Virus record (IMG/VR): IMGVR_UViG_3300043539_001043
Location: 1-54,276 of that record
From: a virus
Length of the DNA stretch: 54,276 bases
Strand: one strand, 5' to 3'
In this document: piece after piece, positions 1 to 54,276 of the stretch
How positions within the stretch are numbered: the stretch's first letter is position 1
How the letters are laid out: every line of letters begins with the position of its first letter
Program-made: the position numbers and the translations under genes
Notes under the pieces: generated by a model
What the model saw: only the letters and a program-made list of their open reading frames with translations
Told to the model about the DNA's origin: nothing
Database searches by the model: none

Positions 1-600
1 GAAAGAGAAGAACTATTTAATTCAATGGAAACAAATCCAGCAGTTGCTAAAAAAGCAGCATGGGCTGAAAATTGGATTAGTCATCCATCATTTGGTCACA
101 GACTTATTGCTTTTGCTTGTGTAGAAGGAATATCTTTTGCTAGTGTTTTCTCTGGGGTTTTCTGGTACAGAAGTCGTAACAAAATGCCAGGTTTAGGTGC
201 AATGAATGAATTGATTCTACGTGATGAAACATTCCATTATGAATTTGCACTTAACTTGTATAAAAACTACTTAAAAGATGAATATAAGCTATCAAAAGAT
301 GAACTTAGAAACATTATTTTAAGCTGCTACGAAGCAGAAAAACTATTTGTTGAACAAAGTATGCCAGATGGTTTACAAGGTCTTACAAAGCAAGATATGG
401 TTAAATACGTACAGTATGTTACTGATATCGTTTTGAATGATTTTGGTTGCAAAACTGAGTTCAATGCTAGAAACCCATTAGAATATATGTCTAGAATTGG
501 TTTATCATCTAAAAATAATTTCTTTGAGAAAAGAGAGGGTGAATATACTAGAGTTGAGATACCAACAACGATAGATGGAATGTTTAATGAAGATTTTTAA
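1..600 (+). CDS. nrdB: Ribonucleotide reductase class I small subunit (R2), 5'-truncated by window
   Basis: The reading frame is open from base 1, so the gene begins before the window and only its C-terminal part is present. R2 carries the di-iron/tyrosyl-radical cofactor that starts dNTP synthesis by NrdA. Family hallmarks are visible: the helix with V-E-G-I (iron ligand Glu), the later R-D-E-T-F-H segment giving a Glu and a His iron ligand, and the M-P-G-L-G-A-M-N-E-L-I stretch between them. The C-terminus ends in F-N-E-D-F, the short acidic-aromatic tail by which R2 docks on R1. The ATG at base 25 is an internal Met. nrdA follows 11 nt downstream, so the pair is probably co-transcribed. 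Phage RNRs supply deoxynucleotides for genome replication. The identification is firm; only the N-terminal half (with the radical Tyr) cannot be inspected. Confidence 0.95.
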   Translation, partial: EREELFNSMETNPAVAKKAAWAENWISHPSFGHRLIAFACVEGISFASVFSGVFWYRSRNKMPGLGAMNELILRDETFHYEFALNLYKNYLKDEYKLSKDELRNIILSCYEAEKLFVEQSMPDGLQGLTKQDMVKYVQYVTDIVLNDFGCKTEFNARNPLEYMSRIGLSSKNNFFEKREGEYTRVEIPTTIDGMFNEDF

Positions 601-611
601 TATAAATTACT

Positions 612-2768
612 ATGAGAATAACAAAAAGAGATAAAACAACACAAGCGTTCACACCGAATAAGATTTTAGCTAGAATCAAAACACAAGCCAAAGGGTTAAA
701 AGTTGATTCAGATATTTTATTCCAAGAAGTGATTCCTTTGATAAACGATAATATCACAACCACTGAGATTGATGAGATTATTGCTTTCAAAGCTGCTGAT
801 AAAATTATACAACATTCCGACTACTCATTATTGGGTGGTCGAATTTTGTTGTCTAGACAATCTAAATTGATTGGTAAAGAATTACAACCAGTTGATTTAA
901 CTTATGACTTCTTTGCTGCAACTACTTTCTTGACAAAGTATTCAATCAAAGATGAAAATAAAACACCAGTTGAATTACCATCATGCATGTATAATCGTGT
1001 AGCTGGTTATTTACATAATGACAACGAAGAGGATTATTTAGAGTTATTAAATGAAATTACAACCAAAAAAGCAAACTTTGCTACACCGACTTATACAAAC
1101 GCTGGTGTACCAGAAAGAAACGGTATGATTTCATGCAACCTAACACACTTGGAAGATGATTCATTTGAAGGAATCGAAAATACGCTTACTAAGATAGCTT
1201 CTGCATCTAAAGAAGGTTCTGGTATCGGATTACTAATTGACCCTCTTAGAAGCAAGGATAGTATCGTAGAATCGTTTAAAGGTAACGCTGGTGGTGTCGT
1301 AAGATTAGCCGATATGGTACAAGCTAAAATGAGATTCTATAAACAAGGTTCTCGTTCTGGAAGTTGTGCATTATACTTATCAGTATGGCACAGAGATATC
1401 TTTGATTTCTTAGATTTAACGTTGCCTATTGGTGATGAGCAATTAAGAACTAGAGATTTATTTACTTCTGTAGTAATCAATGATTTATTCATGGAAAAAC
1501 TACAAAATAATGAAGATTGGTATTTGTTCTGTCCAAATGACATTAAAAAAGCTGGATTAACACCACTTTATGAGTTGCATGGAGAGGCATTTGAAGCTGA
1601 ATATTATAAAGCTGTTGAATTAGGATTGGGTAAAAAAGTTAACCCTAAAGACATCTTTGACTCACTTATCAAATCACAAGTAGAAAGTGGAAAACCATAC
1701 GTTATGTTCAAAGATAATGCGAACAAACGCAACATGCAAAGAAACATTGGTATTATCAAACAATCTAATTTATGTATTGAGATTTTCCAAGCGTCTAGAC
1801 CTAAGTATACACCACAATGTACATTGGCATCAATCAATTTGGCTGAACAAGATTCTTTGGAATCAATTGCTAAATCAACCAAAATTTTGGTTAAAGCATT
1901 GAACAAAGTTGTTGATAAAAACAAATGGTCTGATGATTGGAGTGAAGCTGCTGGTATGGACCAAAGAGCATTGGCTATTGGTGTTGCTGGTATGGCTGAC
2001 TTCTTTGCTAAAAGAAAAATTTCTTATGAGAGTGAAGAAGCTAAACAATGGAACAAAGATATCACTGAAACAATGTATAAAGCATTCGTTGAAGAGTCAA
2101 TGAGATTGGCTATTGTAAAAGATAAAAACTATCCATCATGGGAAGATAGTCCGTATTCAAAAGGTGAAACTTACATCGAAGGTTGGTCACCACTACCAGA
2201 AGGGCAGCCAATTCCAATGTTAAACAGTTTAGGTTTAGGATTTATGCCAACAGCGTCTTCTGCAATATTATTGAGTGTGTTTGAATCATTTGAACCAGCA
2301 ACTGCTAACTTATTTACTAGACGTGTAGGTCAAGGAGAATTTTTGGTTGTAAACAAATATTTGGTAAATGAATTAATTTCATTAAACTTATGGTCGCCAG
2401 AAATAATTGATAAATTAATTGCCAACCAAGGTAGTGTTCAAAATATTGTTGAGATACCAGAAGACGTTAGATACAGATACAAAGATGTTTGGGAAATCCC
2501 TCAAAGAGTATTATTAGATTTAGCGATAATCAGAAACAAATTTGTTGACCAATCACAGTCGTTGAACTTATATCACTCTGACGCTAAATATGGTAAGATT
2601 GCTAGTGCACTTATGTATGCGTGGAAAGGTGGATTAAAAACTGGTGTTTATTACACTAGAACTAAATCTAAATTAGAAGCAAATTCAAAATTAGCGTCTA
2701 ATCAAATTATACAAAATGCTGATAAACCAAAAGACAGTCAATTCGAGTGTTTTGGGTGTTCAGCTTAA
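612..2768 (+). CDS. nrdA: Ribonucleotide reductase class I large subunit (R1)
   Basis: A 718-aa catalytic subunit that reduces ribonucleotides to deoxyribonucleotides. An N-terminal ATP-cone (about residues 1-90) implies allosteric activity control. Active-site residues are present: Cys175 in S-C-N-L-T-H-L, the N-L-C-I-E-I motif with the thiyl-radical Cys388 and Glu390, and Cys403 in C-T-L-A-S-I-N-L, the partner of Cys175. The paired tyrosines of radical transfer lie in G-V-Y-Y-T-R-T, and the tail ends with the redox pair C713-F-G-C716. Length and motif order are normal for class Ia. The gene sits 11 nt after nrdB and is followed by a hairpin terminator, so it closes the nucleotide-metabolism unit before the baseplate module. 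Confidence 0.97.
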   Translation: MRITKRDKTTQAFTPNKILARIKTQAKGLKVDSDILFQEVIPLINDNITTTEIDEIIAFKAADKIIQHSDYSLLGGRILLSRQSKLIGKELQPVDLTYDFFAATTFLTKYSIKDENKTPVELPSCMYNRVAGYLHNDNEEDYLELLNEITTKKANFATPTYTNAGVPERNGMISCNLTHLEDDSFEGIENTLTKIASASKEGSGIGLLIDPLRSKDSIVESFKGNAGGVVRLADMVQAKMRFYKQGSRSGSCALYLSVWHRDIFDFLDLTLPIGDEQLRTRDLFTSVVINDLFMEKLQNNEDWYLFCPNDIKKAGLTPLYELHGEAFEAEYYKAVELGLGKKVNPKDIFDSLIKSQVESGKPYVMFKDNANKRNMQRNIGIIKQSNLCIEIFQASRPKYTPQCTLASINLAEQDSLESIAKSTKILVKALNKVVDKNKWSDDWSEAAGMDQRALAIGVAGMADFFAKRKISYESEEAKQWNKDITETMYKAFVEESMRLAIVKDKNYPSWEDSPYSKGETYIEGWSPLPEGQPIPMLNSLGLGFMPTASSAILLSVFESFEPATANLFTRRVGQGEFLVVNKYLVNELISLNLWSPEIIDKLIANQGSVQNIVEIPEDVRYRYKDVWEIPQRVLLDLAIIRNKFVDQSQSLNLYHSDAKYGKIASALMYAWKGGLKTGVYYTRTKSKLEANSKLASNQIIQNADKPKDSQFECFGCSA

Positions 2769-2792
2769 AATAAAATAAACATTAAAAAAAAT

Positions 2793-2819
2793 AAGGGGCT
2801 ATTACGGTCCCTTTTTTTT
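2793..2819 (+). terminator. Intrinsic terminator after nrdA
   Basis: An AAGGGGC / GGTCCCTT stem (one G-U pair) with a 7-nt loop is followed by a run of eight T. It lies 25 nt after the nrdA stop and just before the promoter-like motifs of the baseplate module, so it separates the two transcription units. Confidence 0.7.
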
Positions 2820-2827
2820 ATTTACCA

Positions 2828-2873
2828 TATTTACTTATAAAAATTTTTAGTTATTATATTTATCTATAAATAA
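2828..2873 (+). promoter_or_regulatory. Tandem late-promoter-like motifs before the baseplate module
   Basis: Two copies of a similar AT-rich element, ATATTTACTTATAAAA (2828-2843) and ATATTTATCTATAAATA (2856-2872), lie 28 bases apart between the nrdA terminator and the gp25-like gene. The second contains TATAAATA, identical to the T4 late -10 sequence. They resemble the ATATTTATAA motif found before other late genes in the window, and probably drive the long structural operon. No -33 box is evident. The promoter role is inferred from position. Confidence 0.5.
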
Positions 2874-2893
2874 TGCATTAAAAATATATAAAG

Positions 2894-3274
2894 ATGGCTA
2901 AGTATATCAACATAAATTATCCATTCAAAGACAGTAAAAAAGGTTTTTTGTTAGATTTGAATGAAGACCCAAATCAAGCTTTAAAAGCTGATTTGCTACA
3001 TTTACTATTAACTCAAAGAGGGCAAAGACTATACATGCCAGATTTTGGGACAAATTTGTTAAAATTTATATATGAACCAAATGATGAATTAACTTACGCT
3101 GGTATTCTGGAAGAAATAAGAACAGTTACAAAAAAATTCATGCCAAAATTAACTTTCACTGAATTAAAAATTGAACAATCTGATGAAAGTGAATATGCTG
3201 CTGTTGTAACAATGCAATATGTAATAACTGAAGGTGTTTTTGAAACAACCGATATAATAGTAATTAAATTATAA
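2894..3274 (+). CDS. Baseplate wedge protein, gp25/GPW family
   Basis: A 126-aa protein of the gp25 (T4)/gpW (P2) lysozyme-like baseplate family. This wedge subunit connects the baseplate to the first sheath ring and belongs to the conserved core of contractile tails. The diagnostic segment L-L-L-T-Q-R-G-Q-R-L-Y-M-P-D-F-G-T-N-L is at about residues 42-60, followed by the usual F-I-Y-E-P-N-D. Length is typical of the family. It stands first in the structural operon, behind a terminator and two late-promoter-like motifs, and the gp6-like gene follows 4 nt later, an arrangement shared with many contractile-tail gene clusters. Confidence 0.92.
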   Translation: MAKYININYPFKDSKKGFLLDLNEDPNQALKADLLHLLLTQRGQRLYMPDFGTNLLKFIYEPNDELTYAGILEEIRTVTKKFMPKLTFTELKIEQSDESEYAAVVTMQYVITEGVFETTDIIVIKL

Positions 3275-3278
3275 TTTT

Positions 3279-5090
3279 ATGCCAAATGTAAATTACGACT
3301 CTAGGAACTTTGTCGATATTAGAACAGACCTAATTAATTATGTAAAACAATATTATCCAGATATCTATGCTGACTATAATGATGCATCTGTAGGTCAGAT
3401 GTTAATAGATTTAAACGCTGCTGTTGGGGATATGTTATCCCATAATACAGACAGAATGTTTGCTGAAACACAAATAGATTATGCACAAGAAAGACATTCG
3501 TTGTTATCATTAGCTAGAACATTTGGATTAAACATTCCAAATAAGCGTGCTAGTTCAACAATTGTAGATGTAAGTATTACAATACCAGTATTTGGTGATA
3601 CTTTTGATGTATCATATGCTCCATTGCTTAGAGCTGGGTCACAATTTAATGGTGCTGGTAAAGTATTTGAATTGCTTTATGATACAGACTTTTCAAGCCC
3701 ATTTAATAAAAATGGTATCCCTAATAGAATAGTAATACCTAATATCAATGCTAACGGTACAGTATTAAACTATACGTTAACAAAAAGAGAAATGGTTGTT
3801 AATGGGGCGACAAAAATATTTAAAAGAGTCTTAACAACACAAGATGTTATTCCTTTTTTAGAAATTATATTACCAGATAATAACGTTACTGAAGTATTAT
3901 CATGTATTACATTACCAGGTACAAATTTACAAGGTCAACCAACAAATTCACAATTCAACAATAGTAATATTAGATGGTATGAAATGTCATCATTATCTGA
4001 AGATAAAGTTTTTATCACTGATAACAATAGAGTGACTCAAAATACTACAGTTACGCCAGGTAAATGGATGTCTACATCTAAAAAATTTATTAAAGAATAT
4101 ACTGATTTAGGTTTTACAAAAATAACTTTTGGTGCTGGTTCACAAAATATAAGTAGTTTATGTGATTTTAACGTTGACCCTAGTTTAGTTAATCAAATAG
4201 GAAACTTTATAAACAACATGGCATTAGGTGAAATACACACAGCAAATACAACATTATTCATAAAATATCGTGTTGGTGGTGGTAGTGATACTAATGTAGG
4301 TCCAAATACAATTACTAATTTAGGACTTTTAGATATGGTAATTAATGGACCTTCTGCTACAATTAATCAAAGTGTTAAAAAGACATTAAAAGTAAATAAT
4401 ATTTTACCAGCTGTCGGTGGTAAAGACGCACCTACAGTCGAAGAAATAAGATACATGGTTAAATATAACTTTGCCTCACAAAATAGAGCTGTAACAATTA
4501 AAGACTATCAAACTAGGATTGCACAAATGCCAGGTAATTTTGGTACTCCATTTAGAAATGGTATTTTTGAAGATAGAAATAAAATTGCTGTTTATATTTT
4601 AACATTAGATAGAAATGGTAGGTTGTCTAACGAATCAAACACTACATTAAAAGAAAATATATCTAATTATTTAGCTGACTACAGAATGTTAAATGATTAT
4701 GTTCATATAAAAGACGGTAGGATTATTAATTTAGCAATTGATTACGATGTCATGATTGATGCCAAAGTACCACAATCACAAATTATATCTGAAATTATTA
4801 ATAAGACTAAGGAGTATATGGATATTAATAAATTTGATATGGGTGATAATATTTATTTATCTCCATTGATTGAAGTTATAAATAATATTGGTGGTGTACT
4901 AAACGTAACAAATGTTTCAATTTATAATAAAGTTGGTGAAAATAAATATAGTTTAAATGAAATTTCGCAGCCTTATTTAGATGATGAAACAAGATTAATT
5001 GACGTAAGTGCAGATTACACTTTGTTTGGTGAACCTACATCAATGTTTGAAATTAAATTCCCAACAGATATTAGAGTAAGGGTTAAATAA
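3279..5090 (+). CDS. Baseplate wedge protein, gp6/baseplate J-like
   Basis: A 603-aa protein that fits T4 gp6 / P2 gpJ, the wedge subunit that forms the inner baseplate ring. The N-terminal region has the family pattern of an Asp-rich segment with 'SVGQMLIDLNAAVGDM', then a stretch with many Asn/Asp and an E-x-x-x-L-L-S-L-A-R motif at about residues 30-85. The C-terminal half has the alternating strand/helix region with 'IKDYQTRIAQMPG', usual for gpJ-like proteins. Length is close to that of T4 gp6. The position directly after the gp25-like gene supports the call. The protein acts in the virion baseplate. Confidence 0.85.
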   Translation: MPNVNYDSRNFVDIRTDLINYVKQYYPDIYADYNDASVGQMLIDLNAAVGDMLSHNTDRMFAETQIDYAQERHSLLSLARTFGLNIPNKRASSTIVDVSITIPVFGDTFDVSYAPLLRAGSQFNGAGKVFELLYDTDFSSPFNKNGIPNRIVIPNINANGTVLNYTLTKREMVVNGATKIFKRVLTTQDVIPFLEIILPDNNVTEVLSCITLPGTNLQGQPTNSQFNNSNIRWYEMSSLSEDKVFITDNNRVTQNTTVTPGKWMSTSKKFIKEYTDLGFTKITFGAGSQNISSLCDFNVDPSLVNQIGNFINNMALGEIHTANTTLFIKYRVGGGSDTNVGPNTITNLGLLDMVINGPSATINQSVKKTLKVNNILPAVGGKDAPTVEEIRYMVKYNFASQNRAVTIKDYQTRIAQMPGNFGTPFRNGIFEDRNKIAVYILTLDRNGRLSNESNTTLKENISNYLADYRMLNDYVHIKDGRIINLAIDYDVMIDAKVPQSQIISEIINKTKEYMDINKFDMGDNIYLSPLIEVINNIGGVLNVTNVSIYNKVGENKYSLNEISQPYLDDETRLIDVSADYTLFGEPTSMFEIKFPTDIRVRVK

Positions 5091-5157
5091 TTGTTTACTT
5101 ATATTAAAATAAATGATATTTTTAATTTCAAATAATAAGTTTTAAAAAATAGAAAAA

Positions 5158-5541
5158 ATGGGATGTAATTGTAAAAATGACAAAAACAACATGCTTAATA
5201 AGCAAGATGAATTAAATGGTAATGATATTAATCACGATGAAGAAATAAAAAATTTAAGTTTACCGTATAAGGTAATTTATTATGGTGTTAGAACCTTTGG
5301 TTTTATACTTTCATTATTATTGATTCCGATAATTAATATAGTAGCTATTTGGTTTTTATTTAAAACATTAGTTTTAAACAAAAAAGTTAATGTACTAAGT
5401 CTAACAAAAACATTAACTAGATGGAAAAAAATGAGAGAACTAGAAGAGAAGGAAAAAGAAGAAAAAGAATATAAAGATTTTGAAGAAGCTGAAAACAAAT
5501 ACTTATACCCAGTTAACAAAATAAAATCTACGATTGAATAA
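5158..5541 (+). CDS. Small membrane protein with Cys-rich N-terminus
   Basis: A 127-aa protein of unknown function. It begins M-G-C-N-C-K, a Cys pair with no preceding signal peptide, so it is not a lipoprotein. One long hydrophobic stretch at about residues 42-70 predicts a membrane span. It is followed by a basic segment and then a Glu/Lys-rich helix (about 90-115) likely to form a coiled coil. The gene stands between gp6-like and the 1532-aa virion protein, 8 nt before the latter. The 67-nt leader before it carries only a weak version of the late motif (about 5095-5115). A structural or baseplate-assembly role is possible from context only. Confidence 0.7.
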   Translation: MGCNCKNDKNNMLNKQDELNGNDINHDEEIKNLSLPYKVIYYGVRTFGFILSLLLIPIINIVAIWFLFKTLVLNKKVNVLSLTKTLTRWKKMRELEEKEKEEKEYKDFEEAENKYLYPVNKIKSTIE

Positions 5542-5549
5542 AGTTATAT

Positions 5550-8500
5550 ATGTCAAAAACTATTAGAATAAGAACAACACCTAACGGTGGTGATAACTAT
5601 TTAAAAGTAAAAATAGACCAAGAGTTTGATTACTTAGAAACACTTAGTTTAAAAATTTCACAAGAAGAAGCTTATAGAAATTTTTGTTCTGATTACGGTG
5701 TTGTAATTGGTCGAGTTATAGTTAATAATGGTTTTGGTGTTCCAAATGCTAAAGTAAGTATTTTTGTACCTATTGATGATGAAGACAAAGAGAACCCACT
5801 AATTAAATCATTATACCCTTATGAAATAGTGACAGATAGAGATTTAGATGGTATTAGATACAATCTATTTCCTAAAAATAATGAGAAGAATGACGCTTGT
5901 TTTACTCCAATAGGTACGATGCCTAGTAAACGAGAAATTTTAGATAATCCAGAATTAGAATATATTTTTACAAAATATTATAAATTTACTGCAACTACAA
6001 ATGCCTCTGGGGATTTTATGTTATTTGGCGTACCAGTTGGTACACACACAATACATTCCGATGTAGACATTTCAGACATTGGTATGGCTTCTCAAAAACC
6101 TTATGATTTAATTGCTGCTGGAACACCAGAAAAATTCTTTGATTCAGCACAAAAATTCAAATATAGTAAAAACTTAGATAGTTTAGTTCAAGTTAAATCA
6201 TTAAACACAAGTGTTAACGTACAACCATTTTGGGGTGATACTGAAACATGTGAAATTGGTATTACTAGAGTTGATTTAGATATGAACTTAAACATCAAAT
6301 CAAATGCAATCTTTATTGGTTCTATTTTTGGTGACTCTGATACTGACGGTGTTAGTAATCGTTGTAGACCTAGAAGAATTATGGGTTCATTATGTGAACA
6401 AATAACAACATCTGGAAGAATTGAAATGATTCGAGAAACACCAGACGGTAATATTGAAAGATTTGATGTTGATGGGGGTGAATTAATCGATGAAGACGGT
6501 ACATGGGCTTATCAATTACCTATGAATTTAGACTACGTGGTAACTGATGAATTTGGTCAGTTGGTACCTTCTGATAACCCTAGTATAGGTATAGCAACTA
6601 GAGCTAACGTTAGGTTTAGGATAGGTATGAGCTCAGCTGGTGATTTAGATAAAAGAACTAGAGCTAACTTTTTAGTACCTAATAACCCTAGTAATCAGAG
6701 TGAAATTGACTATGAATTTGGTTCAAACACAAAAGCAACTAGTTTTAGGTCATTATATTGGAATAAAATATATACTGTAAGTTCGTTTATTTCTAGATTT
6801 CAAGCAAGTAGTCTTAATGTTAGAAACTTTGTTGGTGTTAAAGATGTAAACGCATGTACTGGAGATAAAAACCCTTTCCCTTACAATAGAGTAGATTCAT
6901 CTGGCGACCCATTATATGCGTTTCTATGTACATTATTAACGATAATGTTATTTATATTAGTGGCAATAAATGCGGTGTTAATACCTATTATAAACTTTAT
7001 TGTTTTATTACTTAATGGTATTTTAGGTATTATTTGTAGTATAATATATGGTATTGGAGCCCTATTAGGGGCGTTTCCAAGTTGGCTTTTAGATGTTAAT
7101 AAATGTGACTTTTGTATTGCTAAAGGAACATGTTGTGACTGTTTTGAAATTTTACCTTATGCACCTTGTTTATCAATACTATGTCCAAGTACTGATGGTA
7201 ATGTTTATGCTCCAGGTTGTTATAAAAAATCATTAGATTTTGGTACAAGTTTATCAAAACTTAAACAAAAATATGATGGAAGTAAAACAGTTTTTTACCC
7301 AGGTGATGGAGTTAATGATGAATTTGATGCTTTAGCTGGTGCTGATGATTGTTTACAAGCTTCTTTAGCTGAAGCATTAAATGTTTTTAGATTTGATTTT
7401 TATAACGATTGGGTTAATGGTGCATTATATGCGTTTTTAATTCAATATAAGAAAAAAAGAAATGGAAGAACAAGATTTTGTGAATATGATTGTGAAGATT
7501 TCCAAGGTTCAGAAGGTTATAGTGGTGTAGATACCGATAGAGAAAACGGTCCAGATAATAGATGTTTTACCAACTATTTATTAGATTCTTGTTATGATGG
7601 TGACCCAACTGATATTTTTACAATGAATGGTTCAGAAGATAAAACTTTTGATAGTGGTGGTATAAAAGACGGTGTATTAAAAAATGTTGAAGTTTTCTTT
7701 AAAGAAACTAAAGTTGAAGATGTTCTATATTATGCATCATCAATGCATGACGCTAAATATAAGTTATTTGCAACTGATATTGTTCTACTAGGTTCAACAG
7801 AATCATGTGACTGGCAAGGTATGCCTAGTTTATATAAATTATTACAAACAACATCATATAAATTACCATCTACAACTGTTGAATATGAAGACCCTAACGA
7901 TAAAAGCAGTGTATTAACAACTGGTATGGTTGAACTAAACTCTAAAACCCCAGGACTTTTCTTTTCAATAAATTGTTTAGGTATAGCAATGGATTATAAA
8001 CAATGTTTAAATGTAAGACATATTTGTGAATTCGGTGCAACTACAGATGACGCTATAACAGTCAATGGTGTTACAATTAGACCAAATGGTTATTTAGATT
8101 ATAGAGATATTGATGATGACACTGGCGTGTTTTTTAGAGATATTTTTTATTCATTAAATAAAGATTTAACATATCTTAGTCCATCTGCACCAAGATATAA
8201 ATTTCCAACAACACCATACAATACTAATTTTAACACACAAAATTTACCAACGTATGATTACAACAGTAAAACTCAAAATGGACTAGAATATGCTAATTTT
8301 AGAGGTTATGGTGGTAAAAATATGTTTTCACAACCACAACATTCATATTTTTTCTATTTTGGTACAAAACCTGGTGCTTCGGCTATTGAAAAATTAAATC
8401 AAAGGTACTTTGGTATTTGTCCTATAATAACAACAGACGCTCTATCAATTAAAGCTGCTTCTGTTGGTGCGTCAATTACTAACCCAACTGGTTCAATAAT

Positions 8501-10148
8501 ATTTAGCGTACAATTTGGAACTGCACCATATGCTTATTCTATAAGTGGACCAAACGGTTATCTTAAAAAAGGAACAATTAACTCTAGTAATACTAATCTT
8601 TCAATTCCAAATTTAAGTGTTGGTACTTATACAATAATTGTTGTAGATAAAAATGGTAATTCAACTAAACAAACAGCAACAATTGCTGGACCACCTAAAT
8701 TATCAGCATCAGCAAGTGTTAGTAAAAATGCAACAAATGCAACAGTTGGTGACGGTATTATATTAATAACTGGTGTTAATGGTGGTTGTGGTGGATATAC
8801 TTACGAACTATTCAATAGTGATAATAAATCAATCACTACTGGTTCTGTTGCTGTAACTCAAATACCTTTTGAAATTAAAAATTTATTATCAGATAATAAA
8901 GGTAGTGGTTATAGATTAGTGATTAAAGATTCTTGCAACGCTATTGTTGAAATTAAAGATTTAAAAGTTACTGGTCCGACTCCATTGGTGATAACTGAAA
9001 AACATGTTGACATACAATGTTTTGGTGGTAAATCATCAACTAGTGAAGGTATCGCTGTTACTGTTAGTGGTGGAAAATTACCTTATACAGTAAACGTTAC
9101 TGGACCAAAAGGTTACTCAAATTCAATAATAAGTACAGATGGTTCTAATACAACATTTGTTGAACTATTTGCTGGTCAATACAATATAACAGTAACAGAT
9201 GCTTTTAATTCTTCATCAAATACTTCAGCAATAATTAAACATTTAACGCCAGAATTAAAAGCAACAAAACCATCAGCAGCATTATTAGCAAAACAATGTG
9301 ACCCAAATAAATATATAATACCAATAGATATAGCTAGTGGTGTGATAAATAATAATGTTTACATAGTTTATTCAATTGCTGGTAATGATAATGTAATAAT
9401 TAAACCTTATGTTACCAATCAACAAACGTATTTTGACTTACCAAGTTCTGCATTAGCTAATAACACTAAAATGACAGTTTATTTAGCTAATGACCAATTT
9501 AATGGCGACCCTAAATTAAGATGTATTCAAGAAATTAGCACATGGGTAAACATAAATAAAAGTGAAATTGAACTACCTAATGTTGCGTTAGAAATAAAAG
9601 ACAGAAGTAATTTACAACAATGTAGCAGACAAACAGTTACTGTTAAATTTGGTATTTCACATGTTGACAGTGGTGGTCTTTTAGGTGCATATACTAAAAG
9701 ATTCCCATACACATTAAAATATAAAATAAATAATGGTGCTGAAAAAACCGTAACAATAAGTAATATAACTCAACTCTCATTATTTAATGGTGATTTAACA
9801 TATAGTTTTGTTGAAAGTTTAGGTACGACATTTACTGGTACTAACGTTAAAGTAAATTTAACATTAATTGATAAAGTTGGTTGTGAGACAGCTAAGGAAC
9901 TTAATATAATAGTACCAGCTGTTGAGTTAAATGGTTCTATTAATAGAACTAGCACAGTGACTAATAACATTAAGTATTGTGAATATAAAATATCAGCTAA
10001 CGGTGGTATTGGTACGATAACACCAGCAGCACCATATTCATTAAACACTCCTTACCAAGCTGGTAGTGGTCAATCATGTCCTTCACCTTCATCAGTAAGT
10101 ATTTCAGTATCGGATAGTGTTGGTTGTTCAATTGTAATAAAAGGTTAA
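5550..10148 (+). CDS. Giant virion protein with SprB-type repeats and a hydrophobic/Cys-rich block
   Basis: A 1532-aa protein in the baseplate cluster. The N-terminal region (about 1-180) looks like a beta-sandwich with a 'GVPNAKVSIFVP' segment and a G-D-F-M-L-F-G-V-P-V-G-T-H-T strand, as in carboxypeptidase-regulatory-like domains. About residues 457-515 form a long hydrophobic block, enough for two membrane helices, directly followed by a Cys-rich stretch (C-D-F-C, C-C-D-C, and more) to about 563. Residues about 960-1225 hold three SprB-like beta repeats; the third shows Q-C-F-G-G-K followed by G-G-K-L-P-Y-T and ends G-Q-Y-N-I-T-V-T-D-A. SprB repeats are known from Flavobacterium gliding adhesins. 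The role is probably in host contact or envelope penetration; this is inferred, not shown. Confidence 0.8.
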   Translation: MSKTIRIRTTPNGGDNYLKVKIDQEFDYLETLSLKISQEEAYRNFCSDYGVVIGRVIVNNGFGVPNAKVSIFVPIDDEDKENPLIKSLYPYEIVTDRDLDGIRYNLFPKNNEKNDACFTPIGTMPSKREILDNPELEYIFTKYYKFTATTNASGDFMLFGVPVGTHTIHSDVDISDIGMASQKPYDLIAAGTPEKFFDSAQKFKYSKNLDSLVQVKSLNTSVNVQPFWGDTETCEIGITRVDLDMNLNIKSNAIFIGSIFGDSDTDGVSNRCRPRRIMGSLCEQITTSGRIEMIRETPDGNIERFDVDGGELIDEDGTWAYQLPMNLDYVVTDEFGQLVPSDNPSIGIATRANVRFRIGMSSAGDLDKRTRANFLVPNNPSNQSEIDYEFGSNTKATSFRSLYWNKIYTVSSFISRFQASSLNVRNFVGVKDVNACTGDKNPFPYNRVDSSGDPLYAFLCTLLTIMLFILVAINAVLIPIINFIVLLLNGILGIICSIIYGIGALLGAFPSWLLDVNKCDFCIAKGTCCDCFEILPYAPCLSILCPSTDGNVYAPGCYKKSLDFGTSLSKLKQKYDGSKTVFYPGDGVNDEFDALAGADDCLQASLAEALNVFRFDFYNDWVNGALYAFLIQYKKKRNGRTRFCEYDCEDFQGSEGYSGVDTDRENGPDNRCFTNYLLDSCYDGDPTDIFTMNGSEDKTFDSGGIKDGVLKNVEVFFKETKVEDVLYYASSMHDAKYKLFATDIVLLGSTESCDWQGMPSLYKLLQTTSYKLPSTTVEYEDPNDKSSVLTTGMVELNSKTPGLFFSINCLGIAMDYKQCLNVRHICEFGATTDDAITVNGVTIRPNGYLDYRDIDDDTGVFFRDIFYSLNKDLTYLSPSAPRYKFPTTPYNTNFNTQNLPTYDYNSKTQNGLEYANFRGYGGKNMFSQPQHSYFFYFGTKPGASAIEKLNQRYFGICPIITTDALSIKAASVGASITNPTGSIIFSVQFGTAPYAYSISGPNGYLKKGTINSSNTNLSIPNLSVGTYTIIVVDKNGNSTKQTATIAGPPKLSASASVSKNATNATVGDGIILITGVNGGCGGYTYELFNSDNKSITTGSVAVTQIPFEIKNLLSDNKGSGYRLVIKDSCNAIVEIKDLKVTGPTPLVITEKHVDIQCFGGKSSTSEGIAVTVSGGKLPYTVNVTGPKGYSNSIISTDGSNTTFVELFAGQYNITVTDAFNSSSNTSAIIKHLTPELKATKPSAALLAKQCDPNKYIIPIDIASGVINNNVYIVYSIAGNDNVIIKPYVTNQQTYFDLPSSALANNTKMTVYLANDQFNGDPKLRCIQEISTWVNINKSEIELPNVALEIKDRSNLQQCSRQTVTVKFGISHVDSGGLLGAYTKRFPYTLKYKINNGAEKTVTISNITQLSLFNGDLTYSFVESLGTTFTGTNVKVNLTLIDKVGCETAKELNIIVPAVELNGSINRTSTVTNNIKYCEYKISANGGIGTITPAAPYSLNTPYQAGSGQSCPSPSSVSISVSDSVGCSIVIKG

Positions 10149-10150
10149 TT

Positions 10151-11956
10151 ATGAGTGATGATAGAATAAGACAAAGACTAAATAGTCAAACATCAAAAGA
10201 ATCAATGAATGTTGATAATTTTATAAAGGTTAACTTACAAAACACTAGTAGGTTAATGCCAAATAATGAAATTTATAAAATAGTTAATGTTGATGAGCGT
10301 TTTGATAAAGAAAGACAAGGTAGCAAAACATATAGAATTCTTGGTACAATAAACCCATTAGTAAGTAATGTATTATTTAATTTGTCTGATTCATTAAAAT
10401 CAGACAAATTTACATTAGCTGGGTTTAACTCTATGCCAGATTTTTTAGATTTATCATATCCAAAAGATAATAATAATGCTGATGATACTGACAATACATT
10501 CCCTACAGCTATTGATAATTTTTTAACTGAAAGAGATGGTTGGTTCGGTTATTATAGTTCAGATGTAACTGAAAATTGTAAATATTACGATATGGAACCA
10601 ATCAGAAGTAGATTTAGTTTTTTACCAGATTACGAACCATTCCATAATACTAATAATTTAAAAAGTGTTAAAAACTGGGAATTAACAATTACCTACCCTA
10701 GTTCTATTGATGATAAACATTCTTTAGTAAATGGAGGCTTATTAATAATTGACACAGAATCGGTAACAATATCAGATAAACAAATGACGATATTTAAAGT
10801 ACCATGTAGACATAATTTAAATATTGGTGATACAGTAAGAATCGTTAACACAAATGGGTTTAATGGTGATTATACAGTATATTCATTAGGTGACACAACA
10901 AATAATTTAAAAGATTATTGTTTTGTGTTAGAAGTTGCGTCAACTGGAACATTAACACCTAACTCTAGGTTTAAAAAAATTATGGATGATGAAGAATGTG
11001 TTTATTATTTTAGGAAATTTAAAAAGATAAAAACTAAATCAACAATCACTATTGAAACAGATGATTACGATATATATAATGCTAGTTTTTCTCAAAACTT
11101 ATTTAATGACAGATTACAACAATTTATTTTTAATGAAGATATTGATGTTGCAGAATTAAAAGATAATCTAGGTAGACCATTAAGCGAGTTATTTTTAACA
11201 ATAGTTAAAACTAGCAGCAACAATTTATTTTCTAGAGTTTCATCTGGATTGGAATTACCTTACTTTTCTATTTACGATTCAAATAATATTCAACAACACA
11301 TTTTAAACGTTCCAGTGATACAAAAAATTCATAATGGTGTTACCATACCATTTACTTCATTTAAGCCCTTAGAATCGACTGTACAAATAGATAACAACAA
11401 TTCTTCACAAGGTAACAATGAGTATTATGGTGATTTAGTTGAATACAATAAAAAAACATTGAATGAAACACGTTTAGAAGAAGTATTTTATCGATTCAAC
11501 ACGTTAAATAGAGAAACCCCTTCTACTTTAAGTTATATAAATGAAAAAACAACAAAAACATCTGGACAAGCAACAACTACAATTGATTTAGGGCCAAGAC
11601 ATGAAGGTTATTACTATAGAGCCCACTATCAAACTGTGATTAGACGTTTTTCTAATTATGTTGAACAAGGTGATGAATTTACAGTTGATATACCAAGTTA
11701 CGCAATAAATTTAGGTGATGGTAGAATTATATGGAGAGACATGTTAGATATTGGCCAAAACGATAGTGACGAAATAGCAATTGATTATCCATTTTTAAAC
11801 GGTTCTCATTACTTGTATAACAATTATATGTTTAAAGTAAAAAGACAAGACCCTTTTGGTATATGGAAATTATTATGGACAAAATTTCCTTCAGACTATT
11901 TAGGTAATAGAATAACAGATAAATATAATACCACACCAACAGAAGATGTATGTTAA
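10151..11956 (+). CDS. Putative structural (baseplate) protein, 601 aa
   Basis: A large protein without a recognised family. I chose the ATG at 10151, 2 nt after the preceding stop, giving M-S-D-D-R-I-R-Q; the in-frame ATG at 10124 would overlap the previous gene by 25 nt and adds an unlikely N-terminus. The sequence is rich in Asn, Thr and aromatic residues, with alternating beta-type segments and few charged helices, like tail and baseplate proteins. It overlaps the next gene by 11 nt. Its size recalls T4 gp10, but I see no motif that supports that equivalence. Confidence 0.7.
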   Translation: MSDDRIRQRLNSQTSKESMNVDNFIKVNLQNTSRLMPNNEIYKIVNVDERFDKERQGSKTYRILGTINPLVSNVLFNLSDSLKSDKFTLAGFNSMPDFLDLSYPKDNNNADDTDNTFPTAIDNFLTERDGWFGYYSSDVTENCKYYDMEPIRSRFSFLPDYEPFHNTNNLKSVKNWELTITYPSSIDDKHSLVNGGLLIIDTESVTISDKQMTIFKVPCRHNLNIGDTVRIVNTNGFNGDYTVYSLGDTTNNLKDYCFVLEVASTGTLTPNSRFKKIMDDEECVYYFRKFKKIKTKSTITIETDDYDIYNASFSQNLFNDRLQQFIFNEDIDVAELKDNLGRPLSELFLTIVKTSSNNLFSRVSSGLELPYFSIYDSNNIQQHILNVPVIQKIHNGVTIPFTSFKPLESTVQIDNNNSSQGNNEYYGDLVEYNKKTLNETRLEEVFYRFNTLNRETPSTLSYINEKTTKTSGQATTTIDLGPRHEGYYYRAHYQTVIRRFSNYVEQGDEFTVDIPSYAINLGDGRIIWRDMLDIGQNDSDEIAIDYPFLNGSHYLYNNYMFKVKRQDPFGIWKLLWTKFPSDYLGNRITDKYNTTPTEDVC

Positions 11957-12773
11957 AAAATTTACAATAAACAGTAAGAGTTTAGGTTCTAATTATTTTT
12001 ATTTACCTATACCAGCTCAAACCGAATTTCAAATAGTTGATAATTACGAGGTAATTGAAGAAATATTTGTTAAAGAACAAGTAGAAACTTCCATCAACCC
12101 AATTTCTGATTACGAAAAAACTAGATTTTCACCAGTTAATAGTAATGGTAACCCAATAAATACAGTAATTTATAATTTTAACTTTTTAAATAGCAGCAAT
12201 TCTTATTCTAGTTTTTATAGCGATATTAATTTTACAAACGAAGAATTAAGTAATAGAAAAAATAGTTTTATTTATAGTTCTGTTGATTTATTATTTTATG
12301 ACACAGACAATCCGTTGACGCAAAGATTAGTAAATAAAATAAATATTAATTGTCTTTTAAATAGTATTGATTTTGATAAAGATGGTAGAGTTAAACCAGC
12401 AAATCAAATACAAGTTAAGTTTATTTTAACAAATCCATTGGTTGTTAAAAACGGTATATCAAATGGTTATTTTATTTATGATTTTAAAAATCAAATTGCC
12501 ATCAATGAATCAAAAGATTTATATATGAAAGCTGTTTTTAAAAATGCTAAAAACGGTAAAACTTTGAATATGATGGTTAAAAACTCACCACAATATATAG
12601 ATAAGTTAGTTAAAGAATTATATACTAAATATAAAATAATAAGAACCAACACTGGTTTTAAGTATTATATTGATTCAACTTATCAAGGGAATGGAACAGC
12701 TTTACCTAACAATAATGTAAGTTATAACAATGAAACCGTAATTGTTAATTTATATCAAATAAACGCATTGTAA
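11946..12773 (+). CDS. Putative structural protein, 275 aa
   Basis: Function not recognised. The protein is Asn/Ser/Tyr-rich and mostly beta in character, with no signal peptide or membrane segment. Its start ATG overlaps the end of the preceding gene by 11 nt, and its TAA shares one base with the next ATG (TAATG), so the three genes 10151-13654 are translationally coupled. This coupling and the position between wedge proteins suggest a subunit of the same baseplate subassembly. Confidence 0.7.
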   Translation: MYVKKFTINSKSLGSNYFYLPIPAQTEFQIVDNYEVIEEIFVKEQVETSINPISDYEKTRFSPVNSNGNPINTVIYNFNFLNSSNSYSSFYSDINFTNEELSNRKNSFIYSSVDLLFYDTDNPLTQRLVNKININCLLNSIDFDKDGRVKPANQIQVKFILTNPLVVKNGISNGYFIYDFKNQIAINESKDLYMKAVFKNAKNGKTLNMMVKNSPQYIDKLVKELYTKYKIIRTNTGFKYYIDSTYQGNGTALPNNNVSYNNETVIVNLYQINAL

Positions 12774-13654
12774 TGGAAGTTATTAAAAGAACAATAAATT
12801 TAGAAGAGTATACTGATAGAGCTGATAAATCTAAAACATGGGGTGCAATGACTGCATCAACATTTTTTGTTAAAATAATTTTAACACAAACAATGGATGA
12901 TATGGGATTATTCACAGATATTGATTTTGTGACATATGATAAAACTAATTCATCAGTTGATTACACTATTTTGAAAGATAAATTAAGTAAGTTAAACATA
13001 TCGTTTCCGTTTATGAAAAATAAACCTAACCCTATATTTAATAATTTAAATACGCCATATAATTTATCATACGTTTTAAGATACCCAACAAGTACTGAAA
13101 AAGATTATTATAATTACGTCAACGCTGCTATTACTGGTATGACAGAAAGTAAAGTTGAAGATTTAAAATCATACGATAGAAATTTACCTTATAGAACTGG
13201 TTTCGATATAAATAAAGAAACCTATACAAATTATAAAGGCGACCAAGTAATTGGTGTTGACAGAATTAAAAGTTATGCAGAACCAAAAATATATGTGTTA
13301 GATACTGTTAATGATGCTAATTTAGGAACCCAAACACAAACAACTGGGTTAAGATATGTTGAATACACTGGTCAAACTAGGTTTGTTACAATAGATGATA
13401 AACCAATGACAATACCGTTAACAATTGTTAACTATATTGGTGAAGGATTCAATACAACTAACATTTCATTTAGTGGTTTAACAAAAGAAGAATATTTATT
13501 AGGCATTATTTCTGTTCCAGAAGTGTATGACGATGTATTTATAGAAAGAGGTATTAATAATGTCTTTGAGAATCATTTAAGATTGGCTGAAATAAAATCA
13601 TTAGGTGATGTTGCAACTTATAATGGAGGTTATTTTAAAGTTACAAGACAATAA
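12773..13654 (+). CDS. Putative structural protein, 293 aa
   Basis: Unrecognised protein starting on the A of the preceding stop (TAATG). It opens with a short basic segment and continues with beta-rich, Asn/Thr/Tyr-rich sequence and no membrane span. It is the third member of a coupled trio in the baseplate cluster. Its reading frame remains open for another 47 codons after the TAA stop (see the small frame at 13655-13798), so a longer ancestral or readthrough form is conceivable. Confidence 0.7.
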   Translation: MEVIKRTINLEEYTDRADKSKTWGAMTASTFFVKIILTQTMDDMGLFTDIDFVTYDKTNSSVDYTILKDKLSKLNISFPFMKNKPNPIFNNLNTPYNLSYVLRYPTSTEKDYYNYVNAAITGMTESKVEDLKSYDRNLPYRTGFDINKETYTNYKGDQVIGVDRIKSYAEPKIYVLDTVNDANLGTQTQTTGLRYVEYTGQTRFVTIDDKPMTIPLTIVNYIGEGFNTTNISFSGLTKEEYLLGIISVPEVYDDVFIERGINNVFENHLRLAEIKSLGDVATYNGGYFKVTRQ

Positions 13655-13798
13655 AATATAACACAAAAAAAAAAAGAAATTAATGATAAATGGTTACTTT
13701 CATACCATTTGTTGTTACCTTTATATGAAATAAATAAATTATCTAACTATGAAATTAATTTTATGGTTAAAGAAATAAAAAAACAAATAAAAAAGTAA
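13655..13798 (+). CDS. Possible small ORF or readthrough tail without an ATG start
   Basis: The frame of the preceding gene continues open after its TAA for 47 codons and ends in TAA one base before the next ATG. The encoded sequence is protein-like (it includes K-W-L-L-S-Y-H-L-L-L-P-L-Y-E-I-N-K-L), but the only ATG lies near its end. Possible starts are ATT at 13679, just after an 11-A run, or TTG codons at 13709 and 13712; stop-codon readthrough is another option. In the other frames, ATG-started peptides are only 12-16 codons. This may also be simple AT-rich spacer. Confidence 0.25.
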   Translation, partial: NITQKKKEINDKWLLSYHLLLPLYEINKLSNYEINFMVKEIKKQIKK

Positions 13799-13799
13799 T

Positions 13800-14723
13800 A
13801 TGGCTACTGGAACATACGGAACAATAAGACCAGCTGATATTTCACCAGAAGATGTTGAAATATTTTATCATTTCACTCCAAGCAGAGATAAAAATGATGA
13901 CCCTACATTTACTAAATTAAATTCAGTTGACGTTTTACAAAAAGTTGACAACCCTAACAAAGGATTGTCAGATGTAACATCTTTTGAAATTTTTGGTGGG
14001 GTGTATACATTAAAATTACCAGTATCTGATTTTTCAGCAAAAGGTTTTTACACTATTGTAATTAAACCAGCTGAGATTAGAGTTAAAATAGTTGATGTAG
14101 GTGTACTATCAGCATACCCAGACATTAAAGGTGTTTTATTTGACCTTTCTAGTGTACCAACTGAATTTGCTAATAAATTTGAGAACAACGGTTTAAGTGG
14201 TTATAGAATCGAATATTTAAATACTACATCATCAACAACTGACGCTAAAATAAATAATTTTTATAGAGTTATTACATCTAATAACAGAGCTGAACCAGTT
14301 AACCAAAATTTAACTAACTCAAATCAAAAAGCGATTAGATATCGTTTAAATGATAATTCTAGTTTAACGTTTTGTACTTTAACACCTTCATCAGCACCAA
14401 ATGTTAAGCCTAATGCAACACCATTTATAGGGCAGCCTAATCAACAAGTTATTATAACTAATACGTTTTTTAACCCTATTATGATTGAAGTTGAAATGGT
14501 TGAACACGATTTTGAAACTTTAGCATATGCACTATATGGTAATCAAACAAAAAGTCTTGAAGATGGTATTTATACTATATATAACTTTAGTAACAATATT
14601 TATAAACAATACAACTTGTATGAAATTAAAGACCAATTTAGTGGTAAACAATTGTTTGAAGTTAGAGAGCAACGAAATGTTATTGATTTTTCAAAAGCAT
14701 TTTCAAATATTACAACTATTTAA
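13800..14723 (+). CDS. Putative baseplate/tail protein, 307 aa
   Basis: Unrecognised protein starting M-A-T-G-T-Y-G-T. It is mainly beta, with no signal peptide or membrane segment. The N-terminal half includes 'FEIFGGVYTLKLPVSDF' and 'FYTIVIKPAEI', strands typical of Ig-like or baseplate domains. The C-terminal portion contains many aromatic and Asn residues. It precedes the gp7/gpI-like gene by 15 nt, so it is likely part of the same wedge/fibre-attachment assembly. I cannot match it to a T4 gene. Confidence 0.7.
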   Translation: MATGTYGTIRPADISPEDVEIFYHFTPSRDKNDDPTFTKLNSVDVLQKVDNPNKGLSDVTSFEIFGGVYTLKLPVSDFSAKGFYTIVIKPAEIRVKIVDVGVLSAYPDIKGVLFDLSSVPTEFANKFENNGLSGYRIEYLNTTSSTTDAKINNFYRVITSNNRAEPVNQNLTNSNQKAIRYRLNDNSSLTFCTLTPSSAPNVKPNATPFIGQPNQQVIITNTFFNPIMIEVEMVEHDFETLAYALYGNQTKSLEDGIYTIYNFSNNIYKQYNLYEIKDQFSGKQLFEVREQRNVIDFSKAFSNITTI

Positions 14724-14738
14724 AAATTAAATTGATAA

Positions 14739-17444
14739 ATGGCTAAAAAAATTAAAGTACCTGGGTATTCTAAAAAAACAATCTATAATAGAAATATAGA
14801 ATACACTGAATTCAGTCCAGACCTAGTTGGTTTACAGTTAACCAATAATGGGGGTAACACTTTATTCACTATGGGTAACTTTAGTGTGACAACAAACTTA
14901 GACCCTAAAGTAACAAAAAACTACATCACAAATAATTTCTCAAAGTTTTATTCTATTGATGAATTAACTCCTAACGATACTCAATTCCAAGAAATCGTTA
15001 AAGCTAACGCAAAAACAATTTTAAGACTAGATTCTACGAACCTTAAAAATCATGCGTTATTTGGGTCAATGAGTGAATATTTTAGGGTTACTTTAGAAGA
15101 TATAATAACTTCATGGCCAGCGTCAATCTACGTAAACGCTATTAATCCTTCTATTAGTATTTTAACAAATACTTATGAAGATTATTCATACGATATATTA
15201 ACAAATTTAGCAACTTTTAAAGTAAGTACTGGTGCGTTAATAAATAAATATGATATTAATTATGTTCAAACTGGAACATTGCTTAATACATACAACGAAA
15301 GTAATAAACTTAGAGATTTAGTCATTAATTATTTAGAATATTGTGTATTCATTAATGACACTGAATACAATTTAGTAGAATTTATTGGTTCTAATGATGT
15401 TGAGAATGATTATATTTATTTAACAGTTGTTGGTGACCCATTTGGTAATAGTGTAAGTCAAACGCTAACTTATCACATTAAACCAAAAAGTGCTGCAACA
15501 AATTTATTTTTCAATACATTAGACGGATTAAAAAAAGTTTTATTAAACTTAACAACAATACCAAAATACACAATAACATTTGAATATCCACAAAAATCAG
15601 AAACTGGTAATTTAATAACACAAACTAAAACTTTAACATGGCCAGTAAAAGATGGTTATAATTTAGAATTTAACAGTGTTGATTATGAAAATTATGTCAC
15701 AGACATATTAGAAATGGTTAATGAATTTGACGCAAATGAAACAAGTTTAATGACTAGATTTTTAGTTTCTGAATCAATTTCTAGTTTTGATACTTTACCA
15801 GTACGTTTAGATGAATTACATCAAGACACAACTACTGGACAAAAAGTAACAAAAACTTTAAACATTTATGGTAGGTCTTTTGATGATATAAATAAATTCA
15901 TCAAAGGTATCTCATTTGCACATGTTGTTACATACAACAAAAAGAACAACATGCCAGATAAATATTTAAAAGATTTGGCAAGAGTTTTAGGGTGGGAATT
16001 AATAACATCTGTCTTAGGTGATGACTTATTAGAAACTTTCACTAAAAGTGAAAAGTCTAGCTACGCTGGTCAATCAATTGGTATGACTCCTTCTGAAGTT
16101 GATATTGAACTATGGAGAAGATTAATATTAAACTCACCATGGATATGGAAAGCAAAAGGTGCTAGAAAGTCAGTTGAATTTTTATTAAAGTTTTTAGGTA
16201 TACCTAATGGTTTAATAACATTTAACGAATACATTTATTTAGCTGATGGTCCAATTGATATTGATTTATTTTTGGAAGTTTTAGATGCAAATGGATTAGA
16301 TACTGACCCTAGTTTATATCCAGTTGACACTGATGGGTATCCAAAACCTTTACCTAACTCTGATGAAATGTATTACCAAAATTATGGGTTATGGTATAGA
16401 CAGACTGGTGGTCAAATGGCCGACATAGATATATTATTAGGTAATAACCCTCACGTAGGACCATACGATGGAGGTTCTAAATACATTAACCAATTCAGAA
16501 CACTAATACCTAATTTTTCAACAGTAACTGTTAGTACAACAGCTAGAGTTAGTAATACTAGTAATCTATTTACAAATTACAATTTAGGACTTATTAATGG
16601 TTATAATGGTCAAACATATATTGATATAGTTGATGATGCTGGTAACGATTTAGATAGCTGTTATGTTTACACTGCCGAGGTTATTCCAGACCCAATGCCA
16701 ACACAAACAGTTAGTGTTTGTGGATGTCCATGTGAAGGGGATGATGATGCTTTGAATGTTTGTGTAACTAAAGCTGGTTCAACCACTTTAACTTGTGATA
16801 ATATAATAAGTAAACAACTTGACGCACCAACTGGTATTTATGTGTTTGAATTGTATGAAAGAGACGCAAAAGGTGTACCAATAAAAAATGATACTAGTGC
16901 TAATTATAGCAGCATTTTTATTGATAAAGAATGTTGTAAAACTATTGGTGGTACATCAATGTTCTTTGAAAGTCAATATGAAGAAGGTATAGATTCACCA
17001 ACATCTTTAAACATGATGACTAGTGGTAATATTTGTTGTGGTAATAATAAATGTGGGTGTACAGCAGCATGTAAATGGAGTATGAGGGAAGTTATATATG
17101 ATAGAGTTGGTGATTCTTACTCTAGAGGCGATATATTGCAACCAACTATAGTTCCAATTGGGTCTACCAATAAATTTTTAACATTTAAAAGTTTTTATGG
17201 TGATGGTAGATTAGCATTAGTAACCCCAGATGGGTCACATTGTCCAACATATTATACAATATCAACAAAAATAAAAGACCCTTACACTAACATTGAAGGG
17301 TTTGGGTGTAAATTAACAAATGCTGGTATAGCAGATTTAAATTTAGGTTTAGAAGGTTATATGTATCAGTATATAGAGGGAAAAATTAAAGGTGAAATAG
17401 GTTGTTGCGAACCTTTAACACTAACAAAAAGTTTATATGAATAA
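14739..17444 (+). CDS. Baseplate wedge protein, gp7/gpI-like, with Cys-rich extension
   Basis: A 901-aa protein. Residues about 405-490 match the pattern of tail protein I (P2 gpI; functional equivalent of T4 gp7): 'YLKDLARVLGWEL', then a W-R-R-L-I-L-N-S-P-W-I-W-K-A-K-G segment and the R-K-S-V-E-F-L-L-K-F-L-G helix. In contractile tails this protein pairs with gp6/gpJ in each wedge. The C-terminal quarter (about 660-781) is unusually rich in Cys, with C-G-C-P-C, E-C-C, I-C-C-G and C-G-C-T-A-A-C clusters, suggesting a metal-binding or disulfide-stabilised module. The 1978-aa fibre-like gene follows 5 nt later. The wedge assignment is fairly good; the extension is unexplained. Confidence 0.65.
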   Translation: MAKKIKVPGYSKKTIYNRNIEYTEFSPDLVGLQLTNNGGNTLFTMGNFSVTTNLDPKVTKNYITNNFSKFYSIDELTPNDTQFQEIVKANAKTILRLDSTNLKNHALFGSMSEYFRVTLEDIITSWPASIYVNAINPSISILTNTYEDYSYDILTNLATFKVSTGALINKYDINYVQTGTLLNTYNESNKLRDLVINYLEYCVFINDTEYNLVEFIGSNDVENDYIYLTVVGDPFGNSVSQTLTYHIKPKSAATNLFFNTLDGLKKVLLNLTTIPKYTITFEYPQKSETGNLITQTKTLTWPVKDGYNLEFNSVDYENYVTDILEMVNEFDANETSLMTRFLVSESISSFDTLPVRLDELHQDTTTGQKVTKTLNIYGRSFDDINKFIKGISFAHVVTYNKKNNMPDKYLKDLARVLGWELITSVLGDDLLETFTKSEKSSYAGQSIGMTPSEVDIELWRRLILNSPWIWKAKGARKSVEFLLKFLGIPNGLITFNEYIYLADGPIDIDLFLEVLDANGLDTDPSLYPVDTDGYPKPLPNSDEMYYQNYGLWYRQTGGQMADIDILLGNNPHVGPYDGGSKYINQFRTLIPNFSTVTVSTTARVSNTSNLFTNYNLGLINGYNGQTYIDIVDDAGNDLDSCYVYTAEVIPDPMPTQTVSVCGCPCEGDDDALNVCVTKAGSTTLTCDNIISKQLDAPTGIYVFELYERDAKGVPIKNDTSANYSSIFIDKECCKTIGGTSMFFESQYEEGIDSPTSLNMMTSGNICCGNNKCGCTAACKWSMREVIYDRVGDSYSRGDILQPTIVPIGSTNKFLTFKSFYGDGRLALVTPDGSHCPTYYTISTKIKDPYTNIEGFGCKLTNAGIADLNLGLEGYMYQYIEGKIKGEIGCCEPLTLTKSLYE

Positions 17445-17449
17445 TTAAA

Positions 17450-20400
17450 ATGGGATATTTATTTGAGATAGCACAACCAATTGGTTATGATAGGGAAGAT
17501 GGTTCATCTACATGTAGAGCTAATCGTGATACTTTATTAAAAAATGTAGCAGTAAATTTTAACAAACAACAACATGATTATTTTTTAAAAAATAATACTT
17601 ATGATGGGTTAACGCTTAAACACGAAATAATCGATATAACACCAGAAGGTGAAATTCAAATTTTTATTAATTCTTTATATACTAGAGAAGAAAAGAAAAT
17701 TCTTAATTATTCAACAAACTATTTAGGTAAGTTTTGTTGTGAGCAGCAATTTACTCAATATATAGTACCTCAAATTGAAAAAATGAGTGTTGAAAAAACT
17801 GGTAAAAGTTATTTCAATTTACCAGCTGGTACAAAAGCAACATGGGATGATAATACACAAACATGTAGAACTAAACCAGTAGCACCGCCAACAGATTCAT
17901 GTGCAACAACATTTAAAATAGTACTTAACCCTAAAGGGAATGATGGTAACATTTTTAATGTGGGTACTAATGATATTGATTGTACGTTAAATGTAGAATT
18001 TGATTATTTATTTAAATTAGATTGTGCTAAGTTACAACAATTAATGGTAAACGCATTTGACCCACAAGGTGATTCAACAAGTGAAATTAATATATTAAGA
18101 CAAGAAATAGCAGTACAAGAAACTAAATGTGAAACTATTAGACAAGAAATTACTACGTTAACTACTGAATTTAGCAACACTTCTTATTCAGTGACTTGCG
18201 AAAATTTTAATAGTTACATAACCCCACAGACTAATAATGTTTCACCATTAAGTTTTAATGTGTCATATACATGCGTAAATGAAGGTGTTGGTAAAAAAGG
18301 TTATAGAACTCTAATTAGTAACATACAAGGTGGTACACCACCTTACAAATATAATATTCGTCCAGCTTTAACCAAAGAAGATTCGATTATTGGAAAAGTA
18401 TTTGAAGTAAATATACCAAATAATACTCTTAATATATTTAATTATCCTTTAGATACCGAAAACTTTGGTGGTAACAATTATACTAGTGGTTCTCAAGGCG
18501 AACCTAATTTTAATTATACATTATCACAAATAGCGTGGTTTACTGTAACAGATTCAAAAGGCCTTTCGTTATCAAAATCAATAACCTTAAATTGTCCACT
18601 TAATACCGAAACGACAACAACCACAACAACCACTACAACAACTACAACTAATGGTGGGACAACTGGAGGTGGAACAACTACAACTACTGGCAGCGGAAGA
18701 GGTGGAAGAGGTGGATATTACCCAGAAGTAGTAGACGGAGGGTACATACCTTCACCATATTTACCAGACTGGGGAGAAACCCCAATTTGGTTTAGTGACC
18801 CTTACACTAGAACTACAACATATAATTTTGCGAACAAACCTTATAGGAATCCAATAACACCAGTTAAAGTTGTTTCAAATAACTTTAACAATACTGGGTT
18901 TGGTGACATTTCTAGTACAACTCCTTTTGCTTTTTATCAATATGGTAGAACAGCAGCAAATACTAGTTCAAAAACTTTTTGTATTTCAGAACCAAACGGT
19001 TTAGCTGAATGGCAAAAAATATTAGGACCAGTTAACTATGAAAAATTCACAAGAGGTGATTCTACATCATATACTTGTCAACAAGTTGCAACATTGTATA
19101 AATTACAAGAAACAAACGGACAAATATATTTAACTGAATGTACAACAGCTTTTACAACAAAATCTATAATTAAACAAAGACTTGACACCAAAATTACAGA
19201 ACAAACTAATTGTAACACACAATTAGAACTTTTAAATGCTCAATTAACAACTCTACTAGCACAACAGACAACAACTGAAACTACGACATGTAAAACAATA
19301 ACTGATGTCTTAGAAACGTTAGACGTTAGTTTTACATTAGACGTAGTTGAATCTGATGGTTCACTAACAACAGTATATGAATTCCCATTATTCCCAACTA
19401 TTGGTACTGGTAATTTATATGAATATTTATTAGAAAAACAAAACGATAGTGGTTTTTATGTTTGTGGTAAACCAGATGAAGATGAATTGGTTTGGGCTGA
19501 AAAAGATGAATGTGTACCATTGATATTTGAAAAATACAATTTATATGGTCCTTCAGCACCACTAGGTTTCTATATGTTTGAATGTGAAGGTAGAACAACA
19601 CCAAATGGTGATTTATGTAATGTTTCGTCATGTAGGTTTACTAGAGATATGATTCTAAAAAGTTTATATAATCAATCTGGTTACGAAAAAGCTGAAATAG
19701 AAACGTTTAAAGGTTCATTATCTCAAAAGATAATGTCATCTAATTGGTTAAATTATAGCGAAGTAATTGATGATGAGAACATATTAGAATCAATCAAAAA
19801 CAAAAAGATAAAAATATCACTTAAAGTTAACAATACATGTAGTGATATTTGTGTGATGTTAGATAACATTAAACTTAATAAGGAATGTGTTAACGGTACT
19901 GAAGGTTTTGTTACATTGACGCAATCACCAGGTTTTAATTTAACAAGAATTGTTGATAATAAAAAATCTTGGGTTAGCAACACAACATATGTAAATAGAG
20001 AATTTGTTATTTCAAATCCAACTGGTGGTACGTCAATTAGAAATACTGATTATGAAGTATTAGATGAAAGATTAGTAATCAACACAAAAGAGATTGACTT
20101 AAACATGAACATTGCATCAGCAATAGAAACTGATGTATGGTGTTATATTAATGATAATAATGATATATTAAATGTTTATAGTGGTTTATGTAATCAAAAT
20201 GTAATAGCATTTAGTTGTCCTAATGGTTATAATACATCACCTTCAAATGATAGTTGTTATTCATCATCAACAATTGCTGCAACATTTAGTGGAACAATGT
20301 TTACTGCTTATACTGGACAAAAAGTTACATCATATAATAATTTTGGTGCTAGATTTTATGAAAACATTGATAACTTTATATATCCATTAACCTTACCATC

Positions 20401-23386
20401 TAGTACAGTTACTGATAGTTCTGGTACTACTGTATCAGTACAAAAATTAGTTAGTACTGGAAATACATTTTGGTCTAATAATGCTGGTAACTATTCCGAT
20501 GGTAGATTAAATGATGCTGGTGTATGGGGAACATACTTAGCTAATCCTAGTGGTAGTAGTACAAACTATCCAGAATATGAATGGATAGGGTTTACTGTTT
20601 GTATTGATATACTAGAACCAAAAGTTTATTATTTAGGGTTGGCTTCAGATAACTGGCTTAGATTTAAAATAAACGGTGAATTAATTGTTAATTTTAACCA
20701 AACTAACGCAAGAAACTTTAATTATTTACATGTATTTCCGATTAGTATACCTTCTGGTCCTACAATAATAGAAGTTGAAGGATATAACGCTGGTAGTCAA
20801 GCAGCATTTGTTGCCGAAATTTATAACCCAGATAGTTTAGATACATTAACTGCGTCAACAACAACTGGAACAACTGGTTTAATTTTCTCTACTAAACAAA
20901 TGATTGGTAGTCAATTCTTATTAAGCGTTTCAAATGGTTATTCATGTCCATCTGGTTATTCATTAAATAATTGTAGTGGTGGAACACCAGTATGTACATC
21001 TATTAGTAGAAATGTTATTTCAGCAACGACTGGTACAACAATTGACACATGTGGTTGTGGTTCTGACTGTGTTTCATATGACTCATTGACATCAACTAAT
21101 TTAGCTAACATTTCATCTGATGTTAATTTTAAGGAAATTATTTCATCTGAAATGATTGATGTTAAGAATAGAAAAACTATTTCAAAATATGCAACGTTAA
21201 GAGCATTCTATGACAAATACTTACATTCATCATTATACACAACAAATCTAAGTTTAGCGTATACATATGACAAGATGAGAAGTTTAACAGATATGGTCGG
21301 TAATTACTGGACAGATATTGTTGAACAAGTCATTCCGTCAACAACAATATGGGGTAACACAATTATTTATGGTAATACATTATTTGACCAACAAAAATTC
21401 CAATACAAAACTGGTAATTTAACGACATGCATTGATGGTTTTAAAGACCCTAGTAATACTTCATGGGATTTCTTAAATGAATGTGTTTATGCACAAATCG
21501 AAAAATTCTATTCAACTTGTGGTAGCGAATGTGAATCTGGTGATTGTAATGAAGGGATAACAACAATAACAAGATTTGATTTAATGGATGATATCAGAGG
21601 TATACCTACATCATCAGAACTTAATTCTTGGGGTAGCTCAGACTCAATTTGTAATTTTTGTAATTATTCTAGTTTACAATCTGTTATTGATTCATATATA
21701 GATTACCCTAGTGATTTAGATAATTATATGGCTGATGTTAGGGATACATATGATACATTTTACAATACTGGAACTACTTTCCAAGAAGAAATGAGTTTAG
21801 GGTATTGTTATGATGAAGTTGCAGACGAATTAAACATCAATGGCATAGCCGAAGGACCAAACAAAGACACATTTAAAAAAATGGTACTACCTACATCACC
21901 AAGATTTAATCAACCACACACATGGCCATGGAACTTCTTCGATAAAGGTGTACCTAAAAAAACACACACATATTACCCAGCTAAAATATCTTTAAACACA
22001 TTATGGTATGGAAGTCCAGGCACACCAATTTCTATGGGTATGGTTCTTTCAGCATATACTGACCAGCTTACTTGGAGGAAAGCTGTGTCAAGCCCAGCTG
22101 AATTACCTTTAATTGGTCAACCTGGAGACGTACATTATTCAGAATCAGATGATTTAGATTATATCTGGGACCCACAAACACAACAATGGGTGACTGGATG
22201 GAGTGGTGATTTTGAAGATTATAAAACCACCTATAGAGCAAACCGTGACGCTTGGTTAAAAGCATGGAACGAACTTAGATTATCTTTAAAACCATTTACA
22301 TGGGCTAGTAATTATTTACTACTACATCCATTTAAAAAATGGGTTATGCAAAATGCAACACCAGTAACTGGTAAACAAATTATAGAAACAAATGGTAAAT
22401 GTTTACCTTGTGATTATAAAATAACAGTTGATTGTGAAACTACAAATGATTTATGTTTAACTAAGAGAAACCAATTTAGTGAATTTAGTTGTGACGCTGA
22501 ACCACCAGCACCAGCATATATAAACTTTAGGAATTTAGATTTAATGGATGATTTAAATAATATGCCAAGCGGTTCAGATATTGATTTATTATATTACACG
22601 GCAACAACATGTAATTTTTCATCAATTAATTCATTAACCCCAAATAATGGACCAAACGGAATTGACTTTGGCTATACTAGTCAAGAATATAGAGAGTATT
22701 ATGAAGAGCAAGAAGGTAAAATAAGTGACATAATTGATGGTATGTATTTAGGGTTTAAAAAATCAGATTTCCCATCTGTTGATTATAATCAACCAATACA
22801 ACCTATCACTAATCTTAGTAAATACTATTCAAAGGGTACTATGAGACGTATTAAATACACATGGTGGTCTAGAGCTTCAGCATATACAGAGTGGAATACG
22901 GTTAATTACCCAACACATGGAATCCCTTTAAGTAGTTTATTAAGTGGTGTTAGTGATGTAAAATATTTAAGTGCAGTATCAACTGTTAGTGAATTACCAA
23001 CTGGTGCAACTAAAGGTGATTTAATATGTGTTGGTACCTCTTCATCACATGTAGATTATGCGTGGGACCCAATATTAAACAGTTGGAGTACTGGATTACA
23101 TGATTTTATTGAAGACCAAATTTTCATCCAAAGAAGACTACAAAAACAAAATTCAATGGCTAAAAAAAGAAACTTGGTTTTATCTATAAAACCAATGTTA
23201 TGGGCTAATGAGTATTTATTTAGTGATGGTACTAGAAACTGGTCAATGAGTGATGTTTCTGCCAATACGGTTAATACAATTACAGAGTTAATTGCAACAA
23301 ACGGTGCTAATTTACCACCTAAATATACAATAACTGCAAGTACCCATACGTTATCTGGGTTTACTGCAACAACAATAATATATTAA
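17450..23386 (+). CDS. Giant fibre-like virion protein with tandem C-terminal duplication
   Basis: A 1978-aa protein, probably a tail fibre or baseplate adhesin. Visible parts: an N-terminal motif R-A-N-R-D-T-L-L-K near residue 24; a helical coil at about 211-240; an SprB-like beta domain with G-G-T-P-P-Y-K-Y at about 300; a Thr-rich then Gly/Arg-rich low-complexity linker at about 385-425; a second coil near 580-610; and a PA14-like carbohydrate-binding-type domain at about 1040-1130. The C-terminal third contains two related units, each starting with (F/L)-D-L-M-D-D. The first ends with a T-Y-R-A-N-R-D-A-W-L-K-A helix near 1593, a motif also seen in neighbouring small proteins. Cys residues are frequent. 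Receptor binding is an inference from architecture. Confidence 0.75.
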   Translation: MGYLFEIAQPIGYDREDGSSTCRANRDTLLKNVAVNFNKQQHDYFLKNNTYDGLTLKHEIIDITPEGEIQIFINSLYTREEKKILNYSTNYLGKFCCEQQFTQYIVPQIEKMSVEKTGKSYFNLPAGTKATWDDNTQTCRTKPVAPPTDSCATTFKIVLNPKGNDGNIFNVGTNDIDCTLNVEFDYLFKLDCAKLQQLMVNAFDPQGDSTSEINILRQEIAVQETKCETIRQEITTLTTEFSNTSYSVTCENFNSYITPQTNNVSPLSFNVSYTCVNEGVGKKGYRTLISNIQGGTPPYKYNIRPALTKEDSIIGKVFEVNIPNNTLNIFNYPLDTENFGGNNYTSGSQGEPNFNYTLSQIAWFTVTDSKGLSLSKSITLNCPLNTETTTTTTTTTTTTTNGGTTGGGTTTTTGSGRGGRGGYYPEVVDGGYIPSPYLPDWGETPIWFSDPYTRTTTYNFANKPYRNPITPVKVVSNNFNNTGFGDISSTTPFAFYQYGRTAANTSSKTFCISEPNGLAEWQKILGPVNYEKFTRGDSTSYTCQQVATLYKLQETNGQIYLTECTTAFTTKSIIKQRLDTKITEQTNCNTQLELLNAQLTTLLAQQTTTETTTCKTITDVLETLDVSFTLDVVESDGSLTTVYEFPLFPTIGTGNLYEYLLEKQNDSGFYVCGKPDEDELVWAEKDECVPLIFEKYNLYGPSAPLGFYMFECEGRTTPNGDLCNVSSCRFTRDMILKSLYNQSGYEKAEIETFKGSLSQKIMSSNWLNYSEVIDDENILESIKNKKIKISLKVNNTCSDICVMLDNIKLNKECVNGTEGFVTLTQSPGFNLTRIVDNKKSWVSNTTYVNREFVISNPTGGTSIRNTDYEVLDERLVINTKEIDLNMNIASAIETDVWCYINDNNDILNVYSGLCNQNVIAFSCPNGYNTSPSNDSCYSSSTIAATFSGTMFTAYTGQKVTSYNNFGARFYENIDNFIYPLTLPSSTVTDSSGTTVSVQKLVSTGNTFWSNNAGNYSDGRLNDAGVWGTYLANPSGSSTNYPEYEWIGFTVCIDILEPKVYYLGLASDNWLRFKINGELIVNFNQTNARNFNYLHVFPISIPSGPTIIEVEGYNAGSQAAFVAEIYNPDSLDTLTASTTTGTTGLIFSTKQMIGSQFLLSVSNGYSCPSGYSLNNCSGGTPVCTSISRNVISATTGTTIDTCGCGSDCVSYDSLTSTNLANISSDVNFKEIISSEMIDVKNRKTISKYATLRAFYDKYLHSSLYTTNLSLAYTYDKMRSLTDMVGNYWTDIVEQVIPSTTIWGNTIIYGNTLFDQQKFQYKTGNLTTCIDGFKDPSNTSWDFLNECVYAQIEKFYSTCGSECESGDCNEGITTITRFDLMDDIRGIPTSSELNSWGSSDSICNFCNYSSLQSVIDSYIDYPSDLDNYMADVRDTYDTFYNTGTTFQEEMSLGYCYDEVADELNINGIAEGPNKDTFKKMVLPTSPRFNQPHTWPWNFFDKGVPKKTHTYYPAKISLNTLWYGSPGTPISMGMVLSAYTDQLTWRKAVSSPAELPLIGQPGDVHYSESDDLDYIWDPQTQQWVTGWSGDFEDYKTTYRANRDAWLKAWNELRLSLKPFTWASNYLLLHPFKKWVMQNATPVTGKQIIETNGKCLPCDYKITVDCETTNDLCLTKRNQFSEFSCDAEPPAPAYINFRNLDLMDDLNNMPSGSDIDLLYYTATTCNFSSINSLTPNNGPNGIDFGYTSQEYREYYEEQEGKISDIIDGMYLGFKKSDFPSVDYNQPIQPITNLSKYYSKGTMRRIKYTWWSRASAYTEWNTVNYPTHGIPLSSLLSGVSDVKYLSAVSTVSELPTGATKGDLICVGTSSSHVDYAWDPILNSWSTGLHDFIEDQIFIQRRLQKQNSMAKKRNLVLSIKPMLWANEYLFSDGTRNWSMSDVSANTVNTITELIATNGANLPPKYTITASTHTLSGFTATTIIY
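18610..18715 (+). repeat. Low-complexity ACA/ACC-type repeat coding a Thr-rich linker
   Basis: A run of ACA, ACC, ACG and ACT codons followed by GGT/GGA/AGA-rich codons inside the 1978-aa fibre-like gene. It encodes a poly-Thr then Gly/Arg-rich hinge. Such repeats tend to change length by slippage or recombination. Confidence 0.85.
21558..23331 (+). repeat. Tandem duplicated protein module within the fibre-like gene
   Basis: Two related units of roughly 280 codons (about 21558-22425 and 22518-23331) are recognisable from the protein. Both share an initial D-L-M-D-D followed by a Cys-Asn-Phe segment, a 'SAxTxxxxWR/SAVSTVSELP' type segment, a D-Y-(I/A)-W-D-P motif, and a W-A-(S/N)-x-Y-L segment before the end. 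Divergence is high, so the duplication is old. Confidence 0.65.
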
Positions 23387-23401
23387 TAAAATTTATAAGA
23401 T

Positions 23402-24067
23402 ATGTATTTTTTTGACATAGAAGATTATGCTGGTACGACTATAAATCAGTTTAACGCTGATTTGAAAGGTGGTAGTGGTGGCGGTGGTATAAACTATTGT
23501 GGTAGACCACAACATTTTACTGCTTATGGGGATATGGCAAGCACTGCAAACGCTACAGCAGATGCACACATAAATTATGTGCATAGATGGTTTACAGCAA
23601 CAACCGTTAATATTGGTAATTCAACAAATACTTTAGCTAGAAACATTTATTATAATCAGTTACTACCAAATTGGTTGCAATACAGAATTGATTGGGTAAA
23701 ATATGCTAATCAATCATGTTTTACTGAAAAAGTATGGGAATCTAGATGTGTAGATAATAAAACAGAAGGTAATTTTACATGTACTAGTTATAAAGATGCG
23801 TGGTCTAGTTATGCTACAGATGGGTCTTTAATTACTTCTCAATCGGAATCACCTTATACTGGTGCAACAACATATAGTTGTTTTTCAGCTAACCCATCAA
23901 CAAATATTAATACAAGTGTTAATTTCACAATAGTACACCCACAATATAATGATTGGAATGATTCATATTATTATAATCAAAACAATTCATTAAGAAAATA
24001 TATGGGTAGCCTTAAAGCGTTAATGAAGGCAATAGATAACGACACATTTGAAGAGTATACAATATAA
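23402..24067 (+). CDS. MYFFD-family small virion protein 1
   Basis: A 221-aa protein of unknown function that opens M-Y-F-F-D-I-E-D-Y, an N-terminus shared with the next two genes. A Gly-rich stretch follows (about 22-32), then a helical segment S-T-A-N-A-T-A-D-A-H-I that aligns loosely with the T-Y-R-A-x-R-D-A helix of its neighbours, then an aromatic-rich body. There is no signal peptide. The gene lies 15 nt after the giant fibre-like gene, with an AAATTTATAA-like element right before its ATG. It is probably a fibre- or baseplate-associated subunit derived by duplication; no biochemical role can be given. Confidence 0.7.
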   Translation: MYFFDIEDYAGTTINQFNADLKGGSGGGGINYCGRPQHFTAYGDMASTANATADAHINYVHRWFTATTVNIGNSTNTLARNIYYNQLLPNWLQYRIDWVKYANQSCFTEKVWESRCVDNKTEGNFTCTSYKDAWSSYATDGSLITSQSESPYTGATTYSCFSANPSTNINTSVNFTIVHPQYNDWNDSYYYNQNNSLRKYMGSLKALMKAIDNDTFEEYTI

Positions 24068-24075
24068 TATTTATA
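24066..24075 (+). promoter_or_regulatory. Late-promoter-like motif AATATTTATA
   Basis: The motif overlaps the stop region of MYFFD gene 1 and ends 15 nt before the ATG of MYFFD gene 2, a spacing matching other copies. There is no terminator in front, so it would act inside the operon. Confidence 0.4.
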
Positions 24076-24090
24076 TAAAAACAAACAATT

Positions 24091-24870
24091 ATGTATTTTT
24101 TTGATTTAGTAGATTATTACAGCAAGAATCTGTTTCAAGATTCTTCTCAAACATGGTATAATTATGGAGCTTCCAGAAATCAACACGGTTGTGGTGGAGG
24201 ACCAGGCTTCTTTATGGATGATTCTTTTGCAACTTATAGGGCAACCCGTGATGCTTTTTTAAAAGCTGCTAGTGAAATGTATTTAGCGACAATGGCCGCT
24301 GAAGCACCTCAAGATGGAGTAAACCCTACAGAACCAGATTTTGGTTGCACACCAGATTTTAAAGTTGCTTATTTAGATTTTCAATTAAAAATTACAGACT
24401 GGGTCAAAAGCAGTATTGAATTATATTATACTTATAAATTATGTAGGTATTATTATGATTATGGTAAAACATTAAATTGGCAAGAAATTCTATATTCTGA
24501 AGAGCCATTTAGTAACGAAGGGGTTAACCCATCACTTGCATGGGGTGGAACATACGAGCAATATAAAGATTATCTAATAACTACTTGGAGTGGTGGTAAC
24601 GATTGTAGAACTGGTACTAGTGTTGAAACTTGGGGTATTTTTAATCCATACACAGAAGCAGTTTCTGGAATTACATTTACAGCTAATTATGGTACTAGTT
24701 TTGAAATAGCTGATTTAACACAAAAAGTTAACAATTTTGAAGAAAAAATGAAAATTGCAATGTGTAGTTTTAAAAATTTCATTGTCTTAACTCAAGGACC
24801 TATAACAGACGCTTTTGATGAAAACGGTAATTTTGATGATGAGTTATTTAAAGATTATAACATTAATTAA
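24091..24870 (+). CDS. MYFFD-family small virion protein 2
   Basis: A 259-aa protein starting M-Y-F-F-D-L-V-D-Y-Y. A Gly-rich loop (about 32-37) is followed by the helix T-Y-R-A-T-R-D-A-F-L-K-A-A (about 49-61), nearly the same as the T-Y-R-A-N-R-D-A-W-L-K-A helix in the 1978-aa protein. The middle is Tyr/Trp-rich and the C-terminus helical. No signal peptide or membrane span. The shared motif and adjacency suggest all these proteins descend from one module and assemble together; function unknown. Confidence 0.7.
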   Translation: MYFFDLVDYYSKNLFQDSSQTWYNYGASRNQHGCGGGPGFFMDDSFATYRATRDAFLKAASEMYLATMAAEAPQDGVNPTEPDFGCTPDFKVAYLDFQLKITDWVKSSIELYYTYKLCRYYYDYGKTLNWQEILYSEEPFSNEGVNPSLAWGGTYEQYKDYLITTWSGGNDCRTGTSVETWGIFNPYTEAVSGITFTANYGTSFEIADLTQKVNNFEEKMKIAMCSFKNFIVLTQGPITDAFDENGNFDDELFKDYNIN

Positions 24871-24884
24871 ATAAATTTATAATT

Positions 24885-25475
24885 ATGTACTTTTTTGATA
24901 TAGAAGATTTATACAATGCTGGTGTTTGTGGTTCAAACATGACAAAAACAACACCTACACAATGGGAAGATGTTTTCACAACATTTAGGGCAATAATTGA
25001 CTATAATAGTAAAATGTTTAATGAATATTATTTGAGTAAAATTGGAAATTTTGCAGCGTCAGAATGTAAAGATAGAATAACTGCTTTATATGATGAATGG
25101 TTTGTATTTATCGATTACGAACCATTAGGACCATTAAGACAAGCATTAGCTGATTTAGAAACAGCATTGAGAAACGGAAGTTTTGACCAATGCGGTCATT
25201 CTGAATGGAATGCTTATATGGATGCATTTAAAAAAAATAAAGAATTACAAAAAGAAATTGTTTTTCTTTTAGATACAAATTGTGAAGTACAAGCATACGA
25301 TTTTGATACGTGTTCAGATATCACAACAATAACCAATGAAAAACAAGTGACAACTAAATGTTGTGGTATTTATATGAAAAGAATCGATATTGGTTCTGAG
25401 TTTAGAGGTACTGTAAAAGATAGTAATACCAATAATAATGGTGTGAGTTGGGATTATTTTTATAATAGGTCTTAG
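24885..25475 (+). CDS. MYFFD-family small virion protein 3
   Basis: A 196-aa protein starting M-Y-F-F-D-I-E-D-L-Y, the third adjacent paralogue. The helix T-T-F-R-A-I-I-D-Y-N-S-K (about 31-42) corresponds to the R-A-x-R-D helix of its relatives but has lost the second Arg. Several Cys are scattered through the body. An AAATTTATAATT element touches the start codon. Likely a structural partner of the neighbouring fibre genes; the assignment rests on the shared N-terminus and context. Confidence 0.7.
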   Translation: MYFFDIEDLYNAGVCGSNMTKTTPTQWEDVFTTFRAIIDYNSKMFNEYYLSKIGNFAASECKDRITALYDEWFVFIDYEPLGPLRQALADLETALRNGSFDQCGHSEWNAYMDAFKKNKELQKEIVFLLDTNCEVQAYDFDTCSDITTITNEKQVTTKCCGIYMKRIDIGSEFRGTVKDSNTNNNGVSWDYFYNRS

Positions 25476-25490
25476 TTTTTATTAATAAAG

Positions 25491-25500
25491 AATATTTATA
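25491..25500 (+). promoter_or_regulatory. Late-promoter-like motif AATATTTATA close to a start codon
   Basis: The same core motif as elsewhere, but only 3 nt before the ATG of the 80-aa gene. If it is a promoter here, the transcript would start at or inside the start codon; alternatively it acts on translation. Confidence 0.35.
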
Positions 25501-25503
25501 GTT

Positions 25504-25746
25504 ATGTTGATATTATTAAAAAATATAGTTGGTGAAGTTGTAACTGAATATACTGGTTCGGTTAGTTTAGTTAAAAATATTGTATGTGACATTCAAGGTG
25601 AAGATTTTGTGAGTATATATGGATTTACAGCTTTTTTACAAAATTTCTCTAAAATTCAAAATACTAGTAGAGCTAACACCCCTAACATATATGGGTTAAA
25701 AAACCAGTATGATGTTGAAATTAAAGATATTGAAATAAGTTACTAA
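25504..25746 (+). CDS. Small structural-cluster protein, 80 aa
   Basis: Unknown protein with alternating beta-type sequence, beginning M-L-I-L-L-K-N-I-V-G and ending E-I-K-D-I-E-I-S-Y. Its last base is the first base of the next ATG (TAATG), so it is coupled to the 475-aa gene and possibly chaperones or caps it. No family recognised. Confidence 0.6.
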   Translation: MLILLKNIVGEVVTEYTGSVSLVKNIVCDIQGEDFVSIYGFTAFLQNFSKIQNTSRANTPNIYGLKNQYDVEIKDIEISY

Positions 25747-27173
25747 TGAGATACCAAGAAAGAATATATTCACAGACACCACATTCTGGACTAAGAAACA
25801 AAAAAGACTATAATGTCAACATGAGTTCAGATATCTGTATTTTTCAAACACCTTTATTTAATATGACTGGTGCAACAAAAATTGATTGTACTGGAACAAC
25901 TATGTCTGCTAGTACTCAAATAATCACTGGTTCAACACAACCTATAACTTTAACATTTGGGTTTACTGGAAACACACAAACTTTTATTGATACTGATGCT
26001 TTATTTAAGTTTTCAATTTACAAGTATGAAGATGTGTTTTCTGGGTTTACAACAACACCAATATTTTCATCAGAACTTATTAATTATTCAGCTTTTAGTG
26101 CGACAAATACAACAACACAATATGTACCAACTAGTGGTCTAACATTGGATGGTGAATACTTAGTAAAAGGATTTTTTGAATATAGTGCATGCACAGATTA
26201 TTTAAAAAGATTAGGTAAGAAAATAGACACATCTTTTTATTTGTTTGGTAATGAATATGGTATTTACAATAATTTAGATTATTATTTCTTAGCATTTACA
26301 TCAGCAGCTACACCAACATTATTTAATGCTGGACAAGGTATCCCAGTTAATTCATTATACCAGTCTGTAATATTACCAGAACCAAATACAACACAAATAT
26401 TATTACCTAATAATCCTAATGGTGATTTTGTTGTTACTTTAAATGGTTTAAGTTTAGCTAGGGATTATGATTACATATATAGTGCAAATGTTATCACTTT
26501 AAGTGCAGCAACGGTTGTTGATGATATTGTAACATTAATATATGTACCTACATCATCAGCTGCGTTAACTATTGATTATATTGATGTTGTTGGGACTATA
26601 CCTAGTGGTCCTACAAATGGTGAAGGTAGTAACAAATATTATTACAACACAACAACAAGCAAATACGAAGTTTATACATCAGTTAACCCAGATTCATTAT
26701 CAAAAATAATTGTAATGATAAATGGTGCGACATTAGCTGATAATGTTGATTATTATAAATCAACTAGTAACCCTAAACGTATAATATTAGAAGGTGATAT
26801 CTATGAAGATGATATAATAACATTGGTTTATTTTCCATTGCTGCAATATTCAAATGGTATAAATACTAATTTAGTAACGGTAAATTGGACAGTATCACCA
26901 ACACCACAAACAAATAATGGTAATTTTACATTAGAAGTAGGTAATGATAGTGGATTTAGTTCTTTATACTTTACTGGAACTACTAACTATATTCAAAATG
27001 TAGGAGTGTATTCAAATAGCTTTACAGTTACTGGTAGTGTTGGAACACAATATTTTTATAGAGTCAAAAATAATAAGAAATATGTTACCATATGTGGTAC
27101 AGAAGTAAATGATGTTGCTTATAGTGATACAATTCCTATAAAAATAACAACTAATTCTGTAAATTCGTATTAA
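25746..27173 (+). CDS. Tail/fibre protein with repeated NG-loop domain and FN3-like domain
   Basis: A 475-aa probable virion protein. Two related beta units are visible: residues about 228-267 (L-N-G-L-S-L-A-R-D-Y-D-Y to D-D-I-V-T-L-I-Y-V-P) and about 321-363 (I-N-G-A-T-L-A-D-N-V-D-Y-Y to D-D-I-I-T-L-V-Y-F-P). This NG...DY...DDxxTxxY pattern is common in phage fibre and adhesin shafts. Residues about 378-445 look like a fibronectin type III fold ending with F-Y-R-V-K-N-N-K. No signal peptide. It is translationally coupled to the 80-aa gene. A fibre or fibre-connector role is inferred. Confidence 0.65.
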   Translation: MRYQERIYSQTPHSGLRNKKDYNVNMSSDICIFQTPLFNMTGATKIDCTGTTMSASTQIITGSTQPITLTFGFTGNTQTFIDTDALFKFSIYKYEDVFSGFTTTPIFSSELINYSAFSATNTTTQYVPTSGLTLDGEYLVKGFFEYSACTDYLKRLGKKIDTSFYLFGNEYGIYNNLDYYFLAFTSAATPTLFNAGQGIPVNSLYQSVILPEPNTTQILLPNNPNGDFVVTLNGLSLARDYDYIYSANVITLSAATVVDDIVTLIYVPTSSAALTIDYIDVVGTIPSGPTNGEGSNKYYYNTTTSKYEVYTSVNPDSLSKIIVMINGATLADNVDYYKSTSNPKRIILEGDIYEDDIITLVYFPLLQYSNGINTNLVTVNWTVSPTPQTNNGNFTLEVGNDSGFSSLYFTGTTNYIQNVGVYSNSFTVTGSVGTQYFYRVKNNKKYVTICGTEVNDVAYSDTIPIKITTNSVNSY

Positions 27174-27188
27174 TATTATTTACTATTG

Positions 27189-27199
27189 AATATTTATAA
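27189..27199 (+). promoter_or_regulatory. Late-promoter-like motif AATATTTATAA
   Basis: Followed by TTAAAATAAAA and located 44 nt before the ATG of the first tail-collar-like gene, in the 70-nt gap after the 475-aa gene. The leader is longer than for other copies. Confidence 0.5.
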
Positions 27200-27243
27200 T
27201 TAAAATAAAAGAAGATATAATAAAAAACAAAATATAAAATAAT

Positions 27244-29436
27244 ATGTCATATATTATAAAAAGTACAAGTCCATTCGTTTCAATCAAATTAACTGAAATA
27301 GGGAGAACACAACTAGCATTAGGTAAACTTAATTTTTCTTATTGGGCTATAGGTGATTCAGAAATAAATTACGCTAGAGAAGCCATAGTTGATGCTAACC
27401 CAACAAATGTAACGTTATCAGCAACTAGTGTTATTTTTAGACCATTTGATAAACAACCTAATTTGAAATCGTTTGTTCTACCTTCAACCACAACAGACCC
27501 TTTACAAGTTGTTGATAGTTCAATAATTAGTGTTGTTAGGTCAGTTGTTAATAACCAAGCAGATACAAAAGGTTTCTTTGATTACACTGGAGGTACTTTT
27601 AACACCAAAACTGGTTCGACATATGTTAAATATACTTCATATAATTCACCTACCGCAGTTGGTAGTTCTATATTTAGTGGAACAACTAAATTATTTATCA
27701 ACACAACTGGAATAACTACTGGTGATTATGTTTTGATTAAATATAGTTCATATAAAGCATCTTTATCTGGTGGTACGTTAACAGCAAATAGTAACGACAA
27801 ACCATTACAAAACTTATGGTACAAGATTCAAAGTATGTCCGCTTCATCAACTGGATATTATGTTGATTTAGATAGAAAATTACCAAACTTTAATTTAAGT
27901 AACTTTAGTGGTTATTCACAAGTTTTTGTTTATGGTGGCGGTGAAGTTAACAACACATTTGGTGCTGATTCACAAACAGCATATTGGGATTCAAATACAT
28001 TATCATTTGATTCTTTATGTCCAATTAATTGTGAAGAAGTTCCAGTTTGGAATATGAACAATGTATGGTGTGAAACGTTAGCTGGTGTTACTGGTTTAAC
28101 AACAACTAAATTATATGAAGATTATACTAAATATGGTTCTTATCCATACTTAGGTAGTAAATATCCTTATTTTGGTTTGGCTTGTGTTTCTAACGCTTCA
28201 GCATCACAATTAACAACTCAAGCATGTGATACCCCAGGTTTAAGTTCAGTTGACGATGTAGTTAAATCTATATCAATACTTCATTATACAAACAACATGG
28301 TATCTAGTATTTATGGTGAATTCTTCTATACTGATACAGCAAACAACAAATACCTTTATATAGATTTACCAGATTTAATGTATCATAGAAGAGATTTTGC
28401 TTCTGGTTTTGGAACTGAAATGGGTATGAGATTTATTGCTAGCGGTTCAACAAAAGTAATGGATACTGATTTACAATATATTGATTTAATTGAAGACCCG
28501 ACAAGAATCCCTTCAGCTGAAACACCTTTGGTTGTTGGTAAGATTTTCCCACAACTTAAAACAGTTGTAATCCATGACGATGAAATAGTTGCTGCTATGT
28601 CTTATAAATCAAACAGAAACTGGACATTACCAGAATTAAAAGCAACATTATCAGCACCATCTGGTGGTACATCTACTGGTGTGTTAGGTGTTAATGAAAC
28701 AATGTATTTAACTTATACGTTAGATAATCTAGGTGTAACATCTGGTTTCACTTCAGCGTTACCATGTCAAAAATACATTAAAATAACAAATACGACATCA
28801 GCAGCAAAAGATATTCAATTTATCATCAACAATACAGATTTTTTACCTTACATGAGAAAAATTGAAAGTGTTGGTTATGATGGTTATGGTTTCTACGCAT
28901 ATAATTTTAAATTATTATATCAAAAAGTAACAAACATCACAGATAGACCAGACCCAGCATTATGGAAACAATTAGATTACACATCAACAGCAATTACTGG
29001 TGTTTCTGGACAAACAATTAGCCCAACTTTATTAGAAACTCAAACTCCATTAACAAATGGGTTTGTATTAGACTTAATTAAAGACGCATCATCAACTACA
29101 TTTGTATTGGATAATTTAATTAGTTATGTTCCAAACATAACACCAAATAATTTACAATTTGGTGATGAAAGATTTTTCTACGGTAATTTGAACACACATA
29201 TTGGTGCTACTATATTTAAAACTATTTTTGACATAAGAGTTAATTCTAGCCAATTTAATTCAACAACAAATATAACAAGAAGTAGTGATGTAACTACAAA
29301 CCCATCAAATATTAAAGTAAGTGAAGTGGGTATTTATGATTCAGATAAGAATCTAGTTTGTATTGGTAAATTAAGCACACCAGTTGCTTTAGCCAATAAC
29401 AATACAATAACATTAGAATTATCAATTGACTTCTAA
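27244..29436 (+). CDS. Tail-collar-fibre-like protein A, 730 aa
   Basis: The N-terminus has 'VSIKLTEIGRTQLALG' followed by a W-A-I-G-D-S-E-I-N-Y segment, and the C-terminus has V-S-E-V-G-I-Y-D-S-D-K-N-L-V-C-I-G-K. Both halves of this pattern (LTxxGxxxLA near the start and EVGLYDxxGNLxA) are familiar from the N-terminal attachment domain of phage tail-collar fibre proteins. The next gene carries the same two ends, so they are paralogues. Here a large central region, about 600 residues of beta-rich sequence, separates the two motifs. The protein probably mediates fibre attachment on the baseplate. Confidence 0.7.
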   Translation: MSYIIKSTSPFVSIKLTEIGRTQLALGKLNFSYWAIGDSEINYAREAIVDANPTNVTLSATSVIFRPFDKQPNLKSFVLPSTTTDPLQVVDSSIISVVRSVVNNQADTKGFFDYTGGTFNTKTGSTYVKYTSYNSPTAVGSSIFSGTTKLFINTTGITTGDYVLIKYSSYKASLSGGTLTANSNDKPLQNLWYKIQSMSASSTGYYVDLDRKLPNFNLSNFSGYSQVFVYGGGEVNNTFGADSQTAYWDSNTLSFDSLCPINCEEVPVWNMNNVWCETLAGVTGLTTTKLYEDYTKYGSYPYLGSKYPYFGLACVSNASASQLTTQACDTPGLSSVDDVVKSISILHYTNNMVSSIYGEFFYTDTANNKYLYIDLPDLMYHRRDFASGFGTEMGMRFIASGSTKVMDTDLQYIDLIEDPTRIPSAETPLVVGKIFPQLKTVVIHDDEIVAAMSYKSNRNWTLPELKATLSAPSGGTSTGVLGVNETMYLTYTLDNLGVTSGFTSALPCQKYIKITNTTSAAKDIQFIINNTDFLPYMRKIESVGYDGYGFYAYNFKLLYQKVTNITDRPDPALWKQLDYTSTAITGVSGQTISPTLLETQTPLTNGFVLDLIKDASSTTFVLDNLISYVPNITPNNLQFGDERFFYGNLNTHIGATIFKTIFDIRVNSSQFNSTTNITRSSDVTTNPSNIKVSEVGIYDSDKNLVCIGKLSTPVALANNNTITLELSIDF

Positions 29437-29438
29437 AA

Positions 29439-30656
29439 ATGGGATTTAACAGTTCAGCAACATCGGTAACATTAACAGCTAAGTTAACGCCAATAGGTAG
29501 ACAAAAATTAGTGTCTACTAACAATAATTTAATTAAGTTTTTCAGTTTAGGTGACTCTGACGCTAATTACTATAGTAGTTTAACTTTATCATCTGGTCAA
29601 GTACCTTCAATAAACGGTGAGATAGGTTTTGCGAATACAATTAGCAACAGTACCCCTCAATTTGTAGGGATAAAAAGCTTTTTAGTTGTAAATCAAAATG
29701 GTGATTTAACTAAACCAGTTTCACCAGAATCTATAAATATTTTAACTGAAACAGCAAATAACGGTTCAGTTACAATAAGTGGTAATAACTTAACATATAA
29801 CTTAGTAAATAGAAATAATGTTAATTCAGACCCATTAGTTAATTTATTTGGTTCTTTTAATTTACCATTAGACTCAACATCGGATATTAATTATACTGGT
29901 GTTACAGCAGCAAATGGTGGTTATTCAGACACTTGTTTTAGTGGTTTTGCTACTAACAAAGTGTTATTCATCGGAATCAACAATGCATCATATGGTGAAG
30001 TAATTGACGGTAAAACAGTTAAATTAGTATTACCTACTAGTGCTGGAACATATACTTTATATAGTACTTTACAATCTGGTAATGGTACTGTAAATGAATT
30101 AGATGCTAGTTATAGAGATATCGCAAATAATGTTGTTTTATTTGGTTTAAATGTTGCTCCATTATTTAGTGACACGATTAAAAAACCTAATAGTGATGCA
30201 TCATTAAGTTGGGCTACTGGTTACGGTTTAGATAAACCATTTAGTAATAATGGTAAGAGAGCATATAGTTTACAAACAAATAGTAACATAGCGTTGACAG
30301 CAGATACTGCTGTTGGTATGGCTTATTTAGATAAAGGGTTTATTGCAATTACTAACCCAGTTATTATTGATGCTATCACTTCAACTGGAACTACATTATT
30401 TTCTGGAATAACAGCTACTACTTTAACATTTGATAGTATATCAACAAATGTAAGTCAAATAATCACATGTATAGCTGAAAGAGGTGAATTTGGTGCGTCA
30501 ACTAGCATTTATTTTGCTGATGATGACATTGCAAAAGTAACTGAAGTTGGATTATATGATGATTTTGGAAATTTGATTGCTTATGGTAAAACAGATAGAC
30601 AAATCACTAAAAATGTTAATCAATTTTTAGCTTTATCAATAAAAATTACCATATAA
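29439..30656 (+). CDS. Tail-collar-fibre-like protein B, 405 aa
   Basis: Paralogue of the preceding gene, 2 nt downstream. N-terminal 'LTAKLTPIGRQKLVS' plus F-F-S-L-G-D-S-D-A-N-Y-Y, and C-terminal V-T-E-V-G-L-Y-D-D-F-G-N-L-I-A-Y-G-K match the ends of protein A, but the middle is about half as long. This indicates duplication followed by exchange or loss of central domains. It closes the structural operon; no clear terminator follows before the resolvase gene. Confidence 0.7.
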   Translation: MGFNSSATSVTLTAKLTPIGRQKLVSTNNNLIKFFSLGDSDANYYSSLTLSSGQVPSINGEIGFANTISNSTPQFVGIKSFLVVNQNGDLTKPVSPESINILTETANNGSVTISGNNLTYNLVNRNNVNSDPLVNLFGSFNLPLDSTSDINYTGVTAANGGYSDTCFSGFATNKVLFIGINNASYGEVIDGKTVKLVLPTSAGTYTLYSTLQSGNGTVNELDASYRDIANNVVLFGLNVAPLFSDTIKKPNSDASLSWATGYGLDKPFSNNGKRAYSLQTNSNIALTADTAVGMAYLDKGFIAITNPVIIDAITSTGTTLFSGITATTLTFDSISTNVSQIITCIAERGEFGASTSIYFADDDIAKVTEVGLYDDFGNLIAYGKTDRQITKNVNQFLALSIKITI

Positions 30657-30704
30657 CTCTTTATTTTTTTCATTTTAATTTTATATTCATTTAAAATTAA
30701 AATC

Positions 30705-31352
30705 ATGAAAGAAAAACAAAGTTTTTTATTAGCGTTAGATGTTTCGACATCTACAATAGGTATTGCATTATTTGAAGACTTAGGTAAAAAAGGTGAACTT
30801 AAATTGTTACACCATGTTTCACCTATTGTTAAACCAAAACCATCAAATAAGATGGAAGAGTTATTCAAAAAAATTGAAATATTTGAAAAAGAATTTTTAT
30901 TTAAATATAGAGAAATAGGTATTGACCGAGTAGTAATAGAAGAACCTTTACTACAATCAAACAACGTATATACAATTGCTACATTATTAAGATTTAACGG
31001 TATGATTTCTAAGTCAGTATACGACACATTAGGGATTGTACCAGAATTTATTTCATCTTATGACGCTAGACAATATTCATTCCCAGAATTAATGGCTATT
31101 AGAACTTTTAAGAAAGACGGAACAGCATTAAACGAAAAACAAATAGCTAAAAATAAACCAGTGTTGTTTGGTGGATATCCTTTTGACGTTGATAAGAAAT
31201 ATGTGCTTTGGGAAAAGGTTGCTGAATTAGAACCACAAGTAACTTGGTTCTATGACAAAAACAACAAACTTAAAAAAGAAACATTTGACACATCCGATGC
31301 TTATGTTGCTGGAATAGGGTTCATGTATAAAAATAATCTTTGGGATAGATAA
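30705..31352 (+). CDS. RuvC-like Holliday-junction resolvase
   Basis: A 215-aa RNase H-fold protein. Catalytic carboxylates fit RuvC: Asp12 in L-A-L-D-V-S-T-S-T-I-G, Glu79/Glu80 in R-V-V-I-E-E-P, and a C-terminal D-T-S-D-A-Y-V-A motif (Asp195/Asp198). Such enzymes cut branched DNA during recombination and clear junctions before packaging. T4 uses the unrelated endonuclease VII (gp49) instead, so this lineage has a different solution. The gene opens the DNA-metabolism block, 48 nt after the fibre operon, and is followed by the primase. The family call is good; the exact substrate is inferred. Confidence 0.82.
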   Translation: MKEKQSFLLALDVSTSTIGIALFEDLGKKGELKLLHHVSPIVKPKPSNKMEELFKKIEIFEKEFLFKYREIGIDRVVIEEPLLQSNNVYTIATLLRFNGMISKSVYDTLGIVPEFISSYDARQYSFPELMAIRTFKKDGTALNEKQIAKNKPVLFGGYPFDVDKKYVLWEKVAELEPQVTWFYDKNNKLKKETFDTSDAYVAGIGFMYKNNLWDR

Positions 31353-31371
31353 TAAATTTTGTAAAATATTT

Positions 31372-31400
31372 GTAATTGGTTTATAAATTTTGTAATTTTG
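31372..31400 (+). promoter_or_regulatory. Host-type (Bacteroidota) promoter before primase
   Basis: TAATTTTG at 31393-31400 is an exact TAnnTTTG -7 box. TTTG runs upstream, at about 31369-31372 and earlier, supply a -33 box at a spacing of about 20. The -7 box ends only 4 nt before the GTG start of the primase, so the mRNA would be essentially leaderless. A less exact alternative uses TATAAATTTTG just upstream. Confidence 0.55.
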
Positions 31401-31404
31401 AACC

Positions 31405-32343
31405 GTGAATGAATATTTAGTATATATTTTAGAAAGTTTTTTAGGTCCTCATAGAAAATATAATGAGGAAACGGGGCAAATTGCCTTTGATTGTCCAGCA
31501 TGCGGTGAAGACAAGGACATGCCAGAGGGTGATGGTAAAGGTAACTTAGAAGTTAACTACGAAGAATCAGTTTATAAATGTTGGGCTTGTAAAGAAAAAA
31601 ACAACATGTATGGTTCTGTTTTTAAATTACTTAAACGATACGGTACACCTAAAAACTTACGAGATTACGTATTAATCAAACCAGACATAAACATATCCGA
31701 AAAAGAAAAAAAGAACATTGTTCTTACATTACCAGAAAGTTATAAAGAATTGTCTAAATGCAAAGGCGATGAATATCGTTATAAGCAAGCCATTAATTAT
31801 TTACGTGAAAGAGGTATTACAGATGAAATAATCAAAGATTATAAAATAGGTTTTACAACTACTGGTAAATTTTTTAATAGGGTAATTATACCATCATATA
31901 ATTCAGATGGTGATTTAAATTATTTTATTGCTAGATGGTTCCCAAAAGATTTTACAAAACTAAAATATCTAAATCCAGATGTTGAAAAACAAGAAATAGT
32001 CTTCAATGAAGGTAAAATAAATTGGGATTCAACAATCTATCTGGTTGAAGGTGCGACAGACCATATTGTTACACCTAATTCAATTCCGTTATTAGGTAAA
32101 TTCTTACCAGAACAATTGTTGGACTTGCTGCAAGAAAAAGCAAAAGCTTATGTTGTTATTGTTATGGATGATGATGCGTATGATGACACTGTTAGATTAT
32201 ACCATGAAATAAACTTTGGTGAGTTAAGAGGTAAAGTAAAAGTGGTCAAATGTCCAGAAGGTTATGACCCATCTAAAGTATTTGAAAAATGGGGGTATAA
32301 AGGCGTGATACAGTTATTACAAAGTTCTTATAAATTAACCTAA
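31405..32343 (+). CDS. DnaG-type DNA primase
   Basis: A 312-aa primase that lays down RNA primers at the fork. N-terminal zinc ribbon: C30-P-A-C33 and C59-W-A-C62. The central/C-terminal TOPRIM domain shows Y-L-V-E-G-A-T-D (catalytic Glu, about 219) and V-I-V-M-D-D-D-A-Y-D-D (metal-binding Asp, about 260). It lacks the helicase-binding extension of bacterial DnaG and is close in size to T4 gp61. The start is GTG at 31405: an in-frame TGA at 31399 excludes earlier starts and the next Met lies inside the zinc ribbon. Its end overlaps the end of the convergent minus-strand gene by 9 nt. Confidence 0.9.
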   Translation: MNEYLVYILESFLGPHRKYNEETGQIAFDCPACGEDKDMPEGDGKGNLEVNYEESVYKCWACKEKNNMYGSVFKLLKRYGTPKNLRDYVLIKPDINISEKEKKNIVLTLPESYKELSKCKGDEYRYKQAINYLRERGITDEIIKDYKIGFTTTGKFFNRVIIPSYNSDGDLNYFIARWFPKDFTKLKYLNPDVEKQEIVFNEGKINWDSTIYLVEGATDHIVTPNSIPLLGKFLPEQLLDLLQEKAKAYVVIVMDDDAYDDTVRLYHEINFGELRGKVKVVKCPEGYDPSKVFEKWGYKGVIQLLQSSYKLT

Positions 32344-32853
32344 TTCTTTAAATTTTTGAATTATTTCTGATTTATCTTCATTTGTTTTCAACACACATAA
32401 TTGACCTACTTTGGAATCATAAACTTCAAAACTAGAGTTTTGTTTTAATTTATTCCAAATTGCTGGTATTTGTTCTTGGTTAGCTCTTTTTTCATAACTA
32501 GAAAATGCGTGACCAAACTCAAATATAAATTTTTCATAAATTTTATAACCTAACCCTTTTCCTTGCAGATTAAAGTCCATTAAAAGATTGATGATTAAAT
32601 ATAAATCATTTACCAATTTAACATCTAAAACTATACCTTCATTTACTTGTTTTTCATTTGGTAATTTAATACCAATAAAAATCAAATCAACACCGTCATT
32701 ACCCAAATCAATTAGTTCAATATCGTTATAGTTTATATTTCTATAACTTTCTTCATCACCAATTAATTCAACTGGTTCTGGGGTTCTAAGTGATTCTTTT
32801 AAAATTTCTTTTTTTAATGATTCGTTAAGTTTACGTTTTATAAATTCTTTCAT
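32335..32853 (-). CDS. Putative GNAT-like acetyltransferase with N-terminal leader
   Basis: A 172-aa protein on the opposite strand to its neighbours. Residues about 93-110 (D-F-N-L-Q-G-K-G-L-G-Y-K-I-Y-E-K-F) fit motif A of GNAT acetyltransferases, where Q-x-x-G-x-G/A binds acetyl-CoA; the rest matches only weakly, so substrate and activity are unknown. The N-terminus M-K-E-F-I-K-R-K-L-N-E-S-L resembles short leaders on other late proteins here. A GTATTTATAT motif lies 11 nt before its start on its own strand, so it is probably a late gene embedded among early genes. It converges on the primase gene, overlapping it by 9 nt. Confidence 0.55.
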   Translation of the reverse strand: MKEFIKRKLNESLKKEILKESLRTPEPVELIGDEESYRNINYNDIELIDLGNDGVDLIFIGIKLPNEKQVNEGIVLDVKLVNDLYLIINLLMDFNLQGKGLGYKIYEKFIFEFGHAFSSYEKRANQEQIPAIWNKLKQNSSFEVYDSKVGQLCVLKTNEDKSEIIQKFKELG

Positions 32854-32864
32854 AATAACTTTTA

Positions 32865-32874
32865 ATATAAATAC
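32865..32874 (-). promoter_or_regulatory. Late-promoter-like motif on the minus strand
   Basis: Read on the minus strand this is GTATTTATAT followed by TAAAAGTT, ending 11 nt before the ATG of the GNAT-like gene. It matches the spacing and A-rich downstream context of the plus-strand copies, evidence that the motif is directional. Confidence 0.55.
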
Positions 32875-32905
32875 TTGTATTTTAACTAAAATTAGTGTAA
32901 ATTTG
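32875..32905 (+). promoter_or_regulatory. Host-type promoter before the PD-(D/E)XK nuclease gene
   Basis: TTG at 32875-32877, a 20-nt spacer, and TAAATTTG at 32898-32905 match the Bacteroidota consensus. The ATG follows 16 nt later. It is divergent from and partly adjacent to the minus-strand late motif, so the two promoters lie back to back. Confidence 0.65.
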
Positions 32906-32921
32906 TGTTAAATTAAAAATT

Positions 32922-33704
32922 ATGAGTAAAGCAAAATTATGGGAAGGTCCAGTATTTCTAGAACCTATTGAACATAAATATCATCATAGAGTAACTGGTA
33001 AAACTTATAAATCGGTTACAACTACATTATCGTCTATTGAACCTCACTTTGATTCTGAAGCGGTTTCTATGGCTATTGTTAACCAAGCTGATAATGTTAA
33101 ACAAGAACGTTATATTGGGATGAATCAGCTGCAAATTTTAGAATATTGGCAGATGTTAAATGATGAAGCTAACGTATATGGTTCTAAAGTCCATGATATT
33201 GTTGAAAGATATCTATTGGCTAATAAATGGTATTTTCCAGATGACACAGAAGAAGGTCAGTTTGAACAAAGAGTTATTGAAGGATTTACAGCGTTGAATA
33301 TTGATGAAGGTGTTGCAATGTGGCCAGAAAGAATTCTATTTGCTGAGCAATATGAGTTGGCTGGTATGTCCGACCTTATTATTGACATTGATGATGTATA
33401 TTTTGATGTTTGGGACTGGAAGACAAACCGTGAGTTTAATTTCTTTGACCCATTTGGTTATAAGACGCTTTTTAAGCCATTCGACCACATGCAGTCATGC
33501 CAATGGTCAGTTTATACATTACAGTTGTCTGTGTACGCTTATATGTACGAATTAGAGTTTCCTAAAAGAAAGTGCAGACAAATTAGAATTGGATATTGGG
33601 ACAAAGAAAAAATGTCATTTGAAAAAATACAAATAATGTATATGAAAAACGAAGCTAAGAAGCTAGTTGAGATGCATTATTATAACTTAATGAAAAACGC
33701 ATAA
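32922..33704 (+). CDS. PD-(D/E)XK superfamily nuclease (Cas4/AddB-like)
   Basis: A 260-aa nuclease. Motifs in order: G-S-K-V-H91-D (the conserved His of the RecB/Cas4 type), L-A-G-M-S-D-L-I (Asp near 151), F-D-V-W-D-W-K-T (D-x-K core near 165) and a Q-W-S-V-Y-T-L-Q-L-S-V-Y-A-Y motif (about 192-206). No Cys cluster of an iron-sulfur type is seen. The gene leads the recombination set with Mre11-like gp47 (1 nt later) and Rad50-like gp46, so it likely processes DNA ends in recombination-dependent replication or degrades host DNA. Confidence 0.82.
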   Translation: MSKAKLWEGPVFLEPIEHKYHHRVTGKTYKSVTTTLSSIEPHFDSEAVSMAIVNQADNVKQERYIGMNQLQILEYWQMLNDEANVYGSKVHDIVERYLLANKWYFPDDTEEGQFEQRVIEGFTALNIDEGVAMWPERILFAEQYELAGMSDLIIDIDDVYFDVWDWKTNREFNFFDPFGYKTLFKPFDHMQSCQWSVYTLQLSVYAYMYELEFPKRKCRQIRIGYWDKEKMSFEKIQIMYMKNEAKKLVEMHYYNLMKNA

Positions 33705-33705
33705 T

Positions 33706-34518
33706 ATGATAAAAAAAGTAGTACACTTAGCTGATATACATATCAGAACTCTTAGAATGCATGATGAATATAAAGATGTATTCAAAACGCTGTTGAAAGA
33801 TTTAAGAGAACTGTTAGTTGATTACAGCAGAGAAGAAATTAGAATAGTTATAGCTGGTGATTTAGTTCACCAAAAAATTGTTATCTCAAATGAGATGTTA
33901 ATTTTAGGTACATGGTTGCTAAGAAAACTAGAAGAAATAGCACCAGTTATTCTTATAGCTGGAAACCATGACTTGTTAGAAAACAATGCTAACAGAATGG
34001 ACAGTATAACACCAATGGTACAATTTTTGGGTGACAAAGATATAAACTATTTTAAAGAATCTAAATGTTATTTGGATGACAATATTGTTTGGTGTGCCTA
34101 TTCAATCTTTGAAGAAAATGCAAGACCAGATATTGAAGGTGCTAGGATTGAGTTTGGTGATGATAAAACTTACATTGGGTTATTTCATGCACCAATAATG
34201 AACGCTAAGACTGACATCGGTTATTCAATTGACCATGGTGCTGAATTAGATATATTTGAAGGTTGTGATATTGCAATGTTAGGTGACATACATAAACGTC
34301 AGATATTTAACCATAAAGATATTATGATAGCCTATCCATCATCGCTTATACAACAAAACTTTGGTGAGAATATTACTAAACATGGATTTTTATTATGGGA
34401 TGTTGAAACTAAAACATATACAGAACATGATGTAGATAACAAATATTCGTTTTATCAATTTAAAATCACTTCATTAGAAGATATTGAGAACGGAGAAGAA
34501 AAACTTACTAACTTATGA
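33706..34518 (+). CDS. Recombination exonuclease subunit, Mre11/SbcD/gp47-like
   Basis: A 270-aa calcineurin-type phosphoesterase. Metal-binding motifs appear in order: H-L-A-D10-I-H12, A-G-D52-L-V-H, G-N87-H88-D89, L-F-H-A-P (about 165) and G-D-I-H-K (about 198). With the Rad50-like partner encoded downstream it forms the T4 gp46/47-type complex that resects DNA ends for recombination-dependent replication. Length is shorter than T4 gp47. Its TGA overlaps the next ATG (ATGA), and two small genes separate it from the gp46-like gene. Confidence 0.9.
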   Translation: MIKKVVHLADIHIRTLRMHDEYKDVFKTLLKDLRELLVDYSREEIRIVIAGDLVHQKIVISNEMLILGTWLLRKLEEIAPVILIAGNHDLLENNANRMDSITPMVQFLGDKDINYFKESKCYLDDNIVWCAYSIFEENARPDIEGARIEFGDDKTYIGLFHAPIMNAKTDIGYSIDHGAELDIFEGCDIAMLGDIHKRQIFNHKDIMIAYPSSLIQQNFGENITKHGFLLWDVETKTYTEHDVDNKYSFYQFKITSLEDIENGEEKLTNL

Positions 34519-34745
34519 AATTGAGCGAATTAAAAGAGTTCATTAATTCATTACCAGAAGAAATGAATGATTTCACTGTTGTGAATGGTGAATATGGGTT
34601 TGTTGACCCAGAGAACGAACAAGGGTTTATTTATAGAGCCGATAAACCAGTATTGGCAATAAACGTTGATGAAAAAGATATGGAAGTTGTCTTGCTGCAT
34701 CAAACACGTGAAGATTTAACAAAAGTTGACCTTGGAGATATCTAA
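34515..34745 (+). CDS. Small acidic protein in the gp47-gp46 operon
   Basis: A 76-aa acidic protein, M-K-L-S-E-L-K-E-F-I-N-S-L-P-E-E-M at its start, with a beta-rich body. It begins on the ATGA overlap with the gp47-like gene. The N-terminal helix followed by 'LPEEMND' resembles a common type of small phage protein without known function. Coupling to the nuclease suggests, at most, an accessory role. Confidence 0.65.
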   Translation: MKLSELKEFINSLPEEMNDFTVVNGEYGFVDPENEQGFIYRADKPVLAINVDEKDMEVVLLHQTREDLTKVDLGDI

Positions 34746-35112
34746 ACAATTAAAAGATGAAATTTGGGATTATTGCAGAGCCAATAATATTACGAATATT
34801 GATGACTTTATGACTAAAGTTCTTAAACAAGGTTTCACTATTGAAAAGTACGGTTCAACGCCAGTACCAACTGTCAAAGAAAAGATTGTCGAAGTAGAAA
34901 AAATTGTTGAAGTAGAAAAGGTTGTCGAAGTAATCAAAGAAGTACCTATCAATATGGTTGATATGGAAATGGATGAAAAGATAAAAAACTACATTAAACT
35001 GGCTGAACTTGGCGAGAAAAAACTACGTGAATGTAGTGATTTAAGTGATGTTCTTAGAAAACAATTAGAAATAGAAAAAAACAAAAATAAAACAGATTTA
35101 TATGGAGAATAG
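34726..35112 (+). CDS. Small helical protein with KIVEVE repeat, TTG start
   Basis: A 128-aa protein. No ATG is available: an in-frame stop lies just upstream and the first candidate codons are TTG at 34726 and 34732, both inside the end of the previous gene. The N-terminal part (about 5-40) is helical, with Y-C-R-A-N-N-I-T-N-I-D-D-F, like a short ribbon-helix or wHTH-type segment. Residues about 50-75 form an imperfect I-V-E-V-E-K repeat, a spacer often seen in phage proteins, followed by a helical tail. It overlaps the gp46-like gene by 11 nt. Function unknown. Confidence 0.6.
   Translation: MTLEISKQLKDEIWDYCRANNITNIDDFMTKVLKQGFTIEKYGSTPVPTVKEKIVEVEKIVEVEKVVEVIKEVPINMVDMEMDEKIKNYIKLAELGEKKLRECSDLSDVLRKQLEIEKNKNKTDLYGE
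34884..34937 (+). repeat. Imperfect 18-nt coding repeat (IVEVEK)
   Basis: Three imperfect copies of a unit of the type GATTGTCGAAGTAGAAAA encode consecutive I-V-E-V-E-K / V-V-E-V-I-K blocks in the 128-aa protein. Confidence 0.8.
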
Positions 35113-37471
35113 TGTAGAAGTATTAGATATCAAATCGATATCACCTTATGCTAAAATTAAAATTTATTGGGACGACAAACCACACAATTATAGTAGAGAA
35201 GCTAAGAATAAAATTAGAAATTACTTTGCTAACAAATATGGTGTGAATAAAAATAACATTAATGTTGTCTATCGACCAGTTAAAAGAACAGCAAACGGTG
35301 ACCTAATTGAAATTACTGGTGCTGGTATTGAGAATATCATGGACGTAAACTATCAAAGAGCTCTTATGAAGGAGTTAATTGAAAGAGACGATAAGAAGGT
35401 TGACTTTAACAGAATCCTTGCGTTAGACGACAAAGTTAACGGTGAACTAAATGTTGATGTTAATGAAGTGCAGCACAGAACTTGGAGTGTTAAATGGTTA
35501 ATGATAAATAACCTATTATCATTTGGTGAGGATAATTACATTCCTTTCTCAAAATTAAGAGGATTAAACATCGTTAATTCAATCCCATCAAATCAAGGTG
35601 GTAAAACTACTATGACTATTGATGCGATGAAATTCTTATTACATGGTAATACAACAAAAACAGATACTAACGAGCAAATTTTCAACCAATATAGTGATAA
35701 AAACGATTTAACTGTTCGTGGTATGATTGATATTGAAGGTGAAGAAATAATAATTGAACGTAAGATGAAAAGAACTGCCAAAAAAGGTGGTGGTTGGACT
35801 ATTGTTAATAGAGTTAATTATTATGAATTACTACCAGATGGTGAAGAAAAAGCGTTAAACGAAGAAGATGCCATTAGAACAACTAAAAAGATTAAAGAAA
35901 CTATTGGCAGCGAAAAAGACTTTGAGATGCTTGTATTGGCTACTGAGAAGAATTTAGATGATTTAATTGGGTTAACAACAAGTGAATCTGGAAAAGTATT
36001 GACTAGACTTATTGGTTTAGAGATTTTAGAACTAAAAGAAAAAGCTGTTAGGGAAATGTATAATGAATTCGCTAGAAAGAAAAAATCTAACGAATACGAT
36101 GTTATTACTTTGACAGATGAAATCGAAGACCATAAAGAAAAAGGACAAGAATGTGCTGACCTTGAAAATACTTTGAATGAAAGGTTAACTAAAGCAAAAA
36201 ATGATATAAAAACATTAACAAATGAGAAAGAGTCTTCAATCAATAGCAAAGAAAAAATTGACGTAACAATATCTGAGTTAAACCCAGAATCATTAGAATC
36301 TGAAATTGAAAAAATAACTGAAAAAGGTACTGGTTTAGCTAAAGAAGTAAAAGAACATCAAACAAAGATTGATGAAATTGGTGTTGTTGTGTTTGATGAG
36401 GATATGCATTTTGATTGGACCAAACAATTAAATCAATTAAATACTGATATAGCATTAAAAGAAGCTGATGCTGAAAGAATCACTAAACAAGTTGAAGATT
36501 TAATTGCTGGTGGTATTTGTCAATCATGTAATAGAAAATTAGATGATGTTGACAATACAGAACACATAGCAGCACACAATAAACAACTGTCAGAAATTAA
36601 TGACAAACTTAATGAATTGTGCAACACTAGAGAAATGTTAACTGAAGAATTAACAAGGTTAAATGAAATCAAAAAATCGGTTGATGACAAGAATAAATTA
36701 GAGTTAGCAAAAGACAGATTAGAAGTTGAAATTGGTTCTCTTAGAAATAAAATTGTTGAAAAGAAAAATGAGTTAAAAAAATATAAACTTAATTTGGATG
36801 CAATTGAATTAAACAAAAGGATTGATATTGAAATTACAAATATTAAGACTAAAATAGCTGTATGTGAACATACTAAAGATGATACGATTACTAAAATAGA
36901 AAGGGTTCAAACAGAGATTACAAACCATAAATCTGGTATTGAAATTAAAACCAAATTAATTGAAACCATCAAGAAAGAAGAAGATATAGATAAAATCTTT
37001 AAAATCTATATTGAATTGGTTGGCAAGAAAGGTATTAGTAAATTAGTGCTGCGTTCCGTGTTACCAATTATAAATTCTGAAATACAAAGATTGTTAGATG
37101 ATGTTGTAGATTTCGATGTCGAGATATTTATTAATGACAAGAATGACGTTCAGTTTTTATTGGTTAAAGATGGTGTGTCAAAACTATTAAAATCTGGGTC
37201 TGGTTTAGAGAAAACAGCAGCAAGTTTAGCACTTAGAGCTGTGTTAGGAAAACTATCTACTTTACCAATGCCTAATTTTATAACTTTTGATGAAGTCTTA
37301 GGTAAAGTTGCTCAAGACAACATTGAGAAACTAAAAACGTTATTTGATAAAATAAAAGAAATGTACGAAATAGTGTTTTTTATAACACATAATGACATTG
37401 TTAAAGATTGGGGAGATAATGTTATCACAGTAATCAAAACTGATAACGTATCTAAAATAACAATTAAATAA
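35102..37471 (+). CDS. Recombination ATPase, Rad50/SbcC/gp46-like
   Basis: A 789-aa SMC-like ATPase, partner of the Mre11-like nuclease. The ATPase head begins only near residue 128, after an N-terminal extension of about 125 residues not typical of T4 gp46. The P-loop P-S-N-Q-G-G-K168-T-T departs from the usual G-x-N-G-x-G-K-(S/T). Long coiled coils flank a zinc hook C473-Q-S-C476. The signature region reads S-G-S-G-L-E-K-T-A-A-S-L-A-L-R, and Walker B is F-I-T-F-D-E-V-L-G (about 735). The first codons overlap the upstream gene. It probably drives DNA-end processing in recombination-dependent replication. Confidence 0.9.
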   Translation: MENSVEVLDIKSISPYAKIKIYWDDKPHNYSREAKNKIRNYFANKYGVNKNNINVVYRPVKRTANGDLIEITGAGIENIMDVNYQRALMKELIERDDKKVDFNRILALDDKVNGELNVDVNEVQHRTWSVKWLMINNLLSFGEDNYIPFSKLRGLNIVNSIPSNQGGKTTMTIDAMKFLLHGNTTKTDTNEQIFNQYSDKNDLTVRGMIDIEGEEIIIERKMKRTAKKGGGWTIVNRVNYYELLPDGEEKALNEEDAIRTTKKIKETIGSEKDFEMLVLATEKNLDDLIGLTTSESGKVLTRLIGLEILELKEKAVREMYNEFARKKKSNEYDVITLTDEIEDHKEKGQECADLENTLNERLTKAKNDIKTLTNEKESSINSKEKIDVTISELNPESLESEIEKITEKGTGLAKEVKEHQTKIDEIGVVVFDEDMHFDWTKQLNQLNTDIALKEADAERITKQVEDLIAGGICQSCNRKLDDVDNTEHIAAHNKQLSEINDKLNELCNTREMLTEELTRLNEIKKSVDDKNKLELAKDRLEVEIGSLRNKIVEKKNELKKYKLNLDAIELNKRIDIEITNIKTKIAVCEHTKDDTITKIERVQTEITNHKSGIEIKTKLIETIKKEEDIDKIFKIYIELVGKKGISKLVLRSVLPIINSEIQRLLDDVVDFDVEIFINDKNDVQFLLVKDGVSKLLKSGSGLEKTAASLALRAVLGKLSTLPMPNFITFDEVLGKVAQDNIEKLKTLFDKIKEMYEIVFFITHNDIVKDWGDNVITVIKTDNVSKITIK

Positions 37472-37502
37472 TTGCATATTTAATAAAAGTTTTGTATATT
37501 AG
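37472..37502 (+). promoter_or_regulatory. Host-type promoter before the 178-aa gene
   Basis: TTG at 37472-37474, a 20-nt spacer, and TATATTAG at 37495-37502 (two mismatches to TAnnTTTG). The ATG follows at 37518. It sits just after the gp46-like stop. Confidence 0.5.
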
Positions 37503-37517
37503 TTAAAAAAAAGGGGT

Positions 37518-38054
37518 ATGGAGATTAAAAATTATTGCGTAATAATTATGGGCGACACTAAAAACGTTATCGATGAGATTGAAAAAATTAGTGATAACAA
37601 GCCTAATATATTAGATGCTAAAGGTATTATAATTGCCACATTATCATCAGCACTTACAGTTGGTGAAATTAACGAATGGTTTAAATTACAAAATAGAAGT
37701 TTTTTTGTTTTTGATTTAAACCCTAAGTATTCTGGTTATAACATAACAAAAGAAGAAATTCACGAAGGTTTATTTGGTTTTATAAAGGAATCAGATTCTC
37801 TTTTAAGTAAAAGAATGAATGATTTACTAGACGCTATAGAAGATGCTAAAATTATCAAAGAAAATAGCAAAAAGATAAAGACTACTAAACCAATAGATGT
37901 TAAAACAGTTATAAGACCTAGAAGGATAACTGAAGAACAAATAGAAAACATGACTCTTGCTGAAAAGCAAGAAGCAATGAATAAAATCATAGATTCTGGA
38001 GTTGAAAACTTTACAGATTATGATAAGAAAATGTTAAGCCTTTTGGCTAAATAA
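37518..38054 (+). CDS. Unknown protein between gp46-like and sigma factor
   Basis: A 178-aa protein I do not recognise. The N-terminal half looks like an alpha/beta fold: strand 'NYCVIIMGD', a helix, then 'GIIIATLSS', a helix, then 'RSFFVFDLNP'. The C-terminal half is helical, Lys-rich and ends T-D-Y-D-K-K-M-L-S-L-L-A-K. No catalytic motif can be named. Its own host-type promoter and position directly before the sigma-factor gene suggest an early or middle gene, possibly linked to transcription or replication control; this is only context. Confidence 0.65.
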   Translation: MEIKNYCVIIMGDTKNVIDEIEKISDNKPNILDAKGIIIATLSSALTVGEINEWFKLQNRSFFVFDLNPKYSGYNITKEEIHEGLFGFIKESDSLLSKRMNDLLDAIEDAKIIKENSKKIKTTKPIDVKTVIRPRRITEEQIENMTLAEKQEAMNKIIDSGVENFTDYDKKMLSLLAK

Positions 38055-38061
38055 AAGGACG

Positions 38062-38098
38062 TAAAGTATTGACTTTTACGAATTTATCCTTATATTTA
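38062..38098 (+). promoter_or_regulatory. Host-type promoter with dyad before the sigma gene
   Basis: TTG (38069-38071), a 19-nt spacer and TATATTTA (38091-38098) fit the Bacteroidota promoter. A CGTAAA...TTTACG inverted repeat with a 9-nt gap spans the -33 box and could be an operator or a weak hairpin. The leader to the ATG at 38132 is about 33 nt. Confidence 0.55.
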
Positions 38099-38131
38099 GA
38101 AAGAATAACATGAAGAGTAACAATAGTATTA

Positions 38132-38953
38132 ATGAACAAAAAATTTGTAAATTTTGAAAACAACGATAGTATATCAAAGTATTTTAAAGAAGTAAGAAAA
38201 TCAGTAATTTTAACTAAAACCGAAGAAATAAGTTTAGCTAAAAGAATTAAAAAAGGTGATACCAAAGCAATTGAAACTTTGGTTAAAGCAAATTTAAAAT
38301 TTGTGGTTTCTGTAGCTAAAGAATATCAAGGACAAGGAATGTTATTACAAGACTTGATAAATGAAGGTAATTACGGTTTAGTTAAAGCTGCAACAAGATT
38401 TGATTACAAAAAAGGTTTCAGATTCATCTCTTACGCTGTATGGTGGATTAGACAATCTATTATTCAAAGTTTAAATGATAACGCTAGAATGGTTAGATTA
38501 CCATCTAATGTTATTAATAAGATTTCTAAATTAAATAAAGAAATTTCAAAAGTTGAATTATTAGATGATGCTGATTTTACAGTTAATGATATTGAAAATT
38601 TTGATTTAAGATTGATTAATTATCCAAAGTGTGTTTCGCTTAATGAACACATAAACGAAGAAGGTGATGAGTTGATTGAACTAATACCTTTTGATAATAG
38701 TGATGAAGATAAATTAATTATAGACGAAAGAATTAAAAAACAAATTGATTTAACATTGTCCGTTTTAAGTGAAAGAGAAATTGAAATAATAAAATGTTAT
38801 TTTGGTATTGACACCAAATGTGAAGCTATGACACTAGAAGCAATAGGTGATAGATATGGTTTGACAAAAGAAAGAATTAGACAAATAAAAGAAAAAGCAA
38901 TTAGAAAATTAAGACATAATGCTCATGATTTATTTGATTTGATAAATGGATAA
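38132..38953 (+). CDS. RpoD-like (primary-type) sigma factor
   Basis: A 273-aa sigma-70 protein with the compact layout of Bacteroidota RpoD: region 1.2 (about 12-45), region 2 (about 46-115) with the A-N-L-K-F-V-V-S-V-A-K core-binding segment, L-I-N-E-G-N-Y-G-L and F-I-S-Y-A-V-W-W-I-R-Q-S-I, region 3 opening with R-M-V-R-L-P, and region 4 with L-S-E-R-E-I-E-I-I and the HTH T-L-E-A-I-G-D-R-Y-G-L-T-K-E-R-I-R-Q-I (about 234-252). No region 1.1. It is thus a full host-type sigma, not a short gp55-like late factor. A host-type promoter precedes it and a strong terminator follows. It may redirect host RNA polymerase to phage promoters. Confidence 0.93.
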   Translation: MNKKFVNFENNDSISKYFKEVRKSVILTKTEEISLAKRIKKGDTKAIETLVKANLKFVVSVAKEYQGQGMLLQDLINEGNYGLVKAATRFDYKKGFRFISYAVWWIRQSIIQSLNDNARMVRLPSNVINKISKLNKEISKVELLDDADFTVNDIENFDLRLINYPKCVSLNEHINEEGDELIELIPFDNSDEDKLIIDERIKKQIDLTLSVLSEREIEIIKCYFGIDTKCEAMTLEAIGDRYGLTKERIRQIKEKAIRKLRHNAHDLFDLING

Positions 38954-38956
38954 ACT

Positions 38957-38978
38957 AAGGGTCTATGACCCTTTTTTT
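38957..38978 (+). terminator. Strong intrinsic terminator after the sigma gene
   Basis: AAGGGTC-TAT-GACCCTT is a perfect 7-bp stem with a 3-nt loop, continuing into a T run. It lies 3 nt after the stop and just before a late-promoter-like motif. Confidence 0.88.
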
Positions 38979-38986
38979 AGTTTTAA

Positions 38987-38996
38987 ATATTTATAA
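38987..38996 (+). promoter_or_regulatory. Late-promoter-like motif ATATTTATAA
   Basis: Located 8 nt after the T run of the sigma terminator and 11 nt before the ATG of the 441-aa membrane protein, followed by AATAAAA. The terminator/motif pairing supports a promoter role. Confidence 0.6.
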
Positions 38997-39007
38997 AATA
39001 AAAGTAT

Positions 39008-40333
39008 ATGAAAGTAAAATTTAGTTACATAATGTTAATTTTAGCACTAGCCGTTGCTGGTTGTGCTGCATATTTCTCAGTATGGGGTTTAAGTCAGTTA
39101 TTTGCTGGTGCAAGTACTGCTGTTATTATAATGGCATCTGTATTGGAAATTGGTAAAGTAGTTACAACTACTGCTTTACACACATATTGGCATAAATTAG
39201 CCAGAGGTTTAAAAATTTATTTAACTATAAGTGTTGGTGTGCTTATGTTAATTACATCTGCTGGTATTTATGGTTTTTTATCTAACGCTTACCAATCAAC
39301 AGCAAACAAATTAGAGTTGCACGAAGGTGAGTTAAGTGTGTTAGAAGCCAAGAAACAAGTATTTGAAAAAACAATAGCTGACAATACAAAGATTATTGAA
39401 ACTAAAACTAAACGTGCTGAACAATTGAATAACCTAAGAGGTAATCAAGAATCACGTTTGGATAATTCAACCAACAACAGAAACCAAAGAAACGCTAGAC
39501 GTGACATTGAAAGTTCAGATAAACAAATTCAACTATTAAATACTGAAATAGACTTACTTAACTCTAAAAATATTGTGTTGTCTGATTCAGTAAATGTTTA
39601 TAACGTAAAAGCTATTGAATTAAAAGCTGGAAGTGAAGTATCTGGTGAAGTTGGCCCACTTAAATATGTTTCTGAATTAACTGGAACACCAATGGCGAAT
39701 GTAGTTAATTATATGATTCTACTTCTTATATTTGTGTTTGACCCATTGGCAATAGCATTAATATTGGCAACCAACAGAGTGTTTGAATTGGAAAGTAAAC
39801 AAACTCCACTAGAACCTAAAGTTAACTTTGTCCCATCTGCCGAAACTCCAACAACTATTGTAGAAGTAATTAAATCAAATAATGAGGGAGTAAATGAGGG
39901 AGTAAATGAGGGAGTAAATGAGGGAGTAAACTTTGATGAAGACCATGCATTGAGTGAAGTTATGAATCAAATGGTTAAAGATTTGGAAACAGAAGATATC
40001 ATAATACCAATTGAAGAAGAACTTGATGACACTGTAAATGACACTGTAAATGACACTGTAAATGATATAGAACCATGGGATATCAGACCTATGCCAGAGG
40101 AAGAACCATCAACAACTGTTAGTGAAAAAAATGTTGAAGTTCCAGTATACAAAAAAGAACCAGTAATCCCAACTGGAAAAGTTAATTTAGAAGACATAAG
40201 AGAAATTAAAGAAGGTAGAGGATTTTCAGTTGAAGTACCAAAACCTAAAACTAGTAACACAATAGAAAGAATCGGCTCAAATAAAATAATTAAAAACGGT
40301 GATGATAATAAGATTTTTTATAAACGTGGTTAA
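39008..40333 (+). CDS. Multi-span membrane protein with coiled coil and repeat-rich tail
   Basis: A 441-aa membrane protein. Hydrophobic spans at about 7-32, 38-60 and 71-96 are followed by a coiled coil (about 97-215), another span at about 230-258, and an acidic Pro/Glu-rich tail. The tail holds two 12-nt tandem repeats giving N-E-G-V x4 and D-T-V-N x3. V-A-G-C at residues 16-19 looks like a lipobox, but the hydrophobic sequence continues past it, so a true lipoprotein is doubtful. It follows a terminator and a late motif and shares one base with the next gene (TAATG). Possible roles are inner-membrane remodelling or superinfection control; neither is shown. Confidence 0.75.
   Translation: MKVKFSYIMLILALAVAGCAAYFSVWGLSQLFAGASTAVIIMASVLEIGKVVTTTALHTYWHKLARGLKIYLTISVGVLMLITSAGIYGFLSNAYQSTANKLELHEGELSVLEAKKQVFEKTIADNTKIIETKTKRAEQLNNLRGNQESRLDNSTNNRNQRNARRDIESSDKQIQLLNTEIDLLNSKNIVLSDSVNVYNVKAIELKAGSEVSGEVGPLKYVSELTGTPMANVVNYMILLLIFVFDPLAIALILATNRVFELESKQTPLEPKVNFVPSAETPTTIVEVIKSNNEGVNEGVNEGVNEGVNFDEDHALSEVMNQMVKDLETEDIIIPIEEELDDTVNDTVNDTVNDIEPWDIRPMPEEEPSTTVSEKNVEVPVYKKEPVIPTGKVNLEDIREIKEGRGFSVEVPKPKTSNTIERIGSNKIIKNGDDNKIFYKRG
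39881..39928 (+). repeat. 12-nt tandem repeat, 4 perfect copies
   Basis: The unit AATGAGGGAGTA is repeated four times without change inside the membrane-protein gene and encodes N-E-G-V repeats. Perfect identity implies recent expansion; length changes keep the frame. Confidence 0.95.
40028..40063 (+). repeat. 12-nt tandem repeat, 3 perfect copies
   Basis: The unit GACACTGTAAAT is repeated three times, encoding D-T-V-N repeats, 99 nt after the first repeat block in the same gene. Confidence 0.95.
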
Positions 40334-40941
40334 TGATAATAGAAGACAAAAAATACAGTTTAGACGAAAAAAATTATGTACCTATTGAATGTATTAAAAA
40401 ACAAATAGTTATTGGTAATACTAATAGCAAAGACATGACACATGTTATAGGTTGGAAAACTAGATTAAACGGAAACAATAAAAAAACGGCAGCATTCACA
40501 ATAGATAAAGATGGTGTTATTCATAAACATTTTGAACCAACATTTCAATCTAAATACTTTTCTAAATTAGAACAAAACACTAAATCCATTATTATTTTAC
40601 TAGAAAATGAAGGGTATTTAACTAGAAAATCACCAGATAAGAATTTTTATAACTGGAAAGGTGATATTTATAATGGAATAGTGGTTGGCAGAATGTGGAA
40701 AGGAATCAACAAATGGGCTACTTACACACAAGAACAATTAGATTCATGTGTTGAATTATGTGATTATTTATGTGATGAATTTTTCATACCTAAAACCGCT
40801 ATAGGACACAATACAAAAATTGAGGATACGAGTAGTTATAATGGTGTGTTATATAAAAGTAACATATCCAAACACTATTTTGATGTATCACCAGCATGGG
40901 ATTGTGAACAATTTAAAAATAAACTAGAAAGTAAAAATTAA
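40333..40941 (+). CDS. Amidase_2-like protein lacking a zinc-ligand His
   Basis: A 202-aa protein whose course matches N-acetylmuramoyl-L-alanine amidases: K-K-Q-I-V-I-G-N-T at 22-30 where active enzymes read I-V-L-H-H-T, then A-A-F-T-I-D-K-D-G-V-I-H (53-64), T-Q-E-Q-L in a helix, I-G-H159-N near the usual second His ligand, and F-D184-V-S-P in place of the D-P-G-P region. The first His ligand is replaced by G-N. The protein may be a catalytically inactive peptidoglycan-binding derivative or use another ligand. No signal peptide. It starts on the stop of the membrane-protein gene. The separate GH24 enzyme is the more likely endolysin. Confidence 0.5.
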   Translation: MIIEDKKYSLDEKNYVPIECIKKQIVIGNTNSKDMTHVIGWKTRLNGNNKKTAAFTIDKDGVIHKHFEPTFQSKYFSKLEQNTKSIIILLENEGYLTRKSPDKNFYNWKGDIYNGIVVGRMWKGINKWATYTQEQLDSCVELCDYLCDEFFIPKTAIGHNTKIEDTSSYNGVLYKSNISKHYFDVSPAWDCEQFKNKLESKN

Positions 40942-40945
40942 ACGA

Positions 40946-41497
40946 ATGAAAGAAAACATTAACGAACACGACATGACAAAAAAAATGATGTCAGTAATTA
41001 GAGAATTTGGTAAAACATTGATAAAAGAAGATGATGCACCAGCAACAGCTTCCGTACCTAAACCAATATTTGAAAAAGGTGATGATTTACCAGATGAACC
41101 AGAAGAAGAAAAAATGGCTGAAGCACCAGCAGAAGGTCCACAACCATTATTTCCTATAGATGATTCATATGAAAAATTAGCTAAGAACGATGAACGTTTC
41201 ACAAAAGTTAATACTGCTATCGAAGGATTAAAATTAGGTATTAGAATAACTAGTATTTACATTAAACCTAAAACAGAAAATTTTTCTGGTGACATAGTAA
41301 TTACTGGTGAAAAAACAGTTAATGACGCTAATAAATTTGAGTTCACAATATCATATACACAAGGTATGAAATCTAATTCAGCAAGTGATGGTGATTTAAA
41401 TGAAGAAGAACTTAAAACTGGGTTAAATGGTTATTTAACCAACTTACAAAATGACCCTAAAACAGATGATGACCTTTTTTATGATGTTAAAAAATAA
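40946..41497 (+). CDS. Probable virion-associated protein with N-terminal leader, 183 aa
   Basis: Unknown protein. Residues 1-28 form a helical leader ending T-L-I-K-E, followed by a Pro/Ala/Glu-rich disordered linker (about 29-65) and a mixed alpha/beta C-terminal domain (about 75-180). The leader resembles those on other late proteins in this window, and its L-I-K-E end fits the (I/L)-x-E cleavage rule of T4-type prohead proteases, so packaging into the head is a possibility. It overlaps the next gene by 14-17 nt. Confidence 0.6.
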   Translation: MKENINEHDMTKKMMSVIREFGKTLIKEDDAPATASVPKPIFEKGDDLPDEPEEEKMAEAPAEGPQPLFPIDDSYEKLAKNDERFTKVNTAIEGLKLGIRITSIYIKPKTENFSGDIVITGEKTVNDANKFEFTISYTQGMKSNSASDGDLNEEELKTGLNGYLTNLQNDPKTDDDLFYDVKK

Positions 41498-42047
41498 AAT
41501 ATTAATAGGATTAGTTTTATTAGTGGTGGTATTATTTACATCACTAGCTTTTTTATTTAAGCTATATAAAAATGAAAAAGAAGAACGAAAAAGATTTAGC
41601 AATAACGTTATTGCAATCGTTAAAGATAAGTCTAGGCAGCAAGAATTAACTGCTGGTGAACTAAAAGACTTATACCCAAAATATGATTCAATAGCAAAAG
41701 TTTTAAATATTAAAACAAAACACATAACAAACATTATAGATACTAAATATAGATTTAGAGATTCTGTTGTTACATCTACTGTTTTAAAAACAGATAGTGT
41801 TTCAGAAAAAAGTTATTTCACATTAAAAGAAAAGTGTTATACTTTTTCTGGGTTTATTAAAAAAGATTCAATATCATTTACGAATAAAGAATTTAAAGAT
41901 AATTTAACAACATTTCTATATAAAGATTGGGAAAATAAATACTTATGGGGATTATTGAAATTTAAACCTTATTACAGTTCCAAAATTTATAGTGAATGTA
42001 TGAAAGATACTATAAGTGTTATAAATAATATAAAAATAAAAGAATAG
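41481..42047 (+). CDS. Single-span membrane protein, spanin (Rz)-like candidate
   Basis: I place the start at ATG 41481 (or 41484), giving M-M-L-K-N-K-I-L and a clean N-terminal anchor (about 6-24); the ATG at 41451 would add residues deep inside the previous gene. After the span comes a Lys/Glu-rich helical region with 'LYKNEKEERKRFSNN' and then a mixed C-terminal domain, an N-in/C-out layout like inner-membrane spanins. No paired outer-membrane lipoprotein gene is seen, and the endolysin is 5 kb away, so the spanin role is tentative. Confidence 0.55.
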   Translation: MMLKNKILIGLVLLVVVLFTSLAFLFKLYKNEKEERKRFSNNVIAIVKDKSRQQELTAGELKDLYPKYDSIAKVLNIKTKHITNIIDTKYRFRDSVVTSTVLKTDSVSEKSYFTLKEKCYTFSGFIKKDSISFTNKEFKDNLTTFLYKDWENKYLWGLLKFKPYYSSKIYSECMKDTISVINNIKIKE

Positions 42048-42051
42048 TTTT

Positions 42052-42753
42052 ATGGAAGAACCAAAACCAATACAAGAAGGAACAACAAAAAGTAATAAAA
42101 AGAATTATAAACCAAGAACAAGGAGAAAAGCAGCTGCACCAAATCCTATAATGTCTAAACCACTACCTAAAGAGTATGTAGAACAAAGGAAAAATGAGAT
42201 ACCAATGTATGACCCATTCACTGGTGAAGCCAATCCTTATTATGAAGAATTAACTGGTAAAAAGAATCCGTTGTTGGCAAAAGAAGATGATGCAATAACT
42301 AGAACAAAAAATGGAAACAATCATAGATTTGGTAAAGATATTAAAATACCAGAATTTGGTAGAAAGAATAGATTTTTAGTTATATTAGATAAAGAATTAG
42401 GTATTGAACCTTTTTTCATTTCATCAATAAATGGCCCAAAAGTAAATTTTGAAAACGTAATGGTTTTAGGTATTAAGACGCTTATTAAAAAATATAAAAT
42501 AGAAGACATAGTTTTAAAATTCAAATCCCCACTACAAAACCAAATCAACAAGAAATTAATGGATATGGGTATCAACCATAAAAGATTTGGAATGAAAGTT
42601 GAAATACTAGAACCAACTGGTGTTGTTTATGAAAGTTGGGTAATGACTGGTTGTTTATTAAAATCGGTTAACTTTGGTCCATTAGACTACACTGATAATT
42701 CATTTTCAGAATGTGAACTTGTAATATCACCTAGTGATTACATGATTAAATAA
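42052..42753 (+). CDS. Tail-tube-fold protein (gp19/gp54-like)
   Basis: A 233-aa protein. After a basic, Pro-rich N-terminal extension (about 1-95, with R-T-R-R-K), residues about 104-233 resemble the T4 gp19 tube fold: N-R-F-L-V-I-L then G-I-E-P-F-F-I-S-S-I-N-G-P, a helix, K-V-E-I-L-E-P-T-G-V-V-Y-E-S-W, and the final G-P-L-D-Y-T-D-N-S-F...I-S-P-S-D-Y strand pair. Possible roles are a tube, tube-cap or baseplate-hub ring protein, or a chaperone with this fold. The terminator directly after it ends this transcription unit. Confidence 0.55.
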   Translation: MEEPKPIQEGTTKSNKKNYKPRTRRKAAAPNPIMSKPLPKEYVEQRKNEIPMYDPFTGEANPYYEELTGKKNPLLAKEDDAITRTKNGNNHRFGKDIKIPEFGRKNRFLVILDKELGIEPFFISSINGPKVNFENVMVLGIKTLIKKYKIEDIVLKFKSPLQNQINKKLMDMGINHKRFGMKVEILEPTGVVYESWVMTGCLLKSVNFGPLDYTDNSFSECELVISPSDYMIK

Positions 42754-42773
42754 TAATATTATAATAATTAAAT

Positions 42774-42799
42774 AAAGCCCTAATCTTAGGGCTTTTTTT
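42774..42799 (+). terminator. Strong intrinsic terminator
   Basis: AAAGCCCTAA-TC-TTAGGGCTTT is a palindrome with a T run, folding as a stem of 8-10 bp. It ends the 39008-42753 unit and is followed by a late-promoter-like motif. Confidence 0.88.
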
Positions 42800-42810
42800 G
42801 TTTATTAACC

Positions 42811-42820
42811 ATATTTATAA
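42811..42820 (+). promoter_or_regulatory. Late-promoter-like motif ATATTTATAA
   Basis: It lies 11 nt after the terminator T run and 12 nt before the ATG of the 80-aa gene, followed by TAAAAA. Confidence 0.6.
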
Positions 42821-42832
42821 TAAAAAGTCTAA

Positions 42833-43075
42833 ATGAGAAATATAATTAAAGAAGAGCTATCAAAAACAGATGTCAATAAACAAATTAAAGGTTATATTGA
42901 TAGTGCAGATTTTAAAAATAAAATCGAAAAGATAGTTAAAGAAAAACTTAAAAACGAAAAGGAATTAGAAAATAAAATTGTTGAAATAACTAAAAACGTT
43001 TTGACGCAGCTTTATAAAACTCTTTGGCTAAAAAGAAATACATGGATAGATAACCTTTCAAATAAAAATAATTAA
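42833..43075 (+). CDS. Small helical late protein, 80 aa
   Basis: A Lys/Glu-rich helical protein beginning M-R-N-I-I-K-E-E-L and ending with an aromatic stretch 'LYKTLWLKRNTWID'. Small proteins of this form occur in marine T4-like phages next to virion genes, but no function is known to me. It is first in a late unit, 2 nt before the 504-aa gene. Confidence 0.65.
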   Translation: MRNIIKEELSKTDVNKQIKGYIDSADFKNKIEKIVKEKLKNEKELENKIVEITKNVLTQLYKTLWLKRNTWIDNLSNKNN

Positions 43076-43077
43076 TA

Positions 43078-44592
43078 ATGAAAAAAATAATTTTAAGCAA
43101 AAAACAATACAAAACATTATTAGAATCTTTAAACCAAGAACCTACAGATAAAGGAGGGTTAGATAAAGGTTCTGATATGGCTAAAAAATATAACTTAAAA
43201 GAAGAATATAAAAACCTTTTAGAATATCTTTATGGCAAATCTAAAAATTTATCAGAATTCTGGAACGAAAGCAATGTAAAATATGAAGCTGTTTTAGAAG
43301 GGTTAAAAGATATCCTAGTTAAAGAAAAAGATGGTTATAAACTATCAAAAAAATTAGGTTCACCACAAGACGCATTAAAAATTTACGAAGAAACGTTAAA
43401 TGAAATCGTTGGTGGTATAAATGAAGGTGATTGGTTTGATAATCACCCAGACAACCCAATAAACCAAGAACCACAAAAATATCCAAGACCAACAACACAA
43501 GAAAGTGATATTGATATTAAATATTACAACGGTGATATAGCAATAGTTTCTTCTGAAGACGGGTTATTGTCAATTGATTTAGATGATTACAATAGTGAAT
43601 TTATGAAAGCTGTTAACAGTGAAAATTCTAAATTAACTAACATTGCTGTTTCATTAGGTTATGCTGAAGATAGTAACGATGGTTATTGGACTAACAATGA
43701 CGACCAAATAAGACAAGTTTTAATAAATTATATTGATTCAAATTATGATAAATTAACACCTATCACTGATGAAGTTAAAAATGATTTATTAGATTTTTAT
43801 TCAGAAGATGAAGAATTAAACAATTTATTAAATGGCGAAGGAGAAGAAGAACCATTAAATGAATATGGTAGTTCAGACGCTGAGGAAAGAGAAAAAATAA
43901 AACAACAATTAGGTCGAGGGTTTACTGGTACTAATAAACCAAAAACTGATGTATCAGCTGATGCTTTAGCCGCTAGAAAAAATATTACTGGTGACCACGA
44001 AACTGGTGGTTTTGGTGGTAATTATTTAAATAAAAAGAAAAAAGTTTTACCTAAAGTTCAACCACAATCAAAAAACCCAGAGTATACACAAACAAGATTA
44101 CCTTTTGATGAAGCAACAACCGCTGGTGCTATAGGTGGTGGTGTTAGTGTTTTTGGTGGCGGTGGTGCTGGTGCAAGATTAAACACTCCAGTCCCACAAT
44201 TTGGTAAACCACTTAAAAGAACTTTTAAAGAAGGTATAAACGAAACAACAGAAGGTGAAGGGTCGATAGGTGCATACGATGCAAACGCTTTATCTATTGG
44301 TAGAAACGGTGAATTTAATAAAGGTGAACAACCTAGAGCTTTTAAAGAACCACAATGGGCTGGTGGAACTTTCCCACAACAACCAGAATGTTCAAAACCA
44401 AACAACAATAAAGAAGCTCAAAATGGTGGTTGTAACTCTGGTGCGTCAAGTCTTAAACTTAAAAAAGGTAAAGGAAGTGTAAACGCACCTACTTTAGCTA
44501 AAGAAAATAAAATCTATGAAACGATTGCTAAACAAACTGGTAGAACGTTAGACGAGGTTAAGAGAATTATTGAATTTAAAAATAATAAGTAG
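43078..44592 (+). CDS. Probable virion-internal protein, 504 aa
   Basis: The protein begins with a basic amphipathic leader, M-K-K-I-I-L-S-K-K-Q-Y-K-T-L-L-E-S-L-N-Q-E, followed by helical and acidic regions (about 25-270) and a disordered Gly/Asn/Lys-rich half. Near the end are 'GAYDANALSIGRNGEF', a Cys pair (P-E-C-S-K and G-G-C-N-S) and a C-terminal helix with Q-T-G-R-T-L-D-E-V-K. This leader-linker-tail layout is typical of proteins packaged in or attached to phage heads. It sits in a late operon and no enzyme motif is visible. Confidence 0.6.
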   Translation: MKKIILSKKQYKTLLESLNQEPTDKGGLDKGSDMAKKYNLKEEYKNLLEYLYGKSKNLSEFWNESNVKYEAVLEGLKDILVKEKDGYKLSKKLGSPQDALKIYEETLNEIVGGINEGDWFDNHPDNPINQEPQKYPRPTTQESDIDIKYYNGDIAIVSSEDGLLSIDLDDYNSEFMKAVNSENSKLTNIAVSLGYAEDSNDGYWTNNDDQIRQVLINYIDSNYDKLTPITDEVKNDLLDFYSEDEELNNLLNGEGEEEPLNEYGSSDAEEREKIKQQLGRGFTGTNKPKTDVSADALAARKNITGDHETGGFGGNYLNKKKKVLPKVQPQSKNPEYTQTRLPFDEATTAGAIGGGVSVFGGGGAGARLNTPVPQFGKPLKRTFKEGINETTEGEGSIGAYDANALSIGRNGEFNKGEQPRAFKEPQWAGGTFPQQPECSKPNNNKEAQNGGCNSGASSLKLKKGKGSVNAPTLAKENKIYETIAKQTGRTLDEVKRIIEFKNNK

Positions 44593-44613
44593 TAAACTTT
44601 ACTTAAAACTAAG

Positions 44614-44623
44614 ATATTTATAA
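44614..44623 (+). promoter_or_regulatory. Late-promoter-like motif ATATTTATAA
   Basis: Followed by TAAAATCAATT; ends 15 nt before the ATG of the 725-aa gene in a 46-nt gap without a terminator. Confidence 0.55.
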
Positions 44624-44638
44624 TAAAATCAATTAAAA

Positions 44639-46816
44639 ATGGATAAAAATATAATTAAAAAACATTTAGTTAATAAATTTGTTAATGAAGCTGAAACTCC
44701 AGGTATTGCGGTAACAAATGCTGCAAAAAAAGAATCAGAAAAAATAAACAAACAAGCTGTTAAAGATGTTGATAAAAATTTAGCTAGTTATGAGAAAAAT
44801 TTAAACAAAGGTATGGAAGCTACTGATGTTAACAACAAATTTAACTATAACGGTGATAAAGAAAAAGAATATCACGACCAAATGGAAATCATGAATGGTC
44901 AAGAGATGATTCAATATGACAGAGACCCAAACAAAGAATTCAAAGATAGAGCAAAAGAAGCAATCGAAGGTTCAAGTAGAATGGGTAACAATCCAGATTG
45001 GGCTAATGTTATTCCAGCACAACAAGGATTTACTGGACCAGAGTTCGGTAAAAACTTAGTTAAGAATGCAGAAGATTCATTTAAAAAGAGAATGGATGCT
45101 CAGACTGGTATTATGAGTTTTGGTGATGACATAGAGGTTGTACCAAAAGGTAACCAACCTATGGGTGTTCACTCAGCGTTAGCGGAAAATAAAGATAACA
45201 ATAAAACACAAATAAAAGAAGGAATGAAAAGACTTAAATTCAAAAAAGAGTTTAACGGTGTTGGAAATGCACTTAAAATGATACCAGAATCATACAGAGT
45301 AGATAATAAAGTATTTGAAATGACTGACGGTGTAGAAAATTACAAAATCCGTTGGGAAGGTTCATTAACTGAAGGTAAAGCAGTTGTACTTATGGCAGCT
45401 GATAAAACTATGGTTAATGAAGATATGCAAAAGATGAAACACCTTATGGGTTACAAATCTCAAGAAACTTTAGGTACTGTTAAAGGTAGAGCTAGATTAG
45501 ATGAAAACTCAACATTCAATGACATTTGGAAAAAAACAAAAATGTTAATGGAAATGGAAGACATCGAAGATGCTGACGCTAAAGAAGGTAACTGGGATGA
45601 AATTAATGTTCCTCAAGCTGCTGATGCAAAAAAACATGTTGAAGGTTCTGTAGCTTCTGAAAAGAAAACTGAAGCACCAAATCCAAAAACTGGTGAGTTT
45701 GAAAAAATTAAAAAACATGCAGCAGAAGCGACTAAACATGTGACAATGAAAGAATCTGTTGAAGAGGAAGAAGTTGTTAAAGAAGAGGAAGAAGTAAAAG
45801 AAGAAACTACTAAATCAACAGAAACAACATCTAAAGGTGGTAAAAATATTGAAGATGTAACAGCTAAAGAAGGTAACTGGGATGAAATCAATGTTCCTCA
45901 AGCTGCTGACGCAAAAAAACACATTCACATGGGTAAAGAAACAACTGCAAAAGTTGAAACTGAAGCTAAAGAAAATGAAGAAGGTTTATCTGAAGGTGTT
46001 GTTATAGGTGGAATCAAATTTGAACCAATCAACGAATCGTGGATGGAAGAAGGTATGTACGAAGAAGGTGAAATGAATGAAGCAGCTATGTACGAAGACA
46101 TGATGAATGAAGGTATGGGTAAAATTAAAGTTGCTTTTAATGATTTTAGAAGTTTAATTAACGATAAACTTAGAACAGCATTTGGTAAAATAGCTGGAAA
46201 TGAAAGAGCTGAATTATATTCAATTATTGACGATTTAATTTCAACGTTTGACAACCCAGGTAATCAAGATTCTGGTAAAATGAGAGTACTTGTTGATAAA
46301 TTAAAACAAGTAATGAATGATATTAATTCAAAACAACCAGATGCTGCTCAAAATATGGGTACTCAAAATATGGGTGCTGACACTGGAATGGCAATGAATG
46401 AAGATGCTGTGCAATCAATTGAGGTTGGTGCTGAAAAAGTTGCTGATAAAATAGAATCAATATTATCACCAGAAGAAGTTAATTTTTTAGTACAAGCTTA
46501 TCAACAAGGTGGTAAAGAAATGGTTGCTAATGCATTAAATCAATCAGTTAATGAAGGTTTACCAGAACCACCAGCTGAAGGTGATTATGGTATGAGCCAA
46601 AGTGAATTAAAATTAAGACAAATTTTAGATAAACTTATAATGCGTGGTGCTTTAGGTTCATTAGCTGGTATTATCCCAGCGGCTATGATGGGTCATCCAG
46701 CATTAGCAATAGGTTTAGGTGTTGCAGCATTAGCTGGTAGTGCACTTAAAGATGCTGCTTGGTGGAAAAAGAATGGTCACCATTATGGAGCACAAGGCAA
46801 ATATGGTGTTAAATAA
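44639..46816 (+). CDS. Large virion-internal-type protein with duplicated motif, 725 aa
   Basis: The protein starts M-D-K-N-I-I-K-K-H-L-V-N-K-F-V-N-E, another basic/hydrophobic leader ending in x-N-E. Helical, charged and poorly ordered regions follow. A 20-residue motif (A-K-E-G-N-W-D-E-I-N-V-P-Q-A-A-D-A-K-K-H) occurs twice, 95 codons apart (about 314-333 and 409-428), separated by a Glu-rich stretch. The C-terminal region (about 670-710) has a Gly/Ala-rich hydrophobic segment that could insert in a membrane. Location in its own late unit and composition suggest a head-internal or DNA-ejection protein; this is inference. Confidence 0.6.
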   Translation: MDKNIIKKHLVNKFVNEAETPGIAVTNAAKKESEKINKQAVKDVDKNLASYEKNLNKGMEATDVNNKFNYNGDKEKEYHDQMEIMNGQEMIQYDRDPNKEFKDRAKEAIEGSSRMGNNPDWANVIPAQQGFTGPEFGKNLVKNAEDSFKKRMDAQTGIMSFGDDIEVVPKGNQPMGVHSALAENKDNNKTQIKEGMKRLKFKKEFNGVGNALKMIPESYRVDNKVFEMTDGVENYKIRWEGSLTEGKAVVLMAADKTMVNEDMQKMKHLMGYKSQETLGTVKGRARLDENSTFNDIWKKTKMLMEMEDIEDADAKEGNWDEINVPQAADAKKHVEGSVASEKKTEAPNPKTGEFEKIKKHAAEATKHVTMKESVEEEEVVKEEEEVKEETTKSTETTSKGGKNIEDVTAKEGNWDEINVPQAADAKKHIHMGKETTAKVETEAKENEEGLSEGVVIGGIKFEPINESWMEEGMYEEGEMNEAAMYEDMMNEGMGKIKVAFNDFRSLINDKLRTAFGKIAGNERAELYSIIDDLISTFDNPGNQDSGKMRVLVDKLKQVMNDINSKQPDAAQNMGTQNMGADTGMAMNEDAVQSIEVGAEKVADKIESILSPEEVNFLVQAYQQGGKEMVANALNQSVNEGLPEPPAEGDYGMSQSELKLRQILDKLIMRGALGSLAGIIPAAMMGHPALAIGLGVAALAGSALKDAAWWKKNGHHYGAQGKYGVK
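45578..45922 (+). repeat. Two copies of a 60-nt coding repeat
   Basis: Copies at 45578-45637 and 45863-45922 differ at only a few third-codon positions, so the encoded 20 residues are the same while the DNA has begun to diverge synonymously. Confidence 0.9.
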
Positions 46817-46840
46817 TAATACGATATAATATATAAAAAA

Positions 46841-46866
46841 AAGGTACTCTAATGGGTACCTTTTTT
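46841..46866 (+). terminator. Strong intrinsic terminator
   Basis: AAGGTACTC-TAAT-GGGTACCTT folds into a 9-bp stem (one G-U) with a TAAT loop and a T run. It ends the virion-protein unit before the endolysin. Confidence 0.88.
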
Positions 46867-46875
46867 ATTTGTATA

Positions 46876-46885
46876 ATATTTATGA
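46876..46885 (+). promoter_or_regulatory. Late-promoter-like motif ATATTTATGA
   Basis: It lies 9 nt after the terminator and 10 nt before the endolysin ATG, with one difference from the consensus (G for A) and followed by ATAAAAA. Confidence 0.55.
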
Positions 46886-46895
46886 ATAAAAAGTT

Positions 46896-47357
46896 ATGGA
46901 AAAGATTACAAAAACTGGTACAAAAGGTATCGAACTAATTAAAAAATTTGAAGGGTTTATGTCTAAACCTTATAAGTGTCCAGCTGGGATTCCTACAATA
47001 GCATATGGAGCAACGTTTTACCCTAATGGTAAAAAAGTAACAATGTCTGACAAAGCTGTAACTGAAGCTGAAGGTGTTGAATTGTTGAAATCTATGTTAT
47101 CAAAATTTGAACAATATGTAGATTCATATTGTATTGATACTATCACACAAAACCAATTTGATGCATTAGTTTCTTTTTGTTACAATTTAGGACCAGCTAA
47201 CTTAAAATCTTCAACATTATTAAAAAAAGTTAATGCTAACCCTAACGATGAAACAATCAGAGCTGAATTTATGAAATGGACAAAAGCTGGCGGCAGAACG
47301 TTAAAAGGTTTAGTTACTAGAAGAACAGCTGAAGCTGATTTATATTTTACTAAATAA
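46896..47357 (+). CDS. GH24 (T4-lysozyme-type) endolysin
   Basis: A 153-aa muramidase that cleaves the glycan strand of peptidoglycan at lysis. The catalytic Glu19 is in K-K-F-E-G-F, followed by C28-P-A-G-I-P-T34-I-A-Y-G. In T4 lysozyme the position of Cys28 is Asp20; C-P-A-G variants are a natural subgroup of the family, so activity is expected. The fold continues with N-Q-F-D-A-L-V-S-F-C-Y-N-L-G and ends with the R-R-T-A-E helix. No signal peptide or SAR anchor is seen, so it needs a holin, not identified here. It is a single-gene unit with its own late motif and terminator. Confidence 0.92.
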   Translation: MEKITKTGTKGIELIKKFEGFMSKPYKCPAGIPTIAYGATFYPNGKKVTMSDKAVTEAEGVELLKSMLSKFEQYVDSYCIDTITQNQFDALVSFCYNLGPANLKSSTLLKKVNANPNDETIRAEFMKWTKAGGRTLKGLVTRRTAEADLYFTK

Positions 47358-47375
47358 ATACAAGAAGAAATTATT

Positions 47376-47414
47376 CAAAAACCCTGGCCACGGCTGGGGT
47401 TTTTGGTTTTTTTT
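47376..47414 (+). terminator. Very strong intrinsic terminator after the endolysin
   Basis: CAAAAACCCTGGC / GGCTGGGGTTTTTG form a stem of about 13 pairs (with G-U pairs) around a CACG loop, followed by a long T run. It isolates the endolysin gene from the two-component operon. Confidence 0.88.
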
Positions 47415-47416
47415 GA

Positions 47417-47426
47417 ATATTTATAA
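47417..47426 (+). promoter_or_regulatory. Late-promoter-like motif before the two-component operon
   Basis: ATATTTATAA right after the terminator T run and 13 nt before the ATG of the histidine kinase, followed by TTAAAG. Confidence 0.6.
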
Positions 47427-47439
47427 TTAAAGTTACAAC

Positions 47440-49209
47440 ATGGATAAACTTAACAAAATTTATATTGGAATTGGTACTGCAATAATGGTCTTTTATATTT
47501 TAATGCATACTTTCATTATGCTAGATTTTATACCGTTATGCAAAGAAATTGCAATTTTCAATTACGTATCAATAATTCTATTTAGCATACCAGCTTTTCT
47601 ATTCGTAAGAGGGTTTATCAGAAAAGGTAAAGAATCCACAAAGTTAAATTATTATGCTAAAAAATTGAATGAAACATTAATTCATCAATCACACAATCAA
47701 TTATTTTATGATGGTAACATTATTGATGGTTCTAAACATTTAACAAAAGAAGTTACATTATCAACTGATACTGACAGATGTTCAATATGGTTATATAACG
47801 AAGATAAATCAGCTATTACGTGTAAACAATTATATGTAAAGCATGAAGACAAATGGTATAACAATATTACGTTATATAAGACGGATTACGAGCCTTATTT
47901 CAACGCCCTTATAGTTGACCCAATAATTGTAGCTAATGATGCTAGAACGCATCAATCAACAAGATGTTTTACGGAATCATATTTAATTCCTTTAGGTATA
48001 AATTCTATGTTAGACGTTCCAATATTTTATAAAGGTAAAGTTATTGGTGTTATCTGTATTGAAGCGTTTAAACCTAGAGAATGGCATAAGGTTGAAGTTA
48101 ATTTTGCTGAGATGTTATCATCTTTGTTTTCGTTTATGTATTCCGTTAAAGAAAACAAAATTGTTGAACAAAATATGATTGATTTTGAGGAATTTATTAA
48201 CGAAACCGCATTGGTCTCAAAAGCGGATAAAAACGGTAAAATAACATATGTTAATAAAAAGTTTATTGAAGTTTGTGGTTACAGTAAAAGAGAACTTTTG
48301 GGTAAAGACCACAGCATAGTTAATTCTGGGGTTCAATCAAAAGAATTCTGGACTAAAATGTATAAGACTACTGTAAAGAATAAAAAGATTTGGCATGAAT
48401 TAGTGGTTAATAAAAACAAAAACGGTAAACTATATTATGTAGACACATATATTAAAGCTGACTTTAATCATGAAACTGGTGAGCTAATGGGCTTCACATC
48501 AATTAGACAAGATGTAAGCGAATTGTTTGAATCGTTAAATGAATTAAATAAAAAGAATACCTATTTAGAGCACGCTGCGAAGATTCTAAGACACGATATG
48601 CATTCTGGTATAAATACATATATCCCTAGGGGTATTAGTTCGTTAGAACGAAGATTATCACCAGAAATTATAGAAGAAACTAAATTAGAAGCACCTTTAA
48701 GAATGTTGAAAGAAGGTTTAAAACATACACAAAAAGTTTACAAAGGGGTTTATGAATTTACAAACCTAGTTAAACAAGACGCAGTTTTATCAAAAGATTA
48801 TCATAACATTAAAGAAATATTGGTTAATTTCTTAAAATCAACAGCATATTTTAGTCAAATTAAAATTGATGATTTACCTAATCACGAGGTGAACGAATCT
48901 TTATTTTGTACAGCAATTGATAATTTGATTAGAAACGGTTTAAAATACAATGATTCAAACAATAAAGTAATCCACATTTATATGGAAGATGAAGAAACAT
49001 TGGTTGTACAAGATAATGGTAGAGGATTAACACAAGAAGAATTTGAAGAATATTCAAAACCGTATACTAGAAACAAAAATCAAAAAGAGCCAGGTACTGG
49101 TTTAGGTTTAAATATTTGTATTGCAATATTAAAAGAGCATGGTTTCAAAATTAATTGTGAAAAAAATGAAATAGGAACTAAAATGAAAATAAAGTTAAAT
49201 AAAAATTAA
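47440..49209 (+). CDS. Membrane-bound hybrid-free sensor histidine kinase (GAF-PAS-HisKA-HATPase)
   Basis: A 589-aa complete kinase. Two membrane spans (about 7-28 and 34-60) are joined by a loop of only a few residues, so there is no periplasmic sensor. A GAF domain (about 85-235), a PAS domain (about 248-345, with K-I-T-Y-V-N-K-K-F and G-Y-S-K-R-E-L-L-G), and a dimerisation helix with phospho-acceptor His385 in L-R-H-D-M-H follow. The ATPase has an N box (D-N-L-I-R-N-G-L-K-Y), G1 (Q-D-N-G-R-G-L) and G2 (G-T-G-L-G-L). All catalytic elements are intact. It heads a late operon, with the receiver gene 6 nt downstream. A full sensor kinase in a phage is rare; its signal is unknown but should be cytoplasmic. 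Confidence 0.93.
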   Translation: MDKLNKIYIGIGTAIMVFYILMHTFIMLDFIPLCKEIAIFNYVSIILFSIPAFLFVRGFIRKGKESTKLNYYAKKLNETLIHQSHNQLFYDGNIIDGSKHLTKEVTLSTDTDRCSIWLYNEDKSAITCKQLYVKHEDKWYNNITLYKTDYEPYFNALIVDPIIVANDARTHQSTRCFTESYLIPLGINSMLDVPIFYKGKVIGVICIEAFKPREWHKVEVNFAEMLSSLFSFMYSVKENKIVEQNMIDFEEFINETALVSKADKNGKITYVNKKFIEVCGYSKRELLGKDHSIVNSGVQSKEFWTKMYKTTVKNKKIWHELVVNKNKNGKLYYVDTYIKADFNHETGELMGFTSIRQDVSELFESLNELNKKNTYLEHAAKILRHDMHSGINTYIPRGISSLERRLSPEIIEETKLEAPLRMLKEGLKHTQKVYKGVYEFTNLVKQDAVLSKDYHNIKEILVNFLKSTAYFSQIKIDDLPNHEVNESLFCTAIDNLIRNGLKYNDSNNKVIHIYMEDEETLVVQDNGRGLTQEEFEEYSKPYTRNKNQKEPGTGLGLNICIAILKEHGFKINCEKNEIGTKMKIKLNKN

Positions 49210-49215
49210 ATAGTT

Positions 49216-49653
49216 ATGATAGATTCAATATTATTAGTGGATGATGAAGATTTATTCCACTTAGTTTTCGAAGATGCATGTAGTCTTCTAGATATAACAC
49301 TTTCGCTGCAAAGCGTTTCTTCAGCAGATGAAGCTGAAAAAATGTTTAAGTCGTGGTATGAAAACAATAAAACAGAAGAAAGACCAGAATGTGTTTTTGT
49401 AGATTTAAATATTATCGGTTCAAGTTTTGACGGTATTGAGTTGATTAGAAAAATAAATTTTGAATATGGTAACCACGTTATCATTGGAATAATATCATCT
49501 AGTGATGAACCAGAAGAACAAGCAAAAGCAGTAAAAGCTGGGGCTCAATTTTGGATTGTAAAATCAGATGACATAGAACCTAGATTAGAAGACTTCAGAA
49601 AAGATTTTGAGAATTATAAACATGGTAAATCAGCATTTAAAGTATACAGATAA
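49216..49653 (+). CDS. CheY-like single-domain response regulator
   Basis: A 145-aa receiver domain without an output domain. Acidic pair Asp9-Asp10 (with Glu11), phospho-acceptor Asp63 in F-V-D-L-N, the Ser at about 94-95 in I-I-S-S-S-D-E, and Lys116 in W-I-V-K-S are all in place, so it should be phosphorylatable by the adjacent kinase. The C-terminal 20 residues form a basic/aromatic tail. Its stop shares one base with the next ATG (TAATG), so it is coupled to the coiled-coil membrane protein, which is the most economical candidate for its partner. It could also act on a host or phage protein elsewhere. Confidence 0.93.
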   Translation: MIDSILLVDDEDLFHLVFEDACSLLDITLSLQSVSSADEAEKMFKSWYENNKTEERPECVFVDLNIIGSSFDGIELIRKINFEYGNHVIIGIISSSDEPEEQAKAVKAGAQFWIVKSDDIEPRLEDFRKDFENYKHGKSAFKVYR

Positions 49654-50207
49654 TGGTAAGTTTCGATAAGAAAACAATAGAACAACTTTTAAAACTATAT
49701 GAATCTAGAAAAATAGGTTTAGAGGGAAATATTGCCAAAATTATTGAAACTGATGATGAAGATTTTAAAAAATATTTACAAACGTGTGTTGAAAATGATA
49801 ATGAAAATCGAAGAAAAAGATTAAACATCACAAAACAAGTTCAAGCTCAAAACTCTCAATTAATAAAAGCAAAAGAAGAAAATGATAGAATAAATGTAGA
49901 GTTAAAACTAGCATTAGAACAAGCAGAGAAAGCTAAAAAATCAGCAGAAGGAGATTTAGATTTATTACAAAAAAGAACTCAATTTGAATTAATTGGGTTA
50001 ATTGTTAAAATAGCACTATCAGTAATAATTGGTGTTGGTATAATAACAACAGCAATGTACATTTACATAATAACAATAGGTGGTGATTCAAAGATTATAG
50101 AATCATCATGGTCGAATATGTTTGGTATTTTATTAACAAACAGTTTTAGTATTATAGGAACAATAATGGGGGTTAAATACGCCTCAGATAAAATCGATAA
50201 AAAATAA
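49653..50207 (+). CDS. Coiled-coil membrane protein of the two-component operon
   Basis: A 184-aa protein with an N-terminal helical domain (about 1-50), a coiled coil (about 55-110, Gln/Lys/Glu-rich), and two membrane spans (about 112-141 and 154-175), leaving both ends in the cytoplasm by the positive-inside rule. It starts on the receiver's stop codon. No known effector domain is visible, so it may be a membrane effector, a scaffold for the kinase/receiver, or a holin-like protein given the lysis context. Function unknown. Confidence 0.7.
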   Translation: MVSFDKKTIEQLLKLYESRKIGLEGNIAKIIETDDEDFKKYLQTCVENDNENRRKRLNITKQVQAQNSQLIKAKEENDRINVELKLALEQAEKAKKSAEGDLDLLQKRTQFELIGLIVKIALSVIIGVGIITTAMYIYIITIGGDSKIIESSWSNMFGILLTNSFSIIGTIMGVKYASDKIDKK

Positions 50208-50211
50208 AAAA

Positions 50212-50820
50212 ATGGTTTACACAAGAGAAAAAATTGAAGCGGCATTAAAAGCCAAAAATTACGTCTATTTCGAAGACGCAGCAAATAAAACATACGATGT
50301 TAACATTGTAGGTGTTAGAAACTCAGCAACTGGGAATAAAGTAACAAACGTGTTTGATGACATCATCACAATTTCTTACAAAGATGAAACTGGTGCATGG
50401 GTTTATAAAGAATGGATGAACACAACAGAACCAGGTAAAAAATCTGTTTTAGAATTTGATAAAATGGGAATTAAAGGTGGTGTTGCTAGATTAGTTGAAG
50501 GTCAATATAGAAGTTCACATGCATTAGGTCTTCACCAAGGTAAATACGAAGCTTTAAGACAAGTAAAGCCAGTTAAAGTTTATCGTGACGCAAACAAAGA
50601 TTTAATTTATGATGAGAAAACAATTACTGAAGGTGTTTACGGTATCAATATCCATAAAGCTGGACAAGATTCTACATGGGTAGAAAACTGGTCAGCTGGT
50701 TGTCAAGTATTTAAAAGAGTTAAAGATTTTGATGAATTTATGAAGATTGTTAAAAAAGCTTCTAAAATACATGGTAACTCATTTACTTATACACTTATAG
50801 AATCAAATGATATAAAATAA
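50212..50820 (+). CDS. L,D-transpeptidase (YkuD)-like protein
   Basis: A 202-aa protein. The C-terminal half carries G-I-N-I-H148-K-A-G and, 13 residues later, N-W-S161-A-G-C164-Q-V-F, fitting the H-(x)n-S-x-G-C catalytic pattern of YkuD-type cysteine transpeptidases, which act on peptidoglycan. The N-terminal half includes a putative strand-rich region 'FDDIITISYKDETGAWVY'. There is no signal peptide, so cell-wall access would need a holin or virion location. It is in the same operon as the two-component genes (4 nt after the third). A cell-wall role (modifying or cutting cross-links) is likely; direction of action is unknown. Confidence 0.65.
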   Translation: MVYTREKIEAALKAKNYVYFEDAANKTYDVNIVGVRNSATGNKVTNVFDDIITISYKDETGAWVYKEWMNTTEPGKKSVLEFDKMGIKGGVARLVEGQYRSSHALGLHQGKYEALRQVKPVKVYRDANKDLIYDEKTITEGVYGINIHKAGQDSTWVENWSAGCQVFKRVKDFDEFMKIVKKASKIHGNSFTYTLIESNDIK

Positions 50821-50822
50821 TA

Positions 50823-51293
50823 ATGAGCAATAATTTCAATAAATTAAATTTATTGGCATACATTCATAACCCAGTAAGTATTGATACTATGTTAAAGATA
50901 TATAGCACACATAATATATATAATGATAAGTGTGTGTTATATGGTGATTTTACATTATCTCTTTTAGATTTAGTTTTCACAACTTATCTGGGTGATGAAT
51001 TAACAACTAATGAGCAGCAATTTAAACATTTTGATTGGTGTTGGAAGAAAACTATTGATAATTTTGAAAAAGAAGAAATAACAATAAACAGTGATAAGTT
51101 ATATCAATATTTTTTAGAATTTACTTTAGAGTTATTTTATTTAGACCCTAAAAAAGATGAAAATCTAAATAAAAGCTTAACAGTTATATGGGCCAACATT
51201 TTTGATTATGAAAGAGAAAAGACAAATGCTGACATTGATACTTTATTAGAATTATACAAAATATTTGAAAATTCGCTAAAAAAAACGTTTTAA
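50823..51293 (+). CDS. Unknown acidic protein at the end of the two-component operon
   Basis: A 156-aa protein, mostly helical, rich in Phe/Tyr/Trp and acidic residues, with no membrane span or signal peptide. It starts 2 nt after the transpeptidase-like gene and ends the operon; no hairpin terminator follows directly, but a T-rich stretch does. No family recognised. Confidence 0.65.
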   Translation: MSNNFNKLNLLAYIHNPVSIDTMLKIYSTHNIYNDKCVLYGDFTLSLLDLVFTTYLGDELTTNEQQFKHFDWCWKKTIDNFEKEEITINSDKLYQYFLEFTLELFYLDPKKDENLNKSLTVIWANIFDYEREKTNADIDTLLELYKIFENSLKKTF

Positions 51294-51331
51294 CTATTTA
51301 TTTTTAATAAAAATACCTTAGTTTTAAAAAT

Positions 51332-51559
51332 ATGAATACGGAAAGACTACTTAATATAGTCATGATGGACATGACTATGGAGAAAATGAAAATTGAAGAT
51401 GATATCGAAAGAACCATCAACGATAACAACATTTCTATTGATGACAAAACTGTGAAAATGAAATTACTAATTCATAGATTATCTACAACAGAAAATAGTA
51501 TTGCTACGTTTAGCAATATGTTAAATAATAATAATAACACAAAAGAAAAAGAAAACTAA
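51332..51559 (+). CDS. Small helical protein, 75 aa
   Basis: A Met-rich, charged helical protein ending in a poly-Asn stretch and a Lys/Glu tail. Likely a coiled coil. A weak TATTTATTTTTAATAAAA element lies upstream (about 51296-51313). It stands 2 nt before the H1-like gene. Function unknown. Confidence 0.55.
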   Translation: MNTERLLNIVMMDMTMEKMKIEDDIERTINDNNISIDDKTVKMKLLIHRLSTTENSIATFSNMLNNNNNTKEKEN

Positions 51560-51561
51560 AA

Positions 51562-51744
51562 ATGGAAAAGTACGAAGAATTAAAAAACTTGGTAGCATCA
51601 ATCGAAGACGATGCAACAAAATTTTACGATAAAGGTAACAAAGCTGCTGGCGTAAGATTTAGAAAAGCGTTACAAGACGTTAAAACATTAGCACAAAACA
51701 TTCGTTTAGATGTTTCAACAAAAACTAAAACAGTTAAAGCTTAA
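51562..51744 (+). CDS. Histone H1-like DNA-binding protein (Bacteroidota type)
   Basis: A 60-aa protein starting M-E-K-Y-E-E-L-K-N-L-V with the core K-F-Y-D-K-G-N-K-A-A-G-V-R-F-R-K-A-L-Q-D-V-K and L-A-Q-N-I-R, then a Lys/Thr tail. This is the layout of the short histone H1-like (Hc1-type) proteins common in Bacteroidota chromosomes. It probably binds DNA and may compact phage or host DNA, or alter transcription. The likeness also supports a Bacteroidota host and gene acquisition from it. Confidence 0.8.
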   Translation: MEKYEELKNLVASIEDDATKFYDKGNKAAGVRFRKALQDVKTLAQNIRLDVSTKTKTVKA

Positions 51745-51756
51745 AAAATAAAAAAT

Positions 51757-51969
51757 ATGCTTATAGATATACTTAATAAATTATTTGTCGTTTTATTCAT
51801 GTTATCATGTATAAACGTAATTAGACATGCTTATTATTTCATACAAGCAGTTGTCACTTCAACAGAAGAAGAACCTAAGAAATATAAGATACCTAAATTA
51901 CAATTAAACTTATTAGGTATATCTATTGCATATATTTTATCAGTGCTTATAACTGGTATCACAATTTAA
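51757..51969 (+). CDS. Small two-span membrane protein, 70 aa
   Basis: Hydrophobic spans at about 7-34 and 49-69 flank a short acidic-then-basic loop (E-E-E-P-K-K-Y-K). Small proteins of this type are frequent in T4-like phages; function unknown. A holin role cannot be excluded, but the gene is not next to the endolysin. Confidence 0.6.
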   Translation: MLIDILNKLFVVLFMLSCINVIRHAYYFIQAVVTSTEEEPKKYKIPKLQLNLLGISIAYILSVLITGITI

Positions 51970-51978
51970 AAAATTAAA

Positions 51979-52671
51979 ATGTCAAATATACAAAAAACAT
52001 TAGATTCTTTACAACCATATGTTATAGGTATAAGATATCTAGAAGGGACACCATTAGTCGATGCTGTGTTCAAAGAAGGTTGGACTGTACCAGACGATAA
52101 TAAGGTTAAAAAAGTTAAAGGTAATGATGAAATGAATTATTACATGCTTTTTAGTGAAGTTAATGGTGTTGGGTTAGACGATTTATTAGATTACGTTAAA
52201 AAAACAATTGATTTAAATATTGAGCGTGAAAAGAAACATGATTTACTAAAAGAAAAAGTTAATGAGTTAAAAGAGATATTTAAGAAAACTAGTTTAGAAA
52301 AATTAAAAAGACTTAAATTTAACTTTAGCGAAGAAGACTTAGTTCCTAGGTTAGATGATTTTGACGCTGAAATAGAAGAAACGTTAAACGAAGAAGATAT
52401 AATTGATGAACCAACACAAACAACCAATCCATCTGATTTTTATCCAGAAAATGTTGAAGAATATGCGACATCTGGTGAGAAAGAATTTGAAGAAACAATA
52501 GTTCCATCTTATTTAGACGAAAATGGTAACCCTATTGAGTTAACTGAAGAAGAAATGGAAATGATTGAAGAAGAAAAAAGAGCATTGCGAAACATGGAAT
52601 TGCTAAAAAACAAAAAACAAAGTGATAAACTAAAAAACATATCTAGTAAAGTAGAATTACCACCTAGATAA
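51979..52671 (+). CDS. Conserved-type phage protein with acidic tail, 230 aa
   Basis: The N-terminal half has an ordered domain (about 1-110) with 'YVIGIRYLEGTPLVDAVFKEGW' and a Lys/Glu helix. The C-terminal half is strongly acidic and probably disordered before a Lys-rich end. No catalytic or membrane motif. Similar proteins occur, to my knowledge, in marine T4-like phages without assigned function. A two-way terminator follows. Confidence 0.65.
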   Translation: MSNIQKTLDSLQPYVIGIRYLEGTPLVDAVFKEGWTVPDDNKVKKVKGNDEMNYYMLFSEVNGVGLDDLLDYVKKTIDLNIEREKKHDLLKEKVNELKEIFKKTSLEKLKRLKFNFSEEDLVPRLDDFDAEIEETLNEEDIIDEPTQTTNPSDFYPENVEEYATSGEKEFEETIVPSYLDENGNPIELTEEEMEMIEEEKRALRNMELLKNKKQSDKLKNISSKVELPPR

Positions 52672-52690
52672 TAAACAACAACAAACAAAA

Positions 52691-52715
52691 AAAAAAGCCC
52701 CATTGGGGCTTTTTT
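52691..52715. terminator. Bidirectional intrinsic terminator
   Basis: AAAAAAGCCCC-ATT-GGGGCTTTTTT is a near-perfect palindrome placed between two convergent genes, so it can end transcription from both strands. Confidence 0.88.
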
Positions 52716-53053
52716 CATTTTGCAAAAGCTCGTTCAAAAGCTTCTTGTACTGTGTGTGTTAACCACACTCCAGCAGCGGAAATTAATCCATTAAAAAAAA
52801 CGATTAAAATAGGTGAACTAACACCCAAGCTACCCATAGGGGTTAATTTACTGTAACCGAAATATAATAATATCCCAGAAACCGCAAAACCCATCCAAGT
52901 ACCCAAACACATAAAACACGTGAATAGTTTATGAATACTGTAACCGCCAGTACCCATCTTTGCTAGAAAGTTTCTCCAACCTTCAAAAACGGAACCGTAA
53001 ATTAAATTGTTACAAGCCCCATAACAAATAAGAATAAAAATTAATGTTGTCAT
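52715..53053 (-). CDS. Membrane protein with C-F-M-C-L-G motif (DUF1360-like)
   Basis: A 112-aa protein on the minus strand. Spans at about 2-20, 50-72 and 78-100. The central K-L-F-T-C-F-M-C-L-G-T-W-M-G-F motif matches the C-P-M-C-L-G-x-W type of small membrane proteins (DUF1360-like) found in bacteria and phages. A weak ATATTTAAAT motif lies 8 nt before its start on its own strand. Function unknown; the CxxC could bind metal. Confidence 0.65.
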   Translation of the reverse strand: MTTLIFILICYGACNNLIYGSVFEGWRNFLAKMGTGGYSIHKLFTCFMCLGTWMGFAVSGILLYFGYSKLTPMGSLGVSSPILIVFFNGLISAAGVWLTHTVQEAFERAFAK

Positions 53054-53061
53054 AAGTTTTT

Positions 53062-53071
53062 ATTTAAATAT
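53062..53071 (-). promoter_or_regulatory. Weak late-promoter-like motif on the minus strand
   Basis: Read on the minus strand: ATATTTAAAT followed by AAAAA, 8 nt before the start of the DUF1360-like gene. It differs from the consensus at its end. Confidence 0.35.
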
Positions 53072-53093
53072 AGTAATTATAGAACAAATAGTC

Positions 53094-53103
53094 AATATTT
53101 ATA
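53094..53103 (+). promoter_or_regulatory. Late-promoter-like motif AATATTTATA
   Basis: Followed by TTAAAAAAG and 12 nt before the ATG of the zinc-ribbon gene, divergent from the minus-strand membrane-protein gene. Confidence 0.55.
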
Positions 53104-53115
53104 TTAAAAAAGAAC

Positions 53116-53385
53116 ATGAAAAAATTTATAAAAAATAGATTAAATGTTTTACTTACTGAAGGTAAAAAAGAAGAATACCAATATCAAATGAGAGATATAG
53201 GTGGTGCCAACGTTTATTACCGAAAAAAGAAAAAAGACAAATATTGGGAAATTATTGACGCAAAAGAATTTGAAATCACATGTAAAAAATGTGATTGGCA
53301 TTGGCTGGCATCTCAATCAAATGAATCAGACTTATTTATTTGTCATAAATGTGACCATGACAATGAATCTTCTTATGTTAAATAA
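53116..53385 (+). CDS. Small zinc-ribbon protein with N-terminal leader
   Basis: An 89-aa protein. The leader M-K-K-F-I-K-N-R-L-N-V-L-L-T-E-G fits the basic amphipathic leaders of other late genes and ends L-L-T-E, an (I/L)-x-E site. Residues about 55-82 form a zinc ribbon, C-K-K-C-D-W-H-W ... F-I-C-H-K-C-D-H-D-N. It may be a virion-internal DNA- or protein-binding factor; no activity can be named. Confidence 0.65.
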   Translation: MKKFIKNRLNVLLTEGKKEEYQYQMRDIGGANVYYRKKKKDKYWEIIDAKEFEITCKKCDWHWLASQSNESDLFICHKCDHDNESSYVK

Positions 53386-53409
53386 TTTACATTGTAAAAA
53401 ATAATACAT

Positions 53410-53420
53410 ATATTTACTAA
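53410..53420 (+). promoter_or_regulatory. Weak late-promoter-like motif ATATTTACTAA
   Basis: One or two differences from the consensus; 8 nt before the ATG of the 72-aa gene, in the same position as other copies. Confidence 0.35.
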
Positions 53421-53428
53421 AAAAAAGT

Positions 53429-53647
53429 ATGAACGATAAGATGATTAACCGTGAAATCAACATGATTGAAAATGAAATGGTCGCTGATAAATACATCACG
53501 GATATTAAAAAGAAAAATTTCATAAATGAGATAAAAACTAATTTAGGTTCTGAAATTAAGAAAAACCCAAATAAAGTTAAAGTGGTGAAAAAATCTAAAA
53601 AAGAAAGGTTTTTAGAAATTATAAAAAGTATATTTACAAAGTTTTAA
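53429..53647 (+). CDS. Small basic helical protein, 72 aa
   Basis: Lys/Asn-rich helical protein with 'NKVKVVKKSKKERF' near its end. No recognised family; its strong positive charge could allow nucleic-acid binding. It shares the upstream motif context of other accessory late genes and is followed by the next gene after 1 nt. Confidence 0.5.
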   Translation: MNDKMINREINMIENEMVADKYITDIKKKNFINEIKTNLGSEIKKNPNKVKVVKKSKKERFLEIIKSIFTKF

Positions 53648-53648
53648 T

Positions 53649-53870
53649 ATGAAGTACGAAGATTTAATACAAACAGTTTCAGAAATCCTTAACAATGAAA
53701 ACATATCTAAAAATGGGTTAATTCTTACATACCTTTTAGATGAAGACAAACATAATAAAATGAATGAACATCTTTATTATATGTCTAATCCTAATGGTGA
53801 TGGTTATGCCAAAAATACAGAATTTGAAGTTGAGATAGAAGGATTGCTTGTTAAATTTATTAAAAAATAA
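53649..53870 (+). CDS. Small acidic protein, 73 aa
   Basis: Alpha/beta protein starting M-K-Y-E-D-L-I-Q-T-V-S-E-I-L and ending V-E-I-E-G-L-L-V-K-F-I-K-K, with no known motif. It starts 1 nt after the previous stop, and a host-type promoter for RNase HII begins right after its own stop. Confidence 0.55.
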   Translation: MKYEDLIQTVSEILNNENISKNGLILTYLLDEDKHNKMNEHLYYMSNPNGDGYAKNTEFEVEIEGLLVKFIKK

Positions 53871-53901
53871 TTTGGTAATTAAATAATTTTTTGTACATTT
53901 G
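53871..53901 (+). promoter_or_regulatory. Host-type promoter before RNase HII
   Basis: TTTG at 53871-53874, a 19-nt spacer and TACATTTG at 53894-53901 match both Bacteroidota boxes exactly. The ATG follows after 14 nt. The best host-type promoter in the window. Confidence 0.75.
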
Positions 53902-53915
53902 GTAAAAATTAAGTT

Positions 53916-54276
53916 ATGGCCAAAGAAAAAAAATTATTAGAAGACTTCGGTGACTATGAGTTGGTTGCTGGTTTAGACGAAGTTGGTAGAGGTTGCGGTG
54001 CTGGGCCAGTTGTGACAGCAGCAGTAATAATGCCAAAAGGATTCAAGTCTCCACTTATAAGAGATTCAAAGAAACTATCCCCAAAACAAAGAGATGAAGC
54101 TTATAAATTAATCATGGACAACGCTATTGCTGTTTCATGTAAAGCTGGCTCCGTAAACGAAATAAATGAAATAGGTATCAACCCTTCAACATTCAATACC
54201 ATGTATAAGTGTTTAGATGAACTATCTGTAACACCAGAACATATACTAGTTGATGGTACAGTGTGGACAAAACGTG
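53916..54276 (+). CDS. rnhB: Ribonuclease HII, 3'-truncated by window
   Basis: The first 120 codons of RNase HII, which removes RNA from RNA/DNA hybrids, such as primers. Visible: A-G-L-D21-E22-V-G-R-G-C-G-A-G-P-V-V (catalytic Asp/Glu), R-D-S-K-K-L-S, and I-L-V-D-G-T near the end, all family hallmarks. T4 uses an unrelated 5'-3' RNase H, so this is a bacterial-type replacement. An exact host-type promoter precedes it, fitting an early or middle replication gene. The gene runs off the window. Confidence 0.95.
   Translation, partial: MAKEKKLLEDFGDYELVAGLDEVGRGCGAGPVVTAAVIMPKGFKSPLIRDSKKLSPKQRDEAYKLIMDNAIAVSCKAGSVNEINEIGINPSTFNTMYKCLDELSVTPEHILVDGTVWTKR

Follow-up and report, generated by a model that had tools for sequence, protein, structure and literature searches.

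A phage form of the Bacteroidota primary sigma factor and a predicted division of promoters in T4-like jumbo phages

A conserved locus with an RpoD-like sigma factor gene

The window, i.e. the whole viral record of 54,276 bases that we analysed, is a linear fragment that carries an RpoD-like sigma factor gene together with genes of the T4 type (nrdA/nrdB, gp25, gp6, primase, a RuvC-like gene, exonuclease, gp47 and gp46). The closest named relatives of its baseplate wedge protein are those of Flavobacterium phage immuto (27%) and Microcystis phage Mel-JY01 (29%). The features around the sigma gene are the following:

31405-32343, + strand: DNA primase, conserved neighbour (phrog_47, E 6.8e-34)
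32922-33704, + strand: exonuclease (phrog_298, E 4.4e-18)
33706-34518, + strand: gp47 / SbcD-like protein, conserved neighbour (phrog_100, E 5.6e-20)
35102-37471, + strand: gp46 / SbcC-like protein, conserved neighbour (phrog_77, E 8.7e-51)
37518-38054, + strand: 178-aa protein, directly 5' of the sigma gene
38069-38097, + strand: putative promoter of the sigma gene, TTGACTTTT-N13-TATATTT (TTG-N19-TATATTT), starting 63 nt 5' of the ATG
38132-38953, + strand: RpoD-like sigma factor gene, ATG start, 273 aa and stop; regions 1.2, 2.1-2.4, 3 and 4.1-4.2
40333-40941, + strand: N-acetylmuramoyl-L-alanine amidase, conserved 3' neighbour (PF01510, E 1.8e-8)

In IMG/VR, no fewer than 80 loci have a homologue of the sigma factor (44-100% identity), the longest contig among them reaching 380 kb, and the best matches in a GenBank-derived collection of phage records were only about 40% identical. 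The gene order around sigma is kept as primase, exonuclease, gp47, gp46, (178-aa protein), sigma, (membrane/coil protein) and amidase. Since gp46 is present at 77/80 loci, the amidase at 75/80 and gp47 at 73/80, the position of the sigma gene is fixed and the gene is vertically inherited. The gene thus belongs to the old core of a T4-like jumbo-phage group whose members are mostly uncultured and probably infect Bacteroidota; it is not a recent capture from a host. The 178-aa protein, which has a homologue at 55/80 viral loci, gave no Pfam match and no significant PHROG match; its N-terminus (NYC..) and C-terminal tail (about LTDYDKKILxLL) are conserved, and it is a candidate partner, anti-sigma factor or coactivator.

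The protein has the compact Bacteroidota form

The sigma protein exceeded the curated Pfam cut-offs for Sigma70_r1_2 (E 1.6e-9, 38 bits, cut-off 22), Sigma70_r2 (E 3.8e-17, 62.3 bits, cut-off 24) and Sigma70_r4 (E 6e-15, 54.9 bits, cut-off 24.1), which places it in the sigma-70 family; there was no other Sigma70_r2 match in the 54,276-base record. As region 1.1 is absent and the length is that of Bacteroidota RpoD (about 270 aa), the protein is of the compact Bacteroidota RpoD type, in agreement with the first-pass annotation, which had described a full RpoD-type sigma factor with regions 1.2 to 4.2 in this form. The nearest solved structures are primary sigma factors, with SigA (4e-52) ahead of RpoD and RpoS. 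In an HMM comparison the protein matched PHROG_351 ('RNA polymerase sigma factor') with E 1.6e-59; host RpoD also matches this family (E 2.1e-78), and therefore the family is not virus-specific. The late sigma factor family of T4 gp55, phrog_234, was not among its PHROG matches, and region 4 is present. Against the NCBIfam RpoD equivalogs (TIGR02393, NF006666) it scored 178 bits with a cut-off of 354, a cut-off that is uninformative for this phylum because the genuine RpoDs of Flavobacterium (251) and Parabacteroides (244) also fall short of it. Comparison with a 95%-identical homologue gave a dN of 0.027 and a dS of 0.63 (dN/dS about 0.04), so that the gene is functional and under strong purifying selection.

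Origin of the phage sigma factor

The nearest cellular matches are the RpoDs of Bacteroidota and their neighbours (44-49% identity). In a careful tree the viral sigma factors formed one clade (100/99) that lay outside all sampled host RpoDs (96/83), and hence outside the clade of Bacteroidota RpoDs; a quick tree with more rows likewise set them apart from the hosts. AU tests did not reject a root inside Bacteroidia (p 0.11-0.21). Viral and host sigma factors have FCB-type states in common (L/I at position 440, Q441, N455, K591 and E592), and ancient descent from a Bacteroidota-type RpoD is therefore favoured. Recent capture from a single host genus was considered and rejected, as the viral clade nests in no sampled host family, with the AU tests leaving an origin in Bacteroidia possible. 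The proposal that the gene was taken from a host is thus plausible for an old event, the nearest cellular relatives being RpoDs of this type; the suggested phylogeny gave a separate viral clade whose closest cellular matches are RpoDs.

Some contigs encode more divergent RpoD-like sigma factors beside the core one (L203, L206, L207 and L210-L214, on contigs G004, G009, G018, G038, G043, G044 and G048). Three sigma types occur on G009 and four region-2 matches on G043. Seven of these more divergent sigma factors grouped outside the core clade in the quick tree.

Promoter-reading residues are largely those of the host

We compared the residues that read the promoter in an alignment of 80 viral and 80 host sigma factors. 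Region 2.3 (FISYAVWW) was identical across all rows, as were E585, R588, Q589 and K591 of region 4.2 between the two sets. Q437 and N455 are kept in the viral proteins, and position 440 is I or L where the host has L. Among the reading positions only one, R584, has a fixed change: all viral rows have K there, and all host rows R. Judged by its reading residues in regions 2.3/2.4 and 4.2, the phage protein would have the promoter specificity of Bacteroidota RpoD, with the exceptions of R584K and I/L at 440. Such host-like residues argue against a new core specificity, and the comparison came close to the identity that the first-pass annotation had itself named as evidence against one. On the other hand, the viral proteins have fixed changes at positions 442, 444, 446, 454, 456, 458, 459 and 461, at the end of region 2.4 and in region 3.0, and the C-terminal tail of host RpoD is replaced. 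These changes leave room for altered specificity, and they may affect the reading of the extended -10 element or contacts with other factors. We also looked for covariation of sigma residues with the nn of TAnnTTTG (CA, CC or TA, depending on the phage), and no residue clearly tracked it.

Two classes of promoters

Words enriched 5' of genes fall into two groups, a host-type class (class H) and a class with the motif ATATTTATA (class L). Class H has the form TTG-N19/20-TAnnTTTG, a promoter of the Bacteroidota sigma-A type; TAnnTTTG is the sigma-A consensus in Flavobacterium (PMC9723704). The numbers of genes preceded by each class, observed with expected in brackets, were as follows for contigs of relatives:

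G002: class H 14 (1.8), class L 25 (3.2)
G004: class H 21 (3.3), class L 28 (3.0)
G009: class H 59 (10.1), class L 52 (7.7)
G024: class H 9 (1.3)
G047: class H 8 (1.4)
G048: class H 64 (9.0), class L 48 (10.4)

When TTC replaced the TTG box as a control, the class H counts fell to 0-2. The spacing of class H is sharply fixed, with the TTG box at one distance in 155 of 362 sites. In contrast, TTG occurred at no preferred distance from 194 sites of the class L 8-mer ATATTTAT, indicating that class L has no -35 box at any spacing. In the window, ATATTTAT lies 5' of 10 of the 52 genes (1.2 expected).

The two classes precede different genes. On G002, class H sites lie before primase, the exonuclease-gp47-gp46 run (the exonuclease homologue, its first gene, has a host-type promoter 5'), RNase HII, DNA ligase, RNA ligase and polyA-polymerase-like genes, and the class L ATATTTAT sites before tail sheath, tube, hub and gp25. 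The host-type promoter of this RNase HII gene, whose homologue in the window is cut by the window's end (53918-54276), reads TTG-N-TACATTTG. Another host-type promoter lies 5' of the gene for a 435-aa protein of G002 (121198-122505, locus L222) in which a PARP catalytic domain was found (PF00644, E 1e-26) and which is a possible enzyme of host takeover.

The class L form ATATTTATAA has seven sites on the + strand of the window and none on the - strand, and five of the seven are in gaps just 5' of genes:

27190-27199, + strand: ATATTTATAA late-type promoter, 5' of the gene at 27244
38987-38996, + strand: ATATTTATAA late-type promoter, between sigma and the gene at 39008, behind a terminator-like hairpin and T-run
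42811-42820, + strand: ATATTTATAA late-type promoter, 5' of the gene at 42833
44614-44623, + strand: ATATTTATAA late-type promoter, 5' of the gene at 44639
47417-47426, + strand: ATATTTATAA late-type promoter, 5' of the kinase-like gene at 47440

At 38953-39008, 42753-42833 and 47357-47440 a terminator-like hairpin with a T-run is followed at once by ATATTTATAA, so that terminator and next promoter are packed together. The gene at 47440-49209 (+ strand) encodes a GAF-PAS-HATPase protein similar to sensor histidine kinases; a homologue was seen in the flank of 8/80 loci. Two other readings of the motif were rejected. The first takes ATATTTATAA for the T4 late box TATAAATA read backwards; in its forward orientation this box showed only mild enrichment (4 vs 1.2 in the window, 5 vs 2.6 on G002), so that ATATTTATAA is used in its own orientation. 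As a translation signal ATATTTATA would fit poorly: it lies mostly 12-55 nt 5' of starts, at varied distances, and is unenriched at host loci (8 vs 7.3 genes). In the literature searched we found no promoter work on such phages.

The putative promoter of the sigma gene has boxes that are invariant or nearly so across 32 rows, with a spacer that varies. TTGACTTTT-N13-TATATTT lies 5' of sigma at 30 of the 31 closest loci (L002-L032), at L037 and in the window. This promoter thus puts the sigma gene itself in the host-type class (early or middle). TTGACTTTT-N-TATATTT recurs 5' of the gene for a gp32-type single-strand-binding protein (G002 29196-30125; L217:9196-10125), and similar promoters lie 5' of genes for proteins of about 300 aa on G004, G009 and G024. 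There are very few such promoters per genome, and on G024, G047 and G048 the sigma gene is kept with no TTGACTTTT...TATATTT promoter in front.

A gp55-like protein in the same genomes

A second protein, of about 240 aa and with a partial Sigma70_r2 match, was read out from 7 of the first 50 sigma-bearing contigs, and a profile built from it (A1) was used to search the contigs. Direct searches of the relatives with T4 gp55 gave one weak match only, so that profiles of this second sigma were needed. Nine of the contigs found through sigma measure 205 kb or more, and with A1 the gp55-like gene was found on each of them, on the opposite strand and 103-135 kb away from sigma; the end of G020 holds a truncated piece of it. 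On contigs where the gene was not seen, the sequence on that side of sigma is no longer than about 117 kb. Its lack on G002 (126 kb) and G004 (137 kb) is no evidence of absence, because these hold only about 73 kb on the relevant side. In the reverse search, starting from the gp55-like protein, both contigs of more than 200 kb carried a full RpoD-like sigma factor (39% identical) at about 100 kb. Thus, every contig of the group that is long enough for both loci encodes a gp55-like protein. Given the distance of about 100-135 kb in relatives, the gene is expected to lie outside our 54-kb window, and for this phage, of which the window is a fragment, it is predicted from the relatives.

The likeness of this protein to T4 gp55 is weak (phrog_234, E 0.005; hhalign E 0.003, probability 10%, collinear over region 2). 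The top Foldseek hits of its AlphaFold model (pLDDT 75) were sigma factors, with target TM-scores of 0.62-0.65 for sigma-2 domains and no significant E-value.

The cultured Flavobacterium phage immuto encodes a homologue of the gp55-like protein (E 7e-23), and a search of 150 kb out of its 160 kb found no RpoD-like sigma factor. In immuto 18 genes, including terminase, sheath and tube, have the class L 8-mer 5' of them (2.3 expected). The class H dyad TTG-N-TAnnTTTG was not found there; its host-type promoters are TTG-N-TATATTTAG instead, which the host factor presumably reads. Small genes of its early region (L232, L230) have a repeated promoter cassette, with no fewer than 15 near-identical TTG-N-TATATTTAGGTAT(C)AATAATTAAAA promoters. 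In T4, gp55 reads late promoters, which have no -35 element (PMC2988020). The T4 parallel, the co-occurrence of the gene with class L and the case of immuto together link class L with the gp55-like protein and not with the RpoD-like sigma factor. The contrast with T4 gp55 drawn in the first-pass annotation is correct for the gene at 38132-38953; it does not extend to the group, in which a gp55-like factor appears to be present too.

Which promoters would the phage sigma factor serve?

We propose, with a probability of about 0.6, that the phage has its own version of the Bacteroidota primary sigma factor, which serves class H, with a gp55-like factor serving class L. The sigma factor would have been acquired long ago and then inherited vertically as a core gene of the T4-like jumbo-phage group. 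Having retained the reading head of the host, it would bind the host core RNA polymerase and direct it to TTG-N19/20-TAnnTTTG promoters on the phage genome, i.e. to early to middle genes of replication, recombination, nucleotide metabolism and RNA processing. It could keep these genes on when the host sigma factor is limiting or disabled, and the late ATATTTATA promoters would be read by the separate gp55-like sigma factor, with region 2 only. We infer which sigma factor pairs with which promoters, when they act and why the phage has a copy. That the phage factor reads class H is deduced from its conserved residues and from the promoter content of the genomes; as the host sigma-A could read class H too, the phage factor may or may not be needed there. 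The most attractive reason for a phage copy would be a shortage or inactivation of the host factor during infection. Action at housekeeping-type promoters, the second of two alternatives raised by the first-pass annotation, fits these data best.

In the other alternative, the phage took sigma from a host and re-tuned it to ATATTTATAA, to serve as a late sigma factor in place of T4 gp55. Its gene does adjoin gp46/gp47, broadly the location of gp55 in T4, ATATTTATA promoters are abundant, and there are fixed viral substitutions in regions 2.4 to 3.0. However, the motif is as strong in immuto, which was found to have no such sigma factor, class L has no -35 box although region 4.2 of the protein is intact, the base-reading residues are host-like and a gp55-like gene co-occurs; re-tuning is therefore unsupported and we regard it as unlikely, and the role of gp55 is better filled by the gp55-like gene. 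Less improbable, if still doubtful, is a division in which the general host-type promoters fall to host sigma-A and a narrower set to the phage factor, e.g. the TTGACTTTT-N13-TATATTT promoters of sigma itself (autoregulation) and gp32, or a subset set by region 3.0. The strict conservation of this promoter at the closest loci, its recurrence before gp32 and in similar form on three other contigs, and the fixed R584K and region 3.0 changes would agree with such a role, whereas a handful of sites per genome are few for a whole sigma factor, and three contigs keep sigma without this promoter before it. Action mainly on the host chromosome, where the phage factor would keep chosen host genes on during infection, seems very improbable: its reading residues do match host promoters, but the phage genomes hold dozens of well-formed host-type promoters of their own, a simpler target.

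The proposal that the phage factor serves class H could be extended to a relay of three steps, which we put forward tentatively, as something that may well prove otherwise: host sigma-A would act first, at strong TTGACTTTT/TATATTT promoters (including those of sigma and gp32), the phage sigma factor would then replace the disabled host factor at TTG-N20-TAnnTTTG middle promoters, and the gp55-like protein would act at the late ATATTTATA promoters.

Comparison with known systems

Complete RpoD-like sigma factors, besides minimal ones, are already known from group 2 (T4-like) jumbo phages, the former being likely of cellular origin (Iyer et al. 2021, PMC7824862). Like those, the factor described here is a full sigma close to cellular RpoD in large phages with gp23-type genes and without an RNA polymerase of their own. 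Unlike them, its clade has no match of more than about 40% identity in the phage record collection; the fixed gp47-gp46-sigma-amidase locus, the co-occurrence of a gp55-like gene in the same genomes and the two promoter classes are new. In the literature searched, the RpoD-like sigma factors of large T4-like phages are mainly annotations without assigned promoters, and transcription in Bacteroidota phages is little studied. Two promoter classes and two sigma types that are separated by genomes give a direct prediction of which sigma factor pairs with which class.

The phage protein resembles Bacteroidota RpoD/sigma-A in its compact form, which has no region 1.1, and is identical to it in region 2.3 and in most of the reading helix of region 4.2. 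It differs in its overall identity (44-49%), its separate clade, R584K, the changed region 3.0 and the replaced C-terminal tail. T4 gp55 is likewise encoded by the phage, near genes 46 and 47 as sigma is near gp46/gp47 here; however, gp55 docks at the site of sigma domain 2 and works without a -35 element (PMC2988020), whereas the sigma factor in the window has the full set of regions. A phage with its own copy of a primary sigma factor would differ from T4, which modifies that of the host, and if the relay is true, the host primary sigma factor would be swapped for an immune phage copy, where T4 remodels it with AsiA and MotA.
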